Shown here in pieces: positions 1-64,000 of a stretch of DNA of 64,000 nucleotides. A program made the translations under genes and the position numbers. Location: NCBI GenBank assembly GCA_019057385.1, contig JAHQJS010000005.1, positions 105,481-169,480 on the forward strand, in the 5' to 3' direction. The notes beneath the pieces were generated by a model. The model saw nothing but the letters and a program-made list of their open reading frames with translations. It ran no database searches and was not told the origin of the DNA. The stretch comes from Candidatus Borrarchaeum weybense (GTDB lineage Archaea > Asgardarchaeota > Sifarchaeia > Borrarchaeales > Borrarchaeaceae). Within the stretch, counting starts at the first letter, position 1; each line of letters begins with the position of its first letter.

Positions 1-266
1 GCAGGAACTACACCGCCTCTTTTCTCAGGATTTTCAATATAGAAATAATAAGCGAATGAAATAAACTGTTCCATAGGGAATGGAATAATAGACTTACCCT
101 CCACACTAGATGTTTTTCCTTTTTCTTCTACACCTATAAAACAAATCGTCATGATTTTAATGACCTTATCGTTAATAAAGTCTTCATCTAAAGCATCAGG
201 ATGCCAATAAATAGGTTGAGGTCCAATGTTTTCGTCAATAACTGAATAAATGACACCACGAACCAC
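1..266 (-). CDS. Partial hypothetical protein, cut by the window edge
   Basis: The minus-strand frame is open from just after the stop of the upstream GH57 gene to position 1 and runs off the window. The translation reads like a real folded protein (for example GVIYSVIDENIGPQPIYWH, then a hydrophobic IMTICFIGVEE strand and a FISFAYYFYIE strand). There is no ATG. A GTG at 264-266 is the best conventional start; the frame is open up to 299. The short alternating strands recall the small longin- or roadblock-like proteins common in Asgard genomes, but that is only an impression. It probably shares a transcript with the GH57 gene, whose stop lies about 27 bases before the GTG. Confidence 0.5.
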   Translation of the reverse strand, partial: MVRGVIYSVIDENIGPQPIYWHPDALDEDFINDKVIKIMTICFIGVEEKGKTSSVEGKSIIPFPMEQFISFAYYFYIENPEKRGGVVP

Positions 267-292
267 TTTAAGTGCCTCAAAGAGATCGATTT

Positions 293-1489
293 TTATTTTT
301 TATGTCCATGTGAAACATCTAATTGTACTGACTTCCACAGATCATCCAGTTGTCTTTCTACCCATCCTAACTCATAGAGAATCTTTTCACAATCTTGGTA
401 AAATACATCTCGTGTGTGAGCATTTGAGTATTTTTTGTGAAAAAGCCCAATATCTAACAAACGACGATAAATCAGCCATCTGTATTTATCTATTTGATTA
501 AGTTTTATAGCGATGAGTTGCTGAAACAAGGAATCAGCATTATAAATTGGTTTTTTGTGCTTAATGAAGTTTTCTAACTTAAAATAGAGCAGTTCAACAC
601 ATTGATATCTCATCAATACTGCATTTCTGCGAATCCACATTTTGTGAAAAAAGCTGTCATCAAAGAAAATACTCAGGTCTTCAGCCCATGTTGTGATACC
701 ATCAAAGGAATATGATCCTACAACTGGAGATTTATTCAGAAGTTCATTTGCATGCCAAATAGAGATATCTGTTCTTTGTGATTCTTTCTCAAATATATAC
801 CATAATAATGAAAAATAGACATCCGAACGATAATATCCAAAGGTTTCTGCATCAAGTGCAATAAGTAAAGGAGAAAGATGATTCTTGTGTGTTACCTTAT
901 CAAGGATTTGTTCGGCACGAGGCCATCCATGACTTAAAGCATAACTAAGGTCACGATTTCTTGGGAAAAGCTTCATTTCTGTTCCATAGAACTCACAATT
1001 ATAAATACCCCCAAGATCTTGCTTGTCAAAAGCGATGGGATCTCCATCCACAATAATATAGCTAAGTCCTAACTCTGACAATGTGGGCACAATATCTTTT
1101 GCAAAAATCAATTCTGGGGGAAAAAATCCTGTTGGCGTAATCCCAAAAGAGTCACGTATCATTTTTAGATGATGAAAAGTCTGTTCTTTTAACAGACCAT
1201 CTGGTGTAAAGATAGAGGGGGCCTGGTGAAAGGGGGAAGTCATCAGTTCAAGAACCTGGGAATCAACTAATTCCCCTATTAGACTGAAAAGATCATCTCT
1301 TTTCCTCTCAAACCATTTTAATAACGCACCAGTAATATTTGCGGTGATTCTGACAGGGCTAAAGTTGTGTTCTAAATCTCGAATTAAATATAGTAGTCTT
1401 TCATAGCACTTTTTACAAATTTCGAAAAAGATTTCGTCAGGACCGTAATAAGGATAATGAAAATGAAGTAATAGTGCGATATCTGTCAT
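293..1489 (-). CDS. Glycoside hydrolase family 57-like protein
   Basis: This 398-residue protein has the layout of a GH57 (alpha-amylase / glucanotransferase-like) catalytic barrel. The N-terminus has HFHYPYYG, the counterpart of the family HxHQP motif. FFPPEL and the following GLSYIIVDGD correspond to the strand bearing the nucleophile Glu, and LDAETFGYY to the DxETFG motif that carries the acid Asp. It is about the minimal length for the family. The substrate cannot be read from sequence; GH57 members act on alpha-glucans. It is transcribed away from radA and has no carbohydrate-transport neighbours. A second, better conserved GH57 gene lies at 4290. Confidence 0.75.
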   Translation of the reverse strand: MTDIALLLHFHYPYYGPDEIFFEICKKCYERLLYLIRDLEHNFSPVRITANITGALLKWFERKRDDLFSLIGELVDSQVLELMTSPFHQAPSIFTPDGLLKEQTFHHLKMIRDSFGITPTGFFPPELIFAKDIVPTLSELGLSYIIVDGDPIAFDKQDLGGIYNCEFYGTEMKLFPRNRDLSYALSHGWPRAEQILDKVTHKNHLSPLLIALDAETFGYYRSDVYFSLLWYIFEKESQRTDISIWHANELLNKSPVVGSYSFDGITTWAEDLSIFFDDSFFHKMWIRRNAVLMRYQCVELLYFKLENFIKHKKPIYNADSLFQQLIAIKLNQIDKYRWLIYRRLLDIGLFHKKYSNAHTRDVFYQDCEKILYELGWVERQLDDLWKSVQLDVSHGHKK

Positions 1490-1686
1490 TTAAACTCCAC
1501 AATGTTTTTTTTAATACTTAATATTTTATTTTGGTCAAATAGATTCTAGGTGAAATAATTGCAATCATTTCTTTTCTAGATTGTGGATGATCTTCTAAAT
1601 ATAGAGTTAGATTTTTGTAAAGAAGCATTTTTAACCTGACCTACTTAAATTGCATAAACATTAGCCTCAGTCAGGAGGAGGCCATC

Positions 1687-1932
1687 ATAAAAGAAATCCT
1701 TTATAAGCTTTCAAAAATCGATAATGCAAGAATAATTGGTGTAAATACCACCGAAAAAGAAGTACATATAGAATTGTTTGTTCCAAAGGTTATGGAAGAA
1801 ACTCAAGAAAATGGACAAATAAACAAGATAGTTAAAGAGATATCTAAGATCATAGATGAAGGATCATCCCAAAGACATTCAATAAAGGTCAAAGGTGCGG
1901 TTATTTCTATAAAAATTCCAGTTTTTAAATAG
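1687..1932 (+). CDS. Small hypothetical protein with apparent non-AUG start
   Basis: An open frame of about 81 codons gives a convincing soluble protein: ILYKLSKIDNARIIGVN, then EVHIELFVPKV, then a charged helix and a KGAVISIKIPVFK end. There is no ATG, GTG or TTG near the N-terminus. A strong AGGAGG at 1673-1678 is followed by ATC (1684) and ATA (1687) in frame at 5 and 8 bases, the normal spacing for initiation. I set the start at ATA 1687, but ATC 1684 is equally possible. The family is not recognised. The gene converges with radA, which is on the other strand. Confidence 0.5.
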   Translation: MKEILYKLSKIDNARIIGVNTTEKEVHIELFVPKVMEETQENGQINKIVKEISKIIDEGSSQRHSIKVKGAVISIKIPVFK

Positions 1933-1988
1933 AAAGAAGAAAAAGTTTGTGTAAGATTATCTTGTGCTTTTTTGTTTTGTTTTAAACA

Positions 1989-2924
1989 TCAGGGGTCTCC
2001 AATGCCATCTTCCTTGATCACAAATACGGCTTCAGATTCAGGAAGGCAGGGGCTATCTACTACTCTTGCAACGCGTCGATCACCCTTGGATTTGCGCAGG
2101 TACACACGCGTGGTACAGGCATGAGCAACAATATGTCCACCGACTGGGGCTGTAGGATCGCCAAAGAACATATCTGGTCGAGCCATCACCTGGTTGGCCA
2201 CCACTACCGCTAAATGATGAACTTCTGCAAGACGAAGCAGTTGATGCAAGTGCTTATTAAGTTTCTGCTGTCTTTCTGCTAGTGTACCGCGCCCAATGTA
2301 TTCGCTTCTGAAGTAACTGGTCAGAGCATCCACTATAACCAGTTTAATGTTTTTTTCCTGAATGATATTAGGGGCTTCTTCTATAAGTAAAATCTGATGA
2401 TCACTATTATACGCTCTTGCATAGACAACATTTTGTAATGCAGAATCAATCTCAAGATCTTCTTTTTCCATCATTTGAACAAGGCGCTCTGGACGGAATG
2501 TACCCTCTGTATCGACATATAAGGCTCCGCCGCCTAATCCTCCTTTTTCAGGAGGAAGTTGGGTCTTTATACATAGTTCGTGGCAAATCTGTGTCTTGCC
2601 CGATCGAAAAGGTCCGTAAAATTCAGTAATACCATTAGTTTCTATGCCGCCGCCTAGAACTGCGTCTAATTGTTCACTACCTGTGGTTATACGCCCTACA
2701 ACTTTTCGAATTTCATAAAATTCCAAGGCGGTGGAATAACCAATCTCTAATTGTTCTCGCGCCGATTGTATTATCTTCTGGGCGGTGCTTTCGCCAATAT
2801 CGACAGTTGTAGACAGTTCTTTGGGTGCAGCGACAGCTAATGTTTCGAGAGAAGTGTATCCTGCTTCTTTCAATTTTGCTGCTGTAGCGGGGCCTACACC
2901 GGGCAGTTCCTCTAATTCAACCAT
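1989..2924 (-). CDS. radA: DNA repair and recombination protein RadA
   Basis: Archaeal RecA/Rad51 recombinase, 311 residues. It forms nucleoprotein filaments on single-stranded DNA and catalyses strand exchange. An N-terminal helix-hairpin-helix region (LPGVGPATAAKLKEAG, residues 7-22) precedes the ATPase core. Walker A is GPFRSGKT (104-111), where most relatives have GEFRSGKT. Walker B is LVIVDAL (about 195-201). The L2 region and an ATP-cap region with GGHIVAHACTTRVYLRK follow. Length is normal for RadA and there is no intein. GGTGAT upstream of the ATG at 2924 is a good ribosome binding site. It stands alone. Confidence 0.97.
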   Translation of the reverse strand: MVELEELPGVGPATAAKLKEAGYTSLETLAVAAPKELSTTVDIGESTAQKIIQSAREQLEIGYSTALEFYEIRKVVGRITTGSEQLDAVLGGGIETNGITEFYGPFRSGKTQICHELCIKTQLPPEKGGLGGGALYVDTEGTFRPERLVQMMEKEDLEIDSALQNVVYARAYNSDHQILLIEEAPNIIQEKNIKLVIVDALTSYFRSEYIGRGTLAERQQKLNKHLHQLLRLAEVHHLAVVVANQVMARPDMFFGDPTAPVGGHIVAHACTTRVYLRKSKGDRRVARVVDSPCLPESEAVFVIKEDGIGDP

Positions 2925-3313
2925 ACTATCACCTTATCACACTTTATGTTGGCTTCATGGTCTTTAAACAAAACTGAGGGGTAAGTGAAAGTAAAACTAT
3001 TTTACATATGAATAGGCATCCCTGAAACAAGAAATTCGCCTTATACTACAAATCCTATGTTTTTAAAATAACCCTCATCATATATTTTCTCTTTATGGTT
3101 AATTTTAATCTCATGAAAATGTTGTTAAACTGCCTCCTTAAATTTTCAATTCTCAAATAACTATCCAATGCTTGTTCCGCACTCCAAAAGTATTTAACTA
3201 AAATAGAAAAACCTTAATTAGTTTTGTGTTCTATAAGGAAGGCAAAATCTCACTAAGCAACGCTGCAAAAATTTTACCATCTTTACGCATTGGAAAAGGA
3301 GTTTAATAGTGAA
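2925..3313. other. Intergenic region radA to radical SAM gene
   Basis: AT-rich divergent promoter region. It holds the radA ribosome binding site and a TTTAAA element near 2964. It also holds a minus-strand open frame at 3055-3204, listed separately. No RNA gene or repeat is visible. Confidence 0.5.
3055..3204 (-). pseudogene. Possible remnant or small ORF of about 50 codons
   Basis: A minus-strand frame reads ILVKYFWSAEQALDSYLR, then IENLRRQFNNIFMRLKL, then a basic end and stop. The amphipathic, aromatic-rich composition is protein-like, but there is no ATG; the frame opens with ATT and is preceded by a stop. It could be the tail of a decayed gene, perhaps a transposase, or a small gene with an unusual start. 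I cannot assign a family. Confidence 0.25.
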
Positions 3314-4285
3314 ATGCAACTGCTAATGCCAACAAGTTGTGCATTCGCAATCACCTATAAATGTAACTCTAGGTGCACAATGTGCAACATTTGGCAGAAA
3401 TATGAAAAAGATCCTCAGGCATATCAAAAGGAAATTCGAAGTGACCAATTCTTCGCGTTTGTAAAGAAATGGCAAACCATTACATCATATAATATTGTTG
3501 GAGGAGAACCTTTTTTAAGCCCATATATCGAAGATGCAGCTTTGTTTTTACTTTCAAACGGAAAAAACTTTACCGTTACAACTAATGGTGTCCTATCATC
3601 CAAAATCACTGATTTTGTTACAAAATTGTCTACATTTCCTCAACAGTATGGTATCTCGATCTCTCTTGATGCAATTGGCGAAATTCATGATAAAATGCGA
3701 GGCAGAAGAAAATCATATGAAAGGGCAATGCAGACGCTAAAAAACTTAATACAAACAAAAGAAAACGGTTCGAATATTCGACTTTCAATACATTTTACTT
3801 TATCGCCCCTCAACTACAGCCAATTGTGGCAAGTATATGAATTGACCAAAGAATTAAAGCTTGGTTTTCGTTTCAATTTTATGGCATACAGCGATTTTTA
3901 CTTTGAAAACAAAGATACACGCATGAAATTTACTGAAACTCAATTTAATATTATAGAAAACCAGATAAACAAGATTATTTCTGATGAAAGAAATGGAAAG
4001 AATACAAACGATAAATTAGAAAAACGTCATGCTCATTTTCGAGCAATGCTAGCCTATGAAAAAAACCAGGTGAAAAATATGTTATGCACGGCGTATACAA
4101 CACACATGTATCTTGATCCCTATGGGGCGATTTACCCGTGCTGTTTTTTAAATAAAAAAGTTGGAACTATAGATGATCCTCCAGAAGTCGTATGGGCAAA
4201 TGAAGAACTTAAAGAGTTTATTAAATGTGATTGCAAATGTAATATCTGCCCACATTGGTTTGAAAGTGTTTGTCTTATGAGTTGA
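3314..4285 (+). CDS. Radical SAM protein with C-terminal cysteine cluster
   Basis: The radical SAM cluster motif CNSRCTMC lies near the N-terminus (AITYKCNSRCTMCNIWQ). A GGEPF loop and a SISLDAIG strand typical of the AdoMet radical barrel follow. The C-terminal part holds further cysteines (CTAYTTHMYLDPYGAIYPCC and CDCKCNICP), an arrangement like SPASM or twitch domains that bind auxiliary Fe-S clusters. The substrate is unknown. I chose ATG 3314, with AAAGGAG about 12 bases upstream; a TTG at 3290 would add eight residues. The stop lies four bases before the next GH57 gene, so the two are almost certainly co-transcribed and probably act in one pathway. Confidence 0.85.
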   Translation: MQLLMPTSCAFAITYKCNSRCTMCNIWQKYEKDPQAYQKEIRSDQFFAFVKKWQTITSYNIVGGEPFLSPYIEDAALFLLSNGKNFTVTTNGVLSSKITDFVTKLSTFPQQYGISISLDAIGEIHDKMRGRRKSYERAMQTLKNLIQTKENGSNIRLSIHFTLSPLNYSQLWQVYELTKELKLGFRFNFMAYSDFYFENKDTRMKFTETQFNIIENQINKIISDERNGKNTNDKLEKRHAHFRAMLAYEKNQVKNMLCTAYTTHMYLDPYGAIYPCCFLNKKVGTIDDPPEVVWANEELKEFIKCDCKCNICPHWFESVCLMS

Positions 4286-4289
4286 TACC

Positions 4290-5579
4290 ATGAAAAAGGA
4301 TAATCTGACCTCTGTTTGTTTCTATTTTGAAGTACATCAGCCTTTTCGATTGCGAAAAGATTTTCATGTCAAAAGATTTTCACTGCTTGGTCGTTCTTTA
4401 TTTGATCAATATTTTGACGATGATGTTAATAAGGCCTTATTCAATAGAATTGCAGAAAAATGCTATTTACCCACAAATGAAATTCTGTTGAAAAAAATTG
4501 ACCAGTTCAAAAAGGAACGCCGCCAATTCAAGGTATCATTTGGATTAACAGGGCTTTTTATTGAACAATGCGAGCGCTACAATACAGACCTACTAGACTC
4601 ATTTAAGCAACTTGTTGATACGGGATGTGTTGAGCTACTAAACGAAACGTATTATCACTCAATATGTAGTCTATATGATGTAGAGCGAGAAGAATTCATA
4701 GACCAAGTGGCTTTACATCAACAATTGATTCAAGATGTTTTCAGTTACAAACCTACAGCCTTCATCAATACTGAATGCTTATATAATAACAGTATTGCGC
4801 GGGTAGTAGAAGAAATGGGCTATAAAGTCATCCTGACTGAAGGAGTCGATTGGGTTTTAAGTAACTGGAAATCACCAAATTTTGTATATAAACCACCTTC
4901 TAATTTCTGTAAGCGCTTACGAGTTTTGTTGAGGAATTATCGATTAACGGATGATATTGGTTTTAGATTTTCTTCGCGGGACTGGGCAGAGTGGCCTCTT
5001 ACTGCAGGTAAATACGCCTCATGGTTATCCGCAACTTCAGGACAATGTATTAATCTATTCATGGACTATGAGACCTTTGGAGAACATCATTGGACAGATT
5101 CAGGGATCCATTGGTTTTTACAGGCGCTCCCTGATGAAATTTTCAAACATAAATCCCTTGATTTCGCCACACCAAGCGAAATTGTTGAAGAAAATGCTTC
5201 AATTGGTGGTGAAATTAGTATAGGAGACTATGAAACAATTTCATGGGCCGATGAGGAACGAAGTACCGAGAGTTGGATTGGGAATTGGATGCAACAAGAA
5301 ATTTATCGAGAGTTATTGGCTTTGGAAAAACCAGTGAAAGCAATTGCTGATAAATCTTTAATTCAAATATGGCGAAATTTACAGGCGAGTGATCATCTTT
5401 ATTACCTAGCAACCTTTGGTGGAGGACCTGGAGAAGTTCATAGTTATTTTAGTCCCTATCATACTCCTTTTGAAGCGTATTCAGTTTATGTCAGAATACT
5501 TGCAGATTTCGCACGAGTTGTGAACGAACGAAAAAAAAAGCAAACTGACGAACAAAATGAGTTAGAAAAGATTTCTTAG
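4290..5579 (+). CDS. Glycoside hydrolase family 57 (alpha-amylase-type)
   Basis: This 429-residue GH57 enzyme is predicted to hydrolyse or transfer alpha-glucan chains. The motifs are clear: FYFEVHQPFRLR (HxQP), a WxE-like region, FINTECLYN with the nucleophile Glu, and FMDYETFGEHHW with the acid Asp. The later ATFGGGPGEVHSYFSPYHTP block matches the C-terminal part of GH57 alpha-amylases. The last 20 residues are lysine- and glutamate-rich. There is no signal peptide, so it is cytoplasmic. It follows the radical SAM gene by four bases. It is closer to the family consensus than the GH57-like protein at 293-1489. Confidence 0.92.
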   Translation: MKKDNLTSVCFYFEVHQPFRLRKDFHVKRFSLLGRSLFDQYFDDDVNKALFNRIAEKCYLPTNEILLKKIDQFKKERRQFKVSFGLTGLFIEQCERYNTDLLDSFKQLVDTGCVELLNETYYHSICSLYDVEREEFIDQVALHQQLIQDVFSYKPTAFINTECLYNNSIARVVEEMGYKVILTEGVDWVLSNWKSPNFVYKPPSNFCKRLRVLLRNYRLTDDIGFRFSSRDWAEWPLTAGKYASWLSATSGQCINLFMDYETFGEHHWTDSGIHWFLQALPDEIFKHKSLDFATPSEIVEENASIGGEISIGDYETISWADEERSTESWIGNWMQQEIYRELLALEKPVKAIADKSLIQIWRNLQASDHLYYLATFGGGPGEVHSYFSPYHTPFEAYSVYVRILADFARVVNERKKKQTDEQNELEKIS

Positions 5580-5600
5580 AAGAGCTTTTTCAATTTTTTT

Positions 5601-5741
5601 TTAAATAGTCTTCCAGAAGCCACAAGAACAGCGTAAAAGACGGTTTAATTTATAAAGTAAAGCTCCACATCTAGGACAGTGACCATATAAAGAAATATTC
5701 AACTCTGAATGAGTCTTAGTAGAATGAAAATTGCTGCTCAC
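5601..5741 (-). CDS. Small CPxCG zinc-ribbon protein
   Basis: A 46-residue minus-strand frame begins with GTG at 5739-5741 and ends TAA. It contains HCPRCGALLYKLNRLLRCSC, two closely spaced CxxC/CxC knuckles that would bind one zinc ion, followed by GFWKTI. Such zinc-ribbon microproteins are frequent in archaea; functions are mostly unknown, with nucleic-acid or protein contacts likely. It converges with the GH57 gene and is transcribed away from the transporter. The cysteine pattern makes it convincing despite its length. Confidence 0.6.
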   Translation of the reverse strand: MSSNFHSTKTHSELNISLYGHCPRCGALLYKLNRLLRCSCGFWKTI

Positions 5742-5882
5742 GGTTTATCAAGCATAATAATATATTTCTACCTTATAAGGATAAGAGAGGCTTTCATGTA
5801 AGTGAAAAAAGCAAAAGAAGAACTCTTAGAAACGTAAACGTGTTACAAATTTGTTTAAGGGTAATCCTAATTGGTGAGAATG

Positions 5883-6773
5883 ATGGATAGAAAGACACTT
5901 TCTTTGATCTTAATTCTAACAGCGATATGGGGTACCGGCCCAGTTACTGCACGATTTCTTGTGGGAGTTTCAGGGGAGATCACCCCAACTGACCTTACTC
6001 TCTTGAGGTGGGTGATTGCGTTCATTTTCCTATTTGTACTACTTTGTAGAACTCAAAGTTTTAACGAATCAAAACTTTCATTTAGGGCAGATTGGTTGAA
6101 TTTTCTGGCTATTGGCGCCGCAAATGCAGCATTTGGTTTATTGTTTTTGTTTGGAGTCAGTTTGAGTTTTGCTGTAAATGCTGCACTTTTAACAAATCTT
6201 CATCCTATTTTTATAGCTATTTTAGCACATGTTTTATTAAACGAAAAAACTGGAATCAAGCAATCTCTTGGAATTTTTTCAGCAATAATTGGAATGCTGG
6301 TAGTTGTAACGCAAGGTGATTTTTCATCATTAGTTCTTTCAGGACAGTTTATTGGAGATTTTCTATTAATACTTTCAGCTTTGGCGTGGTCTATTCAATC
6401 TCTTCTCGCCAGGAAACATGTTAAGACGTACGGAGGATTACAAACTCTTGCTTTAAGTGCTCCATTCACCATTATAATCTTGATTCCATTTGCAGTTATT
6501 TTAGGAAATATGCAGACGATATTCACCGTATCTCTGATTGGATGGCTTTTGATATTGCACTTCAGTTTGGGTATTTCTGGAATAGGTTATGTTTTATGGT
6601 TCTTAATTCTTCGTAGAATCGAAACCGCAAAGGCCAGCGTATCAATATTAATAGTCCCTTTATATACGATAATCTTCGCAAATATATTCTTAAACGAACC
6701 AATTACATTGATGGTAGTTATTGGAACGGTGTTTGTATTGACAGGTATTTATTTGGTTCAAAAAGCTAAGTAG
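5883..6773 (+). CDS. EamA/DMT-family transporter
   Basis: An integral membrane protein of about 296 residues with ten predicted hydrophobic helices in two EamA repeats. The first repeat begins LSLILILTAIWGTGPVTARFL. A conserved NAAFGLLFLFG stretch and the NAALLTNLHPIFIAILA helix follow, and the second repeat ends with IVPLYTIIFANIFLNEP. The family exports metabolites, amino acids or drugs; the substrate cannot be told. ATG 5883 follows GGTGA at 5873-5877 at good spacing. It is transcribed alone. Confidence 0.9.
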   Translation: MDRKTLSLILILTAIWGTGPVTARFLVGVSGEITPTDLTLLRWVIAFIFLFVLLCRTQSFNESKLSFRADWLNFLAIGAANAAFGLLFLFGVSLSFAVNAALLTNLHPIFIAILAHVLLNEKTGIKQSLGIFSAIIGMLVVVTQGDFSSLVLSGQFIGDFLLILSALAWSIQSLLARKHVKTYGGLQTLALSAPFTIIILIPFAVILGNMQTIFTVSLIGWLLILHFSLGISGIGYVLWFLILRRIETAKASVSILIVPLYTIIFANIFLNEPITLMVVIGTVFVLTGIYLVQKAK

Positions 6774-6853
6774 TTGATGCGTCGAACCATTTTATACGAA
6801 TTGGATCAGGTTCATATGGTCCAAATGGGGATTTGATGCAGAAAAATTTGCAA

Positions 6854-7333
6854 TTACGTCCCATTCTTAAGAGCTATTATTTCTTTAACATCTATAAGTT
6901 TCCATACGTAATTTCTTTCTTCTTTGACTATAGATTCAAGAGGTTCTTCAGGCGAATGACCAAGGGCTTTCAGGATATTCTTTGAAAGATTCTTATCTTT
7001 AATTAGTTGTACAAATCTTTCCCGTATGGTCTTCTTCTTGTTATCACCCTTCACTTCTACCAAGCGTCCTAAGAGGGTTACAAAGGAATAATCAGAGAGG
7101 TCTCGACTATATCTGTCCACTTCAACGGAAACATTAGGATTTTGCTGGAAAAATTCGATTTTTTTACCATATTTGGTTGACAGAAAAAACATGTGCTTTC
7201 CATCAAAAATGTAAAGAAACGGCGCAATATAGGGATGTTCTTTGCCTTTAAAAGCAATCCGACACACATATTCATCAATAATTAATTGATCATATTCCTT
7301 TCTGTCCATTTGTGGGATTTTTTGAATATCCAT
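6854..7333 (-). CDS. Pyridoxamine 5'-phosphate oxidase-like FMN-binding protein
   Basis: A 159-residue protein of the split-barrel flavin family. The N-terminal part reads MDRKEYDQLIIDEYVCRIAF, followed by YIAPFLYIFDGKHMFFLST, which is the usual core of the fold (strands around the FMN phosphate). VSVEVDRY and the SFVTLLGRLVEV strand follow. Members bind FMN, F420 or haem and reduce varied substrates; genuine PNPOx activity is unlikely in such short archaeal paralogues. No neighbour suggests the substrate. Confidence 0.8.
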   Translation of the reverse strand: MDIQKIPQMDRKEYDQLIIDEYVCRIAFKGKEHPYIAPFLYIFDGKHMFFLSTKYGKKIEFFQQNPNVSVEVDRYSRDLSDYSFVTLLGRLVEVKGDNKKKTIRERFVQLIKDKNLSKNILKALGHSPEEPLESIVKEERNYVWKLIDVKEIIALKNGT

Positions 7334-7527
7334 AGATATCCCTGCATTCCATTAAATTTTCAACAGTTACCTCAATAAATCTTAGACTATAAAACTTATC
7401 AGGATTCATTCTCTTTTTCAACCAATGTTTTGACAGATTCGATGAAGCAAAACACAAAAATGATGATTTCAATAGATATTACAATCAAGATTTTTAGTAA
7501 ATATTGGTAAAAAAGAGTTGAGATTTT

Positions 7528-8430
7528 ATGACGTTCTCAATTATTGGTTATGATCCTAACACAGGTGATTTAGGAGTTGCCGTACAGAGCAAGTTCATGT
7601 GTATTGGAATTGTAACTCCATTTGCGAAAGCAAATGTTGGAGCTCTTGCAACCCAATCTTGGATAAACACAACTTACGGCCCACGAGGGATTGAGATGCT
7701 AGAAACAGGTATGGGCGCGAAACAAGTCTTAAAAAAACTCATATCAACTGATGAAATGCGAGAATATCGTCAAGCAGCGATTATAGATTCCACAGGTGCA
7801 GTTGACGCATTTACAGGAAAGGATTGCTTCTATTGGGCGGGACACATCATTGGAGACAACTTCAGTTGTCAAGGTAATATTTGTTACGAAGGAACAGTTG
7901 AAAGTATGGCTAAGGCATTTGAAACTCAAAAAGGAGATTTAATTGACAAATTGCTTGCAGCAATGAAAGCGGGGGATGAAGAAAGAAGAGGGGACGTTAG
8001 AGGGAAACAAGCTGCTGCGCTTTTGGTTGTGCGTGAAAAAGGTGGTTATGAAGGCCTAAATGATCGTTACGTTGATATTCGAGTTGATGAGCATACAGAA
8101 CCTATTAAAGAACTCTGTAGAATATTTGAACTCTATGATCTGACTTTCCTTGCCAGAGAAGCTACATCAAATTTGTTGACGATTGAAGGAGAAATTTCAA
8201 TAAAAATAAAGCAAATTCTTATAGAACTTGGTTATCTCAATGAGGCTGAAGCAGCGAAAGGGGATGGCTGGGAAAAAGTAGAGAGGGATGCCTTAGAGGC
8301 ATGGATTGGAATTAACAATTTCGAAAGCAAATGGCGTGATGACGGTACGATATGGAAGTCAATCTACGGCTATATGATGAAAGAAAAAGGAACGTCTTTC
8401 GTTTCGCTCAGAAAAATGTCAGAATGGTGA
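7528..8430 (+). CDS. DUF1028 family protein
   Basis: This 300-residue protein has the DUF1028 N-terminal domain: MTFSIIGYDPNTGDLGVAVQ, the FAKANVGALATQSW segment and a GNICYEGTVESMAKAFE block. The family has an Ntn-hydrolase-like fold and unknown substrate. A C-terminal extension of about 90 residues (from HTEPIKELCRI) resembles the peptidoglycan-binding-like tail seen in longer members. The stop codon is the TGA of a TGAACTAC sequence that begins an IS605-type end (see 8429), so the native C-terminus may have been altered by insertion. Confidence 0.85.
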   Translation: MTFSIIGYDPNTGDLGVAVQSKFMCIGIVTPFAKANVGALATQSWINTTYGPRGIEMLETGMGAKQVLKKLISTDEMREYRQAAIIDSTGAVDAFTGKDCFYWAGHIIGDNFSCQGNICYEGTVESMAKAFETQKGDLIDKLLAAMKAGDEERRGDVRGKQAAALLVVREKGGYEGLNDRYVDIRVDEHTEPIKELCRIFELYDLTFLAREATSNLLTIEGEISIKIKQILIELGYLNEAEAAKGDGWEKVERDALEAWIGINNFESKWRDDGTIWKSIYGYMMKEKGTSFVSLRKMSEW

Positions 8431-8477
8431 ACTACCACCCTACAAGTTGGGGGGGTCTTCTTGCGGAGAAGGGATAA
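8429..8477 (+). mobile_element. Solitary IS200/IS605-type right-end hairpin
   Basis: The sequence starts with TGAACTACCACCC, then CTACAAGTTGGGGGG and TCTTCTTGCGGAG. A C-rich arm, short loop, G-rich arm and a TCTTCTTGCGG tail are the pattern of IS605-family right ends in archaea. No transposase gene is attached. Matching ends occur at 27278, 35016 and 35380. It may also act as a transcription terminator for the DUF1028 gene. Confidence 0.6.
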
Positions 8478-8543
8478 AGGGGAGACAAAATAACAATACT
8501 TTGAAAAACTAATGGTGTTTTGTCACAACAAATTATTATTTTG

Positions 8544-8595
8544 ATGGTTAGACTTCTTTAACCATATAAATGGTTGGTTAGATATATATTACCTA
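8544..8595. promoter_or_regulatory. Operator-like repeats and TATA element upstream of small gene
   Basis: TGGTTA half-sites occur at 8544 and, inverted, at 8558-8564. They are followed by a CATATAAATGG TATA-like box and then by TTGGTTAGATATATATTACC at 8574-8593. The last is nearly identical to the reverse complement of the palindrome just after the gene (8841-8862). The sites overlap the expected transcription start, as in autoregulated genes. Confidence 0.5.
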
Positions 8596-8609
8596 TAGGT
8601 GAACCTACT

Positions 8610-8843
8610 ATGAGCATTATCATCAACACCAAATACACAAACAACAAACCCTATTATTACGTGTATGTAGTCTATGGTGAAGGCAATAAAGAAACCCATT
8701 ACATTGGTAGTGCAAAAAACCCAATATCATATGAAAAAGCATTGTATAAAGTCAAAGAGATCCTTAAACAAGAAATGCAGAAGAAACTTCACCATGCGGA
8801 AACACGAGCCGAGAACTTAAAGAATGAATACCTTTCTAAATAG
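8610..8843 (+). CDS. Small hypothetical protein between palindromes
   Basis: A 77-residue protein with ATG at 8610 and GGTGA seven bases upstream. It begins MSIIINTKYTNNKPYYYVYV, has a strand-rich half with HYIGSAKNPISYEKAL, then a lysine- and glutamate-rich helix. The first half resembles the short beta modules that precede archaeal phage-type integrases and DNA-binding proteins, but I do not recognise a family. Matching palindromes on both sides suggest that it is regulated through, or itself binds, those sites. Confidence 0.6.
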   Translation: MSIIINTKYTNNKPYYYVYVVYGEGNKETHYIGSAKNPISYEKALYKVKEILKQEMQKKLHHAETRAENLKNEYLSK

Positions 8844-8862
8844 GTTAAATATATCTAACCTA
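8841..8862. repeat. Near-perfect 22-bp palindrome
   Basis: TAGGTTAAATATATCTAACC plus TA is self-complementary except for one mismatched pair. It starts within the last codons and stop of the small gene. Its reverse complement matches 8574-8595 at about 19 of 22 positions. It could be an operator or a terminator. Confidence 0.6.
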
Positions 8863-8904
8863 TATATGCTGCGTTTTTCTATTGTTATGTTTTCTATAAT
8901 AGAT

Positions 8905-9489
8905 TCATACTATTTTGACTGTTCTAAATGCTTTTCTCATTGACTTAATGCTTTTCCGCGCGATTGATTCAGGATAGAATCCTAGAACCGCCTGATTTAG
9001 TGCTTCTAGGGATACTTCTCCGCTTATTCTGCAGAAAGCACCTAAAATTCCTATGTAATTATTACCGCCATAATTTTGATTTGTTAGGCTTTCATCTATT
9101 TCATTCATTGAAACTTTGTCAACATCTACTGTTGCTGTGGAGAATCCTATGCCGAAGAGTTCTATTAACTCGTATGGGGAATATGATGAATTGACAAGGA
9201 GAATGCCTGACCTTTTTAATCCCTCTGTAACGTCCAATATTTTCAAAAACGAATCATCCAGTACTATGGTGTAATTTGGGCAGCAGATCTGTGGATAAGT
9301 AGATAAAAGTTTCTTGCTAATTCGAATGGCAACTTTTAGAATCACTTCTGGTGTTGTGGTTTTAGGTTGAAACACTTGGGAACACTTATTCCTATAAGCT
9401 ATTGCCTCAGCAAGGATCTCTGCTAATGTAACTACATTCATGTCTCCTCGACCGATTAAGAGAATTTCTTTGATTTTATAAAATGACAT
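8905..9489 (-). CDS. PorG-like 2-oxoacid:ferredoxin oxidoreductase gamma-domain protein
   Basis: A 194-residue protein matching the gamma domain of pyruvate/2-oxoacid:ferredoxin oxidoreductases: the KEILLIGRGDMNVVTLAEIL start, a SGILLVNSS strand, and GILGAFCRISGEVSLEALNQ near the end. The family signature GRGGQGVV is changed to GRGDMNVV, so the phosphate-binding glycine loop is damaged. Alpha, beta and delta subunits are absent nearby. This argues for an orphan paralogue with a new role rather than a working oxidoreductase subunit. An internal CSQVF and ICCP suggest possible metal or disulfide sites. Confidence 0.75.
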   Translation of the reverse strand: MSFYKIKEILLIGRGDMNVVTLAEILAEAIAYRNKCSQVFQPKTTTPEVILKVAIRISKKLLSTYPQICCPNYTIVLDDSFLKILDVTEGLKRSGILLVNSSYSPYELIELFGIGFSTATVDVDKVSMNEIDESLTNQNYGGNNYIGILGAFCRISGEVSLEALNQAVLGFYPESIARKSIKSMRKAFRTVKIV

Positions 9490-9723
9490 GAGGGTACAAC
9501 CTTTCTTAGAATAAATTGAATCCTGTGTTTTGCTCCTTTTTATCGCATACTTATACTTTGAAATTAAAATTTAGACACTTTTTAATGGATATTTTTGTCT
9601 TAAGAACGCAGATTCTAGTAAAAACATTTGAATAGCGATTTAAAATTAGATCAAATCTTAAAACTTTTTAAGTAATAATAATTGACTTTGTAAATAGCAA
9701 ATTTTTTCATGGAGGAAAAATTT

Positions 9724-10128
9724 ATGCAATTCTCTCAGTTCTCTATAGCATTCCTGATTGACTTTATTGTGTTTGTAGCTATTGTGGCAGTTTCTGTAGC
9801 CATAACGTGCTGGCTTTGGGGCTATTCGAGATACAAATTTGCTTGGGGGTCAAGTATCGTTACTGGAATTGTAGCCGCTGTCGTATGGATTATATTTAGA
9901 ATGTTACCGCTCGGTCGTTATACCTTGGCTATTGCATTTGTTGCAGTCTTTGTAGTGATTCTTCTTGCACTTCGTCACTTTTGGCCTAAATTTTCTGAAT
10001 GGCCAACAGCGTTTCTCGGTACGCTGGTTTGTATCGTTATAGTCATTGTCATTTGGCTGGTAATTTCATTTATCATTGCGGGGCTGGGTTTGATAGCAGG
10101 ATATCTGCCCCCACTGAGTATATTCTAA
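9724..10128 (+). CDS. Small multi-pass membrane protein
   Basis: A 134-residue protein with about four hydrophobic helices (IDFIVFVAIVAVSVAITCWL; IVTGIVAAVVWIIF; LAIAFVAVFVVILLAL; LVCIVIVIVIWLVISFIIAG). The start is ATG 9724, with GGAGG at 9711-9715; an ATG at 9709 lies over that ribosome binding site and is rejected. No family is recognised. It is transcribed alone. Confidence 0.7.
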   Translation: MQFSQFSIAFLIDFIVFVAIVAVSVAITCWLWGYSRYKFAWGSSIVTGIVAAVVWIIFRMLPLGRYTLAIAFVAVFVVILLALRHFWPKFSEWPTAFLGTLVCIVIVIVIWLVISFIIAGLGLIAGYLPPLSIF

Positions 10129-10294
10129 CACCAGAATCTAAAAAATTCTTTTCTTTTTTTTTAAGACGGTCATATGAGTTTTTTGAGAAGCTAAAATGAA
10201 CTAAGAGATAATAAAATTCAAGACAACGAATGAAGAGCTGAAATAGATTATTATAAAAAAAAGGCGAAAAAGAGAAAAAATGGATCGGGATAGA

Positions 10295-10618
10295 CTATGT
10301 AACTTGTGCAATTATTGCAAGAATAGCGCCTATTATAACGAGTAATCCCCCGAGACCAAGCACAATTATACCAAAGATTAGGGCAAGTATTATGTATACC
10401 CACTCATCTAACTGATCTGCAACGCGGAGAACAATAATTATTATTCCGATAATTATTGATATAGCCGCTGCAATTAAGCCACCAAGAGCACCTAGCGAAC
10501 TTGGAACACCAAGTCCGATTCCCACGAAACTCAACGCTCCTTGGACAATCATAAGGATTGCACCGACAATCACTAGTATCCATGCCGCTAATAAAATACC
10601 ACCAGACGGTCTAGCCAT
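10295..10618 (-). CDS. Small glycine-rich membrane protein
   Basis: A 107-residue protein with three to four hydrophobic segments: ILLAAWILVIVGAILMIVQG, LIAAAISIIIGIIIIVL, and YIILALIFGIIVLGLGG followed by LVIIGAILAIIA. The N-terminus MARPSGG is short and cytoplasmic. A GGTGAT site precedes ATG 10618. Similar tiny hydrophobic proteins are common in archaea; the function is unknown. Confidence 0.65.
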   Translation of the reverse strand: MARPSGGILLAAWILVIVGAILMIVQGALSFVGIGLGVPSSLGALGGLIAAAISIIIGIIIIVLRVADQLDEWVYIILALIFGIIVLGLGGLLVIIGAILAIIAQVT

Positions 10619-10860
10619 ACAATCACCATTTCAATATCTTATTTCAGGTTAGGATGAACCCGATTTCCTAGTATATAACTTGTTCGCATTCAAGCTTGTA
10701 GAGAACCATGGACTTAAACAAATATCATAGAAGAAATCAACTTCAAGAGAATCAAATAATAACTATTTGAACACTATCGTTTTCTAGATCGAATAAGTGC
10801 CAATAACAAAGAATAAGGATTCTCTAAAATTATATAGAAAAAAAGGAAAAAATAATAGGA

Positions 10861-12219
10861 TTATACTTTTGGCAAGATTTCGAGCGATTTATCGATTTGT
10901 TCCTGTGGCATTTCATAGTCAACAAGGTTTCCAGCGAGATATTCTTCATATCCTTTTAAATCAAAATGACCGTGTCCGCTGTAATTAAAAGCAATCACTT
11001 TTTCTTCACCAGTTTTTTTACATTTTTGTGCTTCTTTGATCACTGCAACGATAGCATGATTGGTTTCTGGCGCTGGAACGATCCCTTCTGTCTTTGCAAA
11101 GATCACTCCTGCTTCAAAGGTTTCTATTTGATGGTATGCAACGGACTCCAAGATACCTTCTTTTTGCAGTAGACATAAACTGGGGGCGTCTCCGTGGTAT
11201 CTTAATCCTCCAGAATGAATTGGTGGTGGGACAAACTCGTGCCCAAGAGTGTACATTTTCACTATAGGAGCTAACTTACCAGTATCTCCGTAATCGTAGG
11301 CATAAGGTGCTCTTGTCAATGTAGGAACCGCCTTCGGCTCAACAGCAATAAATCGGATATCTTTTCCTTTCAATTTGTCTGGAACAAACGGATAAAAGAA
11401 CCCTGCAAAATTACTGCCGCCTCCAACGCAGCCAAGCATCATATCAGGATATTCCCCAATCTCTTCAAACTGTTTTTTAACCTCCTGACCTACAATTGTT
11501 TGATGTAGCAGGACGTGATTGAGCACGCTTCCTAGACTGTACTTAATTTTATCGTCGTTTAGAGCATCCTCCACAGCTTCAGATATTGCTAAACCAAGGC
11601 TTCCAGGATGGTCAGGATTTTCCTTTAAAACACTTCGTCCGACCTCTGTATTATTAGACGGACTTCGGAAAACTTCGCTGCCATAAGTCTGCATTAATAC
11701 GCGTCTATACGGTTTCTGGTCGTAACTGACACCAACCATATATACACGGCATTTTATGTCAAAAAGGGCACATGCGAGGGAGAGCGCACTTCCCCATTGA
11801 CCTGCACCTGTTTCAGTTGTAATTTGTTCTACACCTTCTTTCATTGCAAAATACGCTTGGGCGATAGCTGTGTTGGGCTTATGACTTCCCGTAGGGCTGA
11901 GATCCTCTCGCTTATAGTAGATCTTAGCTGGCGTATCCAAATACTCCTCAAGCCGTTTTGCCCGATATAGTGGGCTTGGTCTACCTAATCGCCTGTAAGC
12001 CTCTTGTAACTCTTCAGGAATAGGAATGTATCTTTCTGGGGACATCTCCTGTTGTAGAAGTGCAACAGGGAACAAAGGCATTAAATCAGGAGGACCACAA
12101 GGTTCTTTCGTTACAGGGTGTAACGGAGGAGGGAGAGGGGCTGGTAGGTCGGCTAATACATTATACCATTGAGTTGGTAACTCATCAAGGTTTAAGACAA
12201 CTTTTACACCATCATACAT
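10861..12219 (-). CDS. trpB: Tryptophan synthase beta chain, TrpB2 type
   Basis: A PLP-dependent enzyme of about 452 residues that condenses indole with serine. The N-terminal region with [20 protein letters not shown] and the insertion [20 protein letters not shown] are typical of the TrpB2 subgroup, which usually works without TrpA. The PLP lysine is in GSHKPNTA and the phosphate loop is [20 protein letters not shown] is the active-site segment. No other trp gene is nearby, as is usual for trpB2. ATG 12219 is preceded by GAGGTGAT at proper spacing; a TTG at 12225 is less likely. Confidence 0.93.
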
Positions 12220-12472
12220 TTTCAATCACCTCAAATTTTTTAGATTTCTATTTTTATTTTTCAAAAAAGTTGGAAACGAGGGGGTATCAATAGCTGTTGA
12301 AATAGTGGGCTACTGCCACCGCCAAGAATGCCAGGGATGCCAAGAAAAGTTTGAAAAGCTCAAAGCTAAGTCAATTAAAAATTCAGGAGTAAAATCTGTT
12401 GGAGTTTTATAAAAACCTTTTTCCGGGCAGGGTGGTTTAGCTTCAAGACTGAGAGAAAAGAAAAGACATTTT

Positions 12473-12508
12473 GTTAAAGCAAATCCCATTGGCGCAATCA
12501 AACCACCT
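12473..12508. repeat. 36-37 bp repeat, copy 1
   Basis: The sequence runs GTTAAAGCAAATCCCATTGG, then CGCAATCAAACCACCT. The second copy at 14193-14229 differs at a few positions, with one inserted base. The two copies lie on the same side of, and near, copies A and C of the longer structured repeat (gaps of about 50 and 11 bp). Length and GTT start are CRISPR-repeat-like, but only two copies exist. Confidence 0.65.
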
Positions 12509-12558
12509 AATCTGCCTATTTCTTTAGGCTTGTTATTTAAATCTTTCTCTGTTTTATT

Positions 12559-12703
12559 ACATTTTTCGTCCCCTGCGAGTCATCCATTCCCAACAATTGA
12601 GGCGTCGGACCTCTGAATTGGTTCAGTCTCATGCACAAGAACGTGTCCCACGTGATATACGAGGAACATACCGCCTTGTAACTCATGTATTCTCTTTCAA
12701 AGA
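12559..12703. repeat. Structured 145-bp repeat, copy A
   Basis: Nearly identical over about 145 bp to copy B (13970-14114), and over about 90 bp to copy C (14241-14330). It contains a conserved hairpin, CAATTGAGG, loop CGTCGGA, CCTC, a two-base bulge and AATTG (about 12595-12620). A second hairpin is ACGTG TCC CACGT. The difference between copies within the first hairpin falls in the bulge (TG here, TA in B and C), as expected if RNA structure is selected. It lies downstream of the Cas6-like/HD gene and its coupled small ORF. Confidence 0.8.
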
Positions 12704-12871
12704 TTCTATATAAACACCGCGATTCTGCTAAACCAACTTTTTCTTACCACTTTTCGATCCTGAAAGCAAAGCAGAGCTGAGTTTTCTACAGCTTATTTTT
12801 ATCCCTCATTAAGTTGCTTCCTGAAAAAACGAATTTTTACTGCCACTCCTCTCGAAAACAATTTAACGTTG

Positions 12872-13054
12872 TCACTTCTGTCGATTTTGCATCGCTCCCC
12901 ACCTTGAAGATTTCTTCCTGTTCGTCAAATTTAACTCATGATGTTCCGCTAGGAGCCGATACAAGTTGTAACGTGGCAATAAAAAGTTGCATTCGAGGCA
13001 ACAAAATGTTGTTTTAACAGATTCAATACAATGATCCATTCTTGTCATGTTCAC
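12872..13054 (-). CDS. Small Cys/His protein coupled to the Cas6-like/HD gene
   Basis: A 60-residue frame whose GTG start overlaps the TGA stop of the upstream gene (GTGA overlap), a typical translational-coupling arrangement. It contains TTFCCLECNFLLPRYNLYRL followed by LAEHHELNL, an imperfect CxxC...HH zinc-finger-like pattern, and a basic tail. If real it is the last gene of the Cas-like operon. The overlap and metal-ligand pattern support it; the lack of an ATG and the small size argue for caution. Confidence 0.4.
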   Translation of the reverse strand: MNMTRMDHCIESVKTTFCCLECNFLLPRYNLYRLLAEHHELNLTNRKKSSRWGAMQNRQK

Positions 13055-13863
13055 AAACCACTATTCAAGTCGTCAAGATAGAGATTTACCATTAATAAGA
13101 GATGATTTTTCAAAGACGAAAACCCAAATTTTAACGCTTCGTTGATCTTATCAAGTGCTTGACATTTTCGAATAAAAGTATAAAGGGCATACGGGGAATA
13201 TTGGCACTTTTCTATCTCTCTTTTTAATGCATCGAAATTTATCTTTTCTAGTTCAGTCACACGATAACGCGTGAACGCAGACCATCTAAATTTTCGAGAA
13301 ATCATTGCAGAAAGTCTATCATAATACTGAAGAAGAGGGAGAAGAGGCAATTCAGCCTCATCTGTATCATAGTTGTGGTGATTTTCCACAAACTTACGGA
13401 CTTCTTCATCAAGTATATTAACTTCAGAGTAGATTTTGCTCTGATGTCGATTAGTGTGTACGAAATCATGTAGTAACATAGCTATAACTAATGTTTCTTG
13501 CACGTTGGAGAGTTTAGGGAGTTTTTTACGGATCTTAATTGTTCTTGAAATATAGAGCGGATTTTTTTTGAGTTTACTAACAGAAGTCCATAAGATTTGC
13601 CCCATCCCTTCACATGTATAACTCCCAACACTGTCAATGGCGAGCGCTTCTTCAAGTTTATATTCTGGAACGATGAACTCAACATTTCCATACCATGCCC
13701 TAAAGGTCATAGGCGCACGTCTTTGCCCTACAGTCAATTTTCCGAATACCCTAGGACGACCATTTATGGTCATCGCTCCAATATCGGCAATTCCAAAATG
13801 CCTGCGCCTTGAAACGATAGGAGTTTTTGTATAACCCATTAATTTAAAGTATTTTTGTGACAT
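13051..13863 (-). CDS. Cas6-like RAMP domain fused to HD phosphohydrolase domain
   Basis: 270 residues. Residues 1-95 resemble the C-terminal half of Cas6-type RAMP proteins: PMTFRAWYGNVEFIVPEYKL, then EEALAIDSVG and the glycine-rich GSYTCEGMGQI (80-90). Residues about 115-200 look like an HD domain, with H132-D133 in LLHDFVH, H140, H162-H163 in ENHHN, and D182 in YYDRL. HD nucleases are known in Cas3 and Cas10, whereas Cas6 processes crRNA; I know of no described Cas6-HD fusion. The start is ATG 13863 behind AGAGGGGA. It is preceded by a promoter-like block (13915-13965) shared with the Cas7-like gene. The domain calls rest on motif reading; the HD call is the firmer of the two. Confidence 0.6.
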   Translation of the reverse strand: MSQKYFKLMGYTKTPIVSRRRHFGIADIGAMTINGRPRVFGKLTVGQRRAPMTFRAWYGNVEFIVPEYKLEEALAIDSVGSYTCEGMGQILWTSVSKLKKNPLYISRTIKIRKKLPKLSNVQETLVIAMLLHDFVHTNRHQSKIYSEVNILDEEVRKFVENHHNYDTDEAELPLLPLLQYYDRLSAMISRKFRWSAFTRYRVTELEKINFDALKREIEKCQYSPYALYTFIRKCQALDKINEALKFGFSSLKNHLLLMVNLYLDDLNSGL

Positions 13864-13914
13864 TTAATCCCCTCTTTTTAGGTCTTATCTCCTCTTGAAA
13901 CAAAAGAGAGGAGA

Positions 13915-13965
13915 TACAAACCTTGCCAAAGTAAACGCTTTTGCAACTTTTATTAGTAAAGTGGG
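13915..13965 (-). promoter_or_regulatory. Shared upstream block, copy P1
   Basis: TACAAACCTTGCCAAAGTAA, then ACGCTTTTGCAACTTTTATT and AGTAAAGTGGG (plus-strand reading) closely match 15244-15295. Each copy lies 35-105 bases upstream of a Cas-like gene start. Between this block and the Cas6-like/HD gene is a leader hairpin, TCTCCTCTT ... AGAGAGGAGA (13889-13914). It probably carries the common promoter or regulator site of the two genes. Confidence 0.5.
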
Positions 13966-13969
13966 TATG

Positions 13970-14114
13970 ACATTTATCGTTCCTTGCGAGTCATCCTTCC
14001 CCAACAATTGAGGCGTCGGACCTCTAAATTGGTTCAGTCTCATGCACAAGAACGTGTCCCACGTGATATACGAGGAACATACCGCCTTGTAACTCATGCA
14101 TTCTCTTCCAAAGA
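13970..14114. repeat. Structured 145-bp repeat, copy B
   Basis: Matches copy A over its full length with few changes (TTCCTTGCGAG instead of CCCCTGCGAG near the left end). Both hairpins are intact: AACAATTGAGG / CCTC(TA)AATTGGTT and ACGTG/CACGT. It lies directly upstream of block P1 and the Cas6-like/HD gene. Minus-strand reading frames through this copy are unlike each other and look incidental. Confidence 0.8.
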
Positions 14115-14240
14115 GATACTATTATTAATATAGTACACGTACAGGCGTCAAGAAGGAAGGAGAGGATTAACCTCTCCCTAAAGTAGGACGGTGTTAAAGC
14201 AACATCCGTTGGCGCAATCAAAACCGCCTGTATTTTGATG
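14115..14240. other. Spacer between structured repeats, with hairpin
   Basis: Contains GGAGAGG ATTAA CCTCTCC (about 14159-14177), a perfect 7-bp stem, and the second 36-37 bp repeat (14193-14229). No coding frame is convincing. Confidence 0.5.
14193..14229. repeat. 36-37 bp repeat, copy 2
   Basis: The sequence runs GTTAAAGCAACATCCGTTGG, then CGCAATCAAAACCGCCT. It matches 12473-12508 with three or four differences and ends 11 bp before structured repeat C. Confidence 0.65.
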
Positions 14241-14330
14241 ACATTTTTCGTCCCCTGCGAGTCATCCTTCCCCAACAATTGAGGCGTCGGACCTCTAAAT
14301 TGGTTCAGTCTCATGCACATGAACGTATCA
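14241..14330. repeat. Structured repeat, truncated copy C
   Basis: The first 80-90 bp match copies A and B, including the bulged CAATTGAGG hairpin. The match stops at GAACGT. Where A and B have ACGTG/CACGT, this copy continues into a different perfect stem, TATCACT ... AGTGATA (14326-14349). It lies about 40 bp beyond the stop of the Cas7-like gene and could also terminate that transcript. Confidence 0.75.
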
Positions 14331-14388
14331 CTCACAAAAGTAAGTGATAGTCCGTTATGAGATGAGAAAAAAGAATGAGATGGAGTTA

Positions 14389-15207
14389 TCATGCAGTCAC
14401 CGTTTCTTCGTTTTGTTCGTTTTGTTCGCTAAAATTCAAAGAATCCCTCCAATCCTCGATATTACTGAGAGAGATAGGTTTTTCAGTTGCTTTTTCGACA
14501 ATTTTATAATTTCCTTTGTTATCTTCCGCGACATTGCGAGTAGTTTCGATCTTCTGGAGGTCGAAATTGAAAATCGTGACGCGACCATAACCACTCGCTC
14601 GTCCTGCGCCCAGAATCTCAACATATAATAGCGATTCCATGAGAAACTTGATTTCTGTATTCGTTAATTTGGTCACATCAATGTAAAAACTGAAATAGCC
14701 GCTGAAATAACTCTCCCTAAAATCTTGGATAGCTATACCATCATAGGTGAGCGCAATTCTGTTTTCACTAGCGATATGGACTTTTTGGACTGGAACTTCA
14801 GTTAAGTATTCTTTATGTTTGATTGAGGCAATAGGATCTGCTAACACATTAATAGAAGATTTCTCGCCAAATGCACCAAAGATTTTTCGCAGAATGCAGG
14901 GAGGATCACATGTACCAAGTGCATGAAAACCAGAAGGGATGAGTCCAGTGCCATCTTTGAATGTCTCCTTTTCACTGGTATGACATACCTCGATACCGCA
15001 CTCCTGAGCGAGCGCCATACAGGCATGTCTTAGCATCCCTCGAATACCTTTGATATAATAGAATTTAGTGTTGAAGGTTTTGTCTCCATTCACATACGGA
15101 AGTTCTCCTAACAAAAGCATGGTCGAATTTTTTTGAATCGAGGCATTAAGAGGCTTAGCAATAGGGGTAAAAGCATGAACCACTAACTGTTTTTTGATTT
15201 TTCTCAT
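14389..15207 (-). CDS. RAMP-family Cas7-like protein
   Basis: 272 residues. YIKGIRGMLRHACMALAQEC (51-70) resembles the G-S-x-R-G-x-x-R segment of Cas7/Csm3-type RAMPs. GTCDPPC with KIFGAFGEKSSINV (98-121) resembles the cysteine/LFG region. The C-terminal glycine loop LGAGRASGYGRV (199-210) is a textbook RAMP motif. Cas7 proteins form the crRNA-binding backbone of class 1 effectors, and the sequence seems nearest to Csm3- or Csf2-type members. The last 50 residues are polar and low in complexity. No Cas5, Cas8, Cas10 or Cas11 is adjacent. A promoter-like block shared with the Cas6-like/HD gene lies upstream. Confidence 0.72.
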   Translation of the reverse strand: MRKIKKQLVVHAFTPIAKPLNASIQKNSTMLLLGELPYVNGDKTFNTKFYYIKGIRGMLRHACMALAQECGIEVCHTSEKETFKDGTGLIPSGFHALGTCDPPCILRKIFGAFGEKSSINVLADPIASIKHKEYLTEVPVQKVHIASENRIALTYDGIAIQDFRESYFSGYFSFYIDVTKLTNTEIKFLMESLLYVEILGAGRASGYGRVTIFNFDLQKIETTRNVAEDNKGNYKIVEKATEKPISLSNIEDWRDSLNFSEQNEQNEETVTA

Positions 15208-15243
15208 GTTTCTAACCTCAATTATAGTTAGTACAAGTACCTA

Positions 15244-15295
15244 TATAAACCTTGCTCAAAATAAACACTTTTCCAACTTTTATTAGTAAATTGGG
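15244..15295 (-). promoter_or_regulatory. Shared upstream block, copy P2
   Basis: TATAAACCTTGCTCAAAATA, then AACACTTTTCCAACTTTTAT and TAGTAAATTGGGG match P1 (13915-13965) at about four of five positions. In the minus direction a TTTATATA box lies about 40 bases before the Cas7-like ATG. Confidence 0.5.
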
Positions 15296-15300
15296 GAATT

Positions 15301-15387
15301 AATTGACTTCCTTCTGAGAAAATAAGTATTTTAAACGGCTTTTAGCAAAAAAATCATTAAAAAAGTAGAACCCCCTTTATAAATAAC
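15301..15387 (+). repeat. 87-bp direct repeat, left copy
   Basis: Starts AATTGACTTCCTTCTGAG, has GGCTTTTAGCAAAAAAATCA in the middle and ends AGTAGAACCCCCTTTATAAA plus TAAC. The same order of words in the same orientation recurs at 20655-20741, at roughly 75-80 percent identity by eye. The pair brackets the helicase-Cas1 and TPR-LRR genes. It could be a duplicated leader, a recombination site or an integration scar. Confidence 0.65.
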
Positions 15388-15553
15388 AACGTATTGAGAC
15401 GATTTGTATTATTGTCTTTTTAAAAGAATAGTTGAACAATTTAACAAAATGAAACATTCTTGAAGATTCAAAAGGAATAAATTTATGGTCTCAACTGAAC
15501 TAACACACGTTTTTAAAAGAATATGTATACTATAACTGATTCTTAATTAAGTA

Positions 15554-18500
15554 TTAGGGTAAAAGATCCTTTACAGCAACTGGAGGACCTTTTTTCGGTG
15601 GTTTATAGATGCCTTCCAGATGTTGAAACCGCTCATACATCAAGTGGAGAGTTTCCTTATCTGGAGCGTAGATAAAGGGGACAAAGCGCTTTTTTTCCAA
15701 CAAAAAACCCTTGAGTTGTAGTGCGCACCGCCTTATAGCTTCCTTTACTGTCATATATTCTTCTAGATAGTATACCTTTTGAGCGAGTATGTTGTTAACC
15801 AATCTCTCAACTTTGTAGTGTCCATTCCAGTTAAGATGATAGAATCGTTCACGCTCTAGTGTTTTACGTCGAATGAAATCAGTTTTCGCAAATTTATCAT
15901 GTATACATGCAAAGATGAAGGCGAACCTGAACAGGGGAAGAAACACCTCTCGGAAGTCAACAACAGTGCCAAGAAAAGATCTTTGTTTTTTCTTATAATG
16001 CAATATCAGTTCGTTGGGTACCCAGGAGAACCCTGCCTCAGCGAGTGCTTTTCGACAGTAAAAGTTAAGGTGTCGATAGACAGCATTGAGTGCAGCACTA
16101 AAGGGAGTTCGCGCCTTTGCTTCCCCCAGAAGCACCACTGTGGCAATATAGCGGTCGAGGGTACGACTGATGATTTCAAAATAACTGCCCTGAAGCAAAT
16201 GCTTGGGAACCTCCCAGGCAATGCTTTCCACTACGCCTTCAAGACCGCGAAGGTTGTCAATATTGCCCCGCCAATAGAGAAACGTATACGCCACGCGATC
16301 CAGTAGTTGGGATAAGAATTCCTGTGCCTCTGCAGGAGATAATAATCCCTCTTTTTCAAAATGGAGAATTGCATTGGCGAGTCCCATATTTTTACTCATC
16401 ACCAGCAACCTCGCTAATAACTTGCCTCGTTCCGTCTCTCTGAGTTGCTGGGCGGCGTGTTTCAGTTCATCGGCTAATTGTTGTTTCTCGGGTGTCAGTG
16501 TATGCTCTACAAAGAATCTGCCTTCGGGCGAATTAATATCAATGAGTTTTTTACCATAGTTCTTACGAACCTGTTGCGTAACTTCTCCACCCTCGATGAT
16601 GATGTGACGGATAGCACCGATTAAATATCGCTGTGTTGTTTTCCCGTCCTTTAAGGAATGAGTAAATCGTTTTTTCTTAATATCAAGCTGTTCACCGCAC
16701 TTGACACGGATGATTCGTTTTGGTCGTCGAATGTAAACCCTTGTTTTTTTAACCCGCGGGACATAATTTCCAGCCTTGCCTAAAAGCAATTCCAACCCTT
16801 TTAACATCAAACCTCGGCGGCCTGGTTTCACCACTAGGTCACCTTTCATGGTTAAATAATAGCGGGAATTGCATTCAGGACAGACGGTGTATTCGTTATA
16901 GCGTGACGGCAGTTCCACTGTACCGTCGGAGTTGCAGAAGTAGCATGGAGTATCATCAAGTGTTTCTTGTAAGACACGAATTGTGCGCTTTTTTAACTTC
17001 CGCGCTTTCGTATGATATTCGCAGGCACCCATCTTTGGTGCGACATAAGACTTTCTTGCTCGCCTTCCAACTTTTGTGTTATACTTACGATTCAACACGC
17101 AAATATGTGCACGTTTCGATCTGCGACGGTCCTTCATGGAGTTTATCCGAAAGAAGCCACATGAGCCACAGGTGAGGCGCAGATGTTCAGGAAGACTCAC
17201 ATTCACATCTGCCACATAGATTTTGGGGCGACCTCGTAACTGCCCTTGAGAGATAAACTGGATTTTTCCCTGGATTCCTAACCGCTTGACATGTTTAACT
17301 ACCGTGGTGTAGTGAACTGGTCTTTTATATTGCTTACGAACTTTTGTCGTAATTTGTTTATAAGAAATAAGTTTATACTGTTTAATAAAGGTGTAGATTG
17401 CTTCCTGAAGTCCTGGATATGGTTTCGGTCTATGTTTTGGATACCAGCGTCTCCTTCTGCCTTTGTTCCCTCTTTCAACTTCAGGCTCTTTGTATTCAGG
17501 ATTTAGTTTTGAGGTAAGTTCTTTAGCAACCCTTGCCGCCCTCGGGTCGCTGCGCCCCAGATAGTCATAACTTGCTTCTGCGATCCATGACGCCGTCTTT
17601 CTATGTGCTTCTGCATCACCCGGTCTTATGTTTACCCGAGTTGCCGCTTCTGTGACTGAAGAACCCTGACTGAGTAACCATACGAAAGAGGTATATTGTT
17701 GGGTGGTGTATCGTGTGGTGCTGCTCACTTCATGCATGCTTCGCCCGATTAGTGTAATCACGTGCCGGGAGAATTCCCGTTCTGAGGAGCAGTGATGTGT
17801 GGCAAAAAAATTCTTGATCCTGATGGCGGTTTTAGTCGGCAGTAAAAATTGGCTGGCCCAGCGTCCTTTGGCTGTTGCACTAAACTTTCCACCATTTCTT
17901 TTGATAAAACCTTCCTTGATAAGTGTGTGAAGGATTCCCTCTCTTTTTTTCTTCGGTTCATCCTGCTTAGGTCGAGCTAACAGTTTCTCTCTTAGTTGTT
18001 GTGTAAAGTCTTTCAACTGGTCGTGGGTGAATGGTGTCAACAGTAAGCGAAGCTCTCCATTTTTGATTCCGCGTGTAGTGGTGTTCTTCTTGACCCACAT
18101 GAAGAATTTTCTCGTTACGCGTTTCAAGTCGAATGGGAGAGAGCCTTCGTGCGTTTCGCGCAATAAGGAGAGTAAATGAAGTTCGTTATTGAGCCAGCAA
18201 AGCTCCTCCTCATGAGTCAAGAGTGCGGTATTCATTAGTTCGGACCAATTCTGTAGCAACGCTTTGTGTTGATGCCAGAAGTAATGTCTTTCAAGTTTGA
18301 GGAGCAATTGTTTCGTGGATACCGAGCCTCTAGCTATCAGGGTGAGTACAATATCTGCCAAAGAAGAACGAGCTTGGCTTACTATACGATGTTCTTTGAC
18401 TATCAATTGTCCTTCAACGATTTGAATATCCTTTTGCTTCAAAATCTCTTGGTCGTCCCCCACGAAGATCAGATCGGCATAGCCCACCCGATGATGGCGC

Positions 18501-19645
18501 GGTCGTGCCGCCCTGCCGCTCAATTGTATCAACAGTTGAGAGCTGAACATTCCTGCATCGGCAATTATCACCCTTTTGATCGGAAAGTCCACCCCCTCTC
18601 CGTATTGAGTCGTTGATAAAAAGACCTGAAATTCACCCTTCTTAAGTTTTCTCATAGCTTTTTGTTGTTTCTCTTTACTGAGCCCAGCATGGCTGTAGCC
18701 AACGGTTAGATTGAGCCCAAAACTCTTTAGAAAGGTCTGCAATTCTTCAGCGCGTTGTTCAACCTGATTTCGTGTGTAGCAAAAGATATGCACGATTTTA
18801 GTCCGCTGATCATCGCCATATGAGTGTAGTTCAAAGGTCTTTTTGATCAAGCGAGCGAACAGAAAGCGCTTTTTTCGTTCGATCTGCTCTATTGTGCTGC
18901 CTGAAACTCCAAAAGACGATACAATAAGTTTCGACCGCCGTTCTTTGGTATGGATAAGTTGAGCATCGAGCCAGCTTGCCAGTTCCTCAGCATTCCCCAA
19001 AGTAGCCGAGAGATAGATGATGTGAGGACGAGGTCGCAACCACGCTTTCGCATTGACAATCGCGGTTTCTAGACACGTACCCCGCCCTTTGTTACCCAGA
19101 TTATGCAGTTCATCGACTACAATTAATCCTATCCTGTCTAAAAACGGATACTCGAAATGTTTGGCTAGCAGCCCATTGAAGGATTCGTAGGTGATGATGA
19201 GGATATCCGCAGTTTCAAGCTCTTCAGGAGACGGTCGGTTATCTCCGCTGACCCGGAGGATGGTGCAGATGTCGTGATACCACTCTTTGAACCTGTCATA
19301 CATCTGATCGATCAGCCGTTTGGTCGGCTCAAGGATCACACAGCGCATCCCTTTTCCAAGGATGCGGGTGGACACTATTTGGGCGATCAAGGTTTTTCCA
19401 GAAGCGGTGGGAGTGTATAACACTTTGTCATGTCTTTGCTTACCAGAAAAGCATGCCTCCCATTGAAAGTCATAGAGAAGTTTAATGTCAGCCTGTTCCA
19501 ATTGTTGACGTATAAATTCGTAGTTTAACCCTCTTTTCGTCATTGTAAGGAACTGTCCCCTCAATCCCTGTGTCTCACTTATGATGGTTGAAAAGTTCTT
19601 TATAAAGAGGGCAAACCTTTGGATCACTGGCTTGATAACTGTCAC
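15554..19645 (-). CDS. Ski2-like helicase fused to Cas1-like integrase domain
   Basis: 1363 residues. Residues 55-460 are a superfamily 2 helicase of Ski2/Hel308 type: TPTASGKT (78-85), DELH (178-181), SAT (213-215), TTQYGEGVDFP (345-355) and QLSGRAARPR (374-383). Residues 745-800 look like winged helix. Cysteines 826, 829, 849 and 875, then 901, 904, 922 and 925, form two zinc-binding patterns. Residues about 1070-1340 match Cas1: GKLLARLLVMSKNMGLANAI, NIDNLRGLEGVVESIAW, FSAALNAVYRHLNFYCRKAL, then ILHY and TVVDFREVFLPL. Candidate metal ligands are E1136, H1216, D1230 and E1233. The start is uncertain: GTG 19645 lies too close to a TATA box (about 19656-19663) to be on that transcript, and ATG 19543 would remove only 34 residues. 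Confidence 0.8.
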   Translation of the reverse strand: MTVIKPVIQRFALFIKNFSTIISETQGLRGQFLTMTKRGLNYEFIRQQLEQADIKLLYDFQWEACFSGKQRHDKVLYTPTASGKTLIAQIVSTRILGKGMRCVILEPTKRLIDQMYDRFKEWYHDICTILRVSGDNRPSPEELETADILIITYESFNGLLAKHFEYPFLDRIGLIVVDELHNLGNKGRGTCLETAIVNAKAWLRPRPHIIYLSATLGNAEELASWLDAQLIHTKERRSKLIVSSFGVSGSTIEQIERKKRFLFARLIKKTFELHSYGDDQRTKIVHIFCYTRNQVEQRAEELQTFLKSFGLNLTVGYSHAGLSKEKQQKAMRKLKKGEFQVFLSTTQYGEGVDFPIKRVIIADAGMFSSQLLIQLSGRAARPRHHRVGYADLIFVGDDQEILKQKDIQIVEGQLIVKEHRIVSQARSSLADIVLTLIARGSVSTKQLLLKLERHYFWHQHKALLQNWSELMNTALLTHEEELCWLNNELHLLSLLRETHEGSLPFDLKRVTRKFFMWVKKNTTTRGIKNGELRLLLTPFTHDQLKDFTQQLREKLLARPKQDEPKKKREGILHTLIKEGFIKRNGGKFSATAKGRWASQFLLPTKTAIRIKNFFATHHCSSEREFSRHVITLIGRSMHEVSSTTRYTTQQYTSFVWLLSQGSSVTEAATRVNIRPGDAEAHRKTASWIAEASYDYLGRSDPRAARVAKELTSKLNPEYKEPEVERGNKGRRRRWYPKHRPKPYPGLQEAIYTFIKQYKLISYKQITTKVRKQYKRPVHYTTVVKHVKRLGIQGKIQFISQGQLRGRPKIYVADVNVSLPEHLRLTCGSCGFFRINSMKDRRRSKRAHICVLNRKYNTKVGRRARKSYVAPKMGACEYHTKARKLKKRTIRVLQETLDDTPCYFCNSDGTVELPSRYNEYTVCPECNSRYYLTMKGDLVVKPGRRGLMLKGLELLLGKAGNYVPRVKKTRVYIRRPKRIIRVKCGEQLDIKKKRFTHSLKDGKTTQRYLIGAIRHIIIEGGEVTQQVRKNYGKKLIDINSPEGRFFVEHTLTPEKQQLADELKHAAQQLRETERGKLLARLLVMSKNMGLANAILHFEKEGLLSPAEAQEFLSQLLDRVAYTFLYWRGNIDNLRGLEGVVESIAWEVPKHLLQGSYFEIISRTLDRYIATVVLLGEAKARTPFSAALNAVYRHLNFYCRKALAEAGFSWVPNELILHYKKKQRSFLGTVVDFREVFLPLFRFAFIFACIHDKFAKTDFIRRKTLERERFYHLNWNGHYKVERLVNNILAQKVYYLEEYMTVKEAIRRCALQLKGFLLEKKRFVPFIYAPDKETLHLMYERFQHLEGIYKPPKKGPPVAVKDLLP

Positions 19646-19696
19646 AAAATCCCCTCTTTATAAATTAATTATAACCTATTGACAGTAGTGGCAACA

Positions 19697-20644
19697 ATGT
19701 CTTTCGAAGAACACCTTAAGCAAGGAAATGAGTTTTATGAACAGAAACAATACCGAAGGGCGTTAAAACATCTCACAAAGGCTGCAAAATTAAAACCAAA
19801 AGACTATCAACCTTGGCAGAAATGTGGAGATATTTATTTTACTTTGCACATCTATCAGAAGGCAATCAAATGTTGGAAAAAGGCGTTTGCGAAAAAACCT
19901 GACGAAATGTCACCCTTGGTCGGCATAGCTAATTCATACGGATTCTTGGGCGAATACGAAAAAGCCATCAAATACTGTCAAAAGATATTGAATACACAAC
20001 CAAACTTTCCTTTAATTAAACTCTTGATGAGCAATATAAAAGATGTACAAGAACATTCACCTCTTACCGATGAAGAGGTAGCAAAAATAAAAGAAGCAGA
20101 TTCAAAAAAGGTCATCACAAGTGTCGTAATCCGTGGTATAGACTATTATGTTATTAATAACACATTAAAACTTCGCGATCTAAATATCAAAGATATTAAA
20201 CACATCAAAGGATTGGAAAATCTTACCAATCTCCAAGAACTTGATCTAAGCGGGAATAAAATATCAGTAATTGAGGGATTAGACACACTTTGCAATCTTC
20301 AAGAACTTAATTTAAGTGCGAATAAAATTACTATGATACAAGGTTTAGATACCCTTACCAAGTTACAAGTTTTAGAACTTTACGACAACCAGATCAATAG
20401 GATAACTGGACTGGATAACCTTACGCAATTGAAAAAGTTATATCTTAATGGGAACTCGATAGAAACAATTGACGGAGTGGAACAACTCACGAATTTGGAA
20501 GTTTTAAGCCTTGCAGATAACCCTCTATGTGAGGAAGATCGACGCGTGTACGAACGAAGTGTGACAGCTATGGATGCCCAGTATTGTGTAAAATATTGCC
20601 AGAAAAAGATGTCGATATTTTCTACCAAGAGTCCTAATAACTAA
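19697..20644 (+). CDS. TPR and leucine-rich repeat protein
   Basis: About 315 residues. The N-terminal third holds roughly three TPR units (KQGNEFYEQKQYRRALKHLT; KCGDIYFTLHIYQKAIKCWK; IANSYGFLGEYEKAIKYCQ). After a linker the protein has five LRRs of the SDS22 type, with repeated GLDTLTKLQVLELYDNQI-like units, and an LRR-cap-like end (NPLCEEDRRVY). Both repeats bind other proteins, so an adaptor or sensor role is likely. ATG 19697 lies about 27 bases after a TTATAA box, suggesting a leaderless transcript. It diverges from the helicase-Cas1 gene across about 50 bp, so the two may share control. Such TPR/LRR proteins are frequent in Asgard genomes. Confidence 0.85.
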   Translation: MSFEEHLKQGNEFYEQKQYRRALKHLTKAAKLKPKDYQPWQKCGDIYFTLHIYQKAIKCWKKAFAKKPDEMSPLVGIANSYGFLGEYEKAIKYCQKILNTQPNFPLIKLLMSNIKDVQEHSPLTDEEVAKIKEADSKKVITSVVIRGIDYYVINNTLKLRDLNIKDIKHIKGLENLTNLQELDLSGNKISVIEGLDTLCNLQELNLSANKITMIQGLDTLTKLQVLELYDNQINRITGLDNLTQLKKLYLNGNSIETIDGVEQLTNLEVLSLADNPLCEEDRRVYERSVTAMDAQYCVKYCQKKMSIFSTKSPNN

Positions 20645-21132
20645 ATAGAGAATCAATAGACTTCCTTTTATGATATAAAGTGATTAAAAAGGCTTTTAGT
20701 TGAAAAATCAAAGAAAGAGTAGAACCCTCTTTGTAAATAATATGAAGACTAAGAATGTAAGTTGATGAGATCTGAAAATATTTATTTTGTTGATTTACAG
20801 ATCTCTTCAAATTAATTAGTCATAATTAACTTTTCAGAAAATTTATGTAGGAGAATCCATATTACATTTTAGTTAATCATAAGAAGCGATATTAAGAAGT
20901 TACTATATGAAAGATTATTCTGATTTAAATTTTACTTTCACCCATCACACTCTAACTCTTATTTGGGTTACATTAAATGTATTAATTATGAAGTTTAGTT
21001 GTGCATTTTTGTCAAAATAAAAATGATAATAATGCAAGTATGTGCTATCAAATAAGATGAGGGGCAGAGTTTACTCTTTTTAATGGGGAAATTCAATCTT
21101 CATCTTAACAATGATTTTAGAGAGTGATAAAC
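20645..21132. other. AT-rich non-coding region after the TPR-LRR gene
   Basis: Contains the right copy of the 87 bp direct repeat (20655-20741) and a hairpin, GAGATCTG (20767-20774) paired perfectly with CAGATCTC (20798-20805), possibly a terminator. A 37-codon frame at 20906 lacks a ribosome binding site and is not called. Confidence 0.5.
20655..20741 (+). repeat. 87-bp direct repeat, right copy
   Basis: Starts AATAGACTTCCTTTTATG, has GGCTTTTAGTTGAAAAATCA in the middle and ends AGTAGAACCCTCTTTGTAAA plus TAAT. It has the same orientation as 15301-15387. It begins 10 bases after the stop of the TPR-LRR gene. Confidence 0.65.
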
Positions 21133-21828
21133 ATGGGAGCGATCGAAGGGTTTGTAGTAGGTATTGCCTCTAATGTAGCTTATGATTTAATCAAAAAGCT
21201 TTCAAGAATTGAAATATTCAAGCAGATACCAATAAGAACTAGTTTCAGTCTTGTAATTAATTTTAGAGAAGGTATCGAGGTTATTGAAATTGATAATAAT
21301 TTGACTAAGACATTTCGAGAAGAGTTTGGAATCAAAAAAGATCAGAAGAAAGTACCATTTATTGAAATTGATAATCTAAAATTATATGTACTTATAGACT
21401 ACCATTATCTTGAAGATAGCGAAAAAATCATTGATGCTTTGAATGATATCTTTGAAATAAGAGAGGAAGATGCAGTTCAACCAGAATTCATAGATGCATT
21501 AACCATACAAATTTTTCCCGATGATACGAAAGAATTAGATGACATATTAATGGTTATGGATGTTTTGAAAGATATAAAGAGACTTATTCAACGTGATTAC
21601 AATATTGAAAAAGATTTGATCTGGCTACGCTTGGATGTTGATGATGAAAAATCAGCGATCTTAATACAAAAGAAACTTGTTGAAAGTTTTCCCGAATTAA
21701 TTATTATTAAAAATAAAGATATGCAGAATAATGTTTTTTTGAAAATAAAAGATACTAGTGACTTAGAATTAAAACAAATAATAGATGTTCTAAAATCTAA
21801 CAGAATCAGAAAAATACTACACATTTGA
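21133..21828 (+). CDS. Hypothetical protein, first of a pair
   Basis: About 231 residues from ATG 21133, with GAGTGAT upstream; a GTG at 21124 is the alternative. The N-terminus MGAIEGFVVGIASNVAYDLI is a hydrophobic, membrane- or core-seeking helix. The rest alternates acidic helices and isoleucine-rich strands (DALTIQIFPDD; LIWLRLDVDDEKSAILIQKK). No family is recognised. It sits nine bases before the next gene and beyond the right direct repeat of the Cas-like island, so it may be an island passenger. The short hydrophobic N-terminus resembles that of some defence-island effector proteins, which is only a hint. Confidence 0.65.
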   Translation: MGAIEGFVVGIASNVAYDLIKKLSRIEIFKQIPIRTSFSLVINFREGIEVIEIDNNLTKTFREEFGIKKDQKKVPFIEIDNLKLYVLIDYHYLEDSEKIIDALNDIFEIREEDAVQPEFIDALTIQIFPDDTKELDDILMVMDVLKDIKRLIQRDYNIEKDLIWLRLDVDDEKSAILIQKKLVESFPELIIIKNKDMQNNVFLKIKDTSDLELKQIIDVLKSNRIRKILHI

Positions 21829-21837
21829 GATGATTTA

Positions 21838-22551
21838 ATGGTTTTTGTCTGCCGAGTTTTGAAAATTATGCCAAGATATGATGATCAAGTCAAGCAATTA
21901 TTGAAAAAACCATCTGAAATAGTATTTGATACAATAAGACAAAGTGAACTCATTGAATTAAAGCTATACATAGATGAACCTGCTGAAGAGAACGATTTTG
22001 GCTTTTTAATAACAGCCTATGTTGATATACCTCAAACATTATGGAGTAAAGATACAGGTACTTATTCTACGAAAATCACAAAAAAACTAGAAGTTCAAAT
22101 ATTTACTACTCCTGAAGTTGGAAACTATTTAGTCGTATTTGCATCAAATATTCTTGTAAAGGAATTTGTAAATTCTGTAACTAAGATATTAAATACAGTT
22201 GAATGGTTTAAGCCAGTATTAATAGATACTGACCGAAAAGAGGAAGAGATAAGAAATGAGTTAGGCGATTTTAGGCGTGTTTACGTGAAAGATATGGATG
22301 ATGATCTTGTAAAAACAGCAACAATGGGTGGTCTAAGACTAGAATTGTCGTCAGATTATGCTAGATATATTAGAGATTATGGGGGTAGGCTAAGTGCAGT
22401 TTCGCTTATTTATGAAGGTAATTGGATGATGATAACGTTTAGAGGAATTTTTTATTCACCTAGTAAAGATGCCGAAAGTAGGAAAGTTGAAATAATTCAC
22501 AACTTACTGAAACTTCTAAAAGAAATTGATGCGCTAGATACATCATCTTAA
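21838..22551 (+). CDS. Hypothetical protein, second of a pair
   Basis: A 237-residue soluble protein in the same operon as the preceding gene. It starts VFVCRVLKIMPRYDDQVKQL; features include a beta-rich middle (FGFLITAYVDIPQTLW; KLEVQIFTTPEVGNYLVVFA) and a C-terminal region GGLRLELSSDYARYIRDYGG ending in a helix. I recognise no family and see no catalytic signature. Codon use is AT-rich like its partner and unlike the helicase-Cas1 gene. Confidence 0.65.
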   Translation: MVFVCRVLKIMPRYDDQVKQLLKKPSEIVFDTIRQSELIELKLYIDEPAEENDFGFLITAYVDIPQTLWSKDTGTYSTKITKKLEVQIFTTPEVGNYLVVFASNILVKEFVNSVTKILNTVEWFKPVLIDTDRKEEEIRNELGDFRRVYVKDMDDDLVKTATMGGLRLELSSDYARYIRDYGGRLSAVSLIYEGNWMMITFRGIFYSPSKDAESRKVEIIHNLLKLLKEIDALDTSS

Positions 22552-23242
22552 GAATTTGCGGATTTTTAATTCTTTTCTTCACTCATCATTACCTAATATA
22601 GGAAAATACTCTTTCATCCGTTCTTTCAGTAATTCCTCCTGCAATGTTTTTTAGCATAAGACGTTTTATTTCCTCTTATTCTTATGCATGCTCCAATGCC
22701 CACCCTAGTTTCAGATAAACTGTTTCTGGGAGCATGTCTTCTAGGTGATCACGCTTAAGAATTACAAGTAGGGCAACATCCAAGCAATTAAAAAGCAGTA
22801 ATAAAATGTGGATCATAGTTTAAACTCAAGCTAAATTCCTCTTTAATTAAAACCGTCATTGCTAGCTAACAAAGGGTTCTGTTCATGTAAATCTTTATTT
22901 TATAAAAAACATCAAAAAATAAAGTTTTCTCTGATTTTTTCATTACGATTAATGTTGTAAATTCATTTTCAAATTAACAAATTAACTAAAATTAATTTTA
23001 ATTAAGTCAAAAGTCGAAACAACGTAGGTACGTAATCAATTACCTGTTTTAAGTTTTTTTAGAGCATCAGCAGTATTAGCTTTTTGTTTATAAACTTAAC
23101 GTTTTTGTAAGAATTGCCTACTAACTCAGATAATGCAGAAAAAATAAGCAGGCAATGAATGCAAAAGAAAAATGTTCGATAGCCTTCTTGTAAATGAAGA
23201 CAAAAGAGATGTATATGATATATTGAGGGGCAGTCTAAAAAA
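22552..23242. other. Long intergenic region with a gene relic
   Basis: About 690 bases. Apart from the gatD relic at 22589-22786 it is AT-rich. Inside the relic there is an 8-bp inverted repeat, CATGCTCC / GGAGCATG. Nothing else is seen, and no further A-ATPase subunit follows the A subunit gene here. Confidence 0.6.
22589..22786 (-). pseudogene. gatD: Relic of gatD (Glu-tRNA(Gln) amidotransferase subunit D), 3' end
   Basis: One minus-strand frame reads DHLEDMLPETVYLKLGWALE then HA, two in-frame stops (TAA GAA TAA), then EEIKRLMLKNIAGGITERTD and a stop. This is the characteristic C-terminus of the asparaginase-like GatD subunit (DMLPE, VKL-WVL, ML-NIAGEITER). With two stops and no upstream domain it is a decayed fragment. 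A functional gatDE pair, if present, is elsewhere in the genome. Confidence 0.7.
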
Positions 23243-25006
23243 CTATCCTATCAATGTTGCGAATTGTTCATCGATCTCCTTTGAAAGTTCATCACATGTC
23301 GCGTCTATTTTTTCGGGATCAATTATTTTGAGACGAGAGATGTTTTCGTAGACGCCCAGTTTAAGGATGTCCGCTATAGATGCACCACTTTCACTTGCTG
23401 CTCTCATCTTTTGATGTGTCTGCATGATTATTCCAAGCATTCGCTTTGCCTTATCTAGGGAACAGTAAGAATCGACTGGATGATATGCATGTTGCATCAA
23501 GTAGTCCTCGCGAATGATACGCGCGGCCTCAAGCACTACTCTTTCAATCTCAGGTAACGCATCAGGACCTACTAATTGTACGATTTCCTTGAGTTCTTTC
23601 TCCTTTTGTAAAAGCGACATAGCTTCAATTCTCAAATCTCTCCAATCCGCGCCTAAATTGTCTTTATACCATTCCTCAAGTGTTTCTTGATACAATGAAT
23701 AACTAGTTAACCAATCAATAGCTGGGAAATGCCTTCGTGATGCTAAGTCTTTAGATAACGCCCAGAAGACCTTTACAACACGTAATGTGTTTTGCGTAAC
23801 TGGTTCAGAAAAGTCACCGCCAGGTGGGCTAACTGCGCCAACAACGCTTACAGATCCATAACGTTCGTCAGAACCTAGAGTTTTAACTCTTCCTGCGCGT
23901 TCATAAAATTCAGCGATGCGGGATGCAAGATATGCTGGATAGCCTTCTTCTCCAGGCATTTCCTCAAGCCGTCCAGAGATCTCGCGAAGCGCTTCGGCCC
24001 ATCTTGATGTTGAATCTGCCATGATAGAAACATCATAACCCATATCACGGAAATATTCGGCAAGTGTAATGCCCGTGTAAATACTCGCCTCTCGTGCAGC
24101 GACTGGCATATTTGAAGTATTGGCAATAAGGACAGTTCTTTTCATTAAAGGTTCGCCAGATCGAGGATCCTCTAGTTCTGGAAATCTTTCTAATACTTCC
24201 GTCATTTCATTGCCACGTTCACCACAGCCAACATAGACAACAACTTGTGTGTCAGCCCACTGAGCAAGTTGGTGTTGCATGACTGTTTTTCCGGTCCCAA
24301 ACCCCCCAGGAATGGCGCCCGTGCCTCCCTTGGACATGGGGAAGAAAGTATCAAAAATCCGTTGTCCAGTAAATAGAGGAACTATTGCGGGAATGTTTTC
24401 TTTGATTGGTCGAGGGACACGAACAGGCCATTTCTGCATCATAGTCAAATCTTGACGTCCTTTATCCGTTTCAACTACTGCAATGACATCTTCAATTGTG
24501 TAGTCTCCTGCTGGAACAATTTCAACAACCTTTCCAGAGGTTCGTGGTGGAACCATAATTCTGTGCTCGACTAAAGTCGTTTCAGGCACTGTTCCAAGAA
24601 TGTCTCCACCAGTAACATTATCACCAACGCTCAAGCGAGGCGTAAATGACCATTTCTTTGTCCGATCAAGAGGGCTCGCGACAATTCCTCTTGTAATGAA
24701 ATCACCAGATAATTCTTTTAAGGAAGGTAAGGGACGCTCAATGCCATCGTAGATCTGGCTGATCAATCCCGGTCCTAATTCAACGCTTAAAGCGCCACCG
24801 GTAGCTATAACTTTTTCTGTAGGTCGAATTCCGGCAGTTTCTTCATATACTTGGATACTACACACGTCGCCTTCTAAGGCGATAACTTCTCCGATAAGTT
24901 CTTCACTTCCTACACGACATACTTCGTACATTTGTACGCCTGTCATGTTTTTAGCTTGAATTAACGAACCTGCAACTCGTGTAATTTCGCCTTCTATTGT
25001 TGCCAT
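23243..25006 (-). CDS. atpA: A/V-type ATP synthase catalytic subunit A
   Basis: 587 residues, full length for the archaeal catalytic subunit. Walker A is GGFGTGKT (234-241), followed by GCGERGNEM, the Walker B region [20 protein letters not shown] and the [20 protein letters not shown] segment. The long non-homologous region at about 110-200 that separates A from B subunits is present. It hydrolyses or makes ATP in the soluble A3B3 head. It is the last gene of an H-F-A set on the minus strand; the usual next gene, subunit B, is missing. Confidence 0.97.
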
Positions 25007-25072
25007 AATTTTTCACCTATAATCCCAGCGGCACTCTACCGCGATTTTAATTATAATAATATGTCGACTTTC

Positions 25073-25384
25073 TCACAAGTCAACTCCAACAGCCCTCTTG
25101 ACTAGGGCTTTAATTGGATCAATTTCTCGTTTCATTGGTCCATGTTTGTCTTGGAGTTCTACAACAATGGGAAATTCCTTTTCGGTAATTTGAGTTATAA
25201 TTGAACGAACAGAGGCAGAATCAGCTATCCGTTCAGTAGTAATAATGAGACCAATATCTTTTCTTTCTGAGAGGGTTAAAAAAATGGACCTTGCGTCGTC
25301 ATCAGTAGTTACATAACCCTCATCAATCCCAGCTAATTTCAAACCAGTAACAGTATCTTCATCCGCTACAGCTACTATCTTCAA
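25073..25384 (-). CDS. atpF: A/V-type ATP synthase subunit F
   Basis: A 103-residue central-stalk subunit. KIVAVADEDTVTGLKLAGID at the N-terminus, the GLIITTERIADSASVRSII strand-helix and the FPIVVELQDKHGP motif are family hallmarks. It lies 66 bases before subunit A and 26 bases after subunit H, so the three form one transcript. Length is normal. Confidence 0.93.
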   Translation of the reverse strand: MKIVAVADEDTVTGLKLAGIDEGYVTTDDDARSIFLTLSERKDIGLIITTERIADSASVRSIITQITEKEFPIVVELQDKHGPMKREIDPIKALVKRAVGVDL

Positions 25385-25410
25385 AAAAATCGCTCCTCTA
25401 CTTATTAGAT

Positions 25411-25734
25411 CTAAGAGATTATGCGGAGGAGAGTCTCAATAACTGTGTCTAAAGCCTTAGATAGGTTTTGATTTGCTTTTTCTTTAAGCGATGCAATTTG
25501 TGATTCAGATTCTTTGAGTATAACATTTACCGCTTCATCGATTTGTTTCTGAATATCCTGTTGAATTGTTTCAGCTTGCCCTTCGGCATTATTCTTTGCT
25601 TCTTCAAGCACTTGCCGAGCTTTTAGGTTTGCTTCTTCTTCAATTTTTTTAGCCTTTTCATTTGCTTCGGAAAGAATTGTGCGTGCTTGTTCCTCTAAAT
25701 CTCGAATTGCTTTGAGTGTCTCAATGCTGGACAT
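25411..25734 (-). CDS. ahaH: A/V-type ATP synthase subunit H (peripheral stalk)
   Basis: A 107-residue, almost wholly helical protein with Ala/Glu/Lys coiled-coil character (EEQARTILSEANEKAKKIEE; KARQVLEEAKNNAEGQAE), as in AhaH / V-type G subunits that form the peripheral stalk. ATG 25734 is preceded by GAGGAGA; an upstream TTG at 25752 lies on that site and is rejected. It is the first gene of the H-F-A set. Membrane subunits I and K and subunits B, C, D and E are not in the window. Confidence 0.85.
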   Translation of the reverse strand: MSSIETLKAIRDLEEQARTILSEANEKAKKIEEEANLKARQVLEEAKNNAEGQAETIQQDIQKQIDEAVNVILKESESQIASLKEKANQNLSKALDTVIETLLRIIS

Positions 25735-26029
25735 AAATGATATTCTCCTCAATTTTCATGTAAACATTATGAATCGGTTTTATAATAGTTCCCTTTATAT
25801 TCCTTTCTATCGCTGGCTTCGTTTTTCGAGGTCGGGACTTAGATGGAAGAAGATTGCTGTAAATTGAATCTATGAGGGATCTTAAGAGAAATTCTATAAA
25901 TCTCTGATGCGTTTATATATAGTATCCAGTTTTCTGCGTCCAGTGTAAAGTTTTTATTTCAATTATTTCAATTTGAATCTGTACGTTTATGAAATTTATT
26001 TTTGTAAAGGTATTAACTGTGGGATAATA

Positions 26030-27280
26030 ATGAAAAAGGGATTTAAAAAACTTATACCAGTCTCTGAAGCCATAAATGCCGTTTTAAGCGAACTTAAGCC
26101 ACTAAAAAGCGAAATAATACATGTTAAAGAGGGCTTAAATCGGGTAATTGTCAATGATATCGTTGCTCGATATGATGTACCAATGTTTGACCGTTCTGCA
26201 ATGGATGGCTACGCAATTAGATCAGAAGATTCTTTTGGTGCTAGTGTAACTGACCCTGTGTATCTTAAAATTACAGGGAGAATTGAGATAGGAACTATCC
26301 CAGATATTGAAATTAAAACTGGAGACGCCGCTCAGATTATGACGGGTGCAGCGCTCCCAAAAGGAGCAGATGCTGTTATAAAAGTCGAGGATACACGAGA
26401 ACATGGACATAGTATAGAGGTAATTAAACCATATCCTCCGAGAAAAAATGTTAGTATTAGAGGAGAGGATGTAAGGAGAGGTGACGTTATCCTAAAGCAA
26501 GGTCATCTTCTTCATCCTCAAGACATAGGCATCATAATAGCATCTGGACATGATCAAATAAGTGTAATCCGCAAACCAAAAGTAAGTATTATATCGACTG
26601 GGAGTGAACTTATTGATCCTGGCGAGATACTTGAACCCGGAAAGATATTTGATGTCAATAATGCCACTTTGTCTAGTTTAGTAAGTCAATTTCATTCAAT
26701 CCCCTCTTTTACCAGAAGAGTAAAAGATGACAGAGACGAATTATTACAAGCCCTTGAAAAGGCAATTGAACAAACAGATGTCATCGTGTTTTCAGGGGGC
26801 AGCTCTGTCGGAGAATATGATATAATTGATGAGATTATTCTACAAAAGGGTAAGTTATTAGTTCAAGGTGTAGCTATGCGACCAGGCGCTCCAACACTCA
26901 TTGGAATCATTAACAATAAACCAGTTTTTGGTCTTCCAGGCTCACCAGTAGCGGCAATGATTTCCTTTGATGTATTTGTGCGACCAACCCTTCAAACTCT
27001 GCTTGGAATGACACCATATGATCCAAAACCAATAATTAAAGCGAAACTCAAACGTAGTATTCCATCAGAAGTTGGAAGACGAGATTTTGCGAGAGTAAGG
27101 ATAGTAAAAGAAAACAACGAATTCTTTGCAGAACTTGTAAGAGTAAGAGGATCAGGAATTATAAGCACCTTGGTGAAAGCAGATGGCATAATTGAAGTTT
27201 CTGAAGAGCGAGAAGGCTTAAGCAAAGGAGATTCTGTTGATGTTAAACTCTTTTCACAGCATTATTTTCCCAGTTCGTGA
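26030..27280 (+). CDS. moeA: Molybdopterin molybdenumtransferase MoeA (paralogue 1)
   Basis: About 416 residues. MoeA inserts molybdate or tungstate into adenylylated molybdopterin. MFDRSAMDGYAI, GTIPDIEIKTGDAAQIMTGA and LPKGADAVIKVED are conserved, as are the MogA-like core motifs VFSGGSSVGEYD and VFGLPGSPVAAMISF. ATG 26030 gives the usual N-terminus. The stop codon is the TGA of TGAACTAC, which starts an IS605-type end (27278), so the last residues may be altered. The second MoeA follows about 150 bp on. Confidence 0.93.
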   Translation: MKKGFKKLIPVSEAINAVLSELKPLKSEIIHVKEGLNRVIVNDIVARYDVPMFDRSAMDGYAIRSEDSFGASVTDPVYLKITGRIEIGTIPDIEIKTGDAAQIMTGAALPKGADAVIKVEDTREHGHSIEVIKPYPPRKNVSIRGEDVRRGDVILKQGHLLHPQDIGIIIASGHDQISVIRKPKVSIISTGSELIDPGEILEPGKIFDVNNATLSSLVSQFHSIPSFTRRVKDDRDELLQALEKAIEQTDVIVFSGGSSVGEYDIIDEIILQKGKLLVQGVAMRPGAPTLIGIINNKPVFGLPGSPVAAMISFDVFVRPTLQTLLGMTPYDPKPIIKAKLKRSIPSEVGRRDFARVRIVKENNEFFAELVRVRGSGIISTLVKADGIIEVSEEREGLSKGDSVDVKLFSQHYFPSS

Positions 27281-27350
27281 ACTACAACCCCTACAAGTAG
27301 CGTGGCTCCCTGAACCATCCATTCCCGTTGAGGGGATTTTCTTGCGGAGA
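27278..27350 (+). mobile_element. IS605-type right end with internal insertion
   Basis: TGAACTACAACCCCTACAAG, then about 28 extra bases, then GTTGAGGGGATTTTCTTGCG GAG. The outer parts match the ends at 8429 and 35380. The extra segment enlarges the hairpin loop. It lies between the two moeA genes. Confidence 0.5.
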
Positions 27351-27430
27351 AATGATAACAGGCTTAAGGAAATTTATCAAAAACTCTCTTAGAGAGTTCA
27401 CATGACTTCAAGTGGTTAATAGGAGGTAAA

Positions 27431-29407
27431 ATGTTGAAACGCAAAGTCTACTTAGATCTAGTGTCTATAGAAGAAGCAAAAAGAAGGTTTTATGAGCATT
27501 TTAAAATAACTTATCACCTCACTAATTCATCTATATGGGATGCAGGTGGAAAAGTTTTAGCAGAAGATATTGTTGCAGGATACGATGTACCTCCTTTTGA
27601 TAGGGCTCGAATGGATGGATATGCACTTATTGCCAGAGATTCCTTTGAGGCGGATGAAGACAATCCTATTACATTGAAAATAGTAGATGAAATACCCGCA
27701 GGTGTTATTCCAGATGTTGAAGTCAATTCTGGGGAATGTACTGTTATATCAACAGGTGCAGTAATTCCAAAAGGTGCAAATTCTGTCATCATGGTAGAGT
27801 ACACAGAACAAGAAGAAAAACAAGTGAGATTATTTAGATCTGTTGTGCCTGGCGAAAACATCATGTTTGCAGGATCTGACATTAAAATAGGCGAAATTGT
27901 GTTAAGAAAGGGTGAACGATTATCACCACGAGAAATTGGTGTTCTAGCCGCTCTAGGAGTTTCTGAAATCCCTGTTTATCAACAACCAAATGTAGCAATA
28001 ATCTCAACAGGAGATGAAATAACATCACCAGGTGAACTTCTTGAACCTGGGAAGATTTTTGATATAAATGGTGCTACATTAACAAATGCCGTGAGAGAGT
28101 GTGGATGCAAACCCAACTTTTTAGGTATTATAAAAGATTCTCCTGAAATGTTAAAAGAGCAACTCAAAAAAGCGCTCTCTAAAGCTGATGTTGTACTTAT
28201 ATCTGGAGGAACCTCTAAAGGTGTTGGAGACCTTTCCTACAAGGTCATCAATGAGTTAGGAACGCCAGGTATACTAGTTCACGGCGTGGCAATTAAACCA
28301 GGTAAACCACTGCTTTTGGCGGTAGTAGATAATAAAGCGATAATAGGACTGCCTGGATACCCAACATCAGCGCTAACTGTTTTTGAGCGTCTTGTAGCAC
28401 CGTTCTTGCGTTCATTAGCTGGGATAAATAGTCTTGAAAAAAAGGTTCTTGAGGCATACATGGTCACACGAGTAGATCATGCTCTTGGTCGCCATGAATT
28501 TCTTCCTGTCCATATTATTAGAAAGGACTCCAAATATTTTGCATATCCAGTTCTTACTGGTTCAGGCGCAATAACTACTCTGAGTTTTAGTGATGGGTTC
28601 GTTGAAATTCCCTCAAACCAACTTTTCATTGATGAAAATGAAAGGGTTACTGTAGAATTATTTAGCAACACTATTGAGCCCGCAGATCTTGTCTTTATTG
28701 GAAGCCACTGTCTTGGATTAGATCTCATCTACAATTTAATGCAAAAACATGATCCAAGTGTTTCTTTCAAACTAATCAATGTAGGATCGATGAGTGGTAT
28801 AAAGGCAATAAGAAGGGGAGAAGCAGATATTGCAGGAATACATCTTTTTGACGCAAAATCAAATGAATATAATTTACCATTTCTTCAAGACATTATTGGT
28901 CAAGTCATAGTTATAAGAGGTTATAAACGAGAGCAAGGTTTGATAGTTGAAAAAGGGAATCCAAAAAATATAACGGGGCTACGAGATCTACTGAGAGATG
29001 ACGTGTCTTTTATTAATAGACAAAAAGGATCTGGAACACGGATCCTCACTGATTTCGAATTAGAAAAAATCGCTCAACAAGAAAATATGAAGTTCTCAGA
29101 ACTTATTTGGGCTATTAAAGGCTATGAAGTTGAGGTGAAAACACATAGTGCTATTGCATCATCCATAGCGTACAAAAAAGCGGATATTGGGGTGGCAATA
29201 TATTCCGTTGCTGCAAAATATGATCTTGATTTTATACCAATTCGTGAAGAACTCTACGATTTTATAATCCTCAAAGACCGCTTAGATAAGGAAAGCGTTA
29301 AACTCTTCATTAAAACTCTCAGATCAAAAAAATTCAAAGAAAAACTCAGTTTAGTCTATCCTGGTATGCAGCCTACTGAAAAAACGGGATCTATAATATC
29401 TGAGTAA
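27431..29407 (+). CDS. moeA: MoeA fused to periplasmic-binding-like (molybdate-sensing) domain
   Basis: 658 residues. Residues 1-410 are a complete MoeA (FDRARMDGYALIARDSF; ISTGAVIPKGANSVIMVEY; ISGGTSKGVGDL; IIGLPGYPTSALTVF). Residues about 425-650 are a type-2 periplasmic-binding-like domain (IGSHCLGLDLIYNLMQ; INRQKGSGTRILTDFELEK; SAIASSIAYKKADIGVAIYS), the LysR/ModE-type substrate-binding fold. This MoeA-PBP architecture is known in archaea and bacteria and probably senses or channels molybdate or tungstate. AGGAGGT precedes the ATG. The pair of MoeAs may serve Mo and W separately. Confidence 0.92.
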   Translation: MLKRKVYLDLVSIEEAKRRFYEHFKITYHLTNSSIWDAGGKVLAEDIVAGYDVPPFDRARMDGYALIARDSFEADEDNPITLKIVDEIPAGVIPDVEVNSGECTVISTGAVIPKGANSVIMVEYTEQEEKQVRLFRSVVPGENIMFAGSDIKIGEIVLRKGERLSPREIGVLAALGVSEIPVYQQPNVAIISTGDEITSPGELLEPGKIFDINGATLTNAVRECGCKPNFLGIIKDSPEMLKEQLKKALSKADVVLISGGTSKGVGDLSYKVINELGTPGILVHGVAIKPGKPLLLAVVDNKAIIGLPGYPTSALTVFERLVAPFLRSLAGINSLEKKVLEAYMVTRVDHALGRHEFLPVHIIRKDSKYFAYPVLTGSGAITTLSFSDGFVEIPSNQLFIDENERVTVELFSNTIEPADLVFIGSHCLGLDLIYNLMQKHDPSVSFKLINVGSMSGIKAIRRGEADIAGIHLFDAKSNEYNLPFLQDIIGQVIVIRGYKREQGLIVEKGNPKNITGLRDLLRDDVSFINRQKGSGTRILTDFELEKIAQQENMKFSELIWAIKGYEVEVKTHSAIASSIAYKKADIGVAIYSVAAKYDLDFIPIREELYDFIILKDRLDKESVKLFIKTLRSKKFKEKLSLVYPGMQPTEKTGSIISE

Positions 29408-29482
29408 CAAATCATAGAAAAGAAAAAGAAGTGCGAGATTTTAAAAGACTCAATTGGTTATTCTCAGTAGAATCTCATTATT

Positions 29483-30622
29483 TTAGAAGCATCGATGAAT
29501 GGCAGCGGCGCCCATGTCTTGGTATTCTTTTTTAGTCACCCACATTTTCTGGAAGGTCTTAAGTGACGATAGAATACTACCTCCGATCCAGACACTGTAG
29601 CGTCTCTCTGGTGGGGCAATGATTTTGATCTCTACGCCTTCGGGTACCAGTTCGGTGAGTTCCTTGTGCATGCGTTCCTTTAGTCCGGGGAACATGGTGG
29701 AACCGCCTGATAACACGATGTTACCGTAGAGTTCGCGGCGCAAGTCGACGTCACATTTCATGATGGCTTGGTAGATGGCTTCGTCAATTGGTGAAGCTTC
29801 TAAGCCGATCACACCTGGGTTGAAGAATACTTCGGGAGCCAAGAAACGTTCAGGACCGACCACTAAGGATTGGCCATCTGGCAGAGTATAGGTTTTCTCC
29901 ATACCGGAGACTTTCTCCGCTAATTTCATTTCCTTCTCGGGGTCTAGGGCCACGTAACAAAGTTTTTCCTTGATGTCACGGACGATTTCACGTTCGGCAG
30001 ATGAGGTCAATGAATAGCCTCGCTGTCGGAGCAGTCGTCTTAAATACTCGGTGAGGTCACGACCGGCTAAATCGACACGAGAGATGGCGTGAGTGATGGC
30101 GAACCCTTCATAGATGGGCACGATATGTGTCACTCCGTCACCGCTGTCGACTACGATACCCGTAGTTCTTCCGCTGGCATACAGACTCAATACTGCCTGC
30201 ATGCTAATATATACGGCGGGTACGTTGAATGTTTCAAACATGACTTCCGTCATCTTCTCTCTGTTGACTTTGGGATTGAGTGGCGCTTCGGTCAGCAAAA
30301 CAGGGTGCTCATTAGGGTTAACTCGCAGGTCATTATAGAAGGTATAATGCCAGATTTTTTCCATAGCATCCCAGTCGTTGATAACCCCATGTTCTACAGG
30401 GTAGATGAGTTTCAACACACCTCGTAAGTTCAAGGCTTCTTCGCCGATATAGTACTCCCTTACGTAATGCTCAACATCGGTCATAATAGACTTATATTTT
30501 GGGTAGCCAATGAGCGTTGGGAAGACACTCCTGGGCTGATCCTCTCCAGCATAGCCGTTTTTGGACAGACCAGTCCCGTTATCTACCACCAACGGCTTTC
30601 CAGTTATTCCTTCTTCTTCCAA
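29483..30622 (-). CDS. Actin (Lokiactin-like)
   Basis: 379 residues, the length of eukaryotic actin and alignable throughout. Phosphate loop 1 is [19 protein letters not shown] (12-30); [19 protein letters not shown] contains the catalytic Gln (Q142); phosphate loop 2 is [13 protein letters not shown] (157-169); an adenosine-binding SGGSTMFPG follows. The C-terminus [20 protein letters not shown] mirrors eukaryotic actin. Asgard actins polymerise and work with profilin-like and gelsolin-like proteins. Initiation is at TTG 30622 with GGAGG eight bases upstream; an upstream ATG is out of frame. It is monocistronic. Confidence 0.97.
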
Positions 30623-30863
30623 TGGTTTTCCTCCATTTAAAAATCTTTAAAACACTTATTAAAAGAACTTAATCGTATTAAAAAAAACTTGTGGTAAAAG
30701 TCTGCGTTTTTCATGTTCCATATCGTAAACTACTTTAGATTTCAACTTCTTGTCTGCAGATAGTTTCAGTCTATGGAATGAAAAAAACTATATATTCCCA
30801 ACGTTAAATAACGCGACTTTTTCACTGTTTGAACTCATTAGCTTTCTTAGTACCTCATTATAA

Positions 30864-31835
30864 TCAAATAAGTTTCATGGGTGCTGCTAGTTTGCTTAAC
30901 AAAACAACTCTACTTGGGGTCGATTCGTCTAATATTCGATATCCGGTCAATTGACTCAAGTTTTCTGAAAATTCACGGATTTCCTCATGTGTTGGCATAT
31001 GAGATAAGGCTAACCTATCGCGAGAGTGACCCACCCACATATATGCTTTTGGCTCTATGTATACGCTTTCAGCTTTTGCTATTAACTTTGCATAGTCCTC
31101 TACATGCTCTAGGTTGTGTTGCTTTACTAGCGTCAATCGAAGCACAGTCGGACAGCTGAAACTATGAAGCATTTCCAAGGTTTCATTAAGTTTTTGCCAT
31201 CCGTCATGGATTTGAGGTCTGCAAAGTCGTCTATAAATCTCTTCAGTGGGCGCAGAAACCGATACATATAATTGGGTAGGTTCTGTTATCTCAGATAGTC
31301 GCTCTGGAACCGTACCATTTGTAACTAAGAAGGTAGTGAAGTCCATTCGGTGAAATTCTTCAATTAACTCGCCCAGTCGGGGGTACAAAGTCGGTTCTCC
31401 GGAAAGACTGATCGCAACATGTTTTGGAGAGAGCGCTTCGCTATATTTCAAAGGATCGACTTTGTTATGCGCTTTTGGATTATAACCGCTTAAGAGTCGT
31501 TTTTGTTCAATTAATGCACCTTGAATGATTTCCTGAGGATCATCGACTTCTATATCTGTCATCTTTGTTCTATCTATTGAACTATCATAATAGCGCCAAC
31601 AGTATAGACATTGTTGTGTACAAAAATTCAAGGCACATGTCATTTGCAAGCATCTATGTGTTTGAATTCCATAGAATTTAGACTTATAGCAGACAGTGTT
31701 TTCTACCAAACTTTTGCGTACCCAGCGGCAAGTTTTTACTGCGCTATGGCGTCCTACAATATGATATTTTTGTTTAAGAAGGGTTTTTTTCACGCTTTCA
31801 GGAATAAGTTCTCCATACATTCTTGTCGCGCCCAT
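30864..31835 (-). CDS. taw1: tRNA 4-demethylwyosine synthase (Taw1/TYW1-like)
   Basis: A 323-residue radical SAM enzyme that builds the imG-14 tricyclic base at G37 of tRNA-Phe from N1-methylguanosine and pyruvate. The N-terminal GRHSAVKTCRWVRKSL provides a family Cys, and the radical SAM cluster is CTQQCLYC in CALNFCTQQCLYCWRYY. SLSGEPTLYPRL and VSVSAPTEEIYRRLCRP are Taw1 signatures. Length fits the archaeal form, which lacks the flavodoxin domain of the eukaryotic protein. The stop of the PUA/PAPS-reductase gene lies about 48 bases upstream, so they may be co-transcribed. Confidence 0.95.
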   Translation of the reverse strand: MGATRMYGELIPESVKKTLLKQKYHIVGRHSAVKTCRWVRKSLVENTVCYKSKFYGIQTHRCLQMTCALNFCTQQCLYCWRYYDSSIDRTKMTDIEVDDPQEIIQGALIEQKRLLSGYNPKAHNKVDPLKYSEALSPKHVAISLSGEPTLYPRLGELIEEFHRMDFTTFLVTNGTVPERLSEITEPTQLYVSVSAPTEEIYRRLCRPQIHDGWQKLNETLEMLHSFSCPTVLRLTLVKQHNLEHVEDYAKLIAKAESVYIEPKAYMWVGHSRDRLALSHMPTHEEIREFSENLSQLTGYRILDESTPSRVVLLSKLAAPMKLI

Positions 31836-31883
31836 TATAAGAATACTAGACTAGAATAACTGGATTGTATTATAACTCTTTTT

Positions 31884-33872
31884 TTATACGGGAGGTGAAA
31901 CCTTCTCTATACGATCTTTTTTGATTAATGGTTTTTCTGAGAAAAGTAAAAGGGAAGGACAGGTATCTAAACATTGAGTACAGTTTATACACTTTTTCTC
32001 ATCGATTATCGGATAATTACGTTGTACATCAAGAATTGTCGCTCCTTGAGGACAAAATATCTCACAAAAGCCACATCCGACACATTTCTGAGCTCTTGCA
32101 AAAATCTTTGCAAGATTTTTTATCAACTTTTTTCCCGCTTTTAGATGTGATGTGCTCACTTTGAAAGTTCCATCAGCAAATATGGTGACAGACGACTCGT
32201 TTATTTGCATATTAACTTGGTCAAACGCTTCATTTGTCCAACTCTTTCCTAGAATATTAAGGAGGTTTCCTATCCGCTGAATATCTAATGGGTATGGAAA
32301 TCGTCCTTCCATTGTATAAAAATCATCATTATGAGAGCGAATTTTCTCTTTTATCACATATCGGGTAGGTTGTATGTCTATATGAGATTCAAGCTCATTA
32401 GTTTGTAAGCCCAGTTGTTTGGCTACTTGTATCTGACCTTTTGCAAGGGTTCTCCATCTCCAAAATCCGTGTGTTGCCCATTCTTCTGCATATCCATTTG
32501 ATTTCGCCCAGTTCGTTAGAAATTCCATCCAGAATCTGTAAAGATGTTCGTGGGTCTCTTTAATATCATGTAATTCAGAAAGTTTCATAGCAGGGCAATA
32601 AATGCATCCAATTCGCTCAAACCCTTTATAATAGAGAGGATTAGCAATAGCATTTTTCATAAGCAGATAGAGCCAAACATGAAGTGCAGTCCAGTTTTTT
32701 ATGGGACTCGCTCCGATCTGTCCTGGCACAAAGGGGTTCTTCCACACTCTATGCTCTTGTGCACGTGGCTGAGATTCGTATCGTCTAACGCCGAGAAAGG
32801 TTACTACTCCCTCTGGATAGTTTTCTCTAATGATCTGTGCAGTGGGAGACAGTTTTAGAAGTTTGCAGCACCATCGAAAATCTCGCGCTGGAGGACCAAA
32901 TTTTTCAAGCATAACATCCCAATCAGCTTCGGTCTTTTTGTAAATTAATCGGTTTTCTATACCTAGGTCTTTCATAGTAGTAAATACATTTTCTATTGTT
33001 TCAGGGAACTCTATTCCCGTATCAGCAAAAAATACATCAAACTGATCTTCTAAAGCCTCTAATGCCAATAATAGAAGACATAAACTATCCTTTCCACCGC
33101 TATAAGCTACTGCTTTAGGTTTTCTGTAACTCTTAGCTAGGGATCTCATAAATTGAATGGCTTCTTCTGCCCTTGAGTTCAAAATCTGCACGTTTGCCTG
33201 TACTGCCATATCCCATGTTTGTCCGTCATGATGAATAGTTGGAGGAGTTGGGGGTTCACGGTGTTTTATTTTTACGACCATACCTCTCTTTGTAGCAAGA
33301 ATTGTCTCTCCTGAGAATTTCGCTACACCTACCGCTAAAACCTCGTCGGATGGAGTTATTATCAACACATCATCTCCAGGTTGAATTGAGGGATCACAAT
33401 CCTTTACACCAGGTGCAAGGAGACTTGCGCCCTTAAGAAGTGGATCAACTGCTCCTTCGTATATTTTTACCCACTTATTACATCCAGCAAGCCATAACCG
33501 CCTTGCTCCTTCAACCTTAGGCAAAAACTTCCATCTTTGATGCAGTATATCGAAATAAAGTGCGCCTATAATGACTCCATCAAGAATTATTTCGTTCCTT
33601 CTGTCAAGTGCAGGTGCCTTATTGAGCACAACGAGTTTCTTGTCAGGAATCAATTTTTGTCCTACACCTTCACCTGCAAACTGAAAATCTATAGTTTGCC
33701 GAATTAATTCGATATCATGAGCAAATGCGGGACGTGTATCTCCTGGAGGTGTGATTTTGCATTTTATAGTAGGACTTCCGCATAGAGTGCAGTTTTCCAT
33801 TTCCAAGATAGGTAGGTTACACTGAAAACACCAATATAGCAGAAGAGGACCAAGATAAACTTTCTTTGGCAT
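31884..33872 (-). CDS. PUA / PAPS-reductase-like / ferredoxin multidomain protein
   Basis: About 662 residues with four parts: an N-terminal zinc ribbon (CFQCNLPILEMENCTLCG); a PUA domain (QPGDDVLIITPSDEVLAVGV); a PAPS-reductase/ATP-pyrophosphatase core with the SGGKDS loop (KAVAYSGGKDSLCLLLLALE) and downstream cysteines (FRWCCKL, GCIYCPAMKL); and a C-terminal 2x[4Fe-4S] ferredoxin (CVGCGFCEIFCP; CINCTQCLDTCP). This architecture is known in methanogens and other archaea. The PUA domain suggests an RNA substrate, perhaps tRNA thiolation, rather than assimilatory sulfate reduction. ATG 33872 follows AAGGAGT. Confidence 0.88.
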   Translation of the reverse strand: MPKKVYLGPLLLYWCFQCNLPILEMENCTLCGSPTIKCKITPPGDTRPAFAHDIELIRQTIDFQFAGEGVGQKLIPDKKLVVLNKAPALDRRNEIILDGVIIGALYFDILHQRWKFLPKVEGARRLWLAGCNKWVKIYEGAVDPLLKGASLLAPGVKDCDPSIQPGDDVLIITPSDEVLAVGVAKFSGETILATKRGMVVKIKHREPPTPPTIHHDGQTWDMAVQANVQILNSRAEEAIQFMRSLAKSYRKPKAVAYSGGKDSLCLLLLALEALEDQFDVFFADTGIEFPETIENVFTTMKDLGIENRLIYKKTEADWDVMLEKFGPPARDFRWCCKLLKLSPTAQIIRENYPEGVVTFLGVRRYESQPRAQEHRVWKNPFVPGQIGASPIKNWTALHVWLYLLMKNAIANPLYYKGFERIGCIYCPAMKLSELHDIKETHEHLYRFWMEFLTNWAKSNGYAEEWATHGFWRWRTLAKGQIQVAKQLGLQTNELESHIDIQPTRYVIKEKIRSHNDDFYTMEGRFPYPLDIQRIGNLLNILGKSWTNEAFDQVNMQINESSVTIFADGTFKVSTSHLKAGKKLIKNLAKIFARAQKCVGCGFCEIFCPQGATILDVQRNYPIIDEKKCINCTQCLDTCPSLLLFSEKPLIKKDRIEKVSPPV

Positions 33873-34056
33873 TTTTACTGAAGACTCCTTAGAGAACATT
33901 CAACAAGAGCTCTCTGAAACTTCTTTTTCATCCTTTAAAATCTTTCTGTAACTCACTTTGCGGTAGAATAATCATCATTTCGTAATTGTACGGGTTGGAT
34001 TCTCTACTTCCTTTGTTGGCAAGAGTTTAAAAAGGGTAGAAAGCACTAAACCATCT

Positions 34057-35031
34057 ATGAGCCCCTTCGTCTCTATCCTTGTTCCTTGCTTAAACGAAGA
34101 AAATACTTTGCGTTCTCTTACAGGACGTGTTGAAAAGACTCTTGCTGGACTACAAAATATTCAATGCGAACTTATCTTTATAGATGATGGAAGTACAGAC
34201 GAAACGGGGTCAATAATTGATCAATTAAGTCAAGAAATTCCATGGGTGAAGGCATATCATCATTCAACAACAAAAGGAAAATCTGCAGCCATAATGAACG
34301 GTTTTTACCATTCTAAAGGAAATATCATAATTCTATTAGATGCAGATCTGCAATTCTTTCCTGAAGACATTCCAGCAATCCTTTCAGAAATGACTCAGAA
34401 AAAATTAGATATTGTTAATGGCTGGAGAAAGGAGCGAAAAGATCCTTTGTCCAGAAGGGCTGCATCTCGTCTCTATAATTCCTTTGCAAGTTCTCTCTTC
34501 GGACTAAAGGTTCATGATTATAACTGTGGGATCAAAGGTCTAAAACGGGAGGTATTAGAATCCTTCAGATTAAGAAAAGGATATCATCGTTATATACTGG
34601 CCCTTGCAAAGCATCACGGGTTTCGTATAGGCGAAGTAGTAGTTCAACATGCCCCTCGCCCGTATGGAAAGTCTAGATACCGAACTAGTCGACTATTTGC
34701 AGGATTTGTGGATTTGATGAGTTTAAAACTTCAATTCATGTTTATGGAGCGCCCCATGTCACTGTTTGGCGTGCTTGGCGCATTTATCTTCCTCCTCGGT
34801 CTTATTTCTGGAGCTTATCTTGTATATCTTTGGTTTCTTGAAGGCGGTATTGGTACACGACCACTTCTCTTCCTTACAGTCCTCTTACTTGTTGCAGGCA
34901 TTCAGTTTTTCTCATTTGGATTTTTAGCTGACGCAATTGCATCTTTAAAAACAGACGTTGATTATCTTAATCAATTAGTCATACAGAGGAAAGAAGAAAA
35001 CACAAAAGGTCAATCACCCCCTAACAAGTGA
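34057..35031 (+). CDS. Family 2 glycosyltransferase with C-terminal membrane helices
   Basis: A 324-residue GT-A enzyme like dolichol-phosphate mannosyltransferase. It has FVSILVPCLNEENTLRSL, the nucleotide-binding FIDDGSTDETG, the DxD-type metal motif in IILLDADLQFFPED, and GCGIKG-like YNCGIKGLKREVLESF. Residues 225-310 hold two membrane helices (SLFGVLGAFIFLLGLISGAY; LLFLTVLLLVAGIQFFSFGF). It probably makes or extends a polyprenyl-phosphate sugar for glycolipids or N-glycans. The last codons and the TGA overlap an IS605-type end (35016), so the C-terminus may be altered. Confidence 0.9.
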   Translation: MSPFVSILVPCLNEENTLRSLTGRVEKTLAGLQNIQCELIFIDDGSTDETGSIIDQLSQEIPWVKAYHHSTTKGKSAAIMNGFYHSKGNIIILLDADLQFFPEDIPAILSEMTQKKLDIVNGWRKERKDPLSRRAASRLYNSFASSLFGLKVHDYNCGIKGLKREVLESFRLRKGYHRYILALAKHHGFRIGEVVVQHAPRPYGKSRYRTSRLFAGFVDLMSLKLQFMFMERPMSLFGVLGAFIFLLGLISGAYLVYLWFLEGGIGTRPLLFLTVLLLVAGIQFFSFGFLADAIASLKTDVDYLNQLVIQRKEENTKGQSPPNK

Positions 35032-35060
35032 GGGGGCTTGTTCCGTGAGGAACAAGAGTA
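35016..35060 (+). mobile_element. IS605-type end overlapping the glycosyltransferase stop
   Basis: CACCCCCTAACAAGTGAGGG GG is followed by a perfect hairpin CTTGTTCC GTGA GGAACAAG. The first half matches the CCCCCAACAAGTTGAGGGG of the end at 35380. Confidence 0.5.
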
Positions 35061-35415
35061 ATTGGTTGATTAGCCTAAGAGAGGTCGTGGTGGAACACAC
35101 ATGACGGTATCTACGTTATCAGGAGAGTTAAAGAACACACCAAGGGATGCTTCTCTAGTCCCGTGCTCTGTAAACGGTGGTTTAAACAGAGAGGAAACTC
35201 TCAGTGATCATCGTAGAGTACTGACTGATAACCTTGGCGAAGAGAACCTACTCCCCTGGTGTTGGGAGCGGCGGGACTTGCGAGTACCCGTTATTAAAAC
35301 ACCACCCGAGGTTGGGTACACCAACCCCTGTCTTCGCAGAAAGGGTTGTGTGAGCAACGCTCGACCTCAATTCATGTATCCCCCCAACAAGTTGAGGGGT
35401 CTTCTTGCGAGGTAG
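35061..35415 (+). mobile_element. TnpB 3'-terminal fragment with IS605 right end
   Basis: An open frame contains GGTHMTVSTLSGELKNTPRD, which resembles the non-conserved tail after the zinc finger of archaeal TnpB proteins. It runs into CCCCCCAACAAGTTGAGGGG and TCTTCTTGCGAG, a typical right end. The catalytic part of TnpB is absent. Such 3' segments encode the guide (omega) RNA scaffold in IS605 elements, so it may be a non-autonomous derivative. The base composition is richer in GC than its neighbours. Confidence 0.55.
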
Positions 35416-35436
35416 TTATAAAATGGTCTTCCTTTA

Positions 35437-36753
35437 TCAAATCTCGATAGTTTCTCCAACACGAGGAACAAATGTTTCAACACCCTCCTTTAGCTCCTGA
35501 ACTCTTTTACTGAAAGCAAACGCCTTTTCTTTCTCGCCATGTACCACTATAACCCTTTTCAGGCCTTCTATTTCTGAAAGAATGCGCATGAGCCCGGCCT
35601 GATCGGCATGTGCACTAAATTCAAAATGGTGTACTTTCGCGTTTATTTCTACTTTTTCACCGTCGATTTCTAATACACGTTCGCCTTCTTGAAGTTGACG
35701 ACCTCGCGTTCCTTTTACCATGTATCCAGTAAGACAAATGAGGTTTCGTTCATCATCTCCTAACTCTTTGAGATAACGTATTACCGGACCGCCTTGTACC
35801 ATCCCGCTTGTTGTGATAACAATAGCAGGTTGTTTTGTATTAATAAACTCGTCACGTTCAGAGGACGTTACTTCATGAAACATCTCAGATTCCCATGGTG
35901 ACCTCTTAGTATATCTTATTTGTCGGCGAATTTCAGGACGAAGATATAGCCAATATAACTTGTAGATTTCGTTCATTTTTCTTATCATTCCATCGATATA
36001 AACTGGCACTTCAGGTAAGAATCCGCTTCTCATGTAGGCCTCGATGGAGAGCATCGCCTGTTGAGCTCGTCCTGCCGCAAAAGCTGGAATAATGACTTTT
36101 CCTTGCCTCTTTAATGTGTTCTTAACAGCGAGTGCAAATTCTTTTTCGGTCTTTTTAAGATTGGGTAAACGATCATTAGGGTCACCATAAGTAGATTCAA
36201 TAATCACAGTCTCTGTTGGTAAGGTGCTATCAGCTTGGTGAAGTGTTCTTGTATGGCGCGCGTTTACATCACCTGTGTAAAGAACAGTGTGCCCATCTAT
36301 TTCTAGCCAAACCATGGCGCTCCCTAGAAGATGCCCTGAACGATATAAGATCATTTGTGCATTCGATACATCTAAAGGTACTCTGAATCGGACATCAACG
36401 GCATGAGATCTCATAGCTTGAACATCTTCTGCCTCATATGGACTTTCTTCGTGAGCTCTAGAAAGACGAAGATAATCGAAAACTAGCAGTTCAGTCATAT
36501 CTTGTGTCACAGGCGTGGCGTAAATCGGACATTTGTATCGTTTTATGAGTGCAGGAGCGTGCCCAGAGTGATCTAAATGTGCATGTGTTAAGATCACAGC
36601 GTCTGGAGTATCAGGTAGCGGAAGAGGGTATCTATTTTCATCAGAAGCACCTAAATGCACACCAGCATCAAGAACTAACTTTGTGTCTTTGCTTTCCACA
36701 AATACACACGATCTACCGACCTCTTGCGCTCCTCCTTGAAATGTAATGTTCAT
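35437..36753 (-). CDS. Beta-CASP metallo-beta-lactamase ribonuclease (aCPSF2-like)
   Basis: About 438 residues. MNITFQGGAQEVGRSCVFVE starts the metallo-beta-lactamase fold; HAHLDHSGH binds two zinc ions; SGHLLGSAMVWLEIDGHTVL and YTGDVNARHTRTL are further motifs; ITTSGMVQGGPVIRYL and HHFEFSAHADQAGLM belong to the beta-CASP part, and VVHGEKEKAFAFSKRV to the last His motif. No KH domains, so it is the aCPSF2 rather than the aCPSF1 type. It acts in RNA processing or decay. I chose ATG 36753 with GGAGG about ten bases upstream; longer starts add up to 24 residues. Confidence 0.93.
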   Translation of the reverse strand: MNITFQGGAQEVGRSCVFVESKDTKLVLDAGVHLGASDENRYPLPLPDTPDAVILTHAHLDHSGHAPALIKRYKCPIYATPVTQDMTELLVFDYLRLSRAHEESPYEAEDVQAMRSHAVDVRFRVPLDVSNAQMILYRSGHLLGSAMVWLEIDGHTVLYTGDVNARHTRTLHQADSTLPTETVIIESTYGDPNDRLPNLKKTEKEFALAVKNTLKRQGKVIIPAFAAGRAQQAMLSIEAYMRSGFLPEVPVYIDGMIRKMNEIYKLYWLYLRPEIRRQIRYTKRSPWESEMFHEVTSSERDEFINTKQPAIVITTSGMVQGGPVIRYLKELGDDERNLICLTGYMVKGTRGRQLQEGERVLEIDGEKVEINAKVHHFEFSAHADQAGLMRILSEIEGLKRVIVVHGEKEKAFAFSKRVQELKEGVETFVPRVGETIEI

Positions 36754-36913
36754 TAAATCAACAGCCTCCATTCTTACTTTAAATGGCTTCATATAAAACA
36801 GTAATGAGTTAAATGAAAAAGTCAATCACTTTTATTTGTCAACTATAATATAATTATTAAAGGGATATTTAGAAAAAAAGATTTAGATAAAAATCGACTT
36901 ATCTAAGAAACCG

Positions 36914-37660
36914 TTAGTGTAGGGCATCTGCAACATCTTGAAAAAGGTATGCGTTAGATTCTTTAAGTAAGACTTTAGGAACAAGTAGATATCGATCTAC
37001 CTGGAGACAAAGATCTATATCCCTTTCATATCCCAAGCGCTTCAATTTAGCGCCTTCTGCGGAATTCTTTATTAAATTGTTAATATTGTCTTTATTTCTT
37101 TCATAACTTTCTGATGCTAATTTCGCATCTTCATCAAGAATGCATCCCTTCTCACCCAATTTAGAAGCTATAAGTCCTGCAGCGAGCCAATCTTCGCATT
37201 CCTCTATTGGACCACATGCTATAAGTACTATATCCAAATTCGTTTGTTTTGCTATGGTATATGCTGTTGCAGATACAGCAGAGGCGTTTAAAAAACCACC
37301 AACTAGTATATGCTCTGAATTTCCCACACTGTGTATTATTCGAGTTCCGTTGGAAGTCGTAAGGACGAGAAATTTTTGAGAAACTGAATTTTCTAAGATT
37401 TCAATGGGTGAATTGCCATGATCAAATCCTGACACCTTTTTATAATCCCGTTCTCCAGCTAAGATACAGTTTTCAATGCGATCTTTCAAAAGCCATACTG
37501 TATCAAGATCTGGAGCTGCATATACTCCTTTTGCTCCTGCCGCTAAACTACAGGTAATCATAGTACCTGCACGGATAACATCTACAATAATATACACAGC
37601 GTTTTTCTTTTCCAATTCAATAGAATTTTCCATTCCGAATAAATGAACTTCAGGTTTCAT
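36914..37660 (-). CDS. comB: 2-phosphosulfolactate phosphatase family (ComB-like)
   Basis: About 248 residues. IIVDVIRAGTMITCSLAAGA, the GERDYKKVSGFDHGNSPIEI segment, TTSNGTRIIHS and IACGPIEECEDWLAAGLIAS are ComB motifs. ComB makes sulfolactate in coenzyme M synthesis of methanogens, but the family is widespread in non-methanogens, and no other coenzyme M gene is present, so the exact substrate is uncertain. ATG 37660 follows AGGTGAA. Confidence 0.85.
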   Translation of the reverse strand: MKPEVHLFGMENSIELEKKNAVYIIVDVIRAGTMITCSLAAGAKGVYAAPDLDTVWLLKDRIENCILAGERDYKKVSGFDHGNSPIEILENSVSQKFLVLTTSNGTRIIHSVGNSEHILVGGFLNASAVSATAYTIAKQTNLDIVLIACGPIEECEDWLAAGLIASKLGEKGCILDEDAKLASESYERNKDNINNLIKNSAEGAKLKRLGYERDIDLCLQVDRYLLVPKVLLKESNAYLFQDVADALH

Positions 37661-38129
37661 TAAACGATTCACCTTTTTGTTTTATAAAATCACAAAAAAA
37701 GCGGATACTAAACGTGAATTTAATTGTGATTAACACTACGACGACGAGGAGGACGAGGATGACGACAAACTACTTAAAACTAATAATGTTGAAGAAATAG
37801 AAGTCAACCTCTTTGTTATCATATTATCACATCATCTTGTAAGGCAAGTACTACTGTCATCTTTTATAAAATTTTCTAAAGATACCTTTTCGAGATTTTA
37901 TCTTAAAATATGATTTGCTGGAACACTTATTGCTACTATGTGGTATTAAAACAACATATTTTCTTCTTAAAGACACTCTTAGTATCATAAAAGTGTTTTA
38001 TTTAAATAAAGCTTCAAAAAGTAATCTTTAAGAGCATTAAATAAACACCAAAATAAATTGAGGGGTAAATAGTGGATCCAGGCAGACCTTGGCTATGGTG
38101 AGCCTTACAAAAATTGCTTTATTGGAAAC
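37661..38129. other. AT-rich intergenic region with an acidic-codon tract
   Basis: At 37737-37769 the plus strand reads as GAC/GAG/GAT codons (YDDDEEDEDDDK), followed by an open frame to a TGA at 37911. The frame begins directly after a stop codon with no start, so it is probably not a gene but a low-complexity tract or gene relic. No RNA gene is seen. Confidence 0.4.
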
Positions 38130-39263
<1,134 letters not shown>

Positions 39264-39386
39264 TTATAGTTTTTTTATCTTCCTAAAGATATGCATTCCA
39301 CATTATCAGATATATGTCAATAGAAGAGTGATACAATCATTTTTGCTTTAAGAGAATTTCTATTTCAAATGCTAATTAGAATTGGG

Positions 39387-39812
39387 TTAAATATCCAGAA
39401 CAAACTGTAAGCGAACATGAGACTCTTTTTTTTGTATTTGCATCTCAGCATAGGTGATTGCCTTAACTTCTGTTCCTTGTGAATGTTTATCTATATCGAA
39501 CGCTTCACCCCAGACGTCTCCTGTAAGATACCATTCAGCATTTTTCAGTTCTATTTTGTGCACTTTAAACCTTGAAAATACTAAGCCATCCGCGTCAAAC
39601 AAGACAATCAATGCTTCTAGCCATTCATATAAAAGAGCAAAAAGATCCTCGCCAGTTACAGTAACTGATCTCTTCTCTTTCGCCTCTACCTTTGATATTT
39701 CGGTCATAATCTCTGTTAGCGCTTGACCAGCGACTTCAAAAGTTTCTTCAAGTGAACTTCCGAGTACTTCAAATTTTACATCAGCAGTATGATCCAATAT
39801 ATTATAAGTCAT
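39387..39812 (-). CDS. Archease
   Basis: A 141-residue archease with DHTADVKFEVLGSSLEETFE at the N-terminus and a C-terminal FVLDI, where the family has conserved metal-binding Asp residues. Archease speeds guanylylation and turnover by the RNA ligase RtcB. The rtcB gene lies 340 bp away on the other strand, consistent with a joint role in tRNA splicing and RNA repair. Confidence 0.93.
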   Translation of the reverse strand: MTYNILDHTADVKFEVLGSSLEETFEVAGQALTEIMTEISKVEAKEKRSVTVTGEDLFALLYEWLEALIVLFDADGLVFSRFKVHKIELKNAEWYLTGDVWGEAFDIDKHSQGTEVKAITYAEMQIQKKESHVRLQFVLDI

Positions 39813-39852
39813 AACAACACCTTGAGGAACTTCACTTCTTTAGGCGTATAAT

Positions 39853-39999
39853 TTACGCATTTATCATTCTTGTTTGGTATACATCCCCTATTTTTTCTTC
39901 TTCGACATTTAATAACTCATTCAATTTCAACTGAAATTCATAAGTAATTATATACGTTTCACTCAGATGTGCTTTGAACCTTATAGGGACTCTAGCCAT
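39853..39999 (-). CDS. Possible 48-residue protein upstream of archease
   Basis: The frame starts with ATG 39999 and reads MARVPIRFKAHLSETYIITY, then EFQLKLNELLNVEEEKIGDV and a short end, TAA at 39853. The composition is protein-like. It would lie 40 bases upstream of archease on the same strand. Against it: a TATATAA element at 40011-40018 is too close to the ATG to drive a transcript containing it. The family is unknown. Confidence 0.4.
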   Translation of the reverse strand: MARVPIRFKAHLSETYIITYEFQLKLNELLNVEEEKIGDVYQTRMINA

Positions 40000-40152
40000 C
40001 AACAGAATGCTTATATAAGGACACGCTTCTCATAAAAAAGAATGTTTGGTATATGAACAGTTCTCCCCAGAAAATTGGAGGAATCAAATAAAGAGTTTCT
40101 TAATACTTGAATAAGATTTATTGTAATTATTGAATTTACGCGAGGTTATGAA

Positions 40153-41610
40153 ATGCCATATCAAGGTCCATTAAACCAGATTTCGGAAAACATTTACGAA
40201 ATTCCTATCAAACATAAACAAGGGATGAGAGTTCCAGGAAGAGTTTATGCTAGTCCTGAACTTCTAGAAAAAATGAAGGGTGATCTTACACTTACACAGT
40301 GTGTAAATGTAGCGCATCTACCAGGGATACAAAAGTTTGCGATTACCTTGCCCGATGGTCATCAGGGCTACGGCTTTCCTATTGGTGGTGTGGGTGCTAC
40401 TGACGTAAATGAAGGAGGCGTTATTTCCCCTGGAGGCGTTGGCTATGATATTAACTGTGGTGTACGTCTACTTTGGACGACTCTTGAAAGAAAGGAGGTC
40501 GAGCCTAAGTTAGATGACCTCTTATCAACACTCTTTAGGACAGTCCCCTCTGGTGTTGGGAGGACGGGACAAATACGTTTTTCAAAAGGAGAATTAGATG
40601 AGGCATTACTTGGGGGAGTAAAATGGGCTGTTGAGCAAGGATATGGATGGCGTATAGATGCAAGTCATTGTGAAAGCCAAGGATCTCTTGAACACGCAAA
40701 TCCTGACAAGATTAGTGAAAAAGCAAAAAGTCGTGGACAACCTCAATTAGGTACATTAGGTAGTGGAAATCATTTCCTTGAGCTTCAATATGTAGAGAAA
40801 ATCTATGATGAACGCATAGCTAAAGCTTTTGGTATAACTAATGAAGGACAAGTCACAGTAATGATTCATACAGGATCACGTGGATTTGGACATCAAGTTT
40901 GTTCAGATTATCTTCGTGTTATGGAAAATGCAGTGAGAAAGTATAAAATAATGATTCCTGATAGAGAACTGGCATGTGCGCCTGGGACGAGTAGAGAAGG
41001 TGAAGATTATTTTGCCGCGATGGCATGTGCAGCTAACTTTGCATGGGCAAATAGACAGTTCATCACTCATTGGGTAAGAGAAGGATTTGATAAATGGTAT
41101 AAAACAGACCCCGACGAACTTGGACTTCAACTTATTTATGATGTAGCACATAATATTTGCAAACAGGAACGTCATGTCATTGATGGTAAAACAAAATCAC
41201 TGTTTGTTCATCGAAAAGGTGCAACACGAGCATTTCCAGCAGGTCACACCGATCTTCCGCAAGATTATAAACCTATTGGCCAGCCAGTAATTCTACCTGG
41301 CTCGATGGGTACGGCATCATATCTACTTTGTGGACAAGATACTGCAATGGAATATAGTTTCGGTAGTACTGCACATGGCGCTGGACGAGTTATGAGTAGA
41401 TATAAGGCAAAAAAGAGATATTTCGGAGAGAAAGTTGCTAGTGATTTAAGGCAGAGAGGAATATTTGTATATGCCACAAGTAACAAAGTAATCGCAGAAG
41501 AGGCACCAGGGGCATATAAAGATATTAATCAAGTTGCCAAAGTCTCTAATGACGTAGGGATCGCATCTTTTGTTTGTAAATTACGTCCTATGGGTGTTGT
41601 AAAGGGATAA
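40153..41610 (+). CDS. rtcB: RNA-splicing ligase RtcB
   Basis: A 485-residue, GTP- and manganese-dependent ligase that joins 2',3'-cyclic phosphate or 3'-phosphate and 5'-OH RNA ends, including spliced tRNA halves. D99 and C102 in GYDINCGVR, LGSGNHFLELQ, HTGSRGFGHQV, PGSMGTASYLLCG and TAHGAGRVMSR (with the guanylylated His) are all present. Length is normal and no intein interrupts it. GAGGT precedes the ATG. The archease gene is nearby in divergent orientation. Confidence 0.97.
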   Translation: MPYQGPLNQISENIYEIPIKHKQGMRVPGRVYASPELLEKMKGDLTLTQCVNVAHLPGIQKFAITLPDGHQGYGFPIGGVGATDVNEGGVISPGGVGYDINCGVRLLWTTLERKEVEPKLDDLLSTLFRTVPSGVGRTGQIRFSKGELDEALLGGVKWAVEQGYGWRIDASHCESQGSLEHANPDKISEKAKSRGQPQLGTLGSGNHFLELQYVEKIYDERIAKAFGITNEGQVTVMIHTGSRGFGHQVCSDYLRVMENAVRKYKIMIPDRELACAPGTSREGEDYFAAMACAANFAWANRQFITHWVREGFDKWYKTDPDELGLQLIYDVAHNICKQERHVIDGKTKSLFVHRKGATRAFPAGHTDLPQDYKPIGQPVILPGSMGTASYLLCGQDTAMEYSFGSTAHGAGRVMSRYKAKKRYFGEKVASDLRQRGIFVYATSNKVIAEEAPGAYKDINQVAKVSNDVGIASFVCKLRPMGVVKG

Positions 41611-41696
41611 CAAAACTCAAAAGTCCTAATTCCAATAATAAAACATTCTCAAGACCTTTTAATTCTAAAAATCAATAGTAGTTAATGCCATTCAAA

Positions 41697-41963
41697 CTAG
41701 GGTTTTGGGATATATTTTCGAACAGTTGCAATTGAATTATCTGAAACTCCACTAGTTTTCATACTCTCTTCGTTTACCCATACTTCCATTTCTGGAGTAT
41801 CTGCATTACTGTTTGCAGTAAAATAAAAACGCTTCTTTTTTGTAACAACAAGTTCTATTTCATCATCTTCGGCTATCCCAAGTTCTTCCATAAGAGTTGG
41901 ATGAAGTAATGCCTTTTTGGGAGGAATATCCTTTAAGTATACACGTATACGCTTTTGTTGCAC
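41697..41963 (-). CDS. Small hypothetical protein
   Basis: 88 residues from GTG 41963, GAGGG upstream. RIRVYLKDIPPKKALLHPTL, then EELGIAEDDEIELVVTKKKR, then a second half with VWVNEESMKTSGVSDNSIAT. The EELGI-x-DDEIEL pattern resembles AbrB/double-psi-barrel strands, but the similarity is too weak to name a family. It converges with rtcB. Confidence 0.6.
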   Translation of the reverse strand: MQQKRIRVYLKDIPPKKALLHPTLMEELGIAEDDEIELVVTKKKRFYFTANSNADTPEMEVWVNEESMKTSGVSDNSIATVRKYIPKP

Positions 41964-42025
41964 AGTTCAACCCTCGCTAATTTGTAGAATTAAACTACCT
42001 TAAATAATTATGTTATGAATAGTTA

Positions 42026-45025
42026 TTGCAAGTTATCCAAAAGCTTGGTGAAAAACTGGTGTACAATGAACTCAACTATGAAGTCGTCAAAAGCCTTAAA
42101 GCATGGATAAAATTCATTTCAAAGGTTATTTTTGTCACTGATCGAAAAACTAAAACTGAATTTATCGTCTTTTTAATCGCTAAACTCATTTCTATCCAAA
42201 CATTAGCGGATTTTGGCATTATTGATCCACAATGGCTTAAGAATTCGTGGAATTCCTTCAATAAAAAATTGTATTCGAACGGCAAACTTACTGTATTAAA
42301 GAAGTTTTTTGAACAAATTGATGTACTATTTAGGGAATATTTTCATCGTGATCTGTTTAAGTTAAATATTCTTGAATATATTGACGAGAACGAAGATAAT
42401 ATTGCAATCTTCTATCAAAACCTGCAATTAGTTCTGGGTCTTAACAATAGCCAAGATTCATCTAGCAAGCTTAAGGGCATAACACAATATAATTATCAAC
42501 ATATCAATGAAAATATCTTCGGAAAAGTCTATGAAAACTGCCTTACTGAGATACGTCACGAAGAGGGCGTCTACTATACTCCTTCACATATTGTGGAATT
42601 TATCGTTGAGAACACTGTAGGCGAGGTATTTGATCAATATCTCACAGAAATAGAGTTTCAGATGAATGAAAAAAACTTCGAAGAAATAACAAGATTACTT
42701 CATAAATTTGTATCATTAAAAGTCTTAGATCCTTCCTGTGGTTCAGGAGCTTTTCTCATTGAAGTTTTTCGAGTAATAGAAAAGAAATACTCGACGCTTA
42801 ATCAATTAATTTCGAAACTTGAGACGAGATATTATTCATACAGAGGCTACAAACATAAATCTGGTGAAATGGAAATAAAAACTTCAAAAATTAATGAAAT
42901 GAGAAATATTTTTGGAACACAAGACGAACACAAACTAATATTCAGTATTCCTATAAGACACCTATTTGGAATTGAATTGGATAAAACTGCTCTCAATATA
43001 GCCAAGATCAGTATCTTGCTAGAAACTATAAAACTAGCTTCATCACAACCTGGATTGGAAGAAAGTCTAAGAGAAGGTGGTCATCAGTTTTCTTATTTGG
43101 AAATGAATTTTATACATGGTAATACTGTTGTAGGGCTTCCTAATGAACATATTATTAAACATCTAAAACAAAAGAAATTAGAGATCCGCCAACTTTTTGA
43201 GGTAAGGAATTCATATCTTGCTAATTTTGAAAATCCAAGACCTCTAGTAGACATAGAATGCGTTAAATCAAGTCTAAGAAAAGAACTAGATGAATGTTTC
43301 CAAAGATATCTTGAAAATCTGAATTTAACTTCAGATATTTTGGAGGATACAATTCCATTATATTGGGCTCTTGAGTTTTGGTATGTTTTTTTCGATCAAG
43401 AGGGAATCACTTTAAGCGAGGGTGATTCAGGTTTTGACATTGTTATAGGTAATCCGCCTTATATCGATTCTGAGACAATGACGAAGATGAGTCCCAATAT
43501 CAGACATTATTGTGCAAAACAATATGTAAGCGCGTCTGGCAATTGGGATTTATTCTGTGTATTTATCGAAAAGGGAATTACACATACTAAGAAAGATGGA
43601 TATTTTAGCTATATTATCCCAAATAAACTTCTCGCTGCTGAGTATAGCTTAGAAACACAGAAAATACTTGAAAAATATGCTCTCAAGAGGATAAGTGATT
43701 ATTCAAGAACGAAAGTTTTTGAGTCAGATACAAGTGTGTATCCCATTGTGATTGTTTTACAAAAATCATCTCCTAAGAGCAATGATATTATCCAAGTAGA
43801 GATTATTGAAGAGTCAGAAGAAAACGAACTCAAATTATCCTCTGAAAACCAAATTACTGTGGAAACGTTTAGGGAACTTCCAAAAGGTTTGTGGTCTCCT
43901 TTAGTTAGAGAAAACTTTCCATTTATTCAAAAGGTTTTGAACATTTCCAACGCTCTTCTTCAACATAGTAAAATTGTTGGAGCTGCCTCTGTTTCAGAGG
44001 CGTATAAAATAAAAGAAATTTTAAAGGAAACCTCAGAAAGCGAATTTAATCAAAGTAATTTAGCGTTTATAAACACAGGAACCATAGATCGTTATAATGT
44101 ACTTTGGGGACTTCTACCAACAAGGTATATTAAAAAAACTTATAGCAAACCTATTGTCAGACGTAGCGATCTTAGAAATATCTCAGAAAAGAGATTAAAT
44201 GAATCAACTTCTCAAAAAATCATTATTGCTGGAATGACACTAAGACTTGAAGCAATATATGACCTAGGCTATCTGGTGGCTGGAAAATCAACTATTCTCG
44301 TGCTCCCAAAAGACTTAGACTTGAAATTTTTGATAGCGTGTATTAATAGCAAACTGATTAGTTTTATTTATAGAGAACTTTTTGAATCACTGTCATTGCA
44401 TGGGAGATATCTTCGTATCGGTCCCCCTCAAATTTCACGCATTCCCATTCGCCGCATCAATTTTTCCACAGCAACAAACACCCGTAAGGCTCTTTTTGAA
44501 GAAGCAAAAAAACTCTATAAAAAATATCTAGTAACTAAAGATTACAACATAATCAGCGATTTCATCGAAGATCGTCTACCAAAAGACAAAAAGGGTGATC
44601 TAATCATCGAAAATGAAGAAAGTGACATTATTTATGACATCTTAATTTATTTAGCTGAACAGATAATAGAGCTGAACAAACAGAAAAATGAAGTAATTAC
44701 AGAATTCATCGAATGGTTCGAAAAGGAACTAGATACGAAAATTGAGAATATGATTCACAAAAAGAAGTTGATATTTTATTATGATCTTGATTGTAATGAG
44801 TTTCTAGACGTTCTGGGAAAAAATCAAGCTCAAATTCCCATAATACTCTCAGATAGGGCAGTTCAAGATAGTCTAAGGAAAGTGTTTGAAAAAAACCTTG
44901 CGATACTTTCCCCTCTGATAAATAAACTCAAATTAGTTGATGAACTCATTGACCAAGTCGTTTACAAACTCTATGGGTTAACTGATGAAGAAATTGAGAC
45001 AGTGGACACTACTATTCCACGTTAA
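42026..45025 (+). CDS. Eco57I/type IIG-like adenine DNA methyltransferase
   Basis: 999 residues. YYTPSHIVEFIVENT precedes motif I, DPSCGSGAFL (from residue 235); motif IV is NPPY (476-479) in IVIGNPPYIDSE. A TaqI-like target-recognition part follows (RTKVFESDTSVYPIVIVLQK; AGKSTILVLP; GRYLRIGPPQISRIPI), then a helical C-terminus. The N-terminal 170 residues lack an obvious PD-ExK motif, so I cannot say whether it also cuts DNA. It modifies the N6 of adenine. TTG 42026 is the only start near the open end of the frame. No partner nuclease or specificity gene is adjacent. Confidence 0.88.
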   Translation: MQVIQKLGEKLVYNELNYEVVKSLKAWIKFISKVIFVTDRKTKTEFIVFLIAKLISIQTLADFGIIDPQWLKNSWNSFNKKLYSNGKLTVLKKFFEQIDVLFREYFHRDLFKLNILEYIDENEDNIAIFYQNLQLVLGLNNSQDSSSKLKGITQYNYQHINENIFGKVYENCLTEIRHEEGVYYTPSHIVEFIVENTVGEVFDQYLTEIEFQMNEKNFEEITRLLHKFVSLKVLDPSCGSGAFLIEVFRVIEKKYSTLNQLISKLETRYYSYRGYKHKSGEMEIKTSKINEMRNIFGTQDEHKLIFSIPIRHLFGIELDKTALNIAKISILLETIKLASSQPGLEESLREGGHQFSYLEMNFIHGNTVVGLPNEHIIKHLKQKKLEIRQLFEVRNSYLANFENPRPLVDIECVKSSLRKELDECFQRYLENLNLTSDILEDTIPLYWALEFWYVFFDQEGITLSEGDSGFDIVIGNPPYIDSETMTKMSPNIRHYCAKQYVSASGNWDLFCVFIEKGITHTKKDGYFSYIIPNKLLAAEYSLETQKILEKYALKRISDYSRTKVFESDTSVYPIVIVLQKSSPKSNDIIQVEIIEESEENELKLSSENQITVETFRELPKGLWSPLVRENFPFIQKVLNISNALLQHSKIVGAASVSEAYKIKEILKETSESEFNQSNLAFINTGTIDRYNVLWGLLPTRYIKKTYSKPIVRRSDLRNISEKRLNESTSQKIIIAGMTLRLEAIYDLGYLVAGKSTILVLPKDLDLKFLIACINSKLISFIYRELFESLSLHGRYLRIGPPQISRIPIRRINFSTATNTRKALFEEAKKLYKKYLVTKDYNIISDFIEDRLPKDKKGDLIIENEESDIIYDILIYLAEQIIELNKQKNEVITEFIEWFEKELDTKIENMIHKKKLIFYYDLDCNEFLDVLGKNQAQIPIILSDRAVQDSLRKVFEKNLAILSPLINKLKLVDELIDQVVYKLYGLTDEEIETVDTTIPR

Positions 45026-45085
45026 GGTAAAAAGACGTTTTTTTTGTAAGGTAAACATACTCAGTCAAAAGAATTTAAGTTAGGC

Positions 45086-45400
45086 TTATTTCTTAGAACG
45101 CGATTTCTTTTCTTGAATGCGAGTTCTCAATTTTTTAATACCAAGTGCAATCTTTTGGAGTGCTTTGCTCTTTGTATCCTTCTTACTGATTTTTACATAG
45201 CCTGGATCTTCCCACCATGCCCTGGAGTAATATGCGGAAGAATTTACGATAGGCTCATATTTGAATGCTTGAGCAACAAGATATATTTCCCGAACTGTTG
45301 GGTTCTCAACCGCAATCTTCCGTGAGATTTTACGCCCTTGATTTCTTGTTTTTAAGGCATTAATGTAAGCCGGCCAAATTGTATAAGCATCGTCTTTCAT
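45086..45400 (-). CDS. srp19: Signal recognition particle 19 kDa protein
   Basis: A 104-residue SRP19. YTIWPAYINALKTRNQGRKI carries the WPxY start and the GRK motif, followed by SRKIAVENPTVREIYLVAQ, a tryptophan pair in RAWWEDPGYVKI and a lysine-rich tail that contacts SRP RNA. It binds helices 6 and 8 of 7S RNA and prepares the site for SRP54. It is monocistronic, with length normal for archaea. Confidence 0.92.
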   Translation of the reverse strand: MKDDAYTIWPAYINALKTRNQGRKISRKIAVENPTVREIYLVAQAFKYEPIVNSSAYYSRAWWEDPGYVKISKKDTKSKALQKIALGIKKLRTRIQEKKSRSKK

Positions 45401-45485
45401 GAAAACTCCTCAATGATTATGTTATTTATAAATTAAAATCATAGCTCTTATATTTTTAATACAAGATTTTTTAAGTTTAAGCTAT

Positions 45486-45863
45486 TCATTTTGATGCTAT
45501 GATATCTTTTACACCCAGTTCTCGCCCGCCAATAATTTCAGTGTGGGTATCACCACACTTGGGACATTTTAAAGATGACATAAGAAGGTTTTGTAGTGGG
45601 TCATCTTCTATTGGAGGGCTCTCTCCTTCATAACCGCATTTCTTGCAACGAATTCTTCCTGGCATTCTCGTTATATTAATCTTAGCATCTTCCGCGATGG
45701 TATCTTTCGAAGTAATTTCTAGTGTAAATCTCAGACGATCTTCGCTGACAACTGTCAGATCGCCAATCTCCACGTTAATTTCTAAGATTTTCTTCGCATC
45801 ATATTCTTTTGCAGCCTTAAGAACAGTTTCGATGATGGAAACAGCTAAACTGAGTTCATGCAT
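45486..45863 (-). CDS. hypA: Hydrogenase nickel incorporation protein HypA
   Basis: 125 residues. MHELSLA at the N-terminus supplies the nickel-binding His2. The zinc site is formed by CKKC (GRIRCKKCGYEG) and CPKC (LKCPKCGD). HypA delivers nickel to [NiFe] hydrogenases together with HypB, whose gene is at 56705-57364, 11 kb away. No hydrogenase structural gene is in the window. Confidence 0.95.
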   Translation of the reverse strand: MHELSLAVSIIETVLKAAKEYDAKKILEINVEIGDLTVVSEDRLRFTLEITSKDTIAEDAKINITRMPGRIRCKKCGYEGESPPIEDDPLQNLLMSSLKCPKCGDTHTEIIGGRELGVKDIIASK

Positions 45864-45905
45864 CTTTTATGACTCCTTTAATTAAACATTGCATAATTAT
45901 GTTAT

Positions 45906-46322
45906 TTACGTATTCCATTCTTTGTGCGCAATAATACCTCCGAATGAAACAAATCCTCCTCCAATAATGGCCAATATCAAAGCAATTGTGTCCATAAGAT
46001 TAAATCGAGACTGACTATAGACAACACTCCATATGAAAACATCTAAAACAACAAAGCCGAATGCCATGAGACTCAAAGTGGATGCAGCTGACGTTTCACC
46101 CAGATATCGTGAGGGTTGTAAATATCTAGTGTGAAATACTGCCATATCCATATCTGTTGCTGCAGCATATGTTGCAATAGCTGCCAAAAAGTTTGGTATC
46201 AACGTGAAGATAATACCTGGGCTTTCTGGATAATAAAAGAAGGTTGTAATCCAGCTTATAAATAAAGCACCAGTGGCGATTATTAGGATTTGCGTAGCTT
46301 TCGTGAAGTCAATTTCAGTCAT
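45906..46322 (-). CDS. Membrane protein with four predicted helices
   Basis: About 138 residues from ATG 46322. The hydrophobic segments are ILIIATGALFISWITTFFYY, IIFTLIPNFLAAIATYAAAT, LSLMAFGFVVLDVFIWSVVY and TIALILAIIGGGFVSFGGII. No family is recognised. It follows the TraB-like gene closely on the same strand, and the two may be linked. Confidence 0.7.
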   Translation of the reverse strand: MTEIDFTKATQILIIATGALFISWITTFFYYPESPGIIFTLIPNFLAAIATYAAATDMDMAVFHTRYLQPSRYLGETSAASTLSLMAFGFVVLDVFIWSVVYSQSRFNLMDTIALILAIIGGGFVSFGGIIAHKEWNT

Positions 46323-46364
46323 AATATCTTCTCTTATTATCGCAAAACTCACAGCGTTTCATTT

Positions 46365-47081
46365 TTATATATTCTGTTCGTGATGTTTCGAAAAATGTGC
46401 GTTTATTCGTTTCTTAATTCCATTAAGATGCCCTAGCCCAATTACAGCGACTATTTTCTTTTCAGGGAATGTATTAAGCAATGAAATTATGCGTTTTGAA
46501 ATATAGGCATCCCTTTCTTGAATTAAGATTCTTGAAATACCTGGAAATTTTTTATGCAGAGTGCCCATGAACTCTGGAAGGATGTCATTCGGATTTGTCT
46601 CCAAGTCTAAAAGAGAATAACTGATATCTTTCTCAGCCCCAAGGATGCCCTTTACGAGTTCTATTATCAATCGATTCTTCTCAAGACCTACTGATTGAAA
46701 ACGTTGAAGGGTAATCGGAAGTGGTTGGTCAACAAAAAAGATTTTTGAACCAGTTTCCTTTGCTGATTTGATAGCAACAAGCATTTCCTCACCTGGGATG
46801 ACACCAAATTCTTCGCCAAGCCCTTGTTCAAGGTGAGAAATTAACCAGACCATCAAATTTGTCGAGAAACTCCCTTGGCGCGCAGATAACAGGAGTTCAC
46901 CAAAACTTAAGGTTGCTTTAGGCTGTTCTAATAATGCCTCATATCGTCCTTGATCAAGTTCAACTGCGACAATTTCTGGTTTTTTTTCAAGGATCAAATC
47001 ACGAACTCGCCGTTTACTCTCAGGACTGACATGAATAGTACCAACAAGAAACAGCCTATCAAAAAGTACTTCGATTTGCAT
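46365..47081 (-). CDS. TraB/PrgY-like protein
   Basis: A 238-residue TraB-domain protein. FLVGTIHVSPESKRRVRDLI and EIVAVELDQGRYEALLEQ at the N-terminus and VAVIGLGHLNGIKKRI at the C-terminus are the conserved blocks. The family shares the fold of Tiki/erythromycin-esterase-like proteins and its biochemical role is unsettled; bacterial TraB/PrgY inactivate peptide pheromones. This copy lacks the C-terminal membrane helices found in many archaeal members; a separate four-helix membrane gene follows directly and might supply them. The start lies four bases after the GPN GTPase gene. Confidence 0.88.
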   Translation of the reverse strand: MQIEVLFDRLFLVGTIHVSPESKRRVRDLILEKKPEIVAVELDQGRYEALLEQPKATLSFGELLLSARQGSFSTNLMVWLISHLEQGLGEEFGVIPGEEMLVAIKSAKETGSKIFFVDQPLPITLQRFQSVGLEKNRLIIELVKGILGAEKDISYSLLDLETNPNDILPEFMGTLHKKFPGISRILIQERDAYISKRIISLLNTFPEKKIVAVIGLGHLNGIKKRINAHFSKHHEQNI

Positions 47082-47084
47082 TAA

Positions 47085-47879
47085 CTATTCCGACTCCCAG
47101 CGATAACTTTCTTCTGGATCCCAGCTATAACTGTCGAATATATGCTCCAGACCACCAGCGAGATCGTTCATACCATCCATCGTTACAGAAGATACAGGGA
47201 TTACCTCTCCGATGTATCCCTGCATTTTGAGAGCATTGAGAAGCGTTACATTTAATTCTCTTTGCTGCCCTCTCGTAGAGATTTCCAAGGCATCCGCAAG
47301 AACTACTGGATCATTCCATCTACAAATCCGTTCTATTTCCTCTTCTGATATCAAGTCTGTCTTTGAGAGCACGGTAATATGGGGGACTGGAAAACGCACC
47401 TTTAATGATGCGCCAAGGAGCACCATTGATACGAAACTGGCAGGCGTTTTTGCAAGTAAAGCATCGATTAAATGAACGACAACGCTGTTTTTACTTAATG
47501 CAGTCACAAATAACAAACCTGCGCTTCTATAAGCAAAAATCTCCATTTGACCGACAGTATCAACAACAATATAATCTGCATCGAAGCTCTCGATCTCTTT
47601 TTTGATGTCGTCAATTTTTGTAACCAAGATATCGGACGCTGCGATGAGTGCACCGTTCGGTCCTAGACCATATTGTTCTATAATCTGCTCTAAGTTTACA
47701 TAATCTCTCACATCAACTTCTGGAGTGTATGGCAATTGACGCACTCCAGGATCCATATTCACTCGAACGACTCTCCAGCCTTCATCAAACAATAGTCCTG
47801 ATAATTTCAAAGTCAGAGCAGATTTTCCACTCCCAGCAGTTCCAAGAATGTAAACAATATGAGATGAATCTGATTCCAT
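47085..47879 (-). CDS. GPN-loop GTPase
   Basis: About 264 residues. P-loop is GTAGSGKS (in YILGTAGSGKSALTLKL). The family-defining Gly-Pro-Asn loop is GLGPNGALI; G3 is DTVGQMEIF; G4 is LSKTDLI. Archaeal GPN proteins are homodimers related to the eukaryotic GPN1-3 proteins that assemble RNA polymerase II. ATG 47879 gives MESDSSHIVYILG; a start at 47930 is possible but would add an unusual tail. Confidence 0.93.
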   Translation of the reverse strand: MESDSSHIVYILGTAGSGKSALTLKLSGLLFDEGWRVVRVNMDPGVRQLPYTPEVDVRDYVNLEQIIEQYGLGPNGALIAASDILVTKIDDIKKEIESFDADYIVVDTVGQMEIFAYRSAGLLFVTALSKNSVVVHLIDALLAKTPASFVSMVLLGASLKVRFPVPHITVLSKTDLISEEEIERICRWNDPVVLADALEISTRGQQRELNVTLLNALKMQGYIGEVIPVSSVTMDGMNDLAGGLEHIFDSYSWDPEESYRWESE

Positions 47880-48202
47880 GCGATATATCTCCCAAGAACA
47901 TCTTGTTAAACAATAATCATTATTTTGCAATCAATTACTAAAAGGGCGTTAAATATTTGCACTTATCACAGAACTTTCTATCCAGATAACAATGAACTTT
48001 CATAGAATAGAAAAATTTTCTAATACTACATGTAAATATATACGATTAAAGACGAAGACACATTAATCAACATATTTGTATATTATATAATAAACCCGCG
48101 AAGTGATATCACTCATCATCAAGTAGAGTTATTGCAGGCAGTATGTGATGAATCAACTACTCCTCTCTGTCGGAAGGACTGAGTCTCCTTCGGTGATTTA
48201 AG
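47880..48202. other. Intergenic region before the PRC-barrel gene
   Basis: AT-rich, with a GTGATATCAC palindrome at about 48099 and a degenerate IS605-type end at 48153-48195. No gene seen. Confidence 0.4.
48153..48195 (+). mobile_element. Degenerate IS605-like end
   Basis: TCAACTACTCCTCTCTGTCG, then GAAGGACTGAGTCTCCTTCG G. Layout (AACTAC, C-rich arm, G-rich arm, CTCCTTCGG tail) parallels the ends at 8429 and 27278, with more changes. It leads straight into the ribosome binding site of the next gene. Confidence 0.3.
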
Positions 48203-48490
48203 ATGAATATAAGAGTTTCTTCTGTGCGTGGTAAAAAGGTATATACCTCTGTAGGAAAGTATCTTGGACATGTTAATAGCTTGAAATTTGATATACAAAG
48301 GAATAAAATTGCTTCGCTTTTAGTCAAAATCGATAGACGCATAAAAAGATTGCAATCTCGTGTTGTTTCAATCCCATATGATTGGGTAACTGCCGTCGGA
48401 GATATCGTGATTATTGATAAAAAACTGTCAGCTTCTTGGAGTAAAAATAAAGAATCTAATATTCAAAACAAAGATTTTGTTGAATTATAG
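48203..48490 (+). CDS. PRC-barrel domain protein
   Basis: 95 residues. IRVSSVRGKKVYTSVGKYLG, the HVNSLKFDIQRNKIASLLVK strand pair, and VVSIPYDWVTAVGDIVIID follow the PRC-barrel pattern. Stand-alone archaeal PRC-barrel proteins are thought to act in RNA processing or, in several archaea including Asgard, in cell division with FtsZ. GGTGAT precedes the ATG. The tail is polar and probably disordered. Confidence 0.85.
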   Translation: MNIRVSSVRGKKVYTSVGKYLGHVNSLKFDIQRNKIASLLVKIDRRIKRLQSRVVSIPYDWVTAVGDIVIIDKKLSASWSKNKESNIQNKDFVEL

Positions 48491-48598
48491 ATATTAAGAG
48501 AACAATATCCACAGATATTGTTGAAAAAAGTCTCATTTTGAAAAATATTAATGCTACTGCATACACATTGCACTAGATCTTGTCAATATGATCGATTT

Positions 48599-49081
48599 CT
48601 ATTCTGTGAATATAGTTTCCTCTGACAAGACAACGATATAATCTGCAGCATTTTCTAATGTTTCACTAAACCCTTCTGTTCTCCCAAGCACGACCGTTTC
48701 CTTACCTAATTCCTTTGCTTTAATGAAAATCGGAAGAAAATTAATATCAGATGTCCAAAAAGCAACTATTTCAAGTTCATCACTGTAAATTAAGTCCATG
48801 GCTTCAATCGACATGTAGACATCTATATCTCCAGGTACAACAATTGGTAGGTATCCTTTCGTCAATATTTTGTCAATATAGGTATCTGGTAACTGTTGAT
48901 CGAGAATTACTTTCGCAATTCGTAAATCACCAATTGATGCAATAGTTTCATCAATTTTTTCTAGATCTTCCTCAATATTTTCTACAAAAAGATTAGAACC
49001 ATCGATCAAAAGACCAAGTTTCTCTTTTTTTACATCTTTCTTTCTACGAAGTACCCTTCCAACTCTGCGAAGAACACTCAA
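48599..49081 (-). CDS. NYN (PIN-like) domain ribonuclease-like protein
   Basis: 160 residues. A basic N-terminus (VLRRVGRVLRRKKDVKKEKL) is followed by GLLIDGSNLFVENIEED with the catalytic-type Asp, VDVYMSIEAMDLIYS-like DIDVYMSIEAMDLIYS, and VAFWTSDINFLPIFIKAKEL, which supplies the SD-DF-like acid motif of LabA/DUF88 NYN proteins. Likely a metal-dependent RNase. It stands alone. Confidence 0.85.
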   Translation of the reverse strand: MSVLRRVGRVLRRKKDVKKEKLGLLIDGSNLFVENIEEDLEKIDETIASIGDLRIAKVILDQQLPDTYIDKILTKGYLPIVVPGDIDVYMSIEAMDLIYSDELEIVAFWTSDINFLPIFIKAKELGKETVVLGRTEGFSETLENAADYIVVLSEETIFTE

Positions 49082-49530
49082 ACTGTCACCTTCCTAGCAA
49101 CATATGTACATTGAACATAACATTGTATATGACTTTTGATATAAGATTTCTCGATAGTTTCACCTATGCGAGTATCTTCTTTCTTTAAAAATGCAGTGAT
49201 CTATCACTCATTGAATTAGTGGACTTAATATTCATTGCTGAATTGTTTGACTTGGAATAGTGCATTTCATATTGCTAAAGTCAATATAACTGCAAAGGGA
49301 TTATATTTGCGAATCAGGCATAGTGCACCTAACTAAAAGCACCTAAACGTCTAAAATGGAAATCTTTATGAGTGCACCCAGCGATGTAGGTGTACATTTA
49401 TTTCATAGATTATATGAATATTTATATCTATTTGTCAGGACATCTTCTCTACAACGAATATCATCTATATCAGTCCATTCTCACCAATATTAAAAGATAA
49501 GAAACTTCGACAGTGAAAAGGTGAGTACTA
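49082..49530. other. Intergenic region upstream of the cis-prenyltransferase gene
   Basis: AT-rich, about 450 bases. GTGCACC words at 49323 and 49374 and an imperfect TGCACC / GGTGTA pair are present. A 45-codon frame from an ATG near 49358 has no ribosome binding site and unconvincing composition. No RNA gene is seen. Confidence 0.4.
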
Positions 49531-50307
49531 GTGAATTTGATTTCTCCCATCTACAAACTTTACAAAGCGTGGTTAAAAAGACAGATCAAAAATGGAGATG
49601 AAACCCGGCAACCTCCGCACCACATTGGTATAATACTAGACGGAAATAGACGATTCGCGCGTGAAAAGGGATTGGATGTCTGGATGGGGCATCAATTTGG
49701 TGCTGCCAAAATAAATGCAGTTCTTGATTGGTGTTGGGAGGCTGGCATTAAGATTGTAACCATTTATTCCTTTTCGACAGAAAACTTTTCGCGACCCTTA
49801 CAAGAAGTCGCTGAAATTATGAAAATTGCTATTCAAAAGTTTGAAGAAATTCTTACTAATCCGAAAATCCACTCACGTGAGGTCCGAGTTAAGGCTATTG
49901 GACGTGTTAAAGACCTCCCAAAGAGTGTACAGGAATCAATAACTAGAGCCGAAGAGGCTACTAAACATTATGATAAACATTATCTTAATGTCGCCATAGG
50001 TTATGGTGGTCGTGCCGAACTAGTTGATGCGTTTAGAAATATTGCTTCACTGATAGAGGAAGGGCAAATAGAGCCTGATGAGGTCACAGAAAAGACAGTT
50101 GAACAATTTTTATACACGTCTGGGATACCAGATCCAGATCTGATCATCAGAACCTCAGGAGAAGAACGCCTCAGTGGTTTCCTTCTTTGGCAAAGTGCTT
50201 ATTCTGAATTGTACTTTGCAGATGTTTTTTGGCCCGAGTTTAGAGAAATTGATTTGTTACGAGCTATTAGAACCTACCAACATAGAAAAAGACGATTCGG
50301 TTCTTAA
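49531..50307 (+). CDS. uppS: Cis-prenyltransferase (undecaprenyl diphosphate synthase family)
   Basis: 258 residues. HIGIILDGNRRFAREKGLDV contains the catalytic Asp and pyrophosphate-binding site; YSFSTENFSRP, VAIGYGGRAELVDAFR and LIIRTSGEERLSGFLLWQSA with SELYF complete the family set. It extends a trans-allylic diphosphate with isopentenyl diphosphate to the polyprenyl carrier lipid used for glycosylation. GTG 49531 follows AGGTGAG. It heads a cluster of isoprenoid-precursor genes on the same strand. Confidence 0.95.
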   Translation: MNLISPIYKLYKAWLKRQIKNGDETRQPPHHIGIILDGNRRFAREKGLDVWMGHQFGAAKINAVLDWCWEAGIKIVTIYSFSTENFSRPLQEVAEIMKIAIQKFEEILTNPKIHSREVRVKAIGRVKDLPKSVQESITRAEEATKHYDKHYLNVAIGYGGRAELVDAFRNIASLIEEGQIEPDEVTEKTVEQFLYTSGIPDPDLIIRTSGEERLSGFLLWQSAYSELYFADVFWPEFREIDLLRAIRTYQHRKRRFGS

Positions 50308-50402
50308 TGGTTAATTCTTAAGCTTTTTATTGTTTAGAAAGGACTAATCTTTATCTTGATTCTCTAAAAGAGTGTATTGAAATTACCTTTGAGGCTAATT
50401 AA

Positions 50403-50804
50403 ATGCCATTAACTTCTATTACAGGCAAACCCGTAGTTTCTGGCAAGGTTAGAGGAGATATATTATTTTCATCAGAAACTATCTCATTTCTTGGTGGCGT
50501 TAACCCAAAAACGGGAATTGTGATCGCTCGTAACCATAATTTAGAAGGAAAATCTATTAAGGACACAATCCTTGTTTTTCCACACGGGAAGGGCTCAACT
50601 GTTGGATCTTATGTCCTTTATTCACTTGCAAAGAATAATGTAGCTCCAAAAGCCATAATTAATCGAATAGGCGATCCAGTTGTCGTTGTAGGTGCAATTA
50701 TTGGAGAGATACCCATGCTTATTGATGTAGACATTGATCTACTACATGATGGAATGACAGTTGAAGTTGACGCGGACCAAGGGATTATTAAAATTTTAGA
50801 CTAA
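50403..50804 (+). CDS. Phosphomevalonate dehydratase small subunit (AcnX swivel domain)
   Basis: 133 residues. VVSGKVRGDILFSSETISFL, the LEGKSIKDTILVFPHGKGST segment and LYSLAKNNVAPKAIIN are typical of the AcnX small subunit, equivalent to the aconitase swivel domain. With the large subunit it dehydrates 5-phosphomevalonate to trans-anhydromevalonate phosphate in the archaeal mevalonate pathway described in Aeropyrum pernix. The large-subunit gene begins 16 bases after this stop. Confidence 0.92.
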   Translation: MPLTSITGKPVVSGKVRGDILFSSETISFLGGVNPKTGIVIARNHNLEGKSIKDTILVFPHGKGSTVGSYVLYSLAKNNVAPKAIINRIGDPVVVVGAIIGEIPMLIDVDIDLLHDGMTVEVDADQGIIKILD

Positions 50805-50819
50805 AAGGCAGGGTCAGAT

Positions 50820-52031
50820 ATGTTTTTGACTGCTAAAGAAGAACGAATTCTTGATGGAGAAGAGGGTTACGCTCGCCAGTTAGCAATGAAAATCGTTGTT
50901 AAGCTAGGAGACATCTTTTCTGCAGACAAACTTATTCCCATAACTGCTGCACATATCTCAGGTGCGTCCTACAAGACTATTGGTGATGCACCAATCGCGT
51001 TTTTAGAGGATTTAGTAAAAAATGGTGCACGAGCTACGGTCAAAGCGACTTTAAATCCCATTGGTTTCGATCTTCACGATTACAAGAATTGGTCTCTTTC
51101 GCAAACCGTCATTGAGAAGCAAAAGTATATTATCCATCTGTATGAAAAGTTGAGCATTGAGCCTATATTGAGTTGTACTCCCTACGTGTTGGAAAACTTT
51201 CATCTATCTCTTGGCGATCATATTGCATTTTCCGAATCCTCAGCGTGTGTTTATACAAATTCGGTTATTGGTGCAAGAACCAATCGTGAAGGCGGACCAA
51301 GCGCATTAGCAAGTGCAATTATTGGAAAGACAGCAAACTATGGATTACATATCACAGAAATGCGTCAACCTAAATTGCTAGTTGAGGTAGAAAACCCACC
51401 TAAAGAATATGCCGAATTTGGAATGCTCGGCACTTATGTAGGACGATTAGCTCGGGACAATATCCCAATCTTTCAAGGTATTCGAAACGCTACAAATAAT
51501 CAATTAAAGTACTTAGGTGCTGGACTTGCTTCGACTGGAATGGTTGCTATGTTTCATATGCTTGGAATAACACCTGAAGCTAAAGAAATTGATGTAAAAG
51601 AATATAGCGAGAAAATAACTGTATCACAAGATGAATTGAATAATGAACTAAATAAACTCTCTACAACAGATAATGTTCCAGACTTAATTTTCATAGGATG
51701 CCCACATTGCTCTCTTCAAGAAATACAAGAAATTGCAGCCTATCTGCAAAACAAAAAAGTGAGAGATGATCTTAAATTATGGGTTTGTACCTCTCAGGAA
51801 ATAAAGAAAAGTGCACAACAAGAGATAAAAACAATTGAAAACTCGGGCGCCAAAGTAATTTGTGATACGTGCATCGTTGTTGCATATCTTGAGCAGTTAG
51901 GCATCAAAACTATGATGACAAGTTCTGCGAAAGCTGCGAACTACACACCACATTTCTGTGATATTGACTCTGTGATGAATACCGTTCAAGGCTGTCTCGA
52001 AACTGCTACTACCAAACTCAAAGATATATAG
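50820..52031 (+). CDS. Phosphomevalonate dehydratase large subunit (AcnX)
   Basis: 403 residues of the aconitase-X catalytic type. MFLTAKEERILDGEEGYARQ is the usual start; SESSACVYTNSVIGARTNRE holds one cluster Cys and the conserved Asn-Arg; IFIGCPHCSLQEI and VICDTCIVVAYLE supply further cysteines for the Fe-S cluster. It partners with the preceding small subunit, and the UbiD-type decarboxylase gene follows 42 bases later. The three give the dehydration and decarboxylation steps to isopentenyl phosphate. Confidence 0.93.
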   Translation: MFLTAKEERILDGEEGYARQLAMKIVVKLGDIFSADKLIPITAAHISGASYKTIGDAPIAFLEDLVKNGARATVKATLNPIGFDLHDYKNWSLSQTVIEKQKYIIHLYEKLSIEPILSCTPYVLENFHLSLGDHIAFSESSACVYTNSVIGARTNREGGPSALASAIIGKTANYGLHITEMRQPKLLVEVENPPKEYAEFGMLGTYVGRLARDNIPIFQGIRNATNNQLKYLGAGLASTGMVAMFHMLGITPEAKEIDVKEYSEKITVSQDELNNELNKLSTTDNVPDLIFIGCPHCSLQEIQEIAAYLQNKKVRDDLKLWVCTSQEIKKSAQQEIKTIENSGAKVICDTCIVVAYLEQLGIKTMMTSSAKAANYTPHFCDIDSVMNTVQGCLETATTKLKDI

Positions 52032-52073
52032 GGGAATTATCTAAAAGGTTTCTCATAGGAGAGTGCGAAAAAA

Positions 52074-53402
52074 ATGGATTTACGTACATTTTTAAGGGAG
52101 CAAGAAACGAATGGACGTCTTATCAAGGTCAATAAACCTGTTTCGCTCAAATATGAACTTTCTGCTTTATTAAAAAAGTTAGATGGTGGATCGACGATCA
52201 TTTTTGAGAATATTGATGCAAATCAGATGAAGATAGTCGGAAATACTTGTGCATCGAGACAATCGCTTTGTATGGCGCTTCAAACAGATATGAAATCCCT
52301 TCATGATACTATAATAAATGCAACGAAATCTCCCCGTGTACCAAACAAAATTTCTTTCTCTTTGTTAGAAGATAGAGTGCAATATGCACCGGATCTCTCA
52401 CGCTTGCCAATTCCTACATTTTATGAGAAAGATCGTGGACCATACCTAACTGCGTCTTTAGTCTTTGCAAAGAGTCCCACTTCTGGTGTTCAAAATGCTT
52501 CATTTCATCGAATGCTGGTGATCAATAAAAGACAACTTGCTATTCGATTAGTGCCACGCAATCTCTATAAATTTTACCAACTAGCAAAAGAGTCAAACCA
52601 ATCATTACCAATTGCGATAGCTATCGGGCTACACCCAGCGGTGCATATTGGTGCATCAACACCGCTCCCCTCTGAATTTGATGAAATGAGTGTTGCTAAC
52701 GCTTTAATGAATGATGCGCTAAAAACGGTTTCAACACCATCTCTTCAGATTGATGTACCAAGTCATGCAGAAATCATTCTGGAGGGCTATATTCATCAAG
52801 ATGAAACTGTTGAGGGACCATTTACTGATATCACTGGTACTTACGATGAAACTCGATCGCAACCAATAGTAGAAATAACCAATATGATTTTTAGGAAAGA
52901 TGCAATGTTTCAGACAATCTTACCGGGTGGTATGGAACATAAAATATTAATGGGCTTTCCAAAAGAGGCAAAAATTTATGAATACGCGAAAAATGTTGTT
53001 CCTGATGTCCATGCAGTCAATTTAAGTGCGGGTGGGTCTGGCTGGTTGCATGCTATCATATCCATAACTAAACAAAAACAAGGAGATGCAAAGAACGCTA
53101 TATTTGCTGCATTTGCAGCGCATCCAAGTCTAAAAATCTGTACTGTAGTTGATGAAGATATTAACGTTTACGATATTAATGATGTAGAATGGGCTATCTG
53201 TACAAGAATGCAGGCCGATGAAGATGTTTTTATTCTCCCAAAATGCCGGGGTTCGAGTTTAGATCCGTCAGGAGATCAGGATGCCTTGCTAACAACAAAG
53301 GTAGGAATTGACGCCACAAGGGATTTAACGAAACCAAAAGAACACTTTGAAAAAGCTAAAATCCCTGGAGAAGATGAAATCAATCCCGCGCAATATTTTT
53401 GA
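52074..53402 (+). CDS. UbiD-family decarboxylase, probable anhydromevalonate phosphate decarboxylase
   Basis: 442 residues. LRTFLREQETNGRLIKVNKP starts the family. SFHRMLVINKRQLAIRLVPR is the prenylated-FMN and metal region; IILEGYIHQDETVEGPFTDI with the following TGTYDE carries the catalytic Glu; QTILPGGMEHKILMGFPKEA and CRGSSLDPSGD follow. UbiD enzymes need prenyl-FMN made by UbiX, which is not in the window. The operon with AcnX points to decarboxylation of anhydromevalonate phosphate to isopentenyl phosphate. Length is close to known archaeal members. Confidence 0.92.
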   Translation: MDLRTFLREQETNGRLIKVNKPVSLKYELSALLKKLDGGSTIIFENIDANQMKIVGNTCASRQSLCMALQTDMKSLHDTIINATKSPRVPNKISFSLLEDRVQYAPDLSRLPIPTFYEKDRGPYLTASLVFAKSPTSGVQNASFHRMLVINKRQLAIRLVPRNLYKFYQLAKESNQSLPIAIAIGLHPAVHIGASTPLPSEFDEMSVANALMNDALKTVSTPSLQIDVPSHAEIILEGYIHQDETVEGPFTDITGTYDETRSQPIVEITNMIFRKDAMFQTILPGGMEHKILMGFPKEAKIYEYAKNVVPDVHAVNLSAGGSGWLHAIISITKQKQGDAKNAIFAAFAAHPSLKICTVVDEDINVYDINDVEWAICTRMQADEDVFILPKCRGSSLDPSGDQDALLTTKVGIDATRDLTKPKEHFEKAKIPGEDEINPAQYF

Positions 53403-53457
53403 TTCATTAGAAGTCTTCTTTGAGATGGAATTTGGTTGTTTAACAGAGTGAAATTAT

Positions 53458-54543
53458 ATGAGAGGAGTTAACGGAAGAGGAGGGTACAGTCTGACAAACA
53501 AGAGCCAGTATCTCCCACTTCTTCAAATTATTGAAGGCAAAGAGGTTGTCAAAGTTGGTAGTATCCAGAAAATCAAGAACGTACTTATTTCTTCACAAAG
53601 AGGTGCCTATGATACTCCACGAAAAATGACCTCGACATTTATGAGCATGTTTAAGACTTGGAATAAACGAACTGAAACCGTAGACAAGAAATATTGCCGA
53701 TTTTGTAATCTAGATCTTGCGGAAACTGAAAATTCCTTCCTAATTCAGGTAGCTGATCATCAAGAACGATCACCAGCTCCAATTGATACACAAAAAGACT
53801 TTATTGAAAGAGGATTTTTAGTTCTCATTAATCCTCAACCATGGCAAATGATCCAAGAAATCTTAGTACTAAAACGTCATGTAGAAACAATTTATGACTT
53901 TTCAATGACTGAGCATGAAAATCTCTTCTATTGTGCACTAAGTTGCTGGCAACGTTATTCCGCCCTAAAAACTGAGTTACAATTGCATGCAGAGATGTCG
54001 TTAAAAGAAAGTTGGCTAACCTTATTCACAAATGATAGAATGGGTGCGACAGTTTTGCATGCTCATAGCCAACCAGGCGTTAGCCTACTACCTCCAGGAA
54101 AGGAAACGAAACCTGAATTCCTTTCACAAGAGGCATGGAATTTTGCAGAAACAGATGCCTTTTCTGTATCAACTGTTCCAGGCAGAAACAATGAAATCGT
54201 TGTTTTTTCGAAAAGATCATATACTATTGATGAACTAAACATGATTACGATAAGCGAACAGTTAGGGCTAATACGTACCGCAATTCTGGATTTATATAAT
54301 GATCTTTTTGGAGGAAAATTGCCTCTTAACGAAGGCATGTTTTTAAAATTCGACAGTCCTTCAATTTTGGTTTACGTTATTGTACCTTATTTTAATGAGG
54401 GAGCACCTCAAAGGTTATTGAATCTGCAATATTATTCTGGAACTCCAAGAGAAGTAGCACAAAATATAGCCATAAAGTTGCAACAACTTGATGAGTGGAA
54501 AATGTTTGAAAAACAGGGACTAAAACTTACCATCATGGTTTAA
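53458..54543 (+). CDS. GalT/HIT-superfamily protein
   Basis: 361 residues. The motif GATVLHAHSQ corresponds to the HxHxQ nucleophile region of galactose-1-phosphate uridylyltransferase-type HIT proteins. CRFC (residue about 80) with the later cysteine could bind zinc as in GalT. GFLVLINPQPWQMIQEILVL is like the GalT strand GxxCxxNxxPxxxxH. It is probably a nucleotidyl transferase or phosphorylase; the substrate is unknown. It lies 56 bases after the UbiD gene on the same strand, so a link to phosphorylated isoprenoids or sugars is conceivable. Confidence 0.7.
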   Translation: MRGVNGRGGYSLTNKSQYLPLLQIIEGKEVVKVGSIQKIKNVLISSQRGAYDTPRKMTSTFMSMFKTWNKRTETVDKKYCRFCNLDLAETENSFLIQVADHQERSPAPIDTQKDFIERGFLVLINPQPWQMIQEILVLKRHVETIYDFSMTEHENLFYCALSCWQRYSALKTELQLHAEMSLKESWLTLFTNDRMGATVLHAHSQPGVSLLPPGKETKPEFLSQEAWNFAETDAFSVSTVPGRNNEIVVFSKRSYTIDELNMITISEQLGLIRTAILDLYNDLFGGKLPLNEGMFLKFDSPSILVYVIVPYFNEGAPQRLLNLQYYSGTPREVAQNIAIKLQQLDEWKMFEKQGLKLTIMV

Positions 54544-54605
54544 ACTTCAGGTGTATCATGCTTGAGTGGCATTAAACAATTATTTCACGCAATACACTGA
54601 TGTAA

Positions 54606-55190
54606 TCAATAATAGACCCTATTCATTATGATTTTTCCTTTATCTGAAAATCTCACTCCTTCCATTTCCAGCAAGACCCGCTTCATTTTCACGCCACCTT
54701 GGTAACCCCCTAGACTACCGTCAGTTTTTACCGCTCGATGACATGGGATGATTATGGGAAAGGGGTTTCGAGCAAGAGCGTTACCTACTGCCCTCGCGCC
54801 ATTCGGGATTCCTATATATTCTGCAATTCGTTTGTAGGTACTGATCCAGCCTCTAGGTATCTCATATTCAGCAAGGATTACCCTTTTCTGTGTAGCATAA
54901 CATCTATCTAAATCGACTAAGTTTAAATCAAAATCTACTTTCTTGCCGTCTAAAAACATGAGGATCTTTTCACTAAGTTCTGTGATTAAGGGAGATGCCC
55001 CCGAATCAACTTGTTGAAAAGACGCTCGAACTTTATTTTCAGATGATGACTTTACATCGCTTAAAAATATCCTTTGGATAAGTATGCCCGATTGAATTTC
55101 TCTCCAAACAATGCTGATATTATCAAAAGGAGTAGAGAATATAGTGTAAAATATTTTCAATTCACATCGCCAATTTATAGTTTCTATCAC
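54606..55190 (-). CDS. ogt: Methylated-DNA--protein-cysteine methyltransferase
   Basis: About 194 residues. The active-site motif PCHRAV (in PFPIIIPCHRAVKTDGSLGG) contains the acceptor Cys, and GNALARNPF supplies the Asn hinge and arginine finger region. TYKRIAEYIGIPNGARAVG is the helix-turn-helix. It repairs O6-methylguanine by taking the methyl group once. The N-terminal start is unclear: GGAGGA lies directly before a GTG (55190), and a TTG 33 bases further in gives LKIFYTIFSTPFDNI. Confidence 0.92.
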   Translation of the reverse strand: MIETINWRCELKIFYTIFSTPFDNISIVWREIQSGILIQRIFLSDVKSSSENKVRASFQQVDSGASPLITELSEKILMFLDGKKVDFDLNLVDLDRCYATQKRVILAEYEIPRGWISTYKRIAEYIGIPNGARAVGNALARNPFPIIIPCHRAVKTDGSLGGYQGGVKMKRVLLEMEGVRFSDKGKIIMNRVYY

Positions 55191-55295
55191 TCCTCCAAAT
55201 ACTTTTACAAAATAAAGGGAAGCGTAGAATATGGTAAAAAGCTAGAAACTAAAGGTTTAATTCGATAATTAGAGATTGATACTTCCTTCAATATA

Positions 55296-56462
55296 CTAAA
55301 GGGTGAAGAAGAAAGTTGCACCTTTTCCCACTTCGCCTTCAGCCCAGACTCGGCCGCCATGCCGATGAATGATGCGTTTCACCGTAGCTAGACCAATGCC
55401 AATTCCCGAGAACTCATCTGCCGAGTGAAGACGCCGAAAGGCACTAAATAATTTATCAGCGTACGCCTTATCGAATCCAGCACCATTATCTCGTACAAAA
55501 TACACCCTTTTTCCCTTGGGCTTCGTAACACCAAATTCTATCTTTGCGTGTTGCTGCTTTCCCGTGAACTTCCAAGCATTTCCAAGAAGATTCTCAAGTA
55601 CTAACTGAAGAAGCCGCGAATCACCAGTAACTATCAGCCCTGGTGTGATGGTAAAATTCACCTGCCTCTCCGGTTGTCTCTCTTGAAGTTCGGTCACGAT
55701 TTTCTGTGCCATTTCACTCAGATCGACTTGCTTAAGGCGTATCTCGCTTCGTATCACCCGAGACAGTTCAAGCAACGCATCAATGATTTCAGCCATGCGT
55801 TGGGTTGCTATACGCACACGCTGGAGATAATCTTTACCTTGTGTATTCAGGTTTTCAGCGTAATCTTCCAATAGCGCTTGACTGAAACCGTCAATACTCC
55901 TAAGTGGAGCACGCAGATCGTGCGAGACAGAATAACTGAAGGACTCCAGTTCTTTGTTAAGGGCCTCCAGTTCAACAGTCTTTCGTTTCAAGTCCTCCTC
56001 TAATTGTTTTCGGTCCGTGATATCCTTAACTATTTCCAACATAGCTACGATATTTCCTTCTGCATCTCTTACAGGAGAACTTGAAAGGAGATTATGACGC
56101 AGTTTTCCATTAGGCATTACAATAGGCCGTTCCGCAAAAAGCATTTTTCCTTCATTAAAAACTGTTTCGATATAACAATCAGAACATGGCTCAGTTGATC
56201 TTTTATACACTTCATAACACTTCTTTCCGATGACATCTCCATAAAGATCTATTATTGGTTGATTTACCCAGATGATGTCGAAATTCTTATTTTGGACAGT
56301 GATGAGATCACCAATTCCTGTTAAAATAGCTCTGAGTTTTTCTTCCGATTCTATCAAAATCTTTGTTCTTTCCTCAACGAGCGGTTCCATATTTTTTGCA
56401 TTATTTTTTTTCAGTTCCTCATCCCGAGTAGGATCGTTGATGTCTTGATTCTGATCTGACAT
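55296..56462 (-). CDS. PAS-domain sensor histidine kinase
   Basis: 388 residues. A polar N-terminus leads to one PAS domain (about 45-150) with IWVNQPIIDLYGDVIGKKCY and a CSDCYIE cysteine pair. The HisKA dimerisation domain has the phospho-acceptor His in SYSVSHDLRAPLRSIDGFSQ. The HATPase domain has N-box LENLLGNAWKF, G1 VRDNGAGFD and G2 GIGIGLATVK. There are no membrane helices, so it is cytoplasmic. No response regulator is adjacent. GC content is higher than neighbours, and this type is mainly bacterial, suggesting transfer. GGAGGAGG precedes ATG 56462. Confidence 0.95.
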   Translation of the reverse strand: MSDQNQDINDPTRDEELKKNNAKNMEPLVEERTKILIESEEKLRAILTGIGDLITVQNKNFDIIWVNQPIIDLYGDVIGKKCYEVYKRSTEPCSDCYIETVFNEGKMLFAERPIVMPNGKLRHNLLSSSPVRDAEGNIVAMLEIVKDITDRKQLEEDLKRKTVELEALNKELESFSYSVSHDLRAPLRSIDGFSQALLEDYAENLNTQGKDYLQRVRIATQRMAEIIDALLELSRVIRSEIRLKQVDLSEMAQKIVTELQERQPERQVNFTITPGLIVTGDSRLLQLVLENLLGNAWKFTGKQQHAKIEFGVTKPKGKRVYFVRDNGAGFDKAYADKLFSAFRRLHSADEFSGIGIGLATVKRIIHRHGGRVWAEGEVGKGATFFFTL

Positions 56463-56704
56463 ATCTTAAACCTCCTCCTAAATCTGAAATATGGATTTGG
56501 AAAGTCACCTTGTCATAATGCAATAATATATTGATGTTTATCAACATATTATTTGCCAAATAACTATATATAAGTAGTTATATTTATAGTTTTTGCAAGA
56601 TTTTACTTTACAAAAGTAAAAATACTCAATACTATGAAATCGCATACTCCCAGGAGTTCTAGGATATACAGTAACTAGTTAAATACTAAAAAAGCCAAAA
56701 AAAG

Positions 56705-57364
56705 TTAAAGGTCTAATGCTGCAATCAGGGAATCAACGCCCTCTTCGGTTTTTGCGCTAGTCTTGATTACCTTTATTTCTGGGTTGATTGTAAGAGCGTC
56801 ACTCACCATTTCTTCTACATTTGCTTCTACTATCTCTGCTAAGTCCATTTTGTTAATAACCGCTACTTCTGAAAGCTTAAAGAGCAAAGGATGTTTTCGA
56901 ACGACATGATTTCCTTCAGTTACACTAACAACAGTAATTCGTGCATGTGCGCCCAGTATGAAGTCTGAAGGACAGATGAGATTACCTACATTTTCAATGA
57001 TGAGTAAATCCAAATTATCTAAATCAAGATCCTTAGCAACATCTCGAACGAAGCTTGCTGTCAACGCACATTCAGATGCGGTTTCAATCTGGATAGCTTG
57101 GACACCATGACTTCTAATACGAGTGGAATCAACGTCCGTTGCCATATCTCCTGCAATTGCTGCGATTTTGTACTTCGATTTAATTTTATCGATTAAAAGC
57201 TCTATAAGAGCCGTCTTTCCAGCACCAATTGCCCCAACCACATCAAGAACACGAATGCCCTTTTCATCAAATAACGCTCTATTTTGAGCAGCAATTCTAT
57301 TATTTGCTGCAATCAAACTTGCCTCAGCATCAGCAATTGAGATGCTTATTTCATGTTCGCCCAT
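56705..57364 (-). CDS. hypB: Hydrogenase nickel incorporation protein HypB
   Basis: 219 residues. The P-loop is GAIGAGKT (VVGAIGAGKTALIELLID); AIAGDMATDVDSTRIRSHG is the metal-site switch region; LLIIENVGNLICPSDF has the G3-equivalent and the metal Cys; NKMDL is G4. The GTPase loads nickel during [NiFe] hydrogenase maturation with HypA (45486-45863). It lacks a His-rich N-terminal store. GGTGAAAC precedes ATG 57364. Confidence 0.95.
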   Translation of the reverse strand: MGEHEISISIADAEASLIAANNRIAAQNRALFDEKGIRVLDVVGAIGAGKTALIELLIDKIKSKYKIAAIAGDMATDVDSTRIRSHGVQAIQIETASECALTASFVRDVAKDLDLDNLDLLIIENVGNLICPSDFILGAHARITVVSVTEGNHVVRKHPLLFKLSEVAVINKMDLAEIVEANVEEMVSDALTINPEIKVIKTSAKTEEGVDSLIAALDL

Positions 57365-57562
57365 CTAAAGTTTCACCTTCTTGTAACTGATAAAATCTAT
57401 TTTCATCATTATACATTTCCAAATACTCAAAGTTTTCTCTAAAAACTGTTCGGTAGCGGCGAGATTATGATTTTTTTTGGGAATTATATAGTCGTATCAA
57501 TAATTTATTGCATAACCTTTTTGAAAATTGCACAAATCAAGAACGAATCAAAGGTGATCTTC

Positions 57563-58687
57563 ATGAAATTTAAGCCCTTTGAGTTGGAACGATGGTTTGT
57601 TAAATACGAACATGATTGTGAGATCATGATGGGCGAGAGTGGAGTTAAACCGCTCACACTTAAAGAACTATTGGATTTGACTGGTAATTCTATCGATAAA
57701 GTTTTAGACACAAAACTAGGCTATGGTTGGAGTAATGGACTACCTAAGTTAAGGGAATTAATTGCTGAAGAATATGAGGAGTTAGATACAAATCACATTG
57801 TTGTAACAAATGGAGCGATAGAAGCAAATTTTATCATCTCTTACACACTTCTTGAGCCAAATTCTGAGGTTGTTACCTTTTTTCCAACATACGCGCAGCT
57901 TTGGCAAGTAGGAGAAAATTTGGGAGCCCGTGTAAAGAAATTGAGATTACTCATGGATAACAAGTACAAGCCAAATATTGACCAGTTAGCGGGTATGATT
58001 AGTGAAAACACCGATCTGATAATAATAAACTATCCAAACAATCCTTCTGGAGCCTGCATCGAAAAAACAGACTTGGAAGAAATATGCGCGCTTGCAGAGC
58101 AATATAACATCCCAGTTCTTTCGGATGAGATTTACAGAGGTTTAGAATATAAAACTACAGATCGTGCCCCTCCTGCTGCTGATTTATATGAAAATGCCAT
58201 TAGTGTAGCAGGGCTGTCTAAGGTTTACGGACTGCCAGGCCTAAGGATTGGTTGGCTCGCTTGCCAGAACAAAGAACTCCTTAAAAGAATTTGGTCATTT
58301 CGAGACTTCACCTCAATCTGCAATGGTGTTTTAAACGAAAAAGTGGCTGAAATAGCTCTAAAAAGCCGTGAAATTCTCCTCGAACGGGGGCGCAAGATAG
58401 CTGTTAAGAATTTTGAGATATTGAAACAGTGGGTTGACGATCATAGCGATGTAATTTCATGGGTTCCCCCTAAGGCTGCTGTATTGACTATGCTTATGTA
58501 TCACTTCGACATGGATTCTGAAACATTCTGTAAAGGGCTGGCTGAAGAACAAAGCGTATTTACTGCGCCAGGATCCTGTTTTGAAACTGAAAAGCAATTT
58601 AGAGTAGGTTTTGGATATGATACCGAAAGGCTTAAAGAAGGCTTGAAGAGACTTGGCGAGTATATCGCTTCATTAAAAGAACAATAA
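57563..58687 (+). CDS. PLP-dependent class I/II aminotransferase
   Basis: About 374 residues from ATG 57563 (GGTGAT upstream). The fold-type I motifs are LGYGWSNGLPKLRELIAEEY, NYPNNPSGACIEKTDLEEI, LSDEIYRGLEY and the PLP lysine in AGLSKVYGLPGLRIGW. A conserved C-terminal FRVGFGYD supplies the substrate-binding Arg. Substrate specificity cannot be told. It ends 28 bases before AHCY, so a role around methionine, homocysteine or aromatic amino acids is possible. Confidence 0.92.
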   Translation: MKFKPFELERWFVKYEHDCEIMMGESGVKPLTLKELLDLTGNSIDKVLDTKLGYGWSNGLPKLRELIAEEYEELDTNHIVVTNGAIEANFIISYTLLEPNSEVVTFFPTYAQLWQVGENLGARVKKLRLLMDNKYKPNIDQLAGMISENTDLIIINYPNNPSGACIEKTDLEEICALAEQYNIPVLSDEIYRGLEYKTTDRAPPAADLYENAISVAGLSKVYGLPGLRIGWLACQNKELLKRIWSFRDFTSICNGVLNEKVAEIALKSREILLERGRKIAVKNFEILKQWVDDHSDVISWVPPKAAVLTMLMYHFDMDSETFCKGLAEEQSVFTAPGSCFETEKQFRVGFGYDTERLKEGLKRLGEYIASLKEQ

Positions 58688-58715
58688 TGTTGAAAGAAAA
58701 AAGAGGATGAAAAAT

Positions 58716-60059
58716 ATGGTAACTACTGAAGTTGGTGATACTTTTGAAGTACGTGATCTTTCACTTGCAGAAGAAGGAAAAAACCTCATCGAATGGGCAG
58801 AATTACACATGCCGGTGCTTCGAAAAATTCGTGAACGTTTTATAAAGGAAAAACCTCTCCAAGACGTTCGAGTCGGTTGCTGTCTTCATATCACAAAAGA
58901 AACGGCAGTTTTAGGACAAACACTTAAAGCTGGAGGTGCAAAAGTTTTCCTCTGTGCATCAAATCCTTTAAGCACTACTGATGAAGTAGCTGCTGCATTA
59001 GCAGAAGAAGATGGCATTCACGTGTACGCGTGGAAATTTATGGATACTGAAGGTTACTACAGATCGATTTCCAATGTTATCAAGAATGAGCCCCACATTA
59101 GTGTTGATGACGGTGCCGACCTAGTTGGAATCTTGCATAAAATGAAAAGAGGAGAACAAGCCCCAGAGGTAGATATAGTAAAAAAGGTGTTAGGGGAAAG
59201 AATAGATTGGATTGATAATGTGTGGGCTGGTGCAGAAGAAACAACCACAGGTGTAATACGCCTTAGAGCGATGGCAGCGGACGGTGCAATGCTTTATCCT
59301 ATTCTTGCAACAAATGATACTCCAACAAAGTGGGATTATGATAATTATATCGGCACAGGTCAGAGCACAATTGACGGTGTTTTGAGAGCTACAGCAGATT
59401 TACTAGCTGGAAAGGTCTTTGTGGTTGCAGGGTATGGACGTTGTGGACGAGGAATAGCGATGAGAGCAAAGGGCATGGGCGCAAGACGTGTCATAATAGT
59501 AGAAGTAAAACCGCATAAGGTACTTACTGCCGCCCTTGAAGGCATGGATGTTATGCCAATAAAAGAGGCTGCTAAAGTAGGAGATATCTTTGTAACAGCA
59601 ACAGGTTGCAAGAACGTAATTGCACGGGAACATATGGAATTAATGAAAGATGGCGCAGTTCTAGCGAACTCTGGACACTTCAACGTGGAGATCGAAATAC
59701 CTGCGCTTGAAGAAATTGCTGTGGAAAAGAAAGAAATCCGCCCTCTTGTGAATCAGTATACATTAAAAGATGGTAGGAGGATTTTTCTATTAGCTGACGG
59801 ACGACTCGTCAACCTGGCTGCTGCGGAAGGACATCCATCTGAAGTTATGGACATGAGTTTTTCTGATCAAGCACTAGCGGTTGAGTGGATTTGCAAGAAT
59901 AAAGATGACCTTAAAAACAGAGGCGGAGTCGTTATTGACATTCCAAAAGAAATCGACAATCAAGTTGCTCAACTAAAGTGTGAAGTAATGGGTCTAAAGT
60001 ATGATCTACTAACGCAAGAGCAAGATAAGTATCTAAAAAGTTGGGACGAAGGTACATAG
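58716..60059 (+). CDS. ahcY: Adenosylhomocysteinase
   Basis: About 447 residues. It hydrolyses S-adenosylhomocysteine to adenosine and homocysteine. VGCCLHITKETAVLGQTLKA is the N-terminal signature; NDTPTKWDYDNYIGTGQSTI holds substrate residues; VVAGYGRCGRGIAMRAKGMG is the NAD-binding Rossmann loop; TATGCKNVI and NSGHFNVEIE follow. It lacks the C-terminal KPxxYRY tail of bacterial and eukaryotic enzymes, as usual in archaea. I prefer ATG 58716 because GAGG is adjacent to the ATG at 58707 but nine bases before this one. Confidence 0.96.
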   Translation: MVTTEVGDTFEVRDLSLAEEGKNLIEWAELHMPVLRKIRERFIKEKPLQDVRVGCCLHITKETAVLGQTLKAGGAKVFLCASNPLSTTDEVAAALAEEDGIHVYAWKFMDTEGYYRSISNVIKNEPHISVDDGADLVGILHKMKRGEQAPEVDIVKKVLGERIDWIDNVWAGAEETTTGVIRLRAMAADGAMLYPILATNDTPTKWDYDNYIGTGQSTIDGVLRATADLLAGKVFVVAGYGRCGRGIAMRAKGMGARRVIIVEVKPHKVLTAALEGMDVMPIKEAAKVGDIFVTATGCKNVIAREHMELMKDGAVLANSGHFNVEIEIPALEEIAVEKKEIRPLVNQYTLKDGRRIFLLADGRLVNLAAAEGHPSEVMDMSFSDQALAVEWICKNKDDLKNRGGVVIDIPKEIDNQVAQLKCEVMGLKYDLLTQEQDKYLKSWDEGT

Positions 60060-60096
60060 TGATTGCTTGTAACACCTCACACCTTCTTTTTCAATT

Positions 60097-62160
60097 TTAA
60101 GTTATTTTTGAACCTGGACGAAGAGGCCGATCAACTATTAGAAGGCCTAAAGCACCTGTTTGCGGATCTTCTGCTGCTAAGAGCATTCCATTAGATTTTA
60201 GGCCACGGATTTCTGCCGGTTTAAGATTAACTAGTACTATAATCTGTTTATTCACTAATTCTTCTGGTTTATAGTAGCCGATTAGTGATGAGACAATTTG
60301 CCGCGTTCCAAGCTCGGCACCTAGATCTACTTCCATGCGAATTAATTTTTCAGTACCTTCAACATGCTCTGCCACAACAACTTTTCCCACACGCATATCT
60401 AATGTTTTGAAGTCATCAAACGTAATGAGTGGAGTGGGTTCAGAAGGTTCAGATGGTTCAACTAGTGTTGCTTTTAACTTTTCTTCTTGAGCCTTTATTA
60501 TTTTGTCATCTATCTTGGCGAACAGGGGTTCAGGATCATCTACGATTTTATGCCCTGCTGAAAATCCTTCAAGGGCTGCGTCCCAGGTCTGTTCGTGCAC
60601 AGAATTCTCAAAACCCAGGGATTTCCACAATCTTTCTGCTACAAAAGGTAAGTATGGCTCCATAAAAATAGCAAGTGCTCTAACTACTTTTGCACACACA
60701 CCAAGCGTAGTTTTTGCCTTTTCTGGTGCCTCTTTTATCGCTTTCCATGGGGCTTTATCATTAAAGTATTTATTGCACTTATGCATGAAGTCCATGATGC
60801 TTGTTAAACCAGTACGGAGTTCAAAAGACTCTATACTTTTTTCAATATTCTTTTGTAGTTCACCAAGATGTTCTAAAAACTTGTTATCGGCTTCATCGAG
60901 ATCATTGATTTCTTGGACTACACTGTCAAAGAAGCGATTGGTAAAAGTAAGCGTTCTGTGAATGAAATTTCCGAGGTCTGAAACTAGTTCATTATTTACT
61001 TTTGTTTGATACTCTTTCCATTTGAAGTCCGCATCTTCAAGGAGATTAGAGTAACTTATCCAGTAATATCGTAAGGTGTCAGGATCAAAGTTGTCGAGGA
61101 ATTCAGTGAGTCCGACGTACCAGCCTCTACCTTTGGACATTTTGCGCCCCTCAAGATTTCCATATCCATATGTAGGAATTTTGGTAGGTACGCGATGGCC
61201 AGATCCCATAAGTTCAGTAGGCCAGAAAAGCGCATGATGGTACACTATTCCTTTTCCAATAAAATGAATTAATTCAGTATCTTTTTCCTCTGCAAGATCC
61301 TTTAGCCAAAATTCTTTCCATTTCGATTCATCTTTCGCTTCTTCGATTGCCCACTCGATTGTAGAAGTCTTGTAACCAAGAAAAGCGTCAAACCAGACAT
61401 AAATGACCTTTCCTTCAGCATCATCGAGGGGAACGGGAACACCCCAGTCTAAATCACGAGTTATACAGATATCTTCCAAGCCAGGTTCAAGATATTGCCC
61501 AATTAAATATTCCTTACCGTAAACTGGGAGCACATCTTCCTCTTCTAGCCATGTTCTTAATTTTTCTGCAAAATTTGAAAGTTTGAGATACCAGTGTTTG
61601 CTTACTTCAATTATTGTCGGAGATCCACACAATTTGCAATGTGGATAAAGTAATTCTCCCTCATGGAGAGCTCGACCACAACTGTCACATTCATCTCCTC
61701 GTGCGTGATCAAACCCGCAATAAGGACATTTTCCTTCTACATATCTATCTGGCAAGAATCTCTTATCATTAGGGCAATAGGGGAGCGAAAGGTCTTTCTC
61801 ATAGATGTGTCCGGCTTCATGTAGTTTTAAAAAAACGTCTTGAGTGTTTTCATAATGTAGTTTTCTACTTGTTCTTGAGAAATTATCAAAAGAAATGCCA
61901 AGGCGCTTGAAATCATTCACATCTTGCTCATAGTATTTCGTAGCCACCTCAATTGGCGTAACGCCCTCTTCCTCAGCCCGTATACTAATAGGTGTACCAT
62001 GTTCGTCAGTGCCACTTACAAACACTATCTCATGACCCTTTAATCTGCAATAACGAACATAAATATCTCCAGGGATATATGTACTCCGTGCATGAGCTAT
62101 ATGCAACTCAGAATTAGCGTATGGGAGAGCGCATGTCACGAGAATCTTTCTTTTTTTCAT
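60097..62160 (-). CDS. metG: Methionyl-tRNA synthetase with C-terminal tRNA-binding domain
   Basis: About 687 residues. The class I HIGH motif is HIAH (CALPYANSELHIAHARS) and KMSKS is KMSKG (EGRKMSKGRGWYV). The zinc insertion has CPNDKRFLPDRYVEGKCPYC and CDSCGRALHEGELLYPHCKL. The last 110 residues are an EMAP/Trbp111-type OB fold (FDDFKTLDMRVGKVVVAEHV; LKSNGMLLAAED). It forms a homodimer through that domain. ATG 62160 is preceded by a GGTGGTGG stretch. Confidence 0.97.
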   Translation of the reverse strand: MKKRKILVTCALPYANSELHIAHARSTYIPGDIYVRYCRLKGHEIVFVSGTDEHGTPISIRAEEEGVTPIEVATKYYEQDVNDFKRLGISFDNFSRTSRKLHYENTQDVFLKLHEAGHIYEKDLSLPYCPNDKRFLPDRYVEGKCPYCGFDHARGDECDSCGRALHEGELLYPHCKLCGSPTIIEVSKHWYLKLSNFAEKLRTWLEEEDVLPVYGKEYLIGQYLEPGLEDICITRDLDWGVPVPLDDAEGKVIYVWFDAFLGYKTSTIEWAIEEAKDESKWKEFWLKDLAEEKDTELIHFIGKGIVYHHALFWPTELMGSGHRVPTKIPTYGYGNLEGRKMSKGRGWYVGLTEFLDNFDPDTLRYYWISYSNLLEDADFKWKEYQTKVNNELVSDLGNFIHRTLTFTNRFFDSVVQEINDLDEADNKFLEHLGELQKNIEKSIESFELRTGLTSIMDFMHKCNKYFNDKAPWKAIKEAPEKAKTTLGVCAKVVRALAIFMEPYLPFVAERLWKSLGFENSVHEQTWDAALEGFSAGHKIVDDPEPLFAKIDDKIIKAQEEKLKATLVEPSEPSEPTPLITFDDFKTLDMRVGKVVVAEHVEGTEKLIRMEVDLGAELGTRQIVSSLIGYYKPEELVNKQIIVLVNLKPAEIRGLKSNGMLLAAEDPQTGALGLLIVDRPLRPGSKIT

Positions 62161-62432
62161 TGCCACCACCACAAGCCCCGTTCACTTATAACGAGGTTCT
62201 TGACTTACTTAATCTTTTTAATAGGTTTCAATAGGTACTATAACCGTAGATTAGACTTTTCATAAGATTCTTATCGCTTTATATCTATTGTGCATATAAT
62301 AGTTGTGTTTAGAGTTCTATTGAGAGGACTTTAGTTTGATGCATCTTGAATTCCTTAAAGAAGAAATTAGTATAAACTTAGAATACTGAATGGTTATCAT
62401 TAACTACACTTTCAAACTCGGGGCACTAAATA

Positions 62433-63119
62433 ATGGGATATCCACCACGTACACTTAAATCCAAAGTTCGCCTGAAAAGAGCTCTTCTTAGTTGTTATAA
62501 CAAAACTGGACTCGAAGGACTTGCAACAGTCCTTTCAAAAGAAGCAAATATCGAATTAATAGCATCTGGAGGTACAGCAAAACACCTGAAGATTGCAGGC
62601 ATGAAGGTAACATCAGTAGAAAAAATAACAAGTTTTCCAGAAATGCCTGGAGAACTAGTGAAAACAATTCACCCGATAATACACGCAGCGATTCTGGCAG
62701 AAATACCCACTTCAGGCGAATTGACAGAAAAAATAAATCCAGAACAATTGCAGTTTCTGGAAGCCCATGAAATCAAACCTATAGATTTAGTAGTTTGTAG
62801 TCTTTATCCTTTCAAGGAAACTGTCATAAAACAAAGTTCGATAGAAACTTGCCGAAGCCAAATTGATATAGGTGGCTCTGTGCTAATAAGAGCGGCTGCG
62901 AAAAATTATCCTCGCGTAGCAGTTCTTACAAACTCAGATCAGTACGAACATTTTCTAAGGCAGATCGAAAAGCAAGATTGGTGCACCACATTCGAACAAA
63001 GAATTGAACTTGCTAAACAAGCATTTCAAGTAATCGCAGAATATGAGTATCAAATCGCAAAGTTTATGGAAAATGTAAATCAAAATTTAGATCGTTCAAA
63101 ACAATTCTATCTAATATAA
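62433..63119 (+). CDS. purH: IMP cyclohydrolase (PurH N-terminal domain), stand-alone
   Basis: 228 residues covering only the methylglyoxal-synthase-like domain of PurH. RALLSCYNKTGLEGLATVLS, IELIASGGTAKHLKIAGMKV, GELVKTIHPIIHAAILAEI and IDIGGSVLIRAAAKNYPRVA match the bacterial domain well. It would close FAICAR to IMP. The AICAR transformylase half of bacterial PurH is absent; in archaea that step is often done by PurP. Many archaea instead use PurO for the cyclohydrolase step, so this domain is probably of bacterial-type descent. Confidence 0.9.
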   Translation: MGYPPRTLKSKVRLKRALLSCYNKTGLEGLATVLSKEANIELIASGGTAKHLKIAGMKVTSVEKITSFPEMPGELVKTIHPIIHAAILAEIPTSGELTEKINPEQLQFLEAHEIKPIDLVVCSLYPFKETVIKQSSIETCRSQIDIGGSVLIRAAAKNYPRVAVLTNSDQYEHFLRQIEKQDWCTTFEQRIELAKQAFQVIAEYEYQIAKFMENVNQNLDRSKQFYLI

Positions 63120-63180
63120 AAAAAGAAATAATCAATATTTAGTGAATTCCCAAAAGAGAAAAAATCTTGGAAAACTAAGC

Positions 63181-63394
63181 GAACTAATAATAATATTCAA
63201 TTGGTCCTCAAGCTTGCACTGGGGCTTGAGTTATTAGCAGACTAGTGATAGGTAACTAAGCAAGAAAGCCCATTCCTTCAGGGGTGGGATGAATTGTGGC
63301 AGTGTTCTTTTTCACTTTTATCACGTTCATCATGGTCTCCCTAATCGTTAAATAGTTCTGGTGGCTCTCTTAGTTATTACCAGAGGCTTCAACC
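63181..63394 (+). mobile_element. Left region of an IS605-type element
   Basis: Contains the hairpin CTCAAGC ... GCTTGAG (about 63206-63229) and GCCCATTCC TTCA GGGGTGGG (about 63270-63290), the kind of subterminal hairpins found at IS200/IS605 element ends. It leads directly into the TnpB gene. The exact boundary cannot be set without the right end. Confidence 0.5.
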
Positions 63395-64000
63395 TTGAGA
63401 AGGTCTAATACCTTTAAGTTATGTCCCACCAAAGAACAAGAGCAGGAGTTATTCAGGCGAGCGAATGCCTGTGCCTGCATGTGGAATCAGCTCAGCTACC
63501 AAAGACGGCAATCATTTTTCAACGGACAGATGGATTGGAATACTGATGACGCCTATCACCACTACAAGAAACTAATCGGTTCTGCTAGTGCCCAACAAAT
63601 CATCCGAAAGAACAATGAGGCGTGGAAGTCCTTTTTTGCCTTATTAAAGCAAAAGAAGGCGAGGATACTCCCGTCTCATATCCATAGAATCCGACCTCCA
63701 GGCTATTGGAAGGATAGACGCACAGGGAAGCGAAAACTCAAATATTTAGTACGTTGTGACAATTATTGCTTAAGCATCACGAAGCTAACACTTCCATTCA
63801 AATTGAAGTTGAAATGGAAGGGTAGTAACAAGTGGCGGGGCAAACAAGGGAGACTGGAAATTAGTTATGATGAACTCACAGGTCAGTGGTATGCCTTCAT
63901 GCCGGTGGAGGTTGAGCCTCCACATCAGCCACAAGGAACAAAGAAGGCCTATGTTGATCTGGGAGTGAAAGTACCAATTATGGCAATGATAGACGACACT
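63395..64000 (+). CDS. tnpB: TnpB/OrfB of an IS605-family element, 5' part
   Basis: Open to the window end. The frame reads RRSNTFKLCPTKEQEQELFR, then RANACACMWNQLSYQRRQSF, later HRIRPPGYWKDRRTGKRK and WYAFMPVEVEP, and reaches YVDLGVKVPIMAMIDDT. This is the N-terminal half of TnpB, and the DLGVK segment matches the first RuvC motif, normally GIDxGxxxxxAT, with Asp kept. The start is probably TTG 63395; no ATG exists near the N-terminus. TnpB is an RNA-guided DNA nuclease. About half of the protein lies beyond the window, so whether it is intact is unknown. Confidence 0.85.
   Translation, partial: MRRSNTFKLCPTKEQEQELFRRANACACMWNQLSYQRRQSFFNGQMDWNTDDAYHHYKKLIGSASAQQIIRKNNEAWKSFFALLKQKKARILPSHIHRIRPPGYWKDRRTGKRKLKYLVRCDNYCLSITKLTLPFKLKLKWKGSNKWRGKQGRLEISYDELTGQWYAFMPVEVEPPHQPQGTKKAYVDLGVKVPIMAMIDDT

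What the first reader, a model, noticed from the sequence alone, without database searches (positions are those of the whole stretch)
12473..20741. Candidate undescribed CRISPR-related system: helicase-Cas1 fusion, Cas7-like RAMP and Cas6-like/HD fusion
Seen directly: three same-strand genes carry, by motif, a helicase plus Cas1-type active site, a RAMP glycine loop, and a RAMP-like loop plus HD domain. They are interspersed with repeats of several kinds and share upstream blocks. Known: class 1 CRISPR systems combine Cas7, Cas6 and HD nucleases, and Cas1 integrates spacers. HRAMP in Haloarchaea is a precedent for a reduced RAMP system without an array. Inference: this is a minimal RNA-guided or repeat-based system that lacks Cas2, Cas5, Cas8 and Cas10 and in which the helicase is physically joined to the integrase.
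Basis: partly seen in the sequence, partly recalled or inferred. Interest (0 to 1): 0.95.

Follow-up and report, generated by a model that had tools for sequence, protein, structure and literature searches.

The report
Class 1 CRISPR-like RNA-guided homing element
An Asgard archaeon carries about a dozen whole or partial copies of a mobile DNA element that encodes CRISPR-type proteins plus a predicted structured RNA, and in several copies the predicted RNA gene ends in a ~30-40 base match to the gene the element sits beside, so it likely uses that RNA as a guide to cut uninvaded copies of the gene and spread, while in some copies it brings a rewritten start of the gene that would spare it.

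Summary
The three genes are real: a Ski2/Hel308-type helicase fused to Cas1, a Cas7-fold RAMP, and a RAMP-like (probably Cas5-like) domain fused to a Cas10-type HD domain. They belong to a mobile element with ten RAMP+HD loci in this genome, more in Borrarchaeum and Heimdallarchaeota, and two copies (one a remnant) in tailed-virus contigs. The '150-nt repeat' is a covarying RNA (R) 3' of the genes. At six of six own sites compared, a related genome has the element-free site. Beyond R lies either the interrupted site itself or ~30-40 nt plus a hairpin; those bases match the interrupted gene (31/32 and 36/38 against element-free alleles; 26/32 against the resident allele in the first case). In an SRP54/FtsY-type gene, and probably an N6-methylase gene, the original 5' end is stranded and a diverged functional copy follows the element. 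Best reading: RNA-guided homing, a class 1 analogue of OMEGA systems with a recoded 'rescue'. RNA expression, cleavage and the role of Cas1 are inferred. The gene set is probably what was named ARAMP in 2020, mechanism unknown. The window copy (12508-23068) is one of the less clean cases.

The parts
13051..13863 (-). RAMP-like (probably Cas5-like) domain fused to Cas10-type HD domain (270 aa)
14389..15207 (-). Cas7-fold RAMP (272 aa)
15554..19645 (-). Helicase + HTH/zinc region + Cas1 (1363 aa; homology suggests a start near 19543)
   Evidence: Pfam/NCBIfam; paralogues; part of it homologous to a separate HTH-Zn protein of Heimdallarchaeota (hhalign prob 98.3)
12551..12682 (-). R RNA copy R2, towards the right end of the element
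   Evidence: Covariance model 144.7 bits (the copy was in the model's alignment); covariation
13962..14093 (-). R RNA copy R1', upstream of the HD gene
   Evidence: 143.7 bits
14233..14363 (-). R RNA copy R_b, after the RAMP gene
   Evidence: 131.7 bits
14192..14229 (-). Guide-like 38 nt following R_b, itself followed by a 9-bp hairpin
   Evidence: Matches window 12508-12472; hairpin z -3.6
12472..12508 (-). Matching target-like sequence in the pre-existing flank, next to the insertion junction; a similar sequence is present in the element-free relative G003
12508..23068 (.). Whole insertion (10.56 kb) absent at this site in relative G003
   Evidence: G003:C77 8966|8978 = L058 5988|16550; flanks 94% and 96% identical
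19679..20644 (+). Cargo: TPR-leucine-rich-repeat protein inside the insertion
   Evidence: Pfam; inside the segment absent from G003
21124..22551 (+). Cargo: two ORFs (234 and 237 aa) with no Pfam match above cut-off, inside the insertion
13927..13965 (-). 39-nt block upstream of the HD gene (copy at 15257-15295 upstream of the RAMP gene): shared promoter region or internal guide-target pair

Best explanation
This is a multi-copy mobile element that encodes a minimal class 1 CRISPR-type protein set (a Cas7-fold RAMP plus a probably Cas5-like/Cas10-type HD fusion) and a predicted structured RNA, and it likely spreads by RNA-guided homing: the RNA would guide the proteins to cut element-free copies of the gene at which the element sits, and repair would copy the element in. 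Shown by the sequences: R lies 3' of the protein genes; six own copies sit at sites that are element-free in related genomes; what follows R is either the interrupted site itself or a ~30-40 nt copy of it followed by a hairpin; the left junction is at, or within about 11 nt of, the 5' start of that match in five of six compared sites (in the sixth, L067, the left flank is cut back a further ~118 nt); and in L060, and probably L064, the original 5' end of the gene is left stranded on the far side while a diverged functional version follows the element. Inferred: R is transcribed and bound by the Cas7/Cas5-HD proteins, the HD domain cuts DNA, the mismatches of the resident allele protect it, and helicase-Cas1 makes new insertions (joining R's end to a new target, which at the same time writes the guide). 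At convergent genes the element sits at the stop codon, where no rescue is needed.
For: Multi-copy: HD 12, RAMP 11, R 21 matches, helicase-Cas1 at six loci. RNA: 29 copies, 20 pairs, 95.5% paired, 43 cells changed on both sides vs 14.0 shuffled (0 of 500); 8 of 10 pairs of helix 1 compensated. Element-free sites: 6 of 6 own sites compared. Guide vs element-free allele: L059 31/32 (resident allele 26/32), L067 36/38. L059: resident and G003 alleles differ at 6 of 32 bases inside the match vs 11 of 241 outside, p 0.008. L060: stranded native codons 1-38 (107/114 identical to G003) end where the guide match begins; functional copy 72/114. L064: stranded methylase-like N-terminus ends ~10-15 nt before the codons carried by the guide; functional gene diverged. 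Cross-locus control: 4 of 26 R tails (L059, L060, L063, L067) match their own downstream 1.2 kb better than any other locus's; L085 better than 23 of 25. Eight of 19 tails carry a strong hairpin after the guide-length stretch. Nine of 13 R ends of the other class lie within -43 to +7 nt of the stop codon of a convergent ORF. Viral copies at the 3' ends of terminase and tail-sheath genes.
Confidence: 0.74

Rival explanations
1. RNA-guided regulator: the complex would bind, not cut, and use R plus its guide to tune the neighbouring gene (as nuclease-dead TnpB repressors or type IV systems do; recalled), with mobility due to Cas1 alone.
For: The matched gene is the neighbour of the element; resident targets keep 81-96% identity to the guide; the internal R tail resembles the block upstream of the element's own RAMP gene.
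Against: The HD pair is invariant in 20 of 20 relatives; resident alleles are diverged at the target in L059, L060 and L064; element-free alleles match better in two of four cases; viral copies and stranded gene ends point to invasion.
Confidence: 0.13
2. Toxin-antidote type selfish element: the complex would kill or cripple cells or viruses carrying the sensitive allele, without copying itself by repair; the recoded gene is the antidote.
For: Diverged functional copy beside a guide against the native allele (L060, L064, L059).
Against: The same insertion point is used in different genomes (L091/L094 Rpb7, L090/L103 Snf7, L098/L099), though shared inheritance is not excluded, and viral insertions fit copying into a cut site better; copies at stop codons need no antidote.
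Confidence: 0.07
3. Degenerate or defence CRISPR derivative (ARAMP as a defence system): R is an unrelated regulatory RNA and the matches are scars of gene fragments left by an ordinary transposon.
For: [quoted passage not shown] PMC8730458 passage).
Against: In 8 of the 11 tails given to the match begins 6-9 bases after R (R_b 10-18; window R2 at 50; L062 was compared with another occupied allele). In guide-type copies it is 30-38 nt long, sense-oriented and followed by a hairpin; an ordinary scar would continue into the rest of the gene. No terminal inverted repeats or short target duplications seen by eye at six sites.
Confidence: 0.06

Closest known systems
ARAMP (Asgard RAMP), Makarova et al. 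2020 CRISPR J (paper not held; seen only as described in passages of PMC8730458 and PMC12669027)
   Same: Asgard, array-less, components distantly related to HRAMP (Cas5/Cas7-type RAMPs), most with a distinct Cas1
   Different: In the passages read the mechanism is called enigmatic; an R RNA, guide matches, element-free sites and recoded target genes are not mentioned there
HRAMP of Haloarchaea (passages only)
   Same: Reduced class 1 derivative with Cas5 and Cas7 homologues, no array
   Different: Passage describes extra nucleases and a predicted defence role; here an HD domain fused to the RAMP-like part, a 3' RNA and mobility
OMEGA systems (IscB/TnpB with omega-RNA; TnpB gene drive, PMC11870625 abstract; details recalled)
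   Same: Mobile element, structured RNA at its right end, guide taken from the flanking target, homing or drive
   Different: Proteins are RAMPs plus HD, not RuvC/HNH nucleases; some copies carry a separate guide with a terminator-like hairpin and a recoded target gene
Intronless homing by free-standing phage endonucleases (SegF, SegG, MobE; PMC2988022 passages)
   Same: Element beside its target gene, copied by repair of the cut allele
   Different: Targeting would be by RNA, not by protein
Casposons (recalled)
   Same: Cas1 as predicted integrase on a mobile element
   Different: No terminal inverted repeats or short target duplication seen, no DNA polymerase B among the window copy's six ORFs scanned
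VIPR (PMC13142463, abstract and first part of Results read)
   Same: Small RAMP-based system with its own RNA, also in viruses
   Different: VIPR RNA reads a gapped code; here matches are contiguous and tied to the insertion site

Membership tests
ARAMP | Cas7-type RAMP | tested here: met
   Pfam RAMPs 1.5e-7; Foldseek Cas7-11 3.7e-6
ARAMP | Cas5-type RAMP | tested here: inconclusive
ARAMP | Cas1, Asgard host | tested here: met
   Cas_Cas1 3.9e-9; Borrarchaeum and Heimdallarchaeota records; related Heimdall protein cl5
ARAMP | Same loci as in the 2020 description | not testable with these tools
   Paper not held
Type III CRISPR-Cas | Cas10 with palm/polymerase domain | tested here: not met
   The HD protein has 270 aa: RAMP-like domain plus HD, no room for a palm domain
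CRISPR-Cas | CRISPR array beside the genes | tested here: not met
   Repeat search of 9000-24000 shows R copies and short pairs only; no dedicated array finder was run
OMEGA | IscB/IsrB/TnpB nuclease | tested here: not met
   Pfam scan of six ORFs and NCBIfam scan of three
OMEGA | Structured RNA at element end whose 3' continuation is the target | tested here: met
   (sequence level only; expression not tested)
Casposon | Terminal inverted repeats and short target duplication | tested here: not met
   Junctions at six own sites inspected by eye
Casposon | Family B DNA polymerase | tested here: not met
   No such Pfam hit among six ORFs of the window copy; other copies not scanned in full
Homing element | Element-free alleles with insertion at the recognition site | tested here: met
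Homing element | Cleavage of the element-free allele | not testable with these tools
   Needs biochemistry

The most novel reading that the evidence does not exclude
A natural cleave-and-rescue homing drive made from class 1 CRISPR parts: Cas7 plus Cas5-Cas10HD form a two-protein RNA-guided DNA nuclease, R with its tail is the guide RNA, the element inserts into housekeeping genes (SRP54/FtsY-type GTPase, dihydroorotate dehydrogenase, Rpb7, viral terminase) and, where needed, brings a rewritten 5' end that its own guide no longer matches, and Cas1 writes the guide by joining the end of R to a new target. It would be the class 1 counterpart of IscB and TnpB, and a living candidate for how class 1 effectors existed as selfish elements before, or outside, adaptive immunity.
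Probability: 0.5. Interest if true: 0.98.

Novelty: categorically new. Interest (0 to 1): 0.94.

Why it matters
Class 2 CRISPR effectors descend from nucleases of mobile elements, whereas the origin of class 1 effectors is called murky (PMC6452270, abstract passage). A mobile element that pairs a Cas7 and a Cas5-HD-like protein with a scaffold RNA whose tail is the target would make that question testable, give a two-protein class 1 RNA-guided nuclease, and give ARAMP a function. I found no description of a natural homing element that carries a recoded copy of the gene it attacks (searches; open-licence papers only). The label 'categorically new' refers to this working principle; the protein set itself probably already has the name ARAMP.

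Tried and rejected

Rows dropped: two R copies without a recognisable end motif (L063 at 14258, L080 at 1310) and 12 duplicate tails (48 to 36); 8 of 34 R copies followed by the promoter-like block; the degenerate L063 copy (14221-14350) was left out of alignment A2 (29 of 30). In one search I gave 13 R ends of the class without hairpin; five of them (L061, L065, L106, L087, L112) have an element-free or related sequence compared, the other eight do not (L085 only with L107, also occupied).
Full report

IT IS A MOBILE ELEMENT. The window's own genome holds 12 matches to the HD protein, 11 to the RAMP, 21 to the 150-nt repeat and six loci with helicase-Cas1. Of 15 stretches taken out, 14 hold copies: RAMP and HD are adjacent in ten (HD split in L066), helicase-Cas1 precedes them in six (L058-L063; split in L063), two have one of the small genes only (L067, L069), two the repeat only (L070, L071). 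Homology between copies stops sharply. In other records (28 loci, and one viral) 19 of 29 carry both genes side by side; nine carry the HD gene or a piece of it only, two of these at a contig start, and one (L106) only R and a short HD piece. Labels are Borrarchaeum/Borrarchaeota, Sifarchaeum and Heimdallarchaeota MAGs, plus L087 ('archaeon') and L088 ('Archaeoglobales'). L087 and L112 are tailed-virus contigs: terminase, portal, head or tail genes by PHROGs and Pfam. L087 has an intact pair at the 3' end of the terminase gene, L112 only the end of the HD gene plus the RNA at the 3' end of the tail-sheath gene. Three related viral contigs lack it at the sheath, their homology beginning one base after the shared tail.

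THE REPEAT IS AN RNA. Twenty-nine R copies were aligned. A hairpin of ten pairs has compensated changes in eight; over 20 pairs 95.5% of cells pair, 43 cells changed on both sides against 14.0 in shuffles (0 of 500). The other two helices barely vary and add no support. In Heimdallarchaeota the last ~100 nt of the HD gene plus ~45 nt look like a related RNA ending in GG[T/A]GA[T/C]A. Of 11 terminal stems there, seven are reached by at most 14 of 300 shuffles, two by 17 and 21, two are not unusual (42 and 258 of 300). The two viral copies share an ~80-nt tail with a stem that looks compensated by eye.

ELEMENT-FREE SITES. Six own copies were compared with related genomes and all six have an element-free allele in at least one: window (G003), L059 (G003, G001), L060 (G003, G001), L061 (G004; G003 keeps a piece of R), L065 (G003), L067 (G003, G001, G002). 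For the window copy 10.56 kb (12508-23068) is missing in G003. By eye, no terminal inverted repeats and no short target duplications. The other own copies were not compared.

WHAT FOLLOWS R. In one class the sequence after R is simply the interrupted site: homology with the element-free allele starts seven or eight bases after R (L061, L065, L106, L147). Of 13 R ends without hairpin that I examined, nine lie within -43 to +7 nt of the stop codon of a convergent ORF; in L087 the end of the RNA supplies the terminase stop codon. In Heimdallarchaeota R ends a few bases before start codons, e.g. of a Snf7 protein (L090, L103; Pfam 1.2e-13 for L090) and a zinc-ribbon-like protein (L098, L099), and next to the Rpb7 N-terminal region in two genomes (L091, L094; Pfam 7.8e-14 for L091). 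In the other class R is followed by ~30-40 nt and a hairpin (R_b of the window, L059, L060, L063, L064, L067, also L070 and L084; z -1.5 to -4.8; of the 11 other tails only L066, -2.3, is comparable). In a cross-locus control 26 right-end tails were scored against 1.2 kb downstream of their own and of all other loci: L059, L060, L063 and L067 exceed every other locus, L085 all but 2 of 25 (its orthologue L107 matches it). On the opposite strand no own score exceeds 12.5 (R_b, controls up to 12.0). R_b of the window matches 1.73 kb away, at the insertion site, and L064 matches at protein level. The matched gene is beside the element, in sense orientation, and in the coding cases many differences are synonymous by my reading.

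THE KEY CASES. L059 (PRC-barrel gene): 31 of 32 guide bases match the element-free allele of G003, 26 of 32 the resident allele; resident and G003 alleles differ at 6 of 32 bases here but at 11 of 241 in the rest of the segment (p 0.008); the left flank ends at the first base of the match. L067 (dihydroorotate dehydrogenase): 36 of 38 match G003, while the resident gene start is altered; the right junction lies inside the match and the left flank is cut ~118 nt further upstream. L060 (SRP54/FtsY-type GTPase): the left flank holds native codons 1-38 (107/114 identical to G003) and stops where the match begins; after the element comes a functional gene whose first 38 codons are 72/114 identical to G003, codons 39-57 82%, later stretches 77-96%. 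L064 (N6 DNA methylase, Pfam 4e-38): a stranded N-terminal piece (42% identical to the functional protein) ends ~10-15 bases before the codons in the guide (GHFFTPRNVVRF), and the functional gene downstream reads GQFFTPRNVVRM with different codons; no relative was compared here, so that the piece is the native one is inferred. These are the features expected if the element attacks the native gene and carries a rewritten version. A search for stranded pieces at 14 loci found only L060 and L064; L059's is too short for it.

AGAINST. For L060 the guide is no closer to the free alleles than to the resident one (28/34 each), and for the window copy it is closer to the resident sequence. The enrichment of differences is significant for L059, not for L060 (p 0.32). 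L085's match is 78 nt long. R2 of the window copy has no recognised match. L068 (divergent pair) shows no R by pattern or model. No second match was seen for 12 Heimdall R tails. Expression, binding and cutting are untested, and the role of helicase-Cas1 is a guess from family knowledge. A part of it also occurs near RAMP-HD loci of Heimdallarchaeota as a separate protein (hhalign 98.3; Pfam itself shows no Cas1 there), with a PD-(D/E)XK nuclease and a LAGLIDADG protein.

MECHANISM (inferred). R with its tail would be loaded on Cas7, with the RAMP-HD protein at the scaffold side, and the HD domain would cut the target. Insertion at the 5' edge of the target separates it from the bases before it (T at -1 in seven of nine sites, if the target starts at base 7), which would protect flank-contiguous copies, as in TnpB elements (recalled). 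Where the interrupted gene must be restored on the same strand, protection would come from recoding. Copying into cut alleles would be by repair, as in intronless homing of phage T4 (PMC2988022 passages).

KNOWN SYSTEMS. The gene set fits ARAMP as described in the passage read in PMC8730458 and the legend in PMC12669027; the 2020 paper itself is not held. OMEGA, casposon, CRISPR and type III membership each fail at least one tested feature. My ten literature searches showed no report of this mechanism; most subscription papers are not covered.

Noticed in passing
window 35009-35251 (+): HEARO RNA (RF02033, 128.7 bits), the RNA of IscB-type OMEGA elements (recalled), at the end of a glycosyltransferase-like gene; none of the four ORFs of 100 aa or more listed at 33500-36500 looks like an HNH nuclease to me (not scanned).
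   Followed up: partly
window 13927-13965 and 15257-15295: The tail of the internal R copy (R1') resembles the block upstream of the element's own RAMP gene (89% over 53 nt; 80-94% in seven other copies). Either a shared promoter or a guide against the element's own promoter.
   Followed up: partly
L061 1017-1059 and 5518-5565; L130 1380-1427: A ~43-nt hairpin repeat (TACCTGAAA...TTTCAGGTA) at the left part of the L061 insertion and in G003; unknown element or left-end signal.
   Followed up: no
L089, L090, L091, L099/L100, L102: Heimdall RAMP-HD loci share a divergent set of genes with a protein related to the HTH-Zn-Cas1 part, further unknown (HTH-like) proteins, a PD-(D/E)XK nuclease and a LAGLIDADG-HTH protein: a second form of the system or a neighbouring mobile element.
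   Followed up: partly
L062 R copies near 11923 and 12425 (reverse orientation), L107 4696-4984, window 14093-14233: R copies sometimes stand in pairs separated by ~30 to ~380 nt, like a tiny array.
   Followed up: no
L072 (G000:C4:145000-164900): The same genome also has a canonical Cas1 (E 4e-80) amid ORFs that look to me like a class 1 CRISPR-cas operon (not scanned).
   Followed up: no
L093, L105, L111 R tails: Tails resemble tRNA gene ends (recalled), but ARAGORN called no tRNA there.
   Followed up: partly
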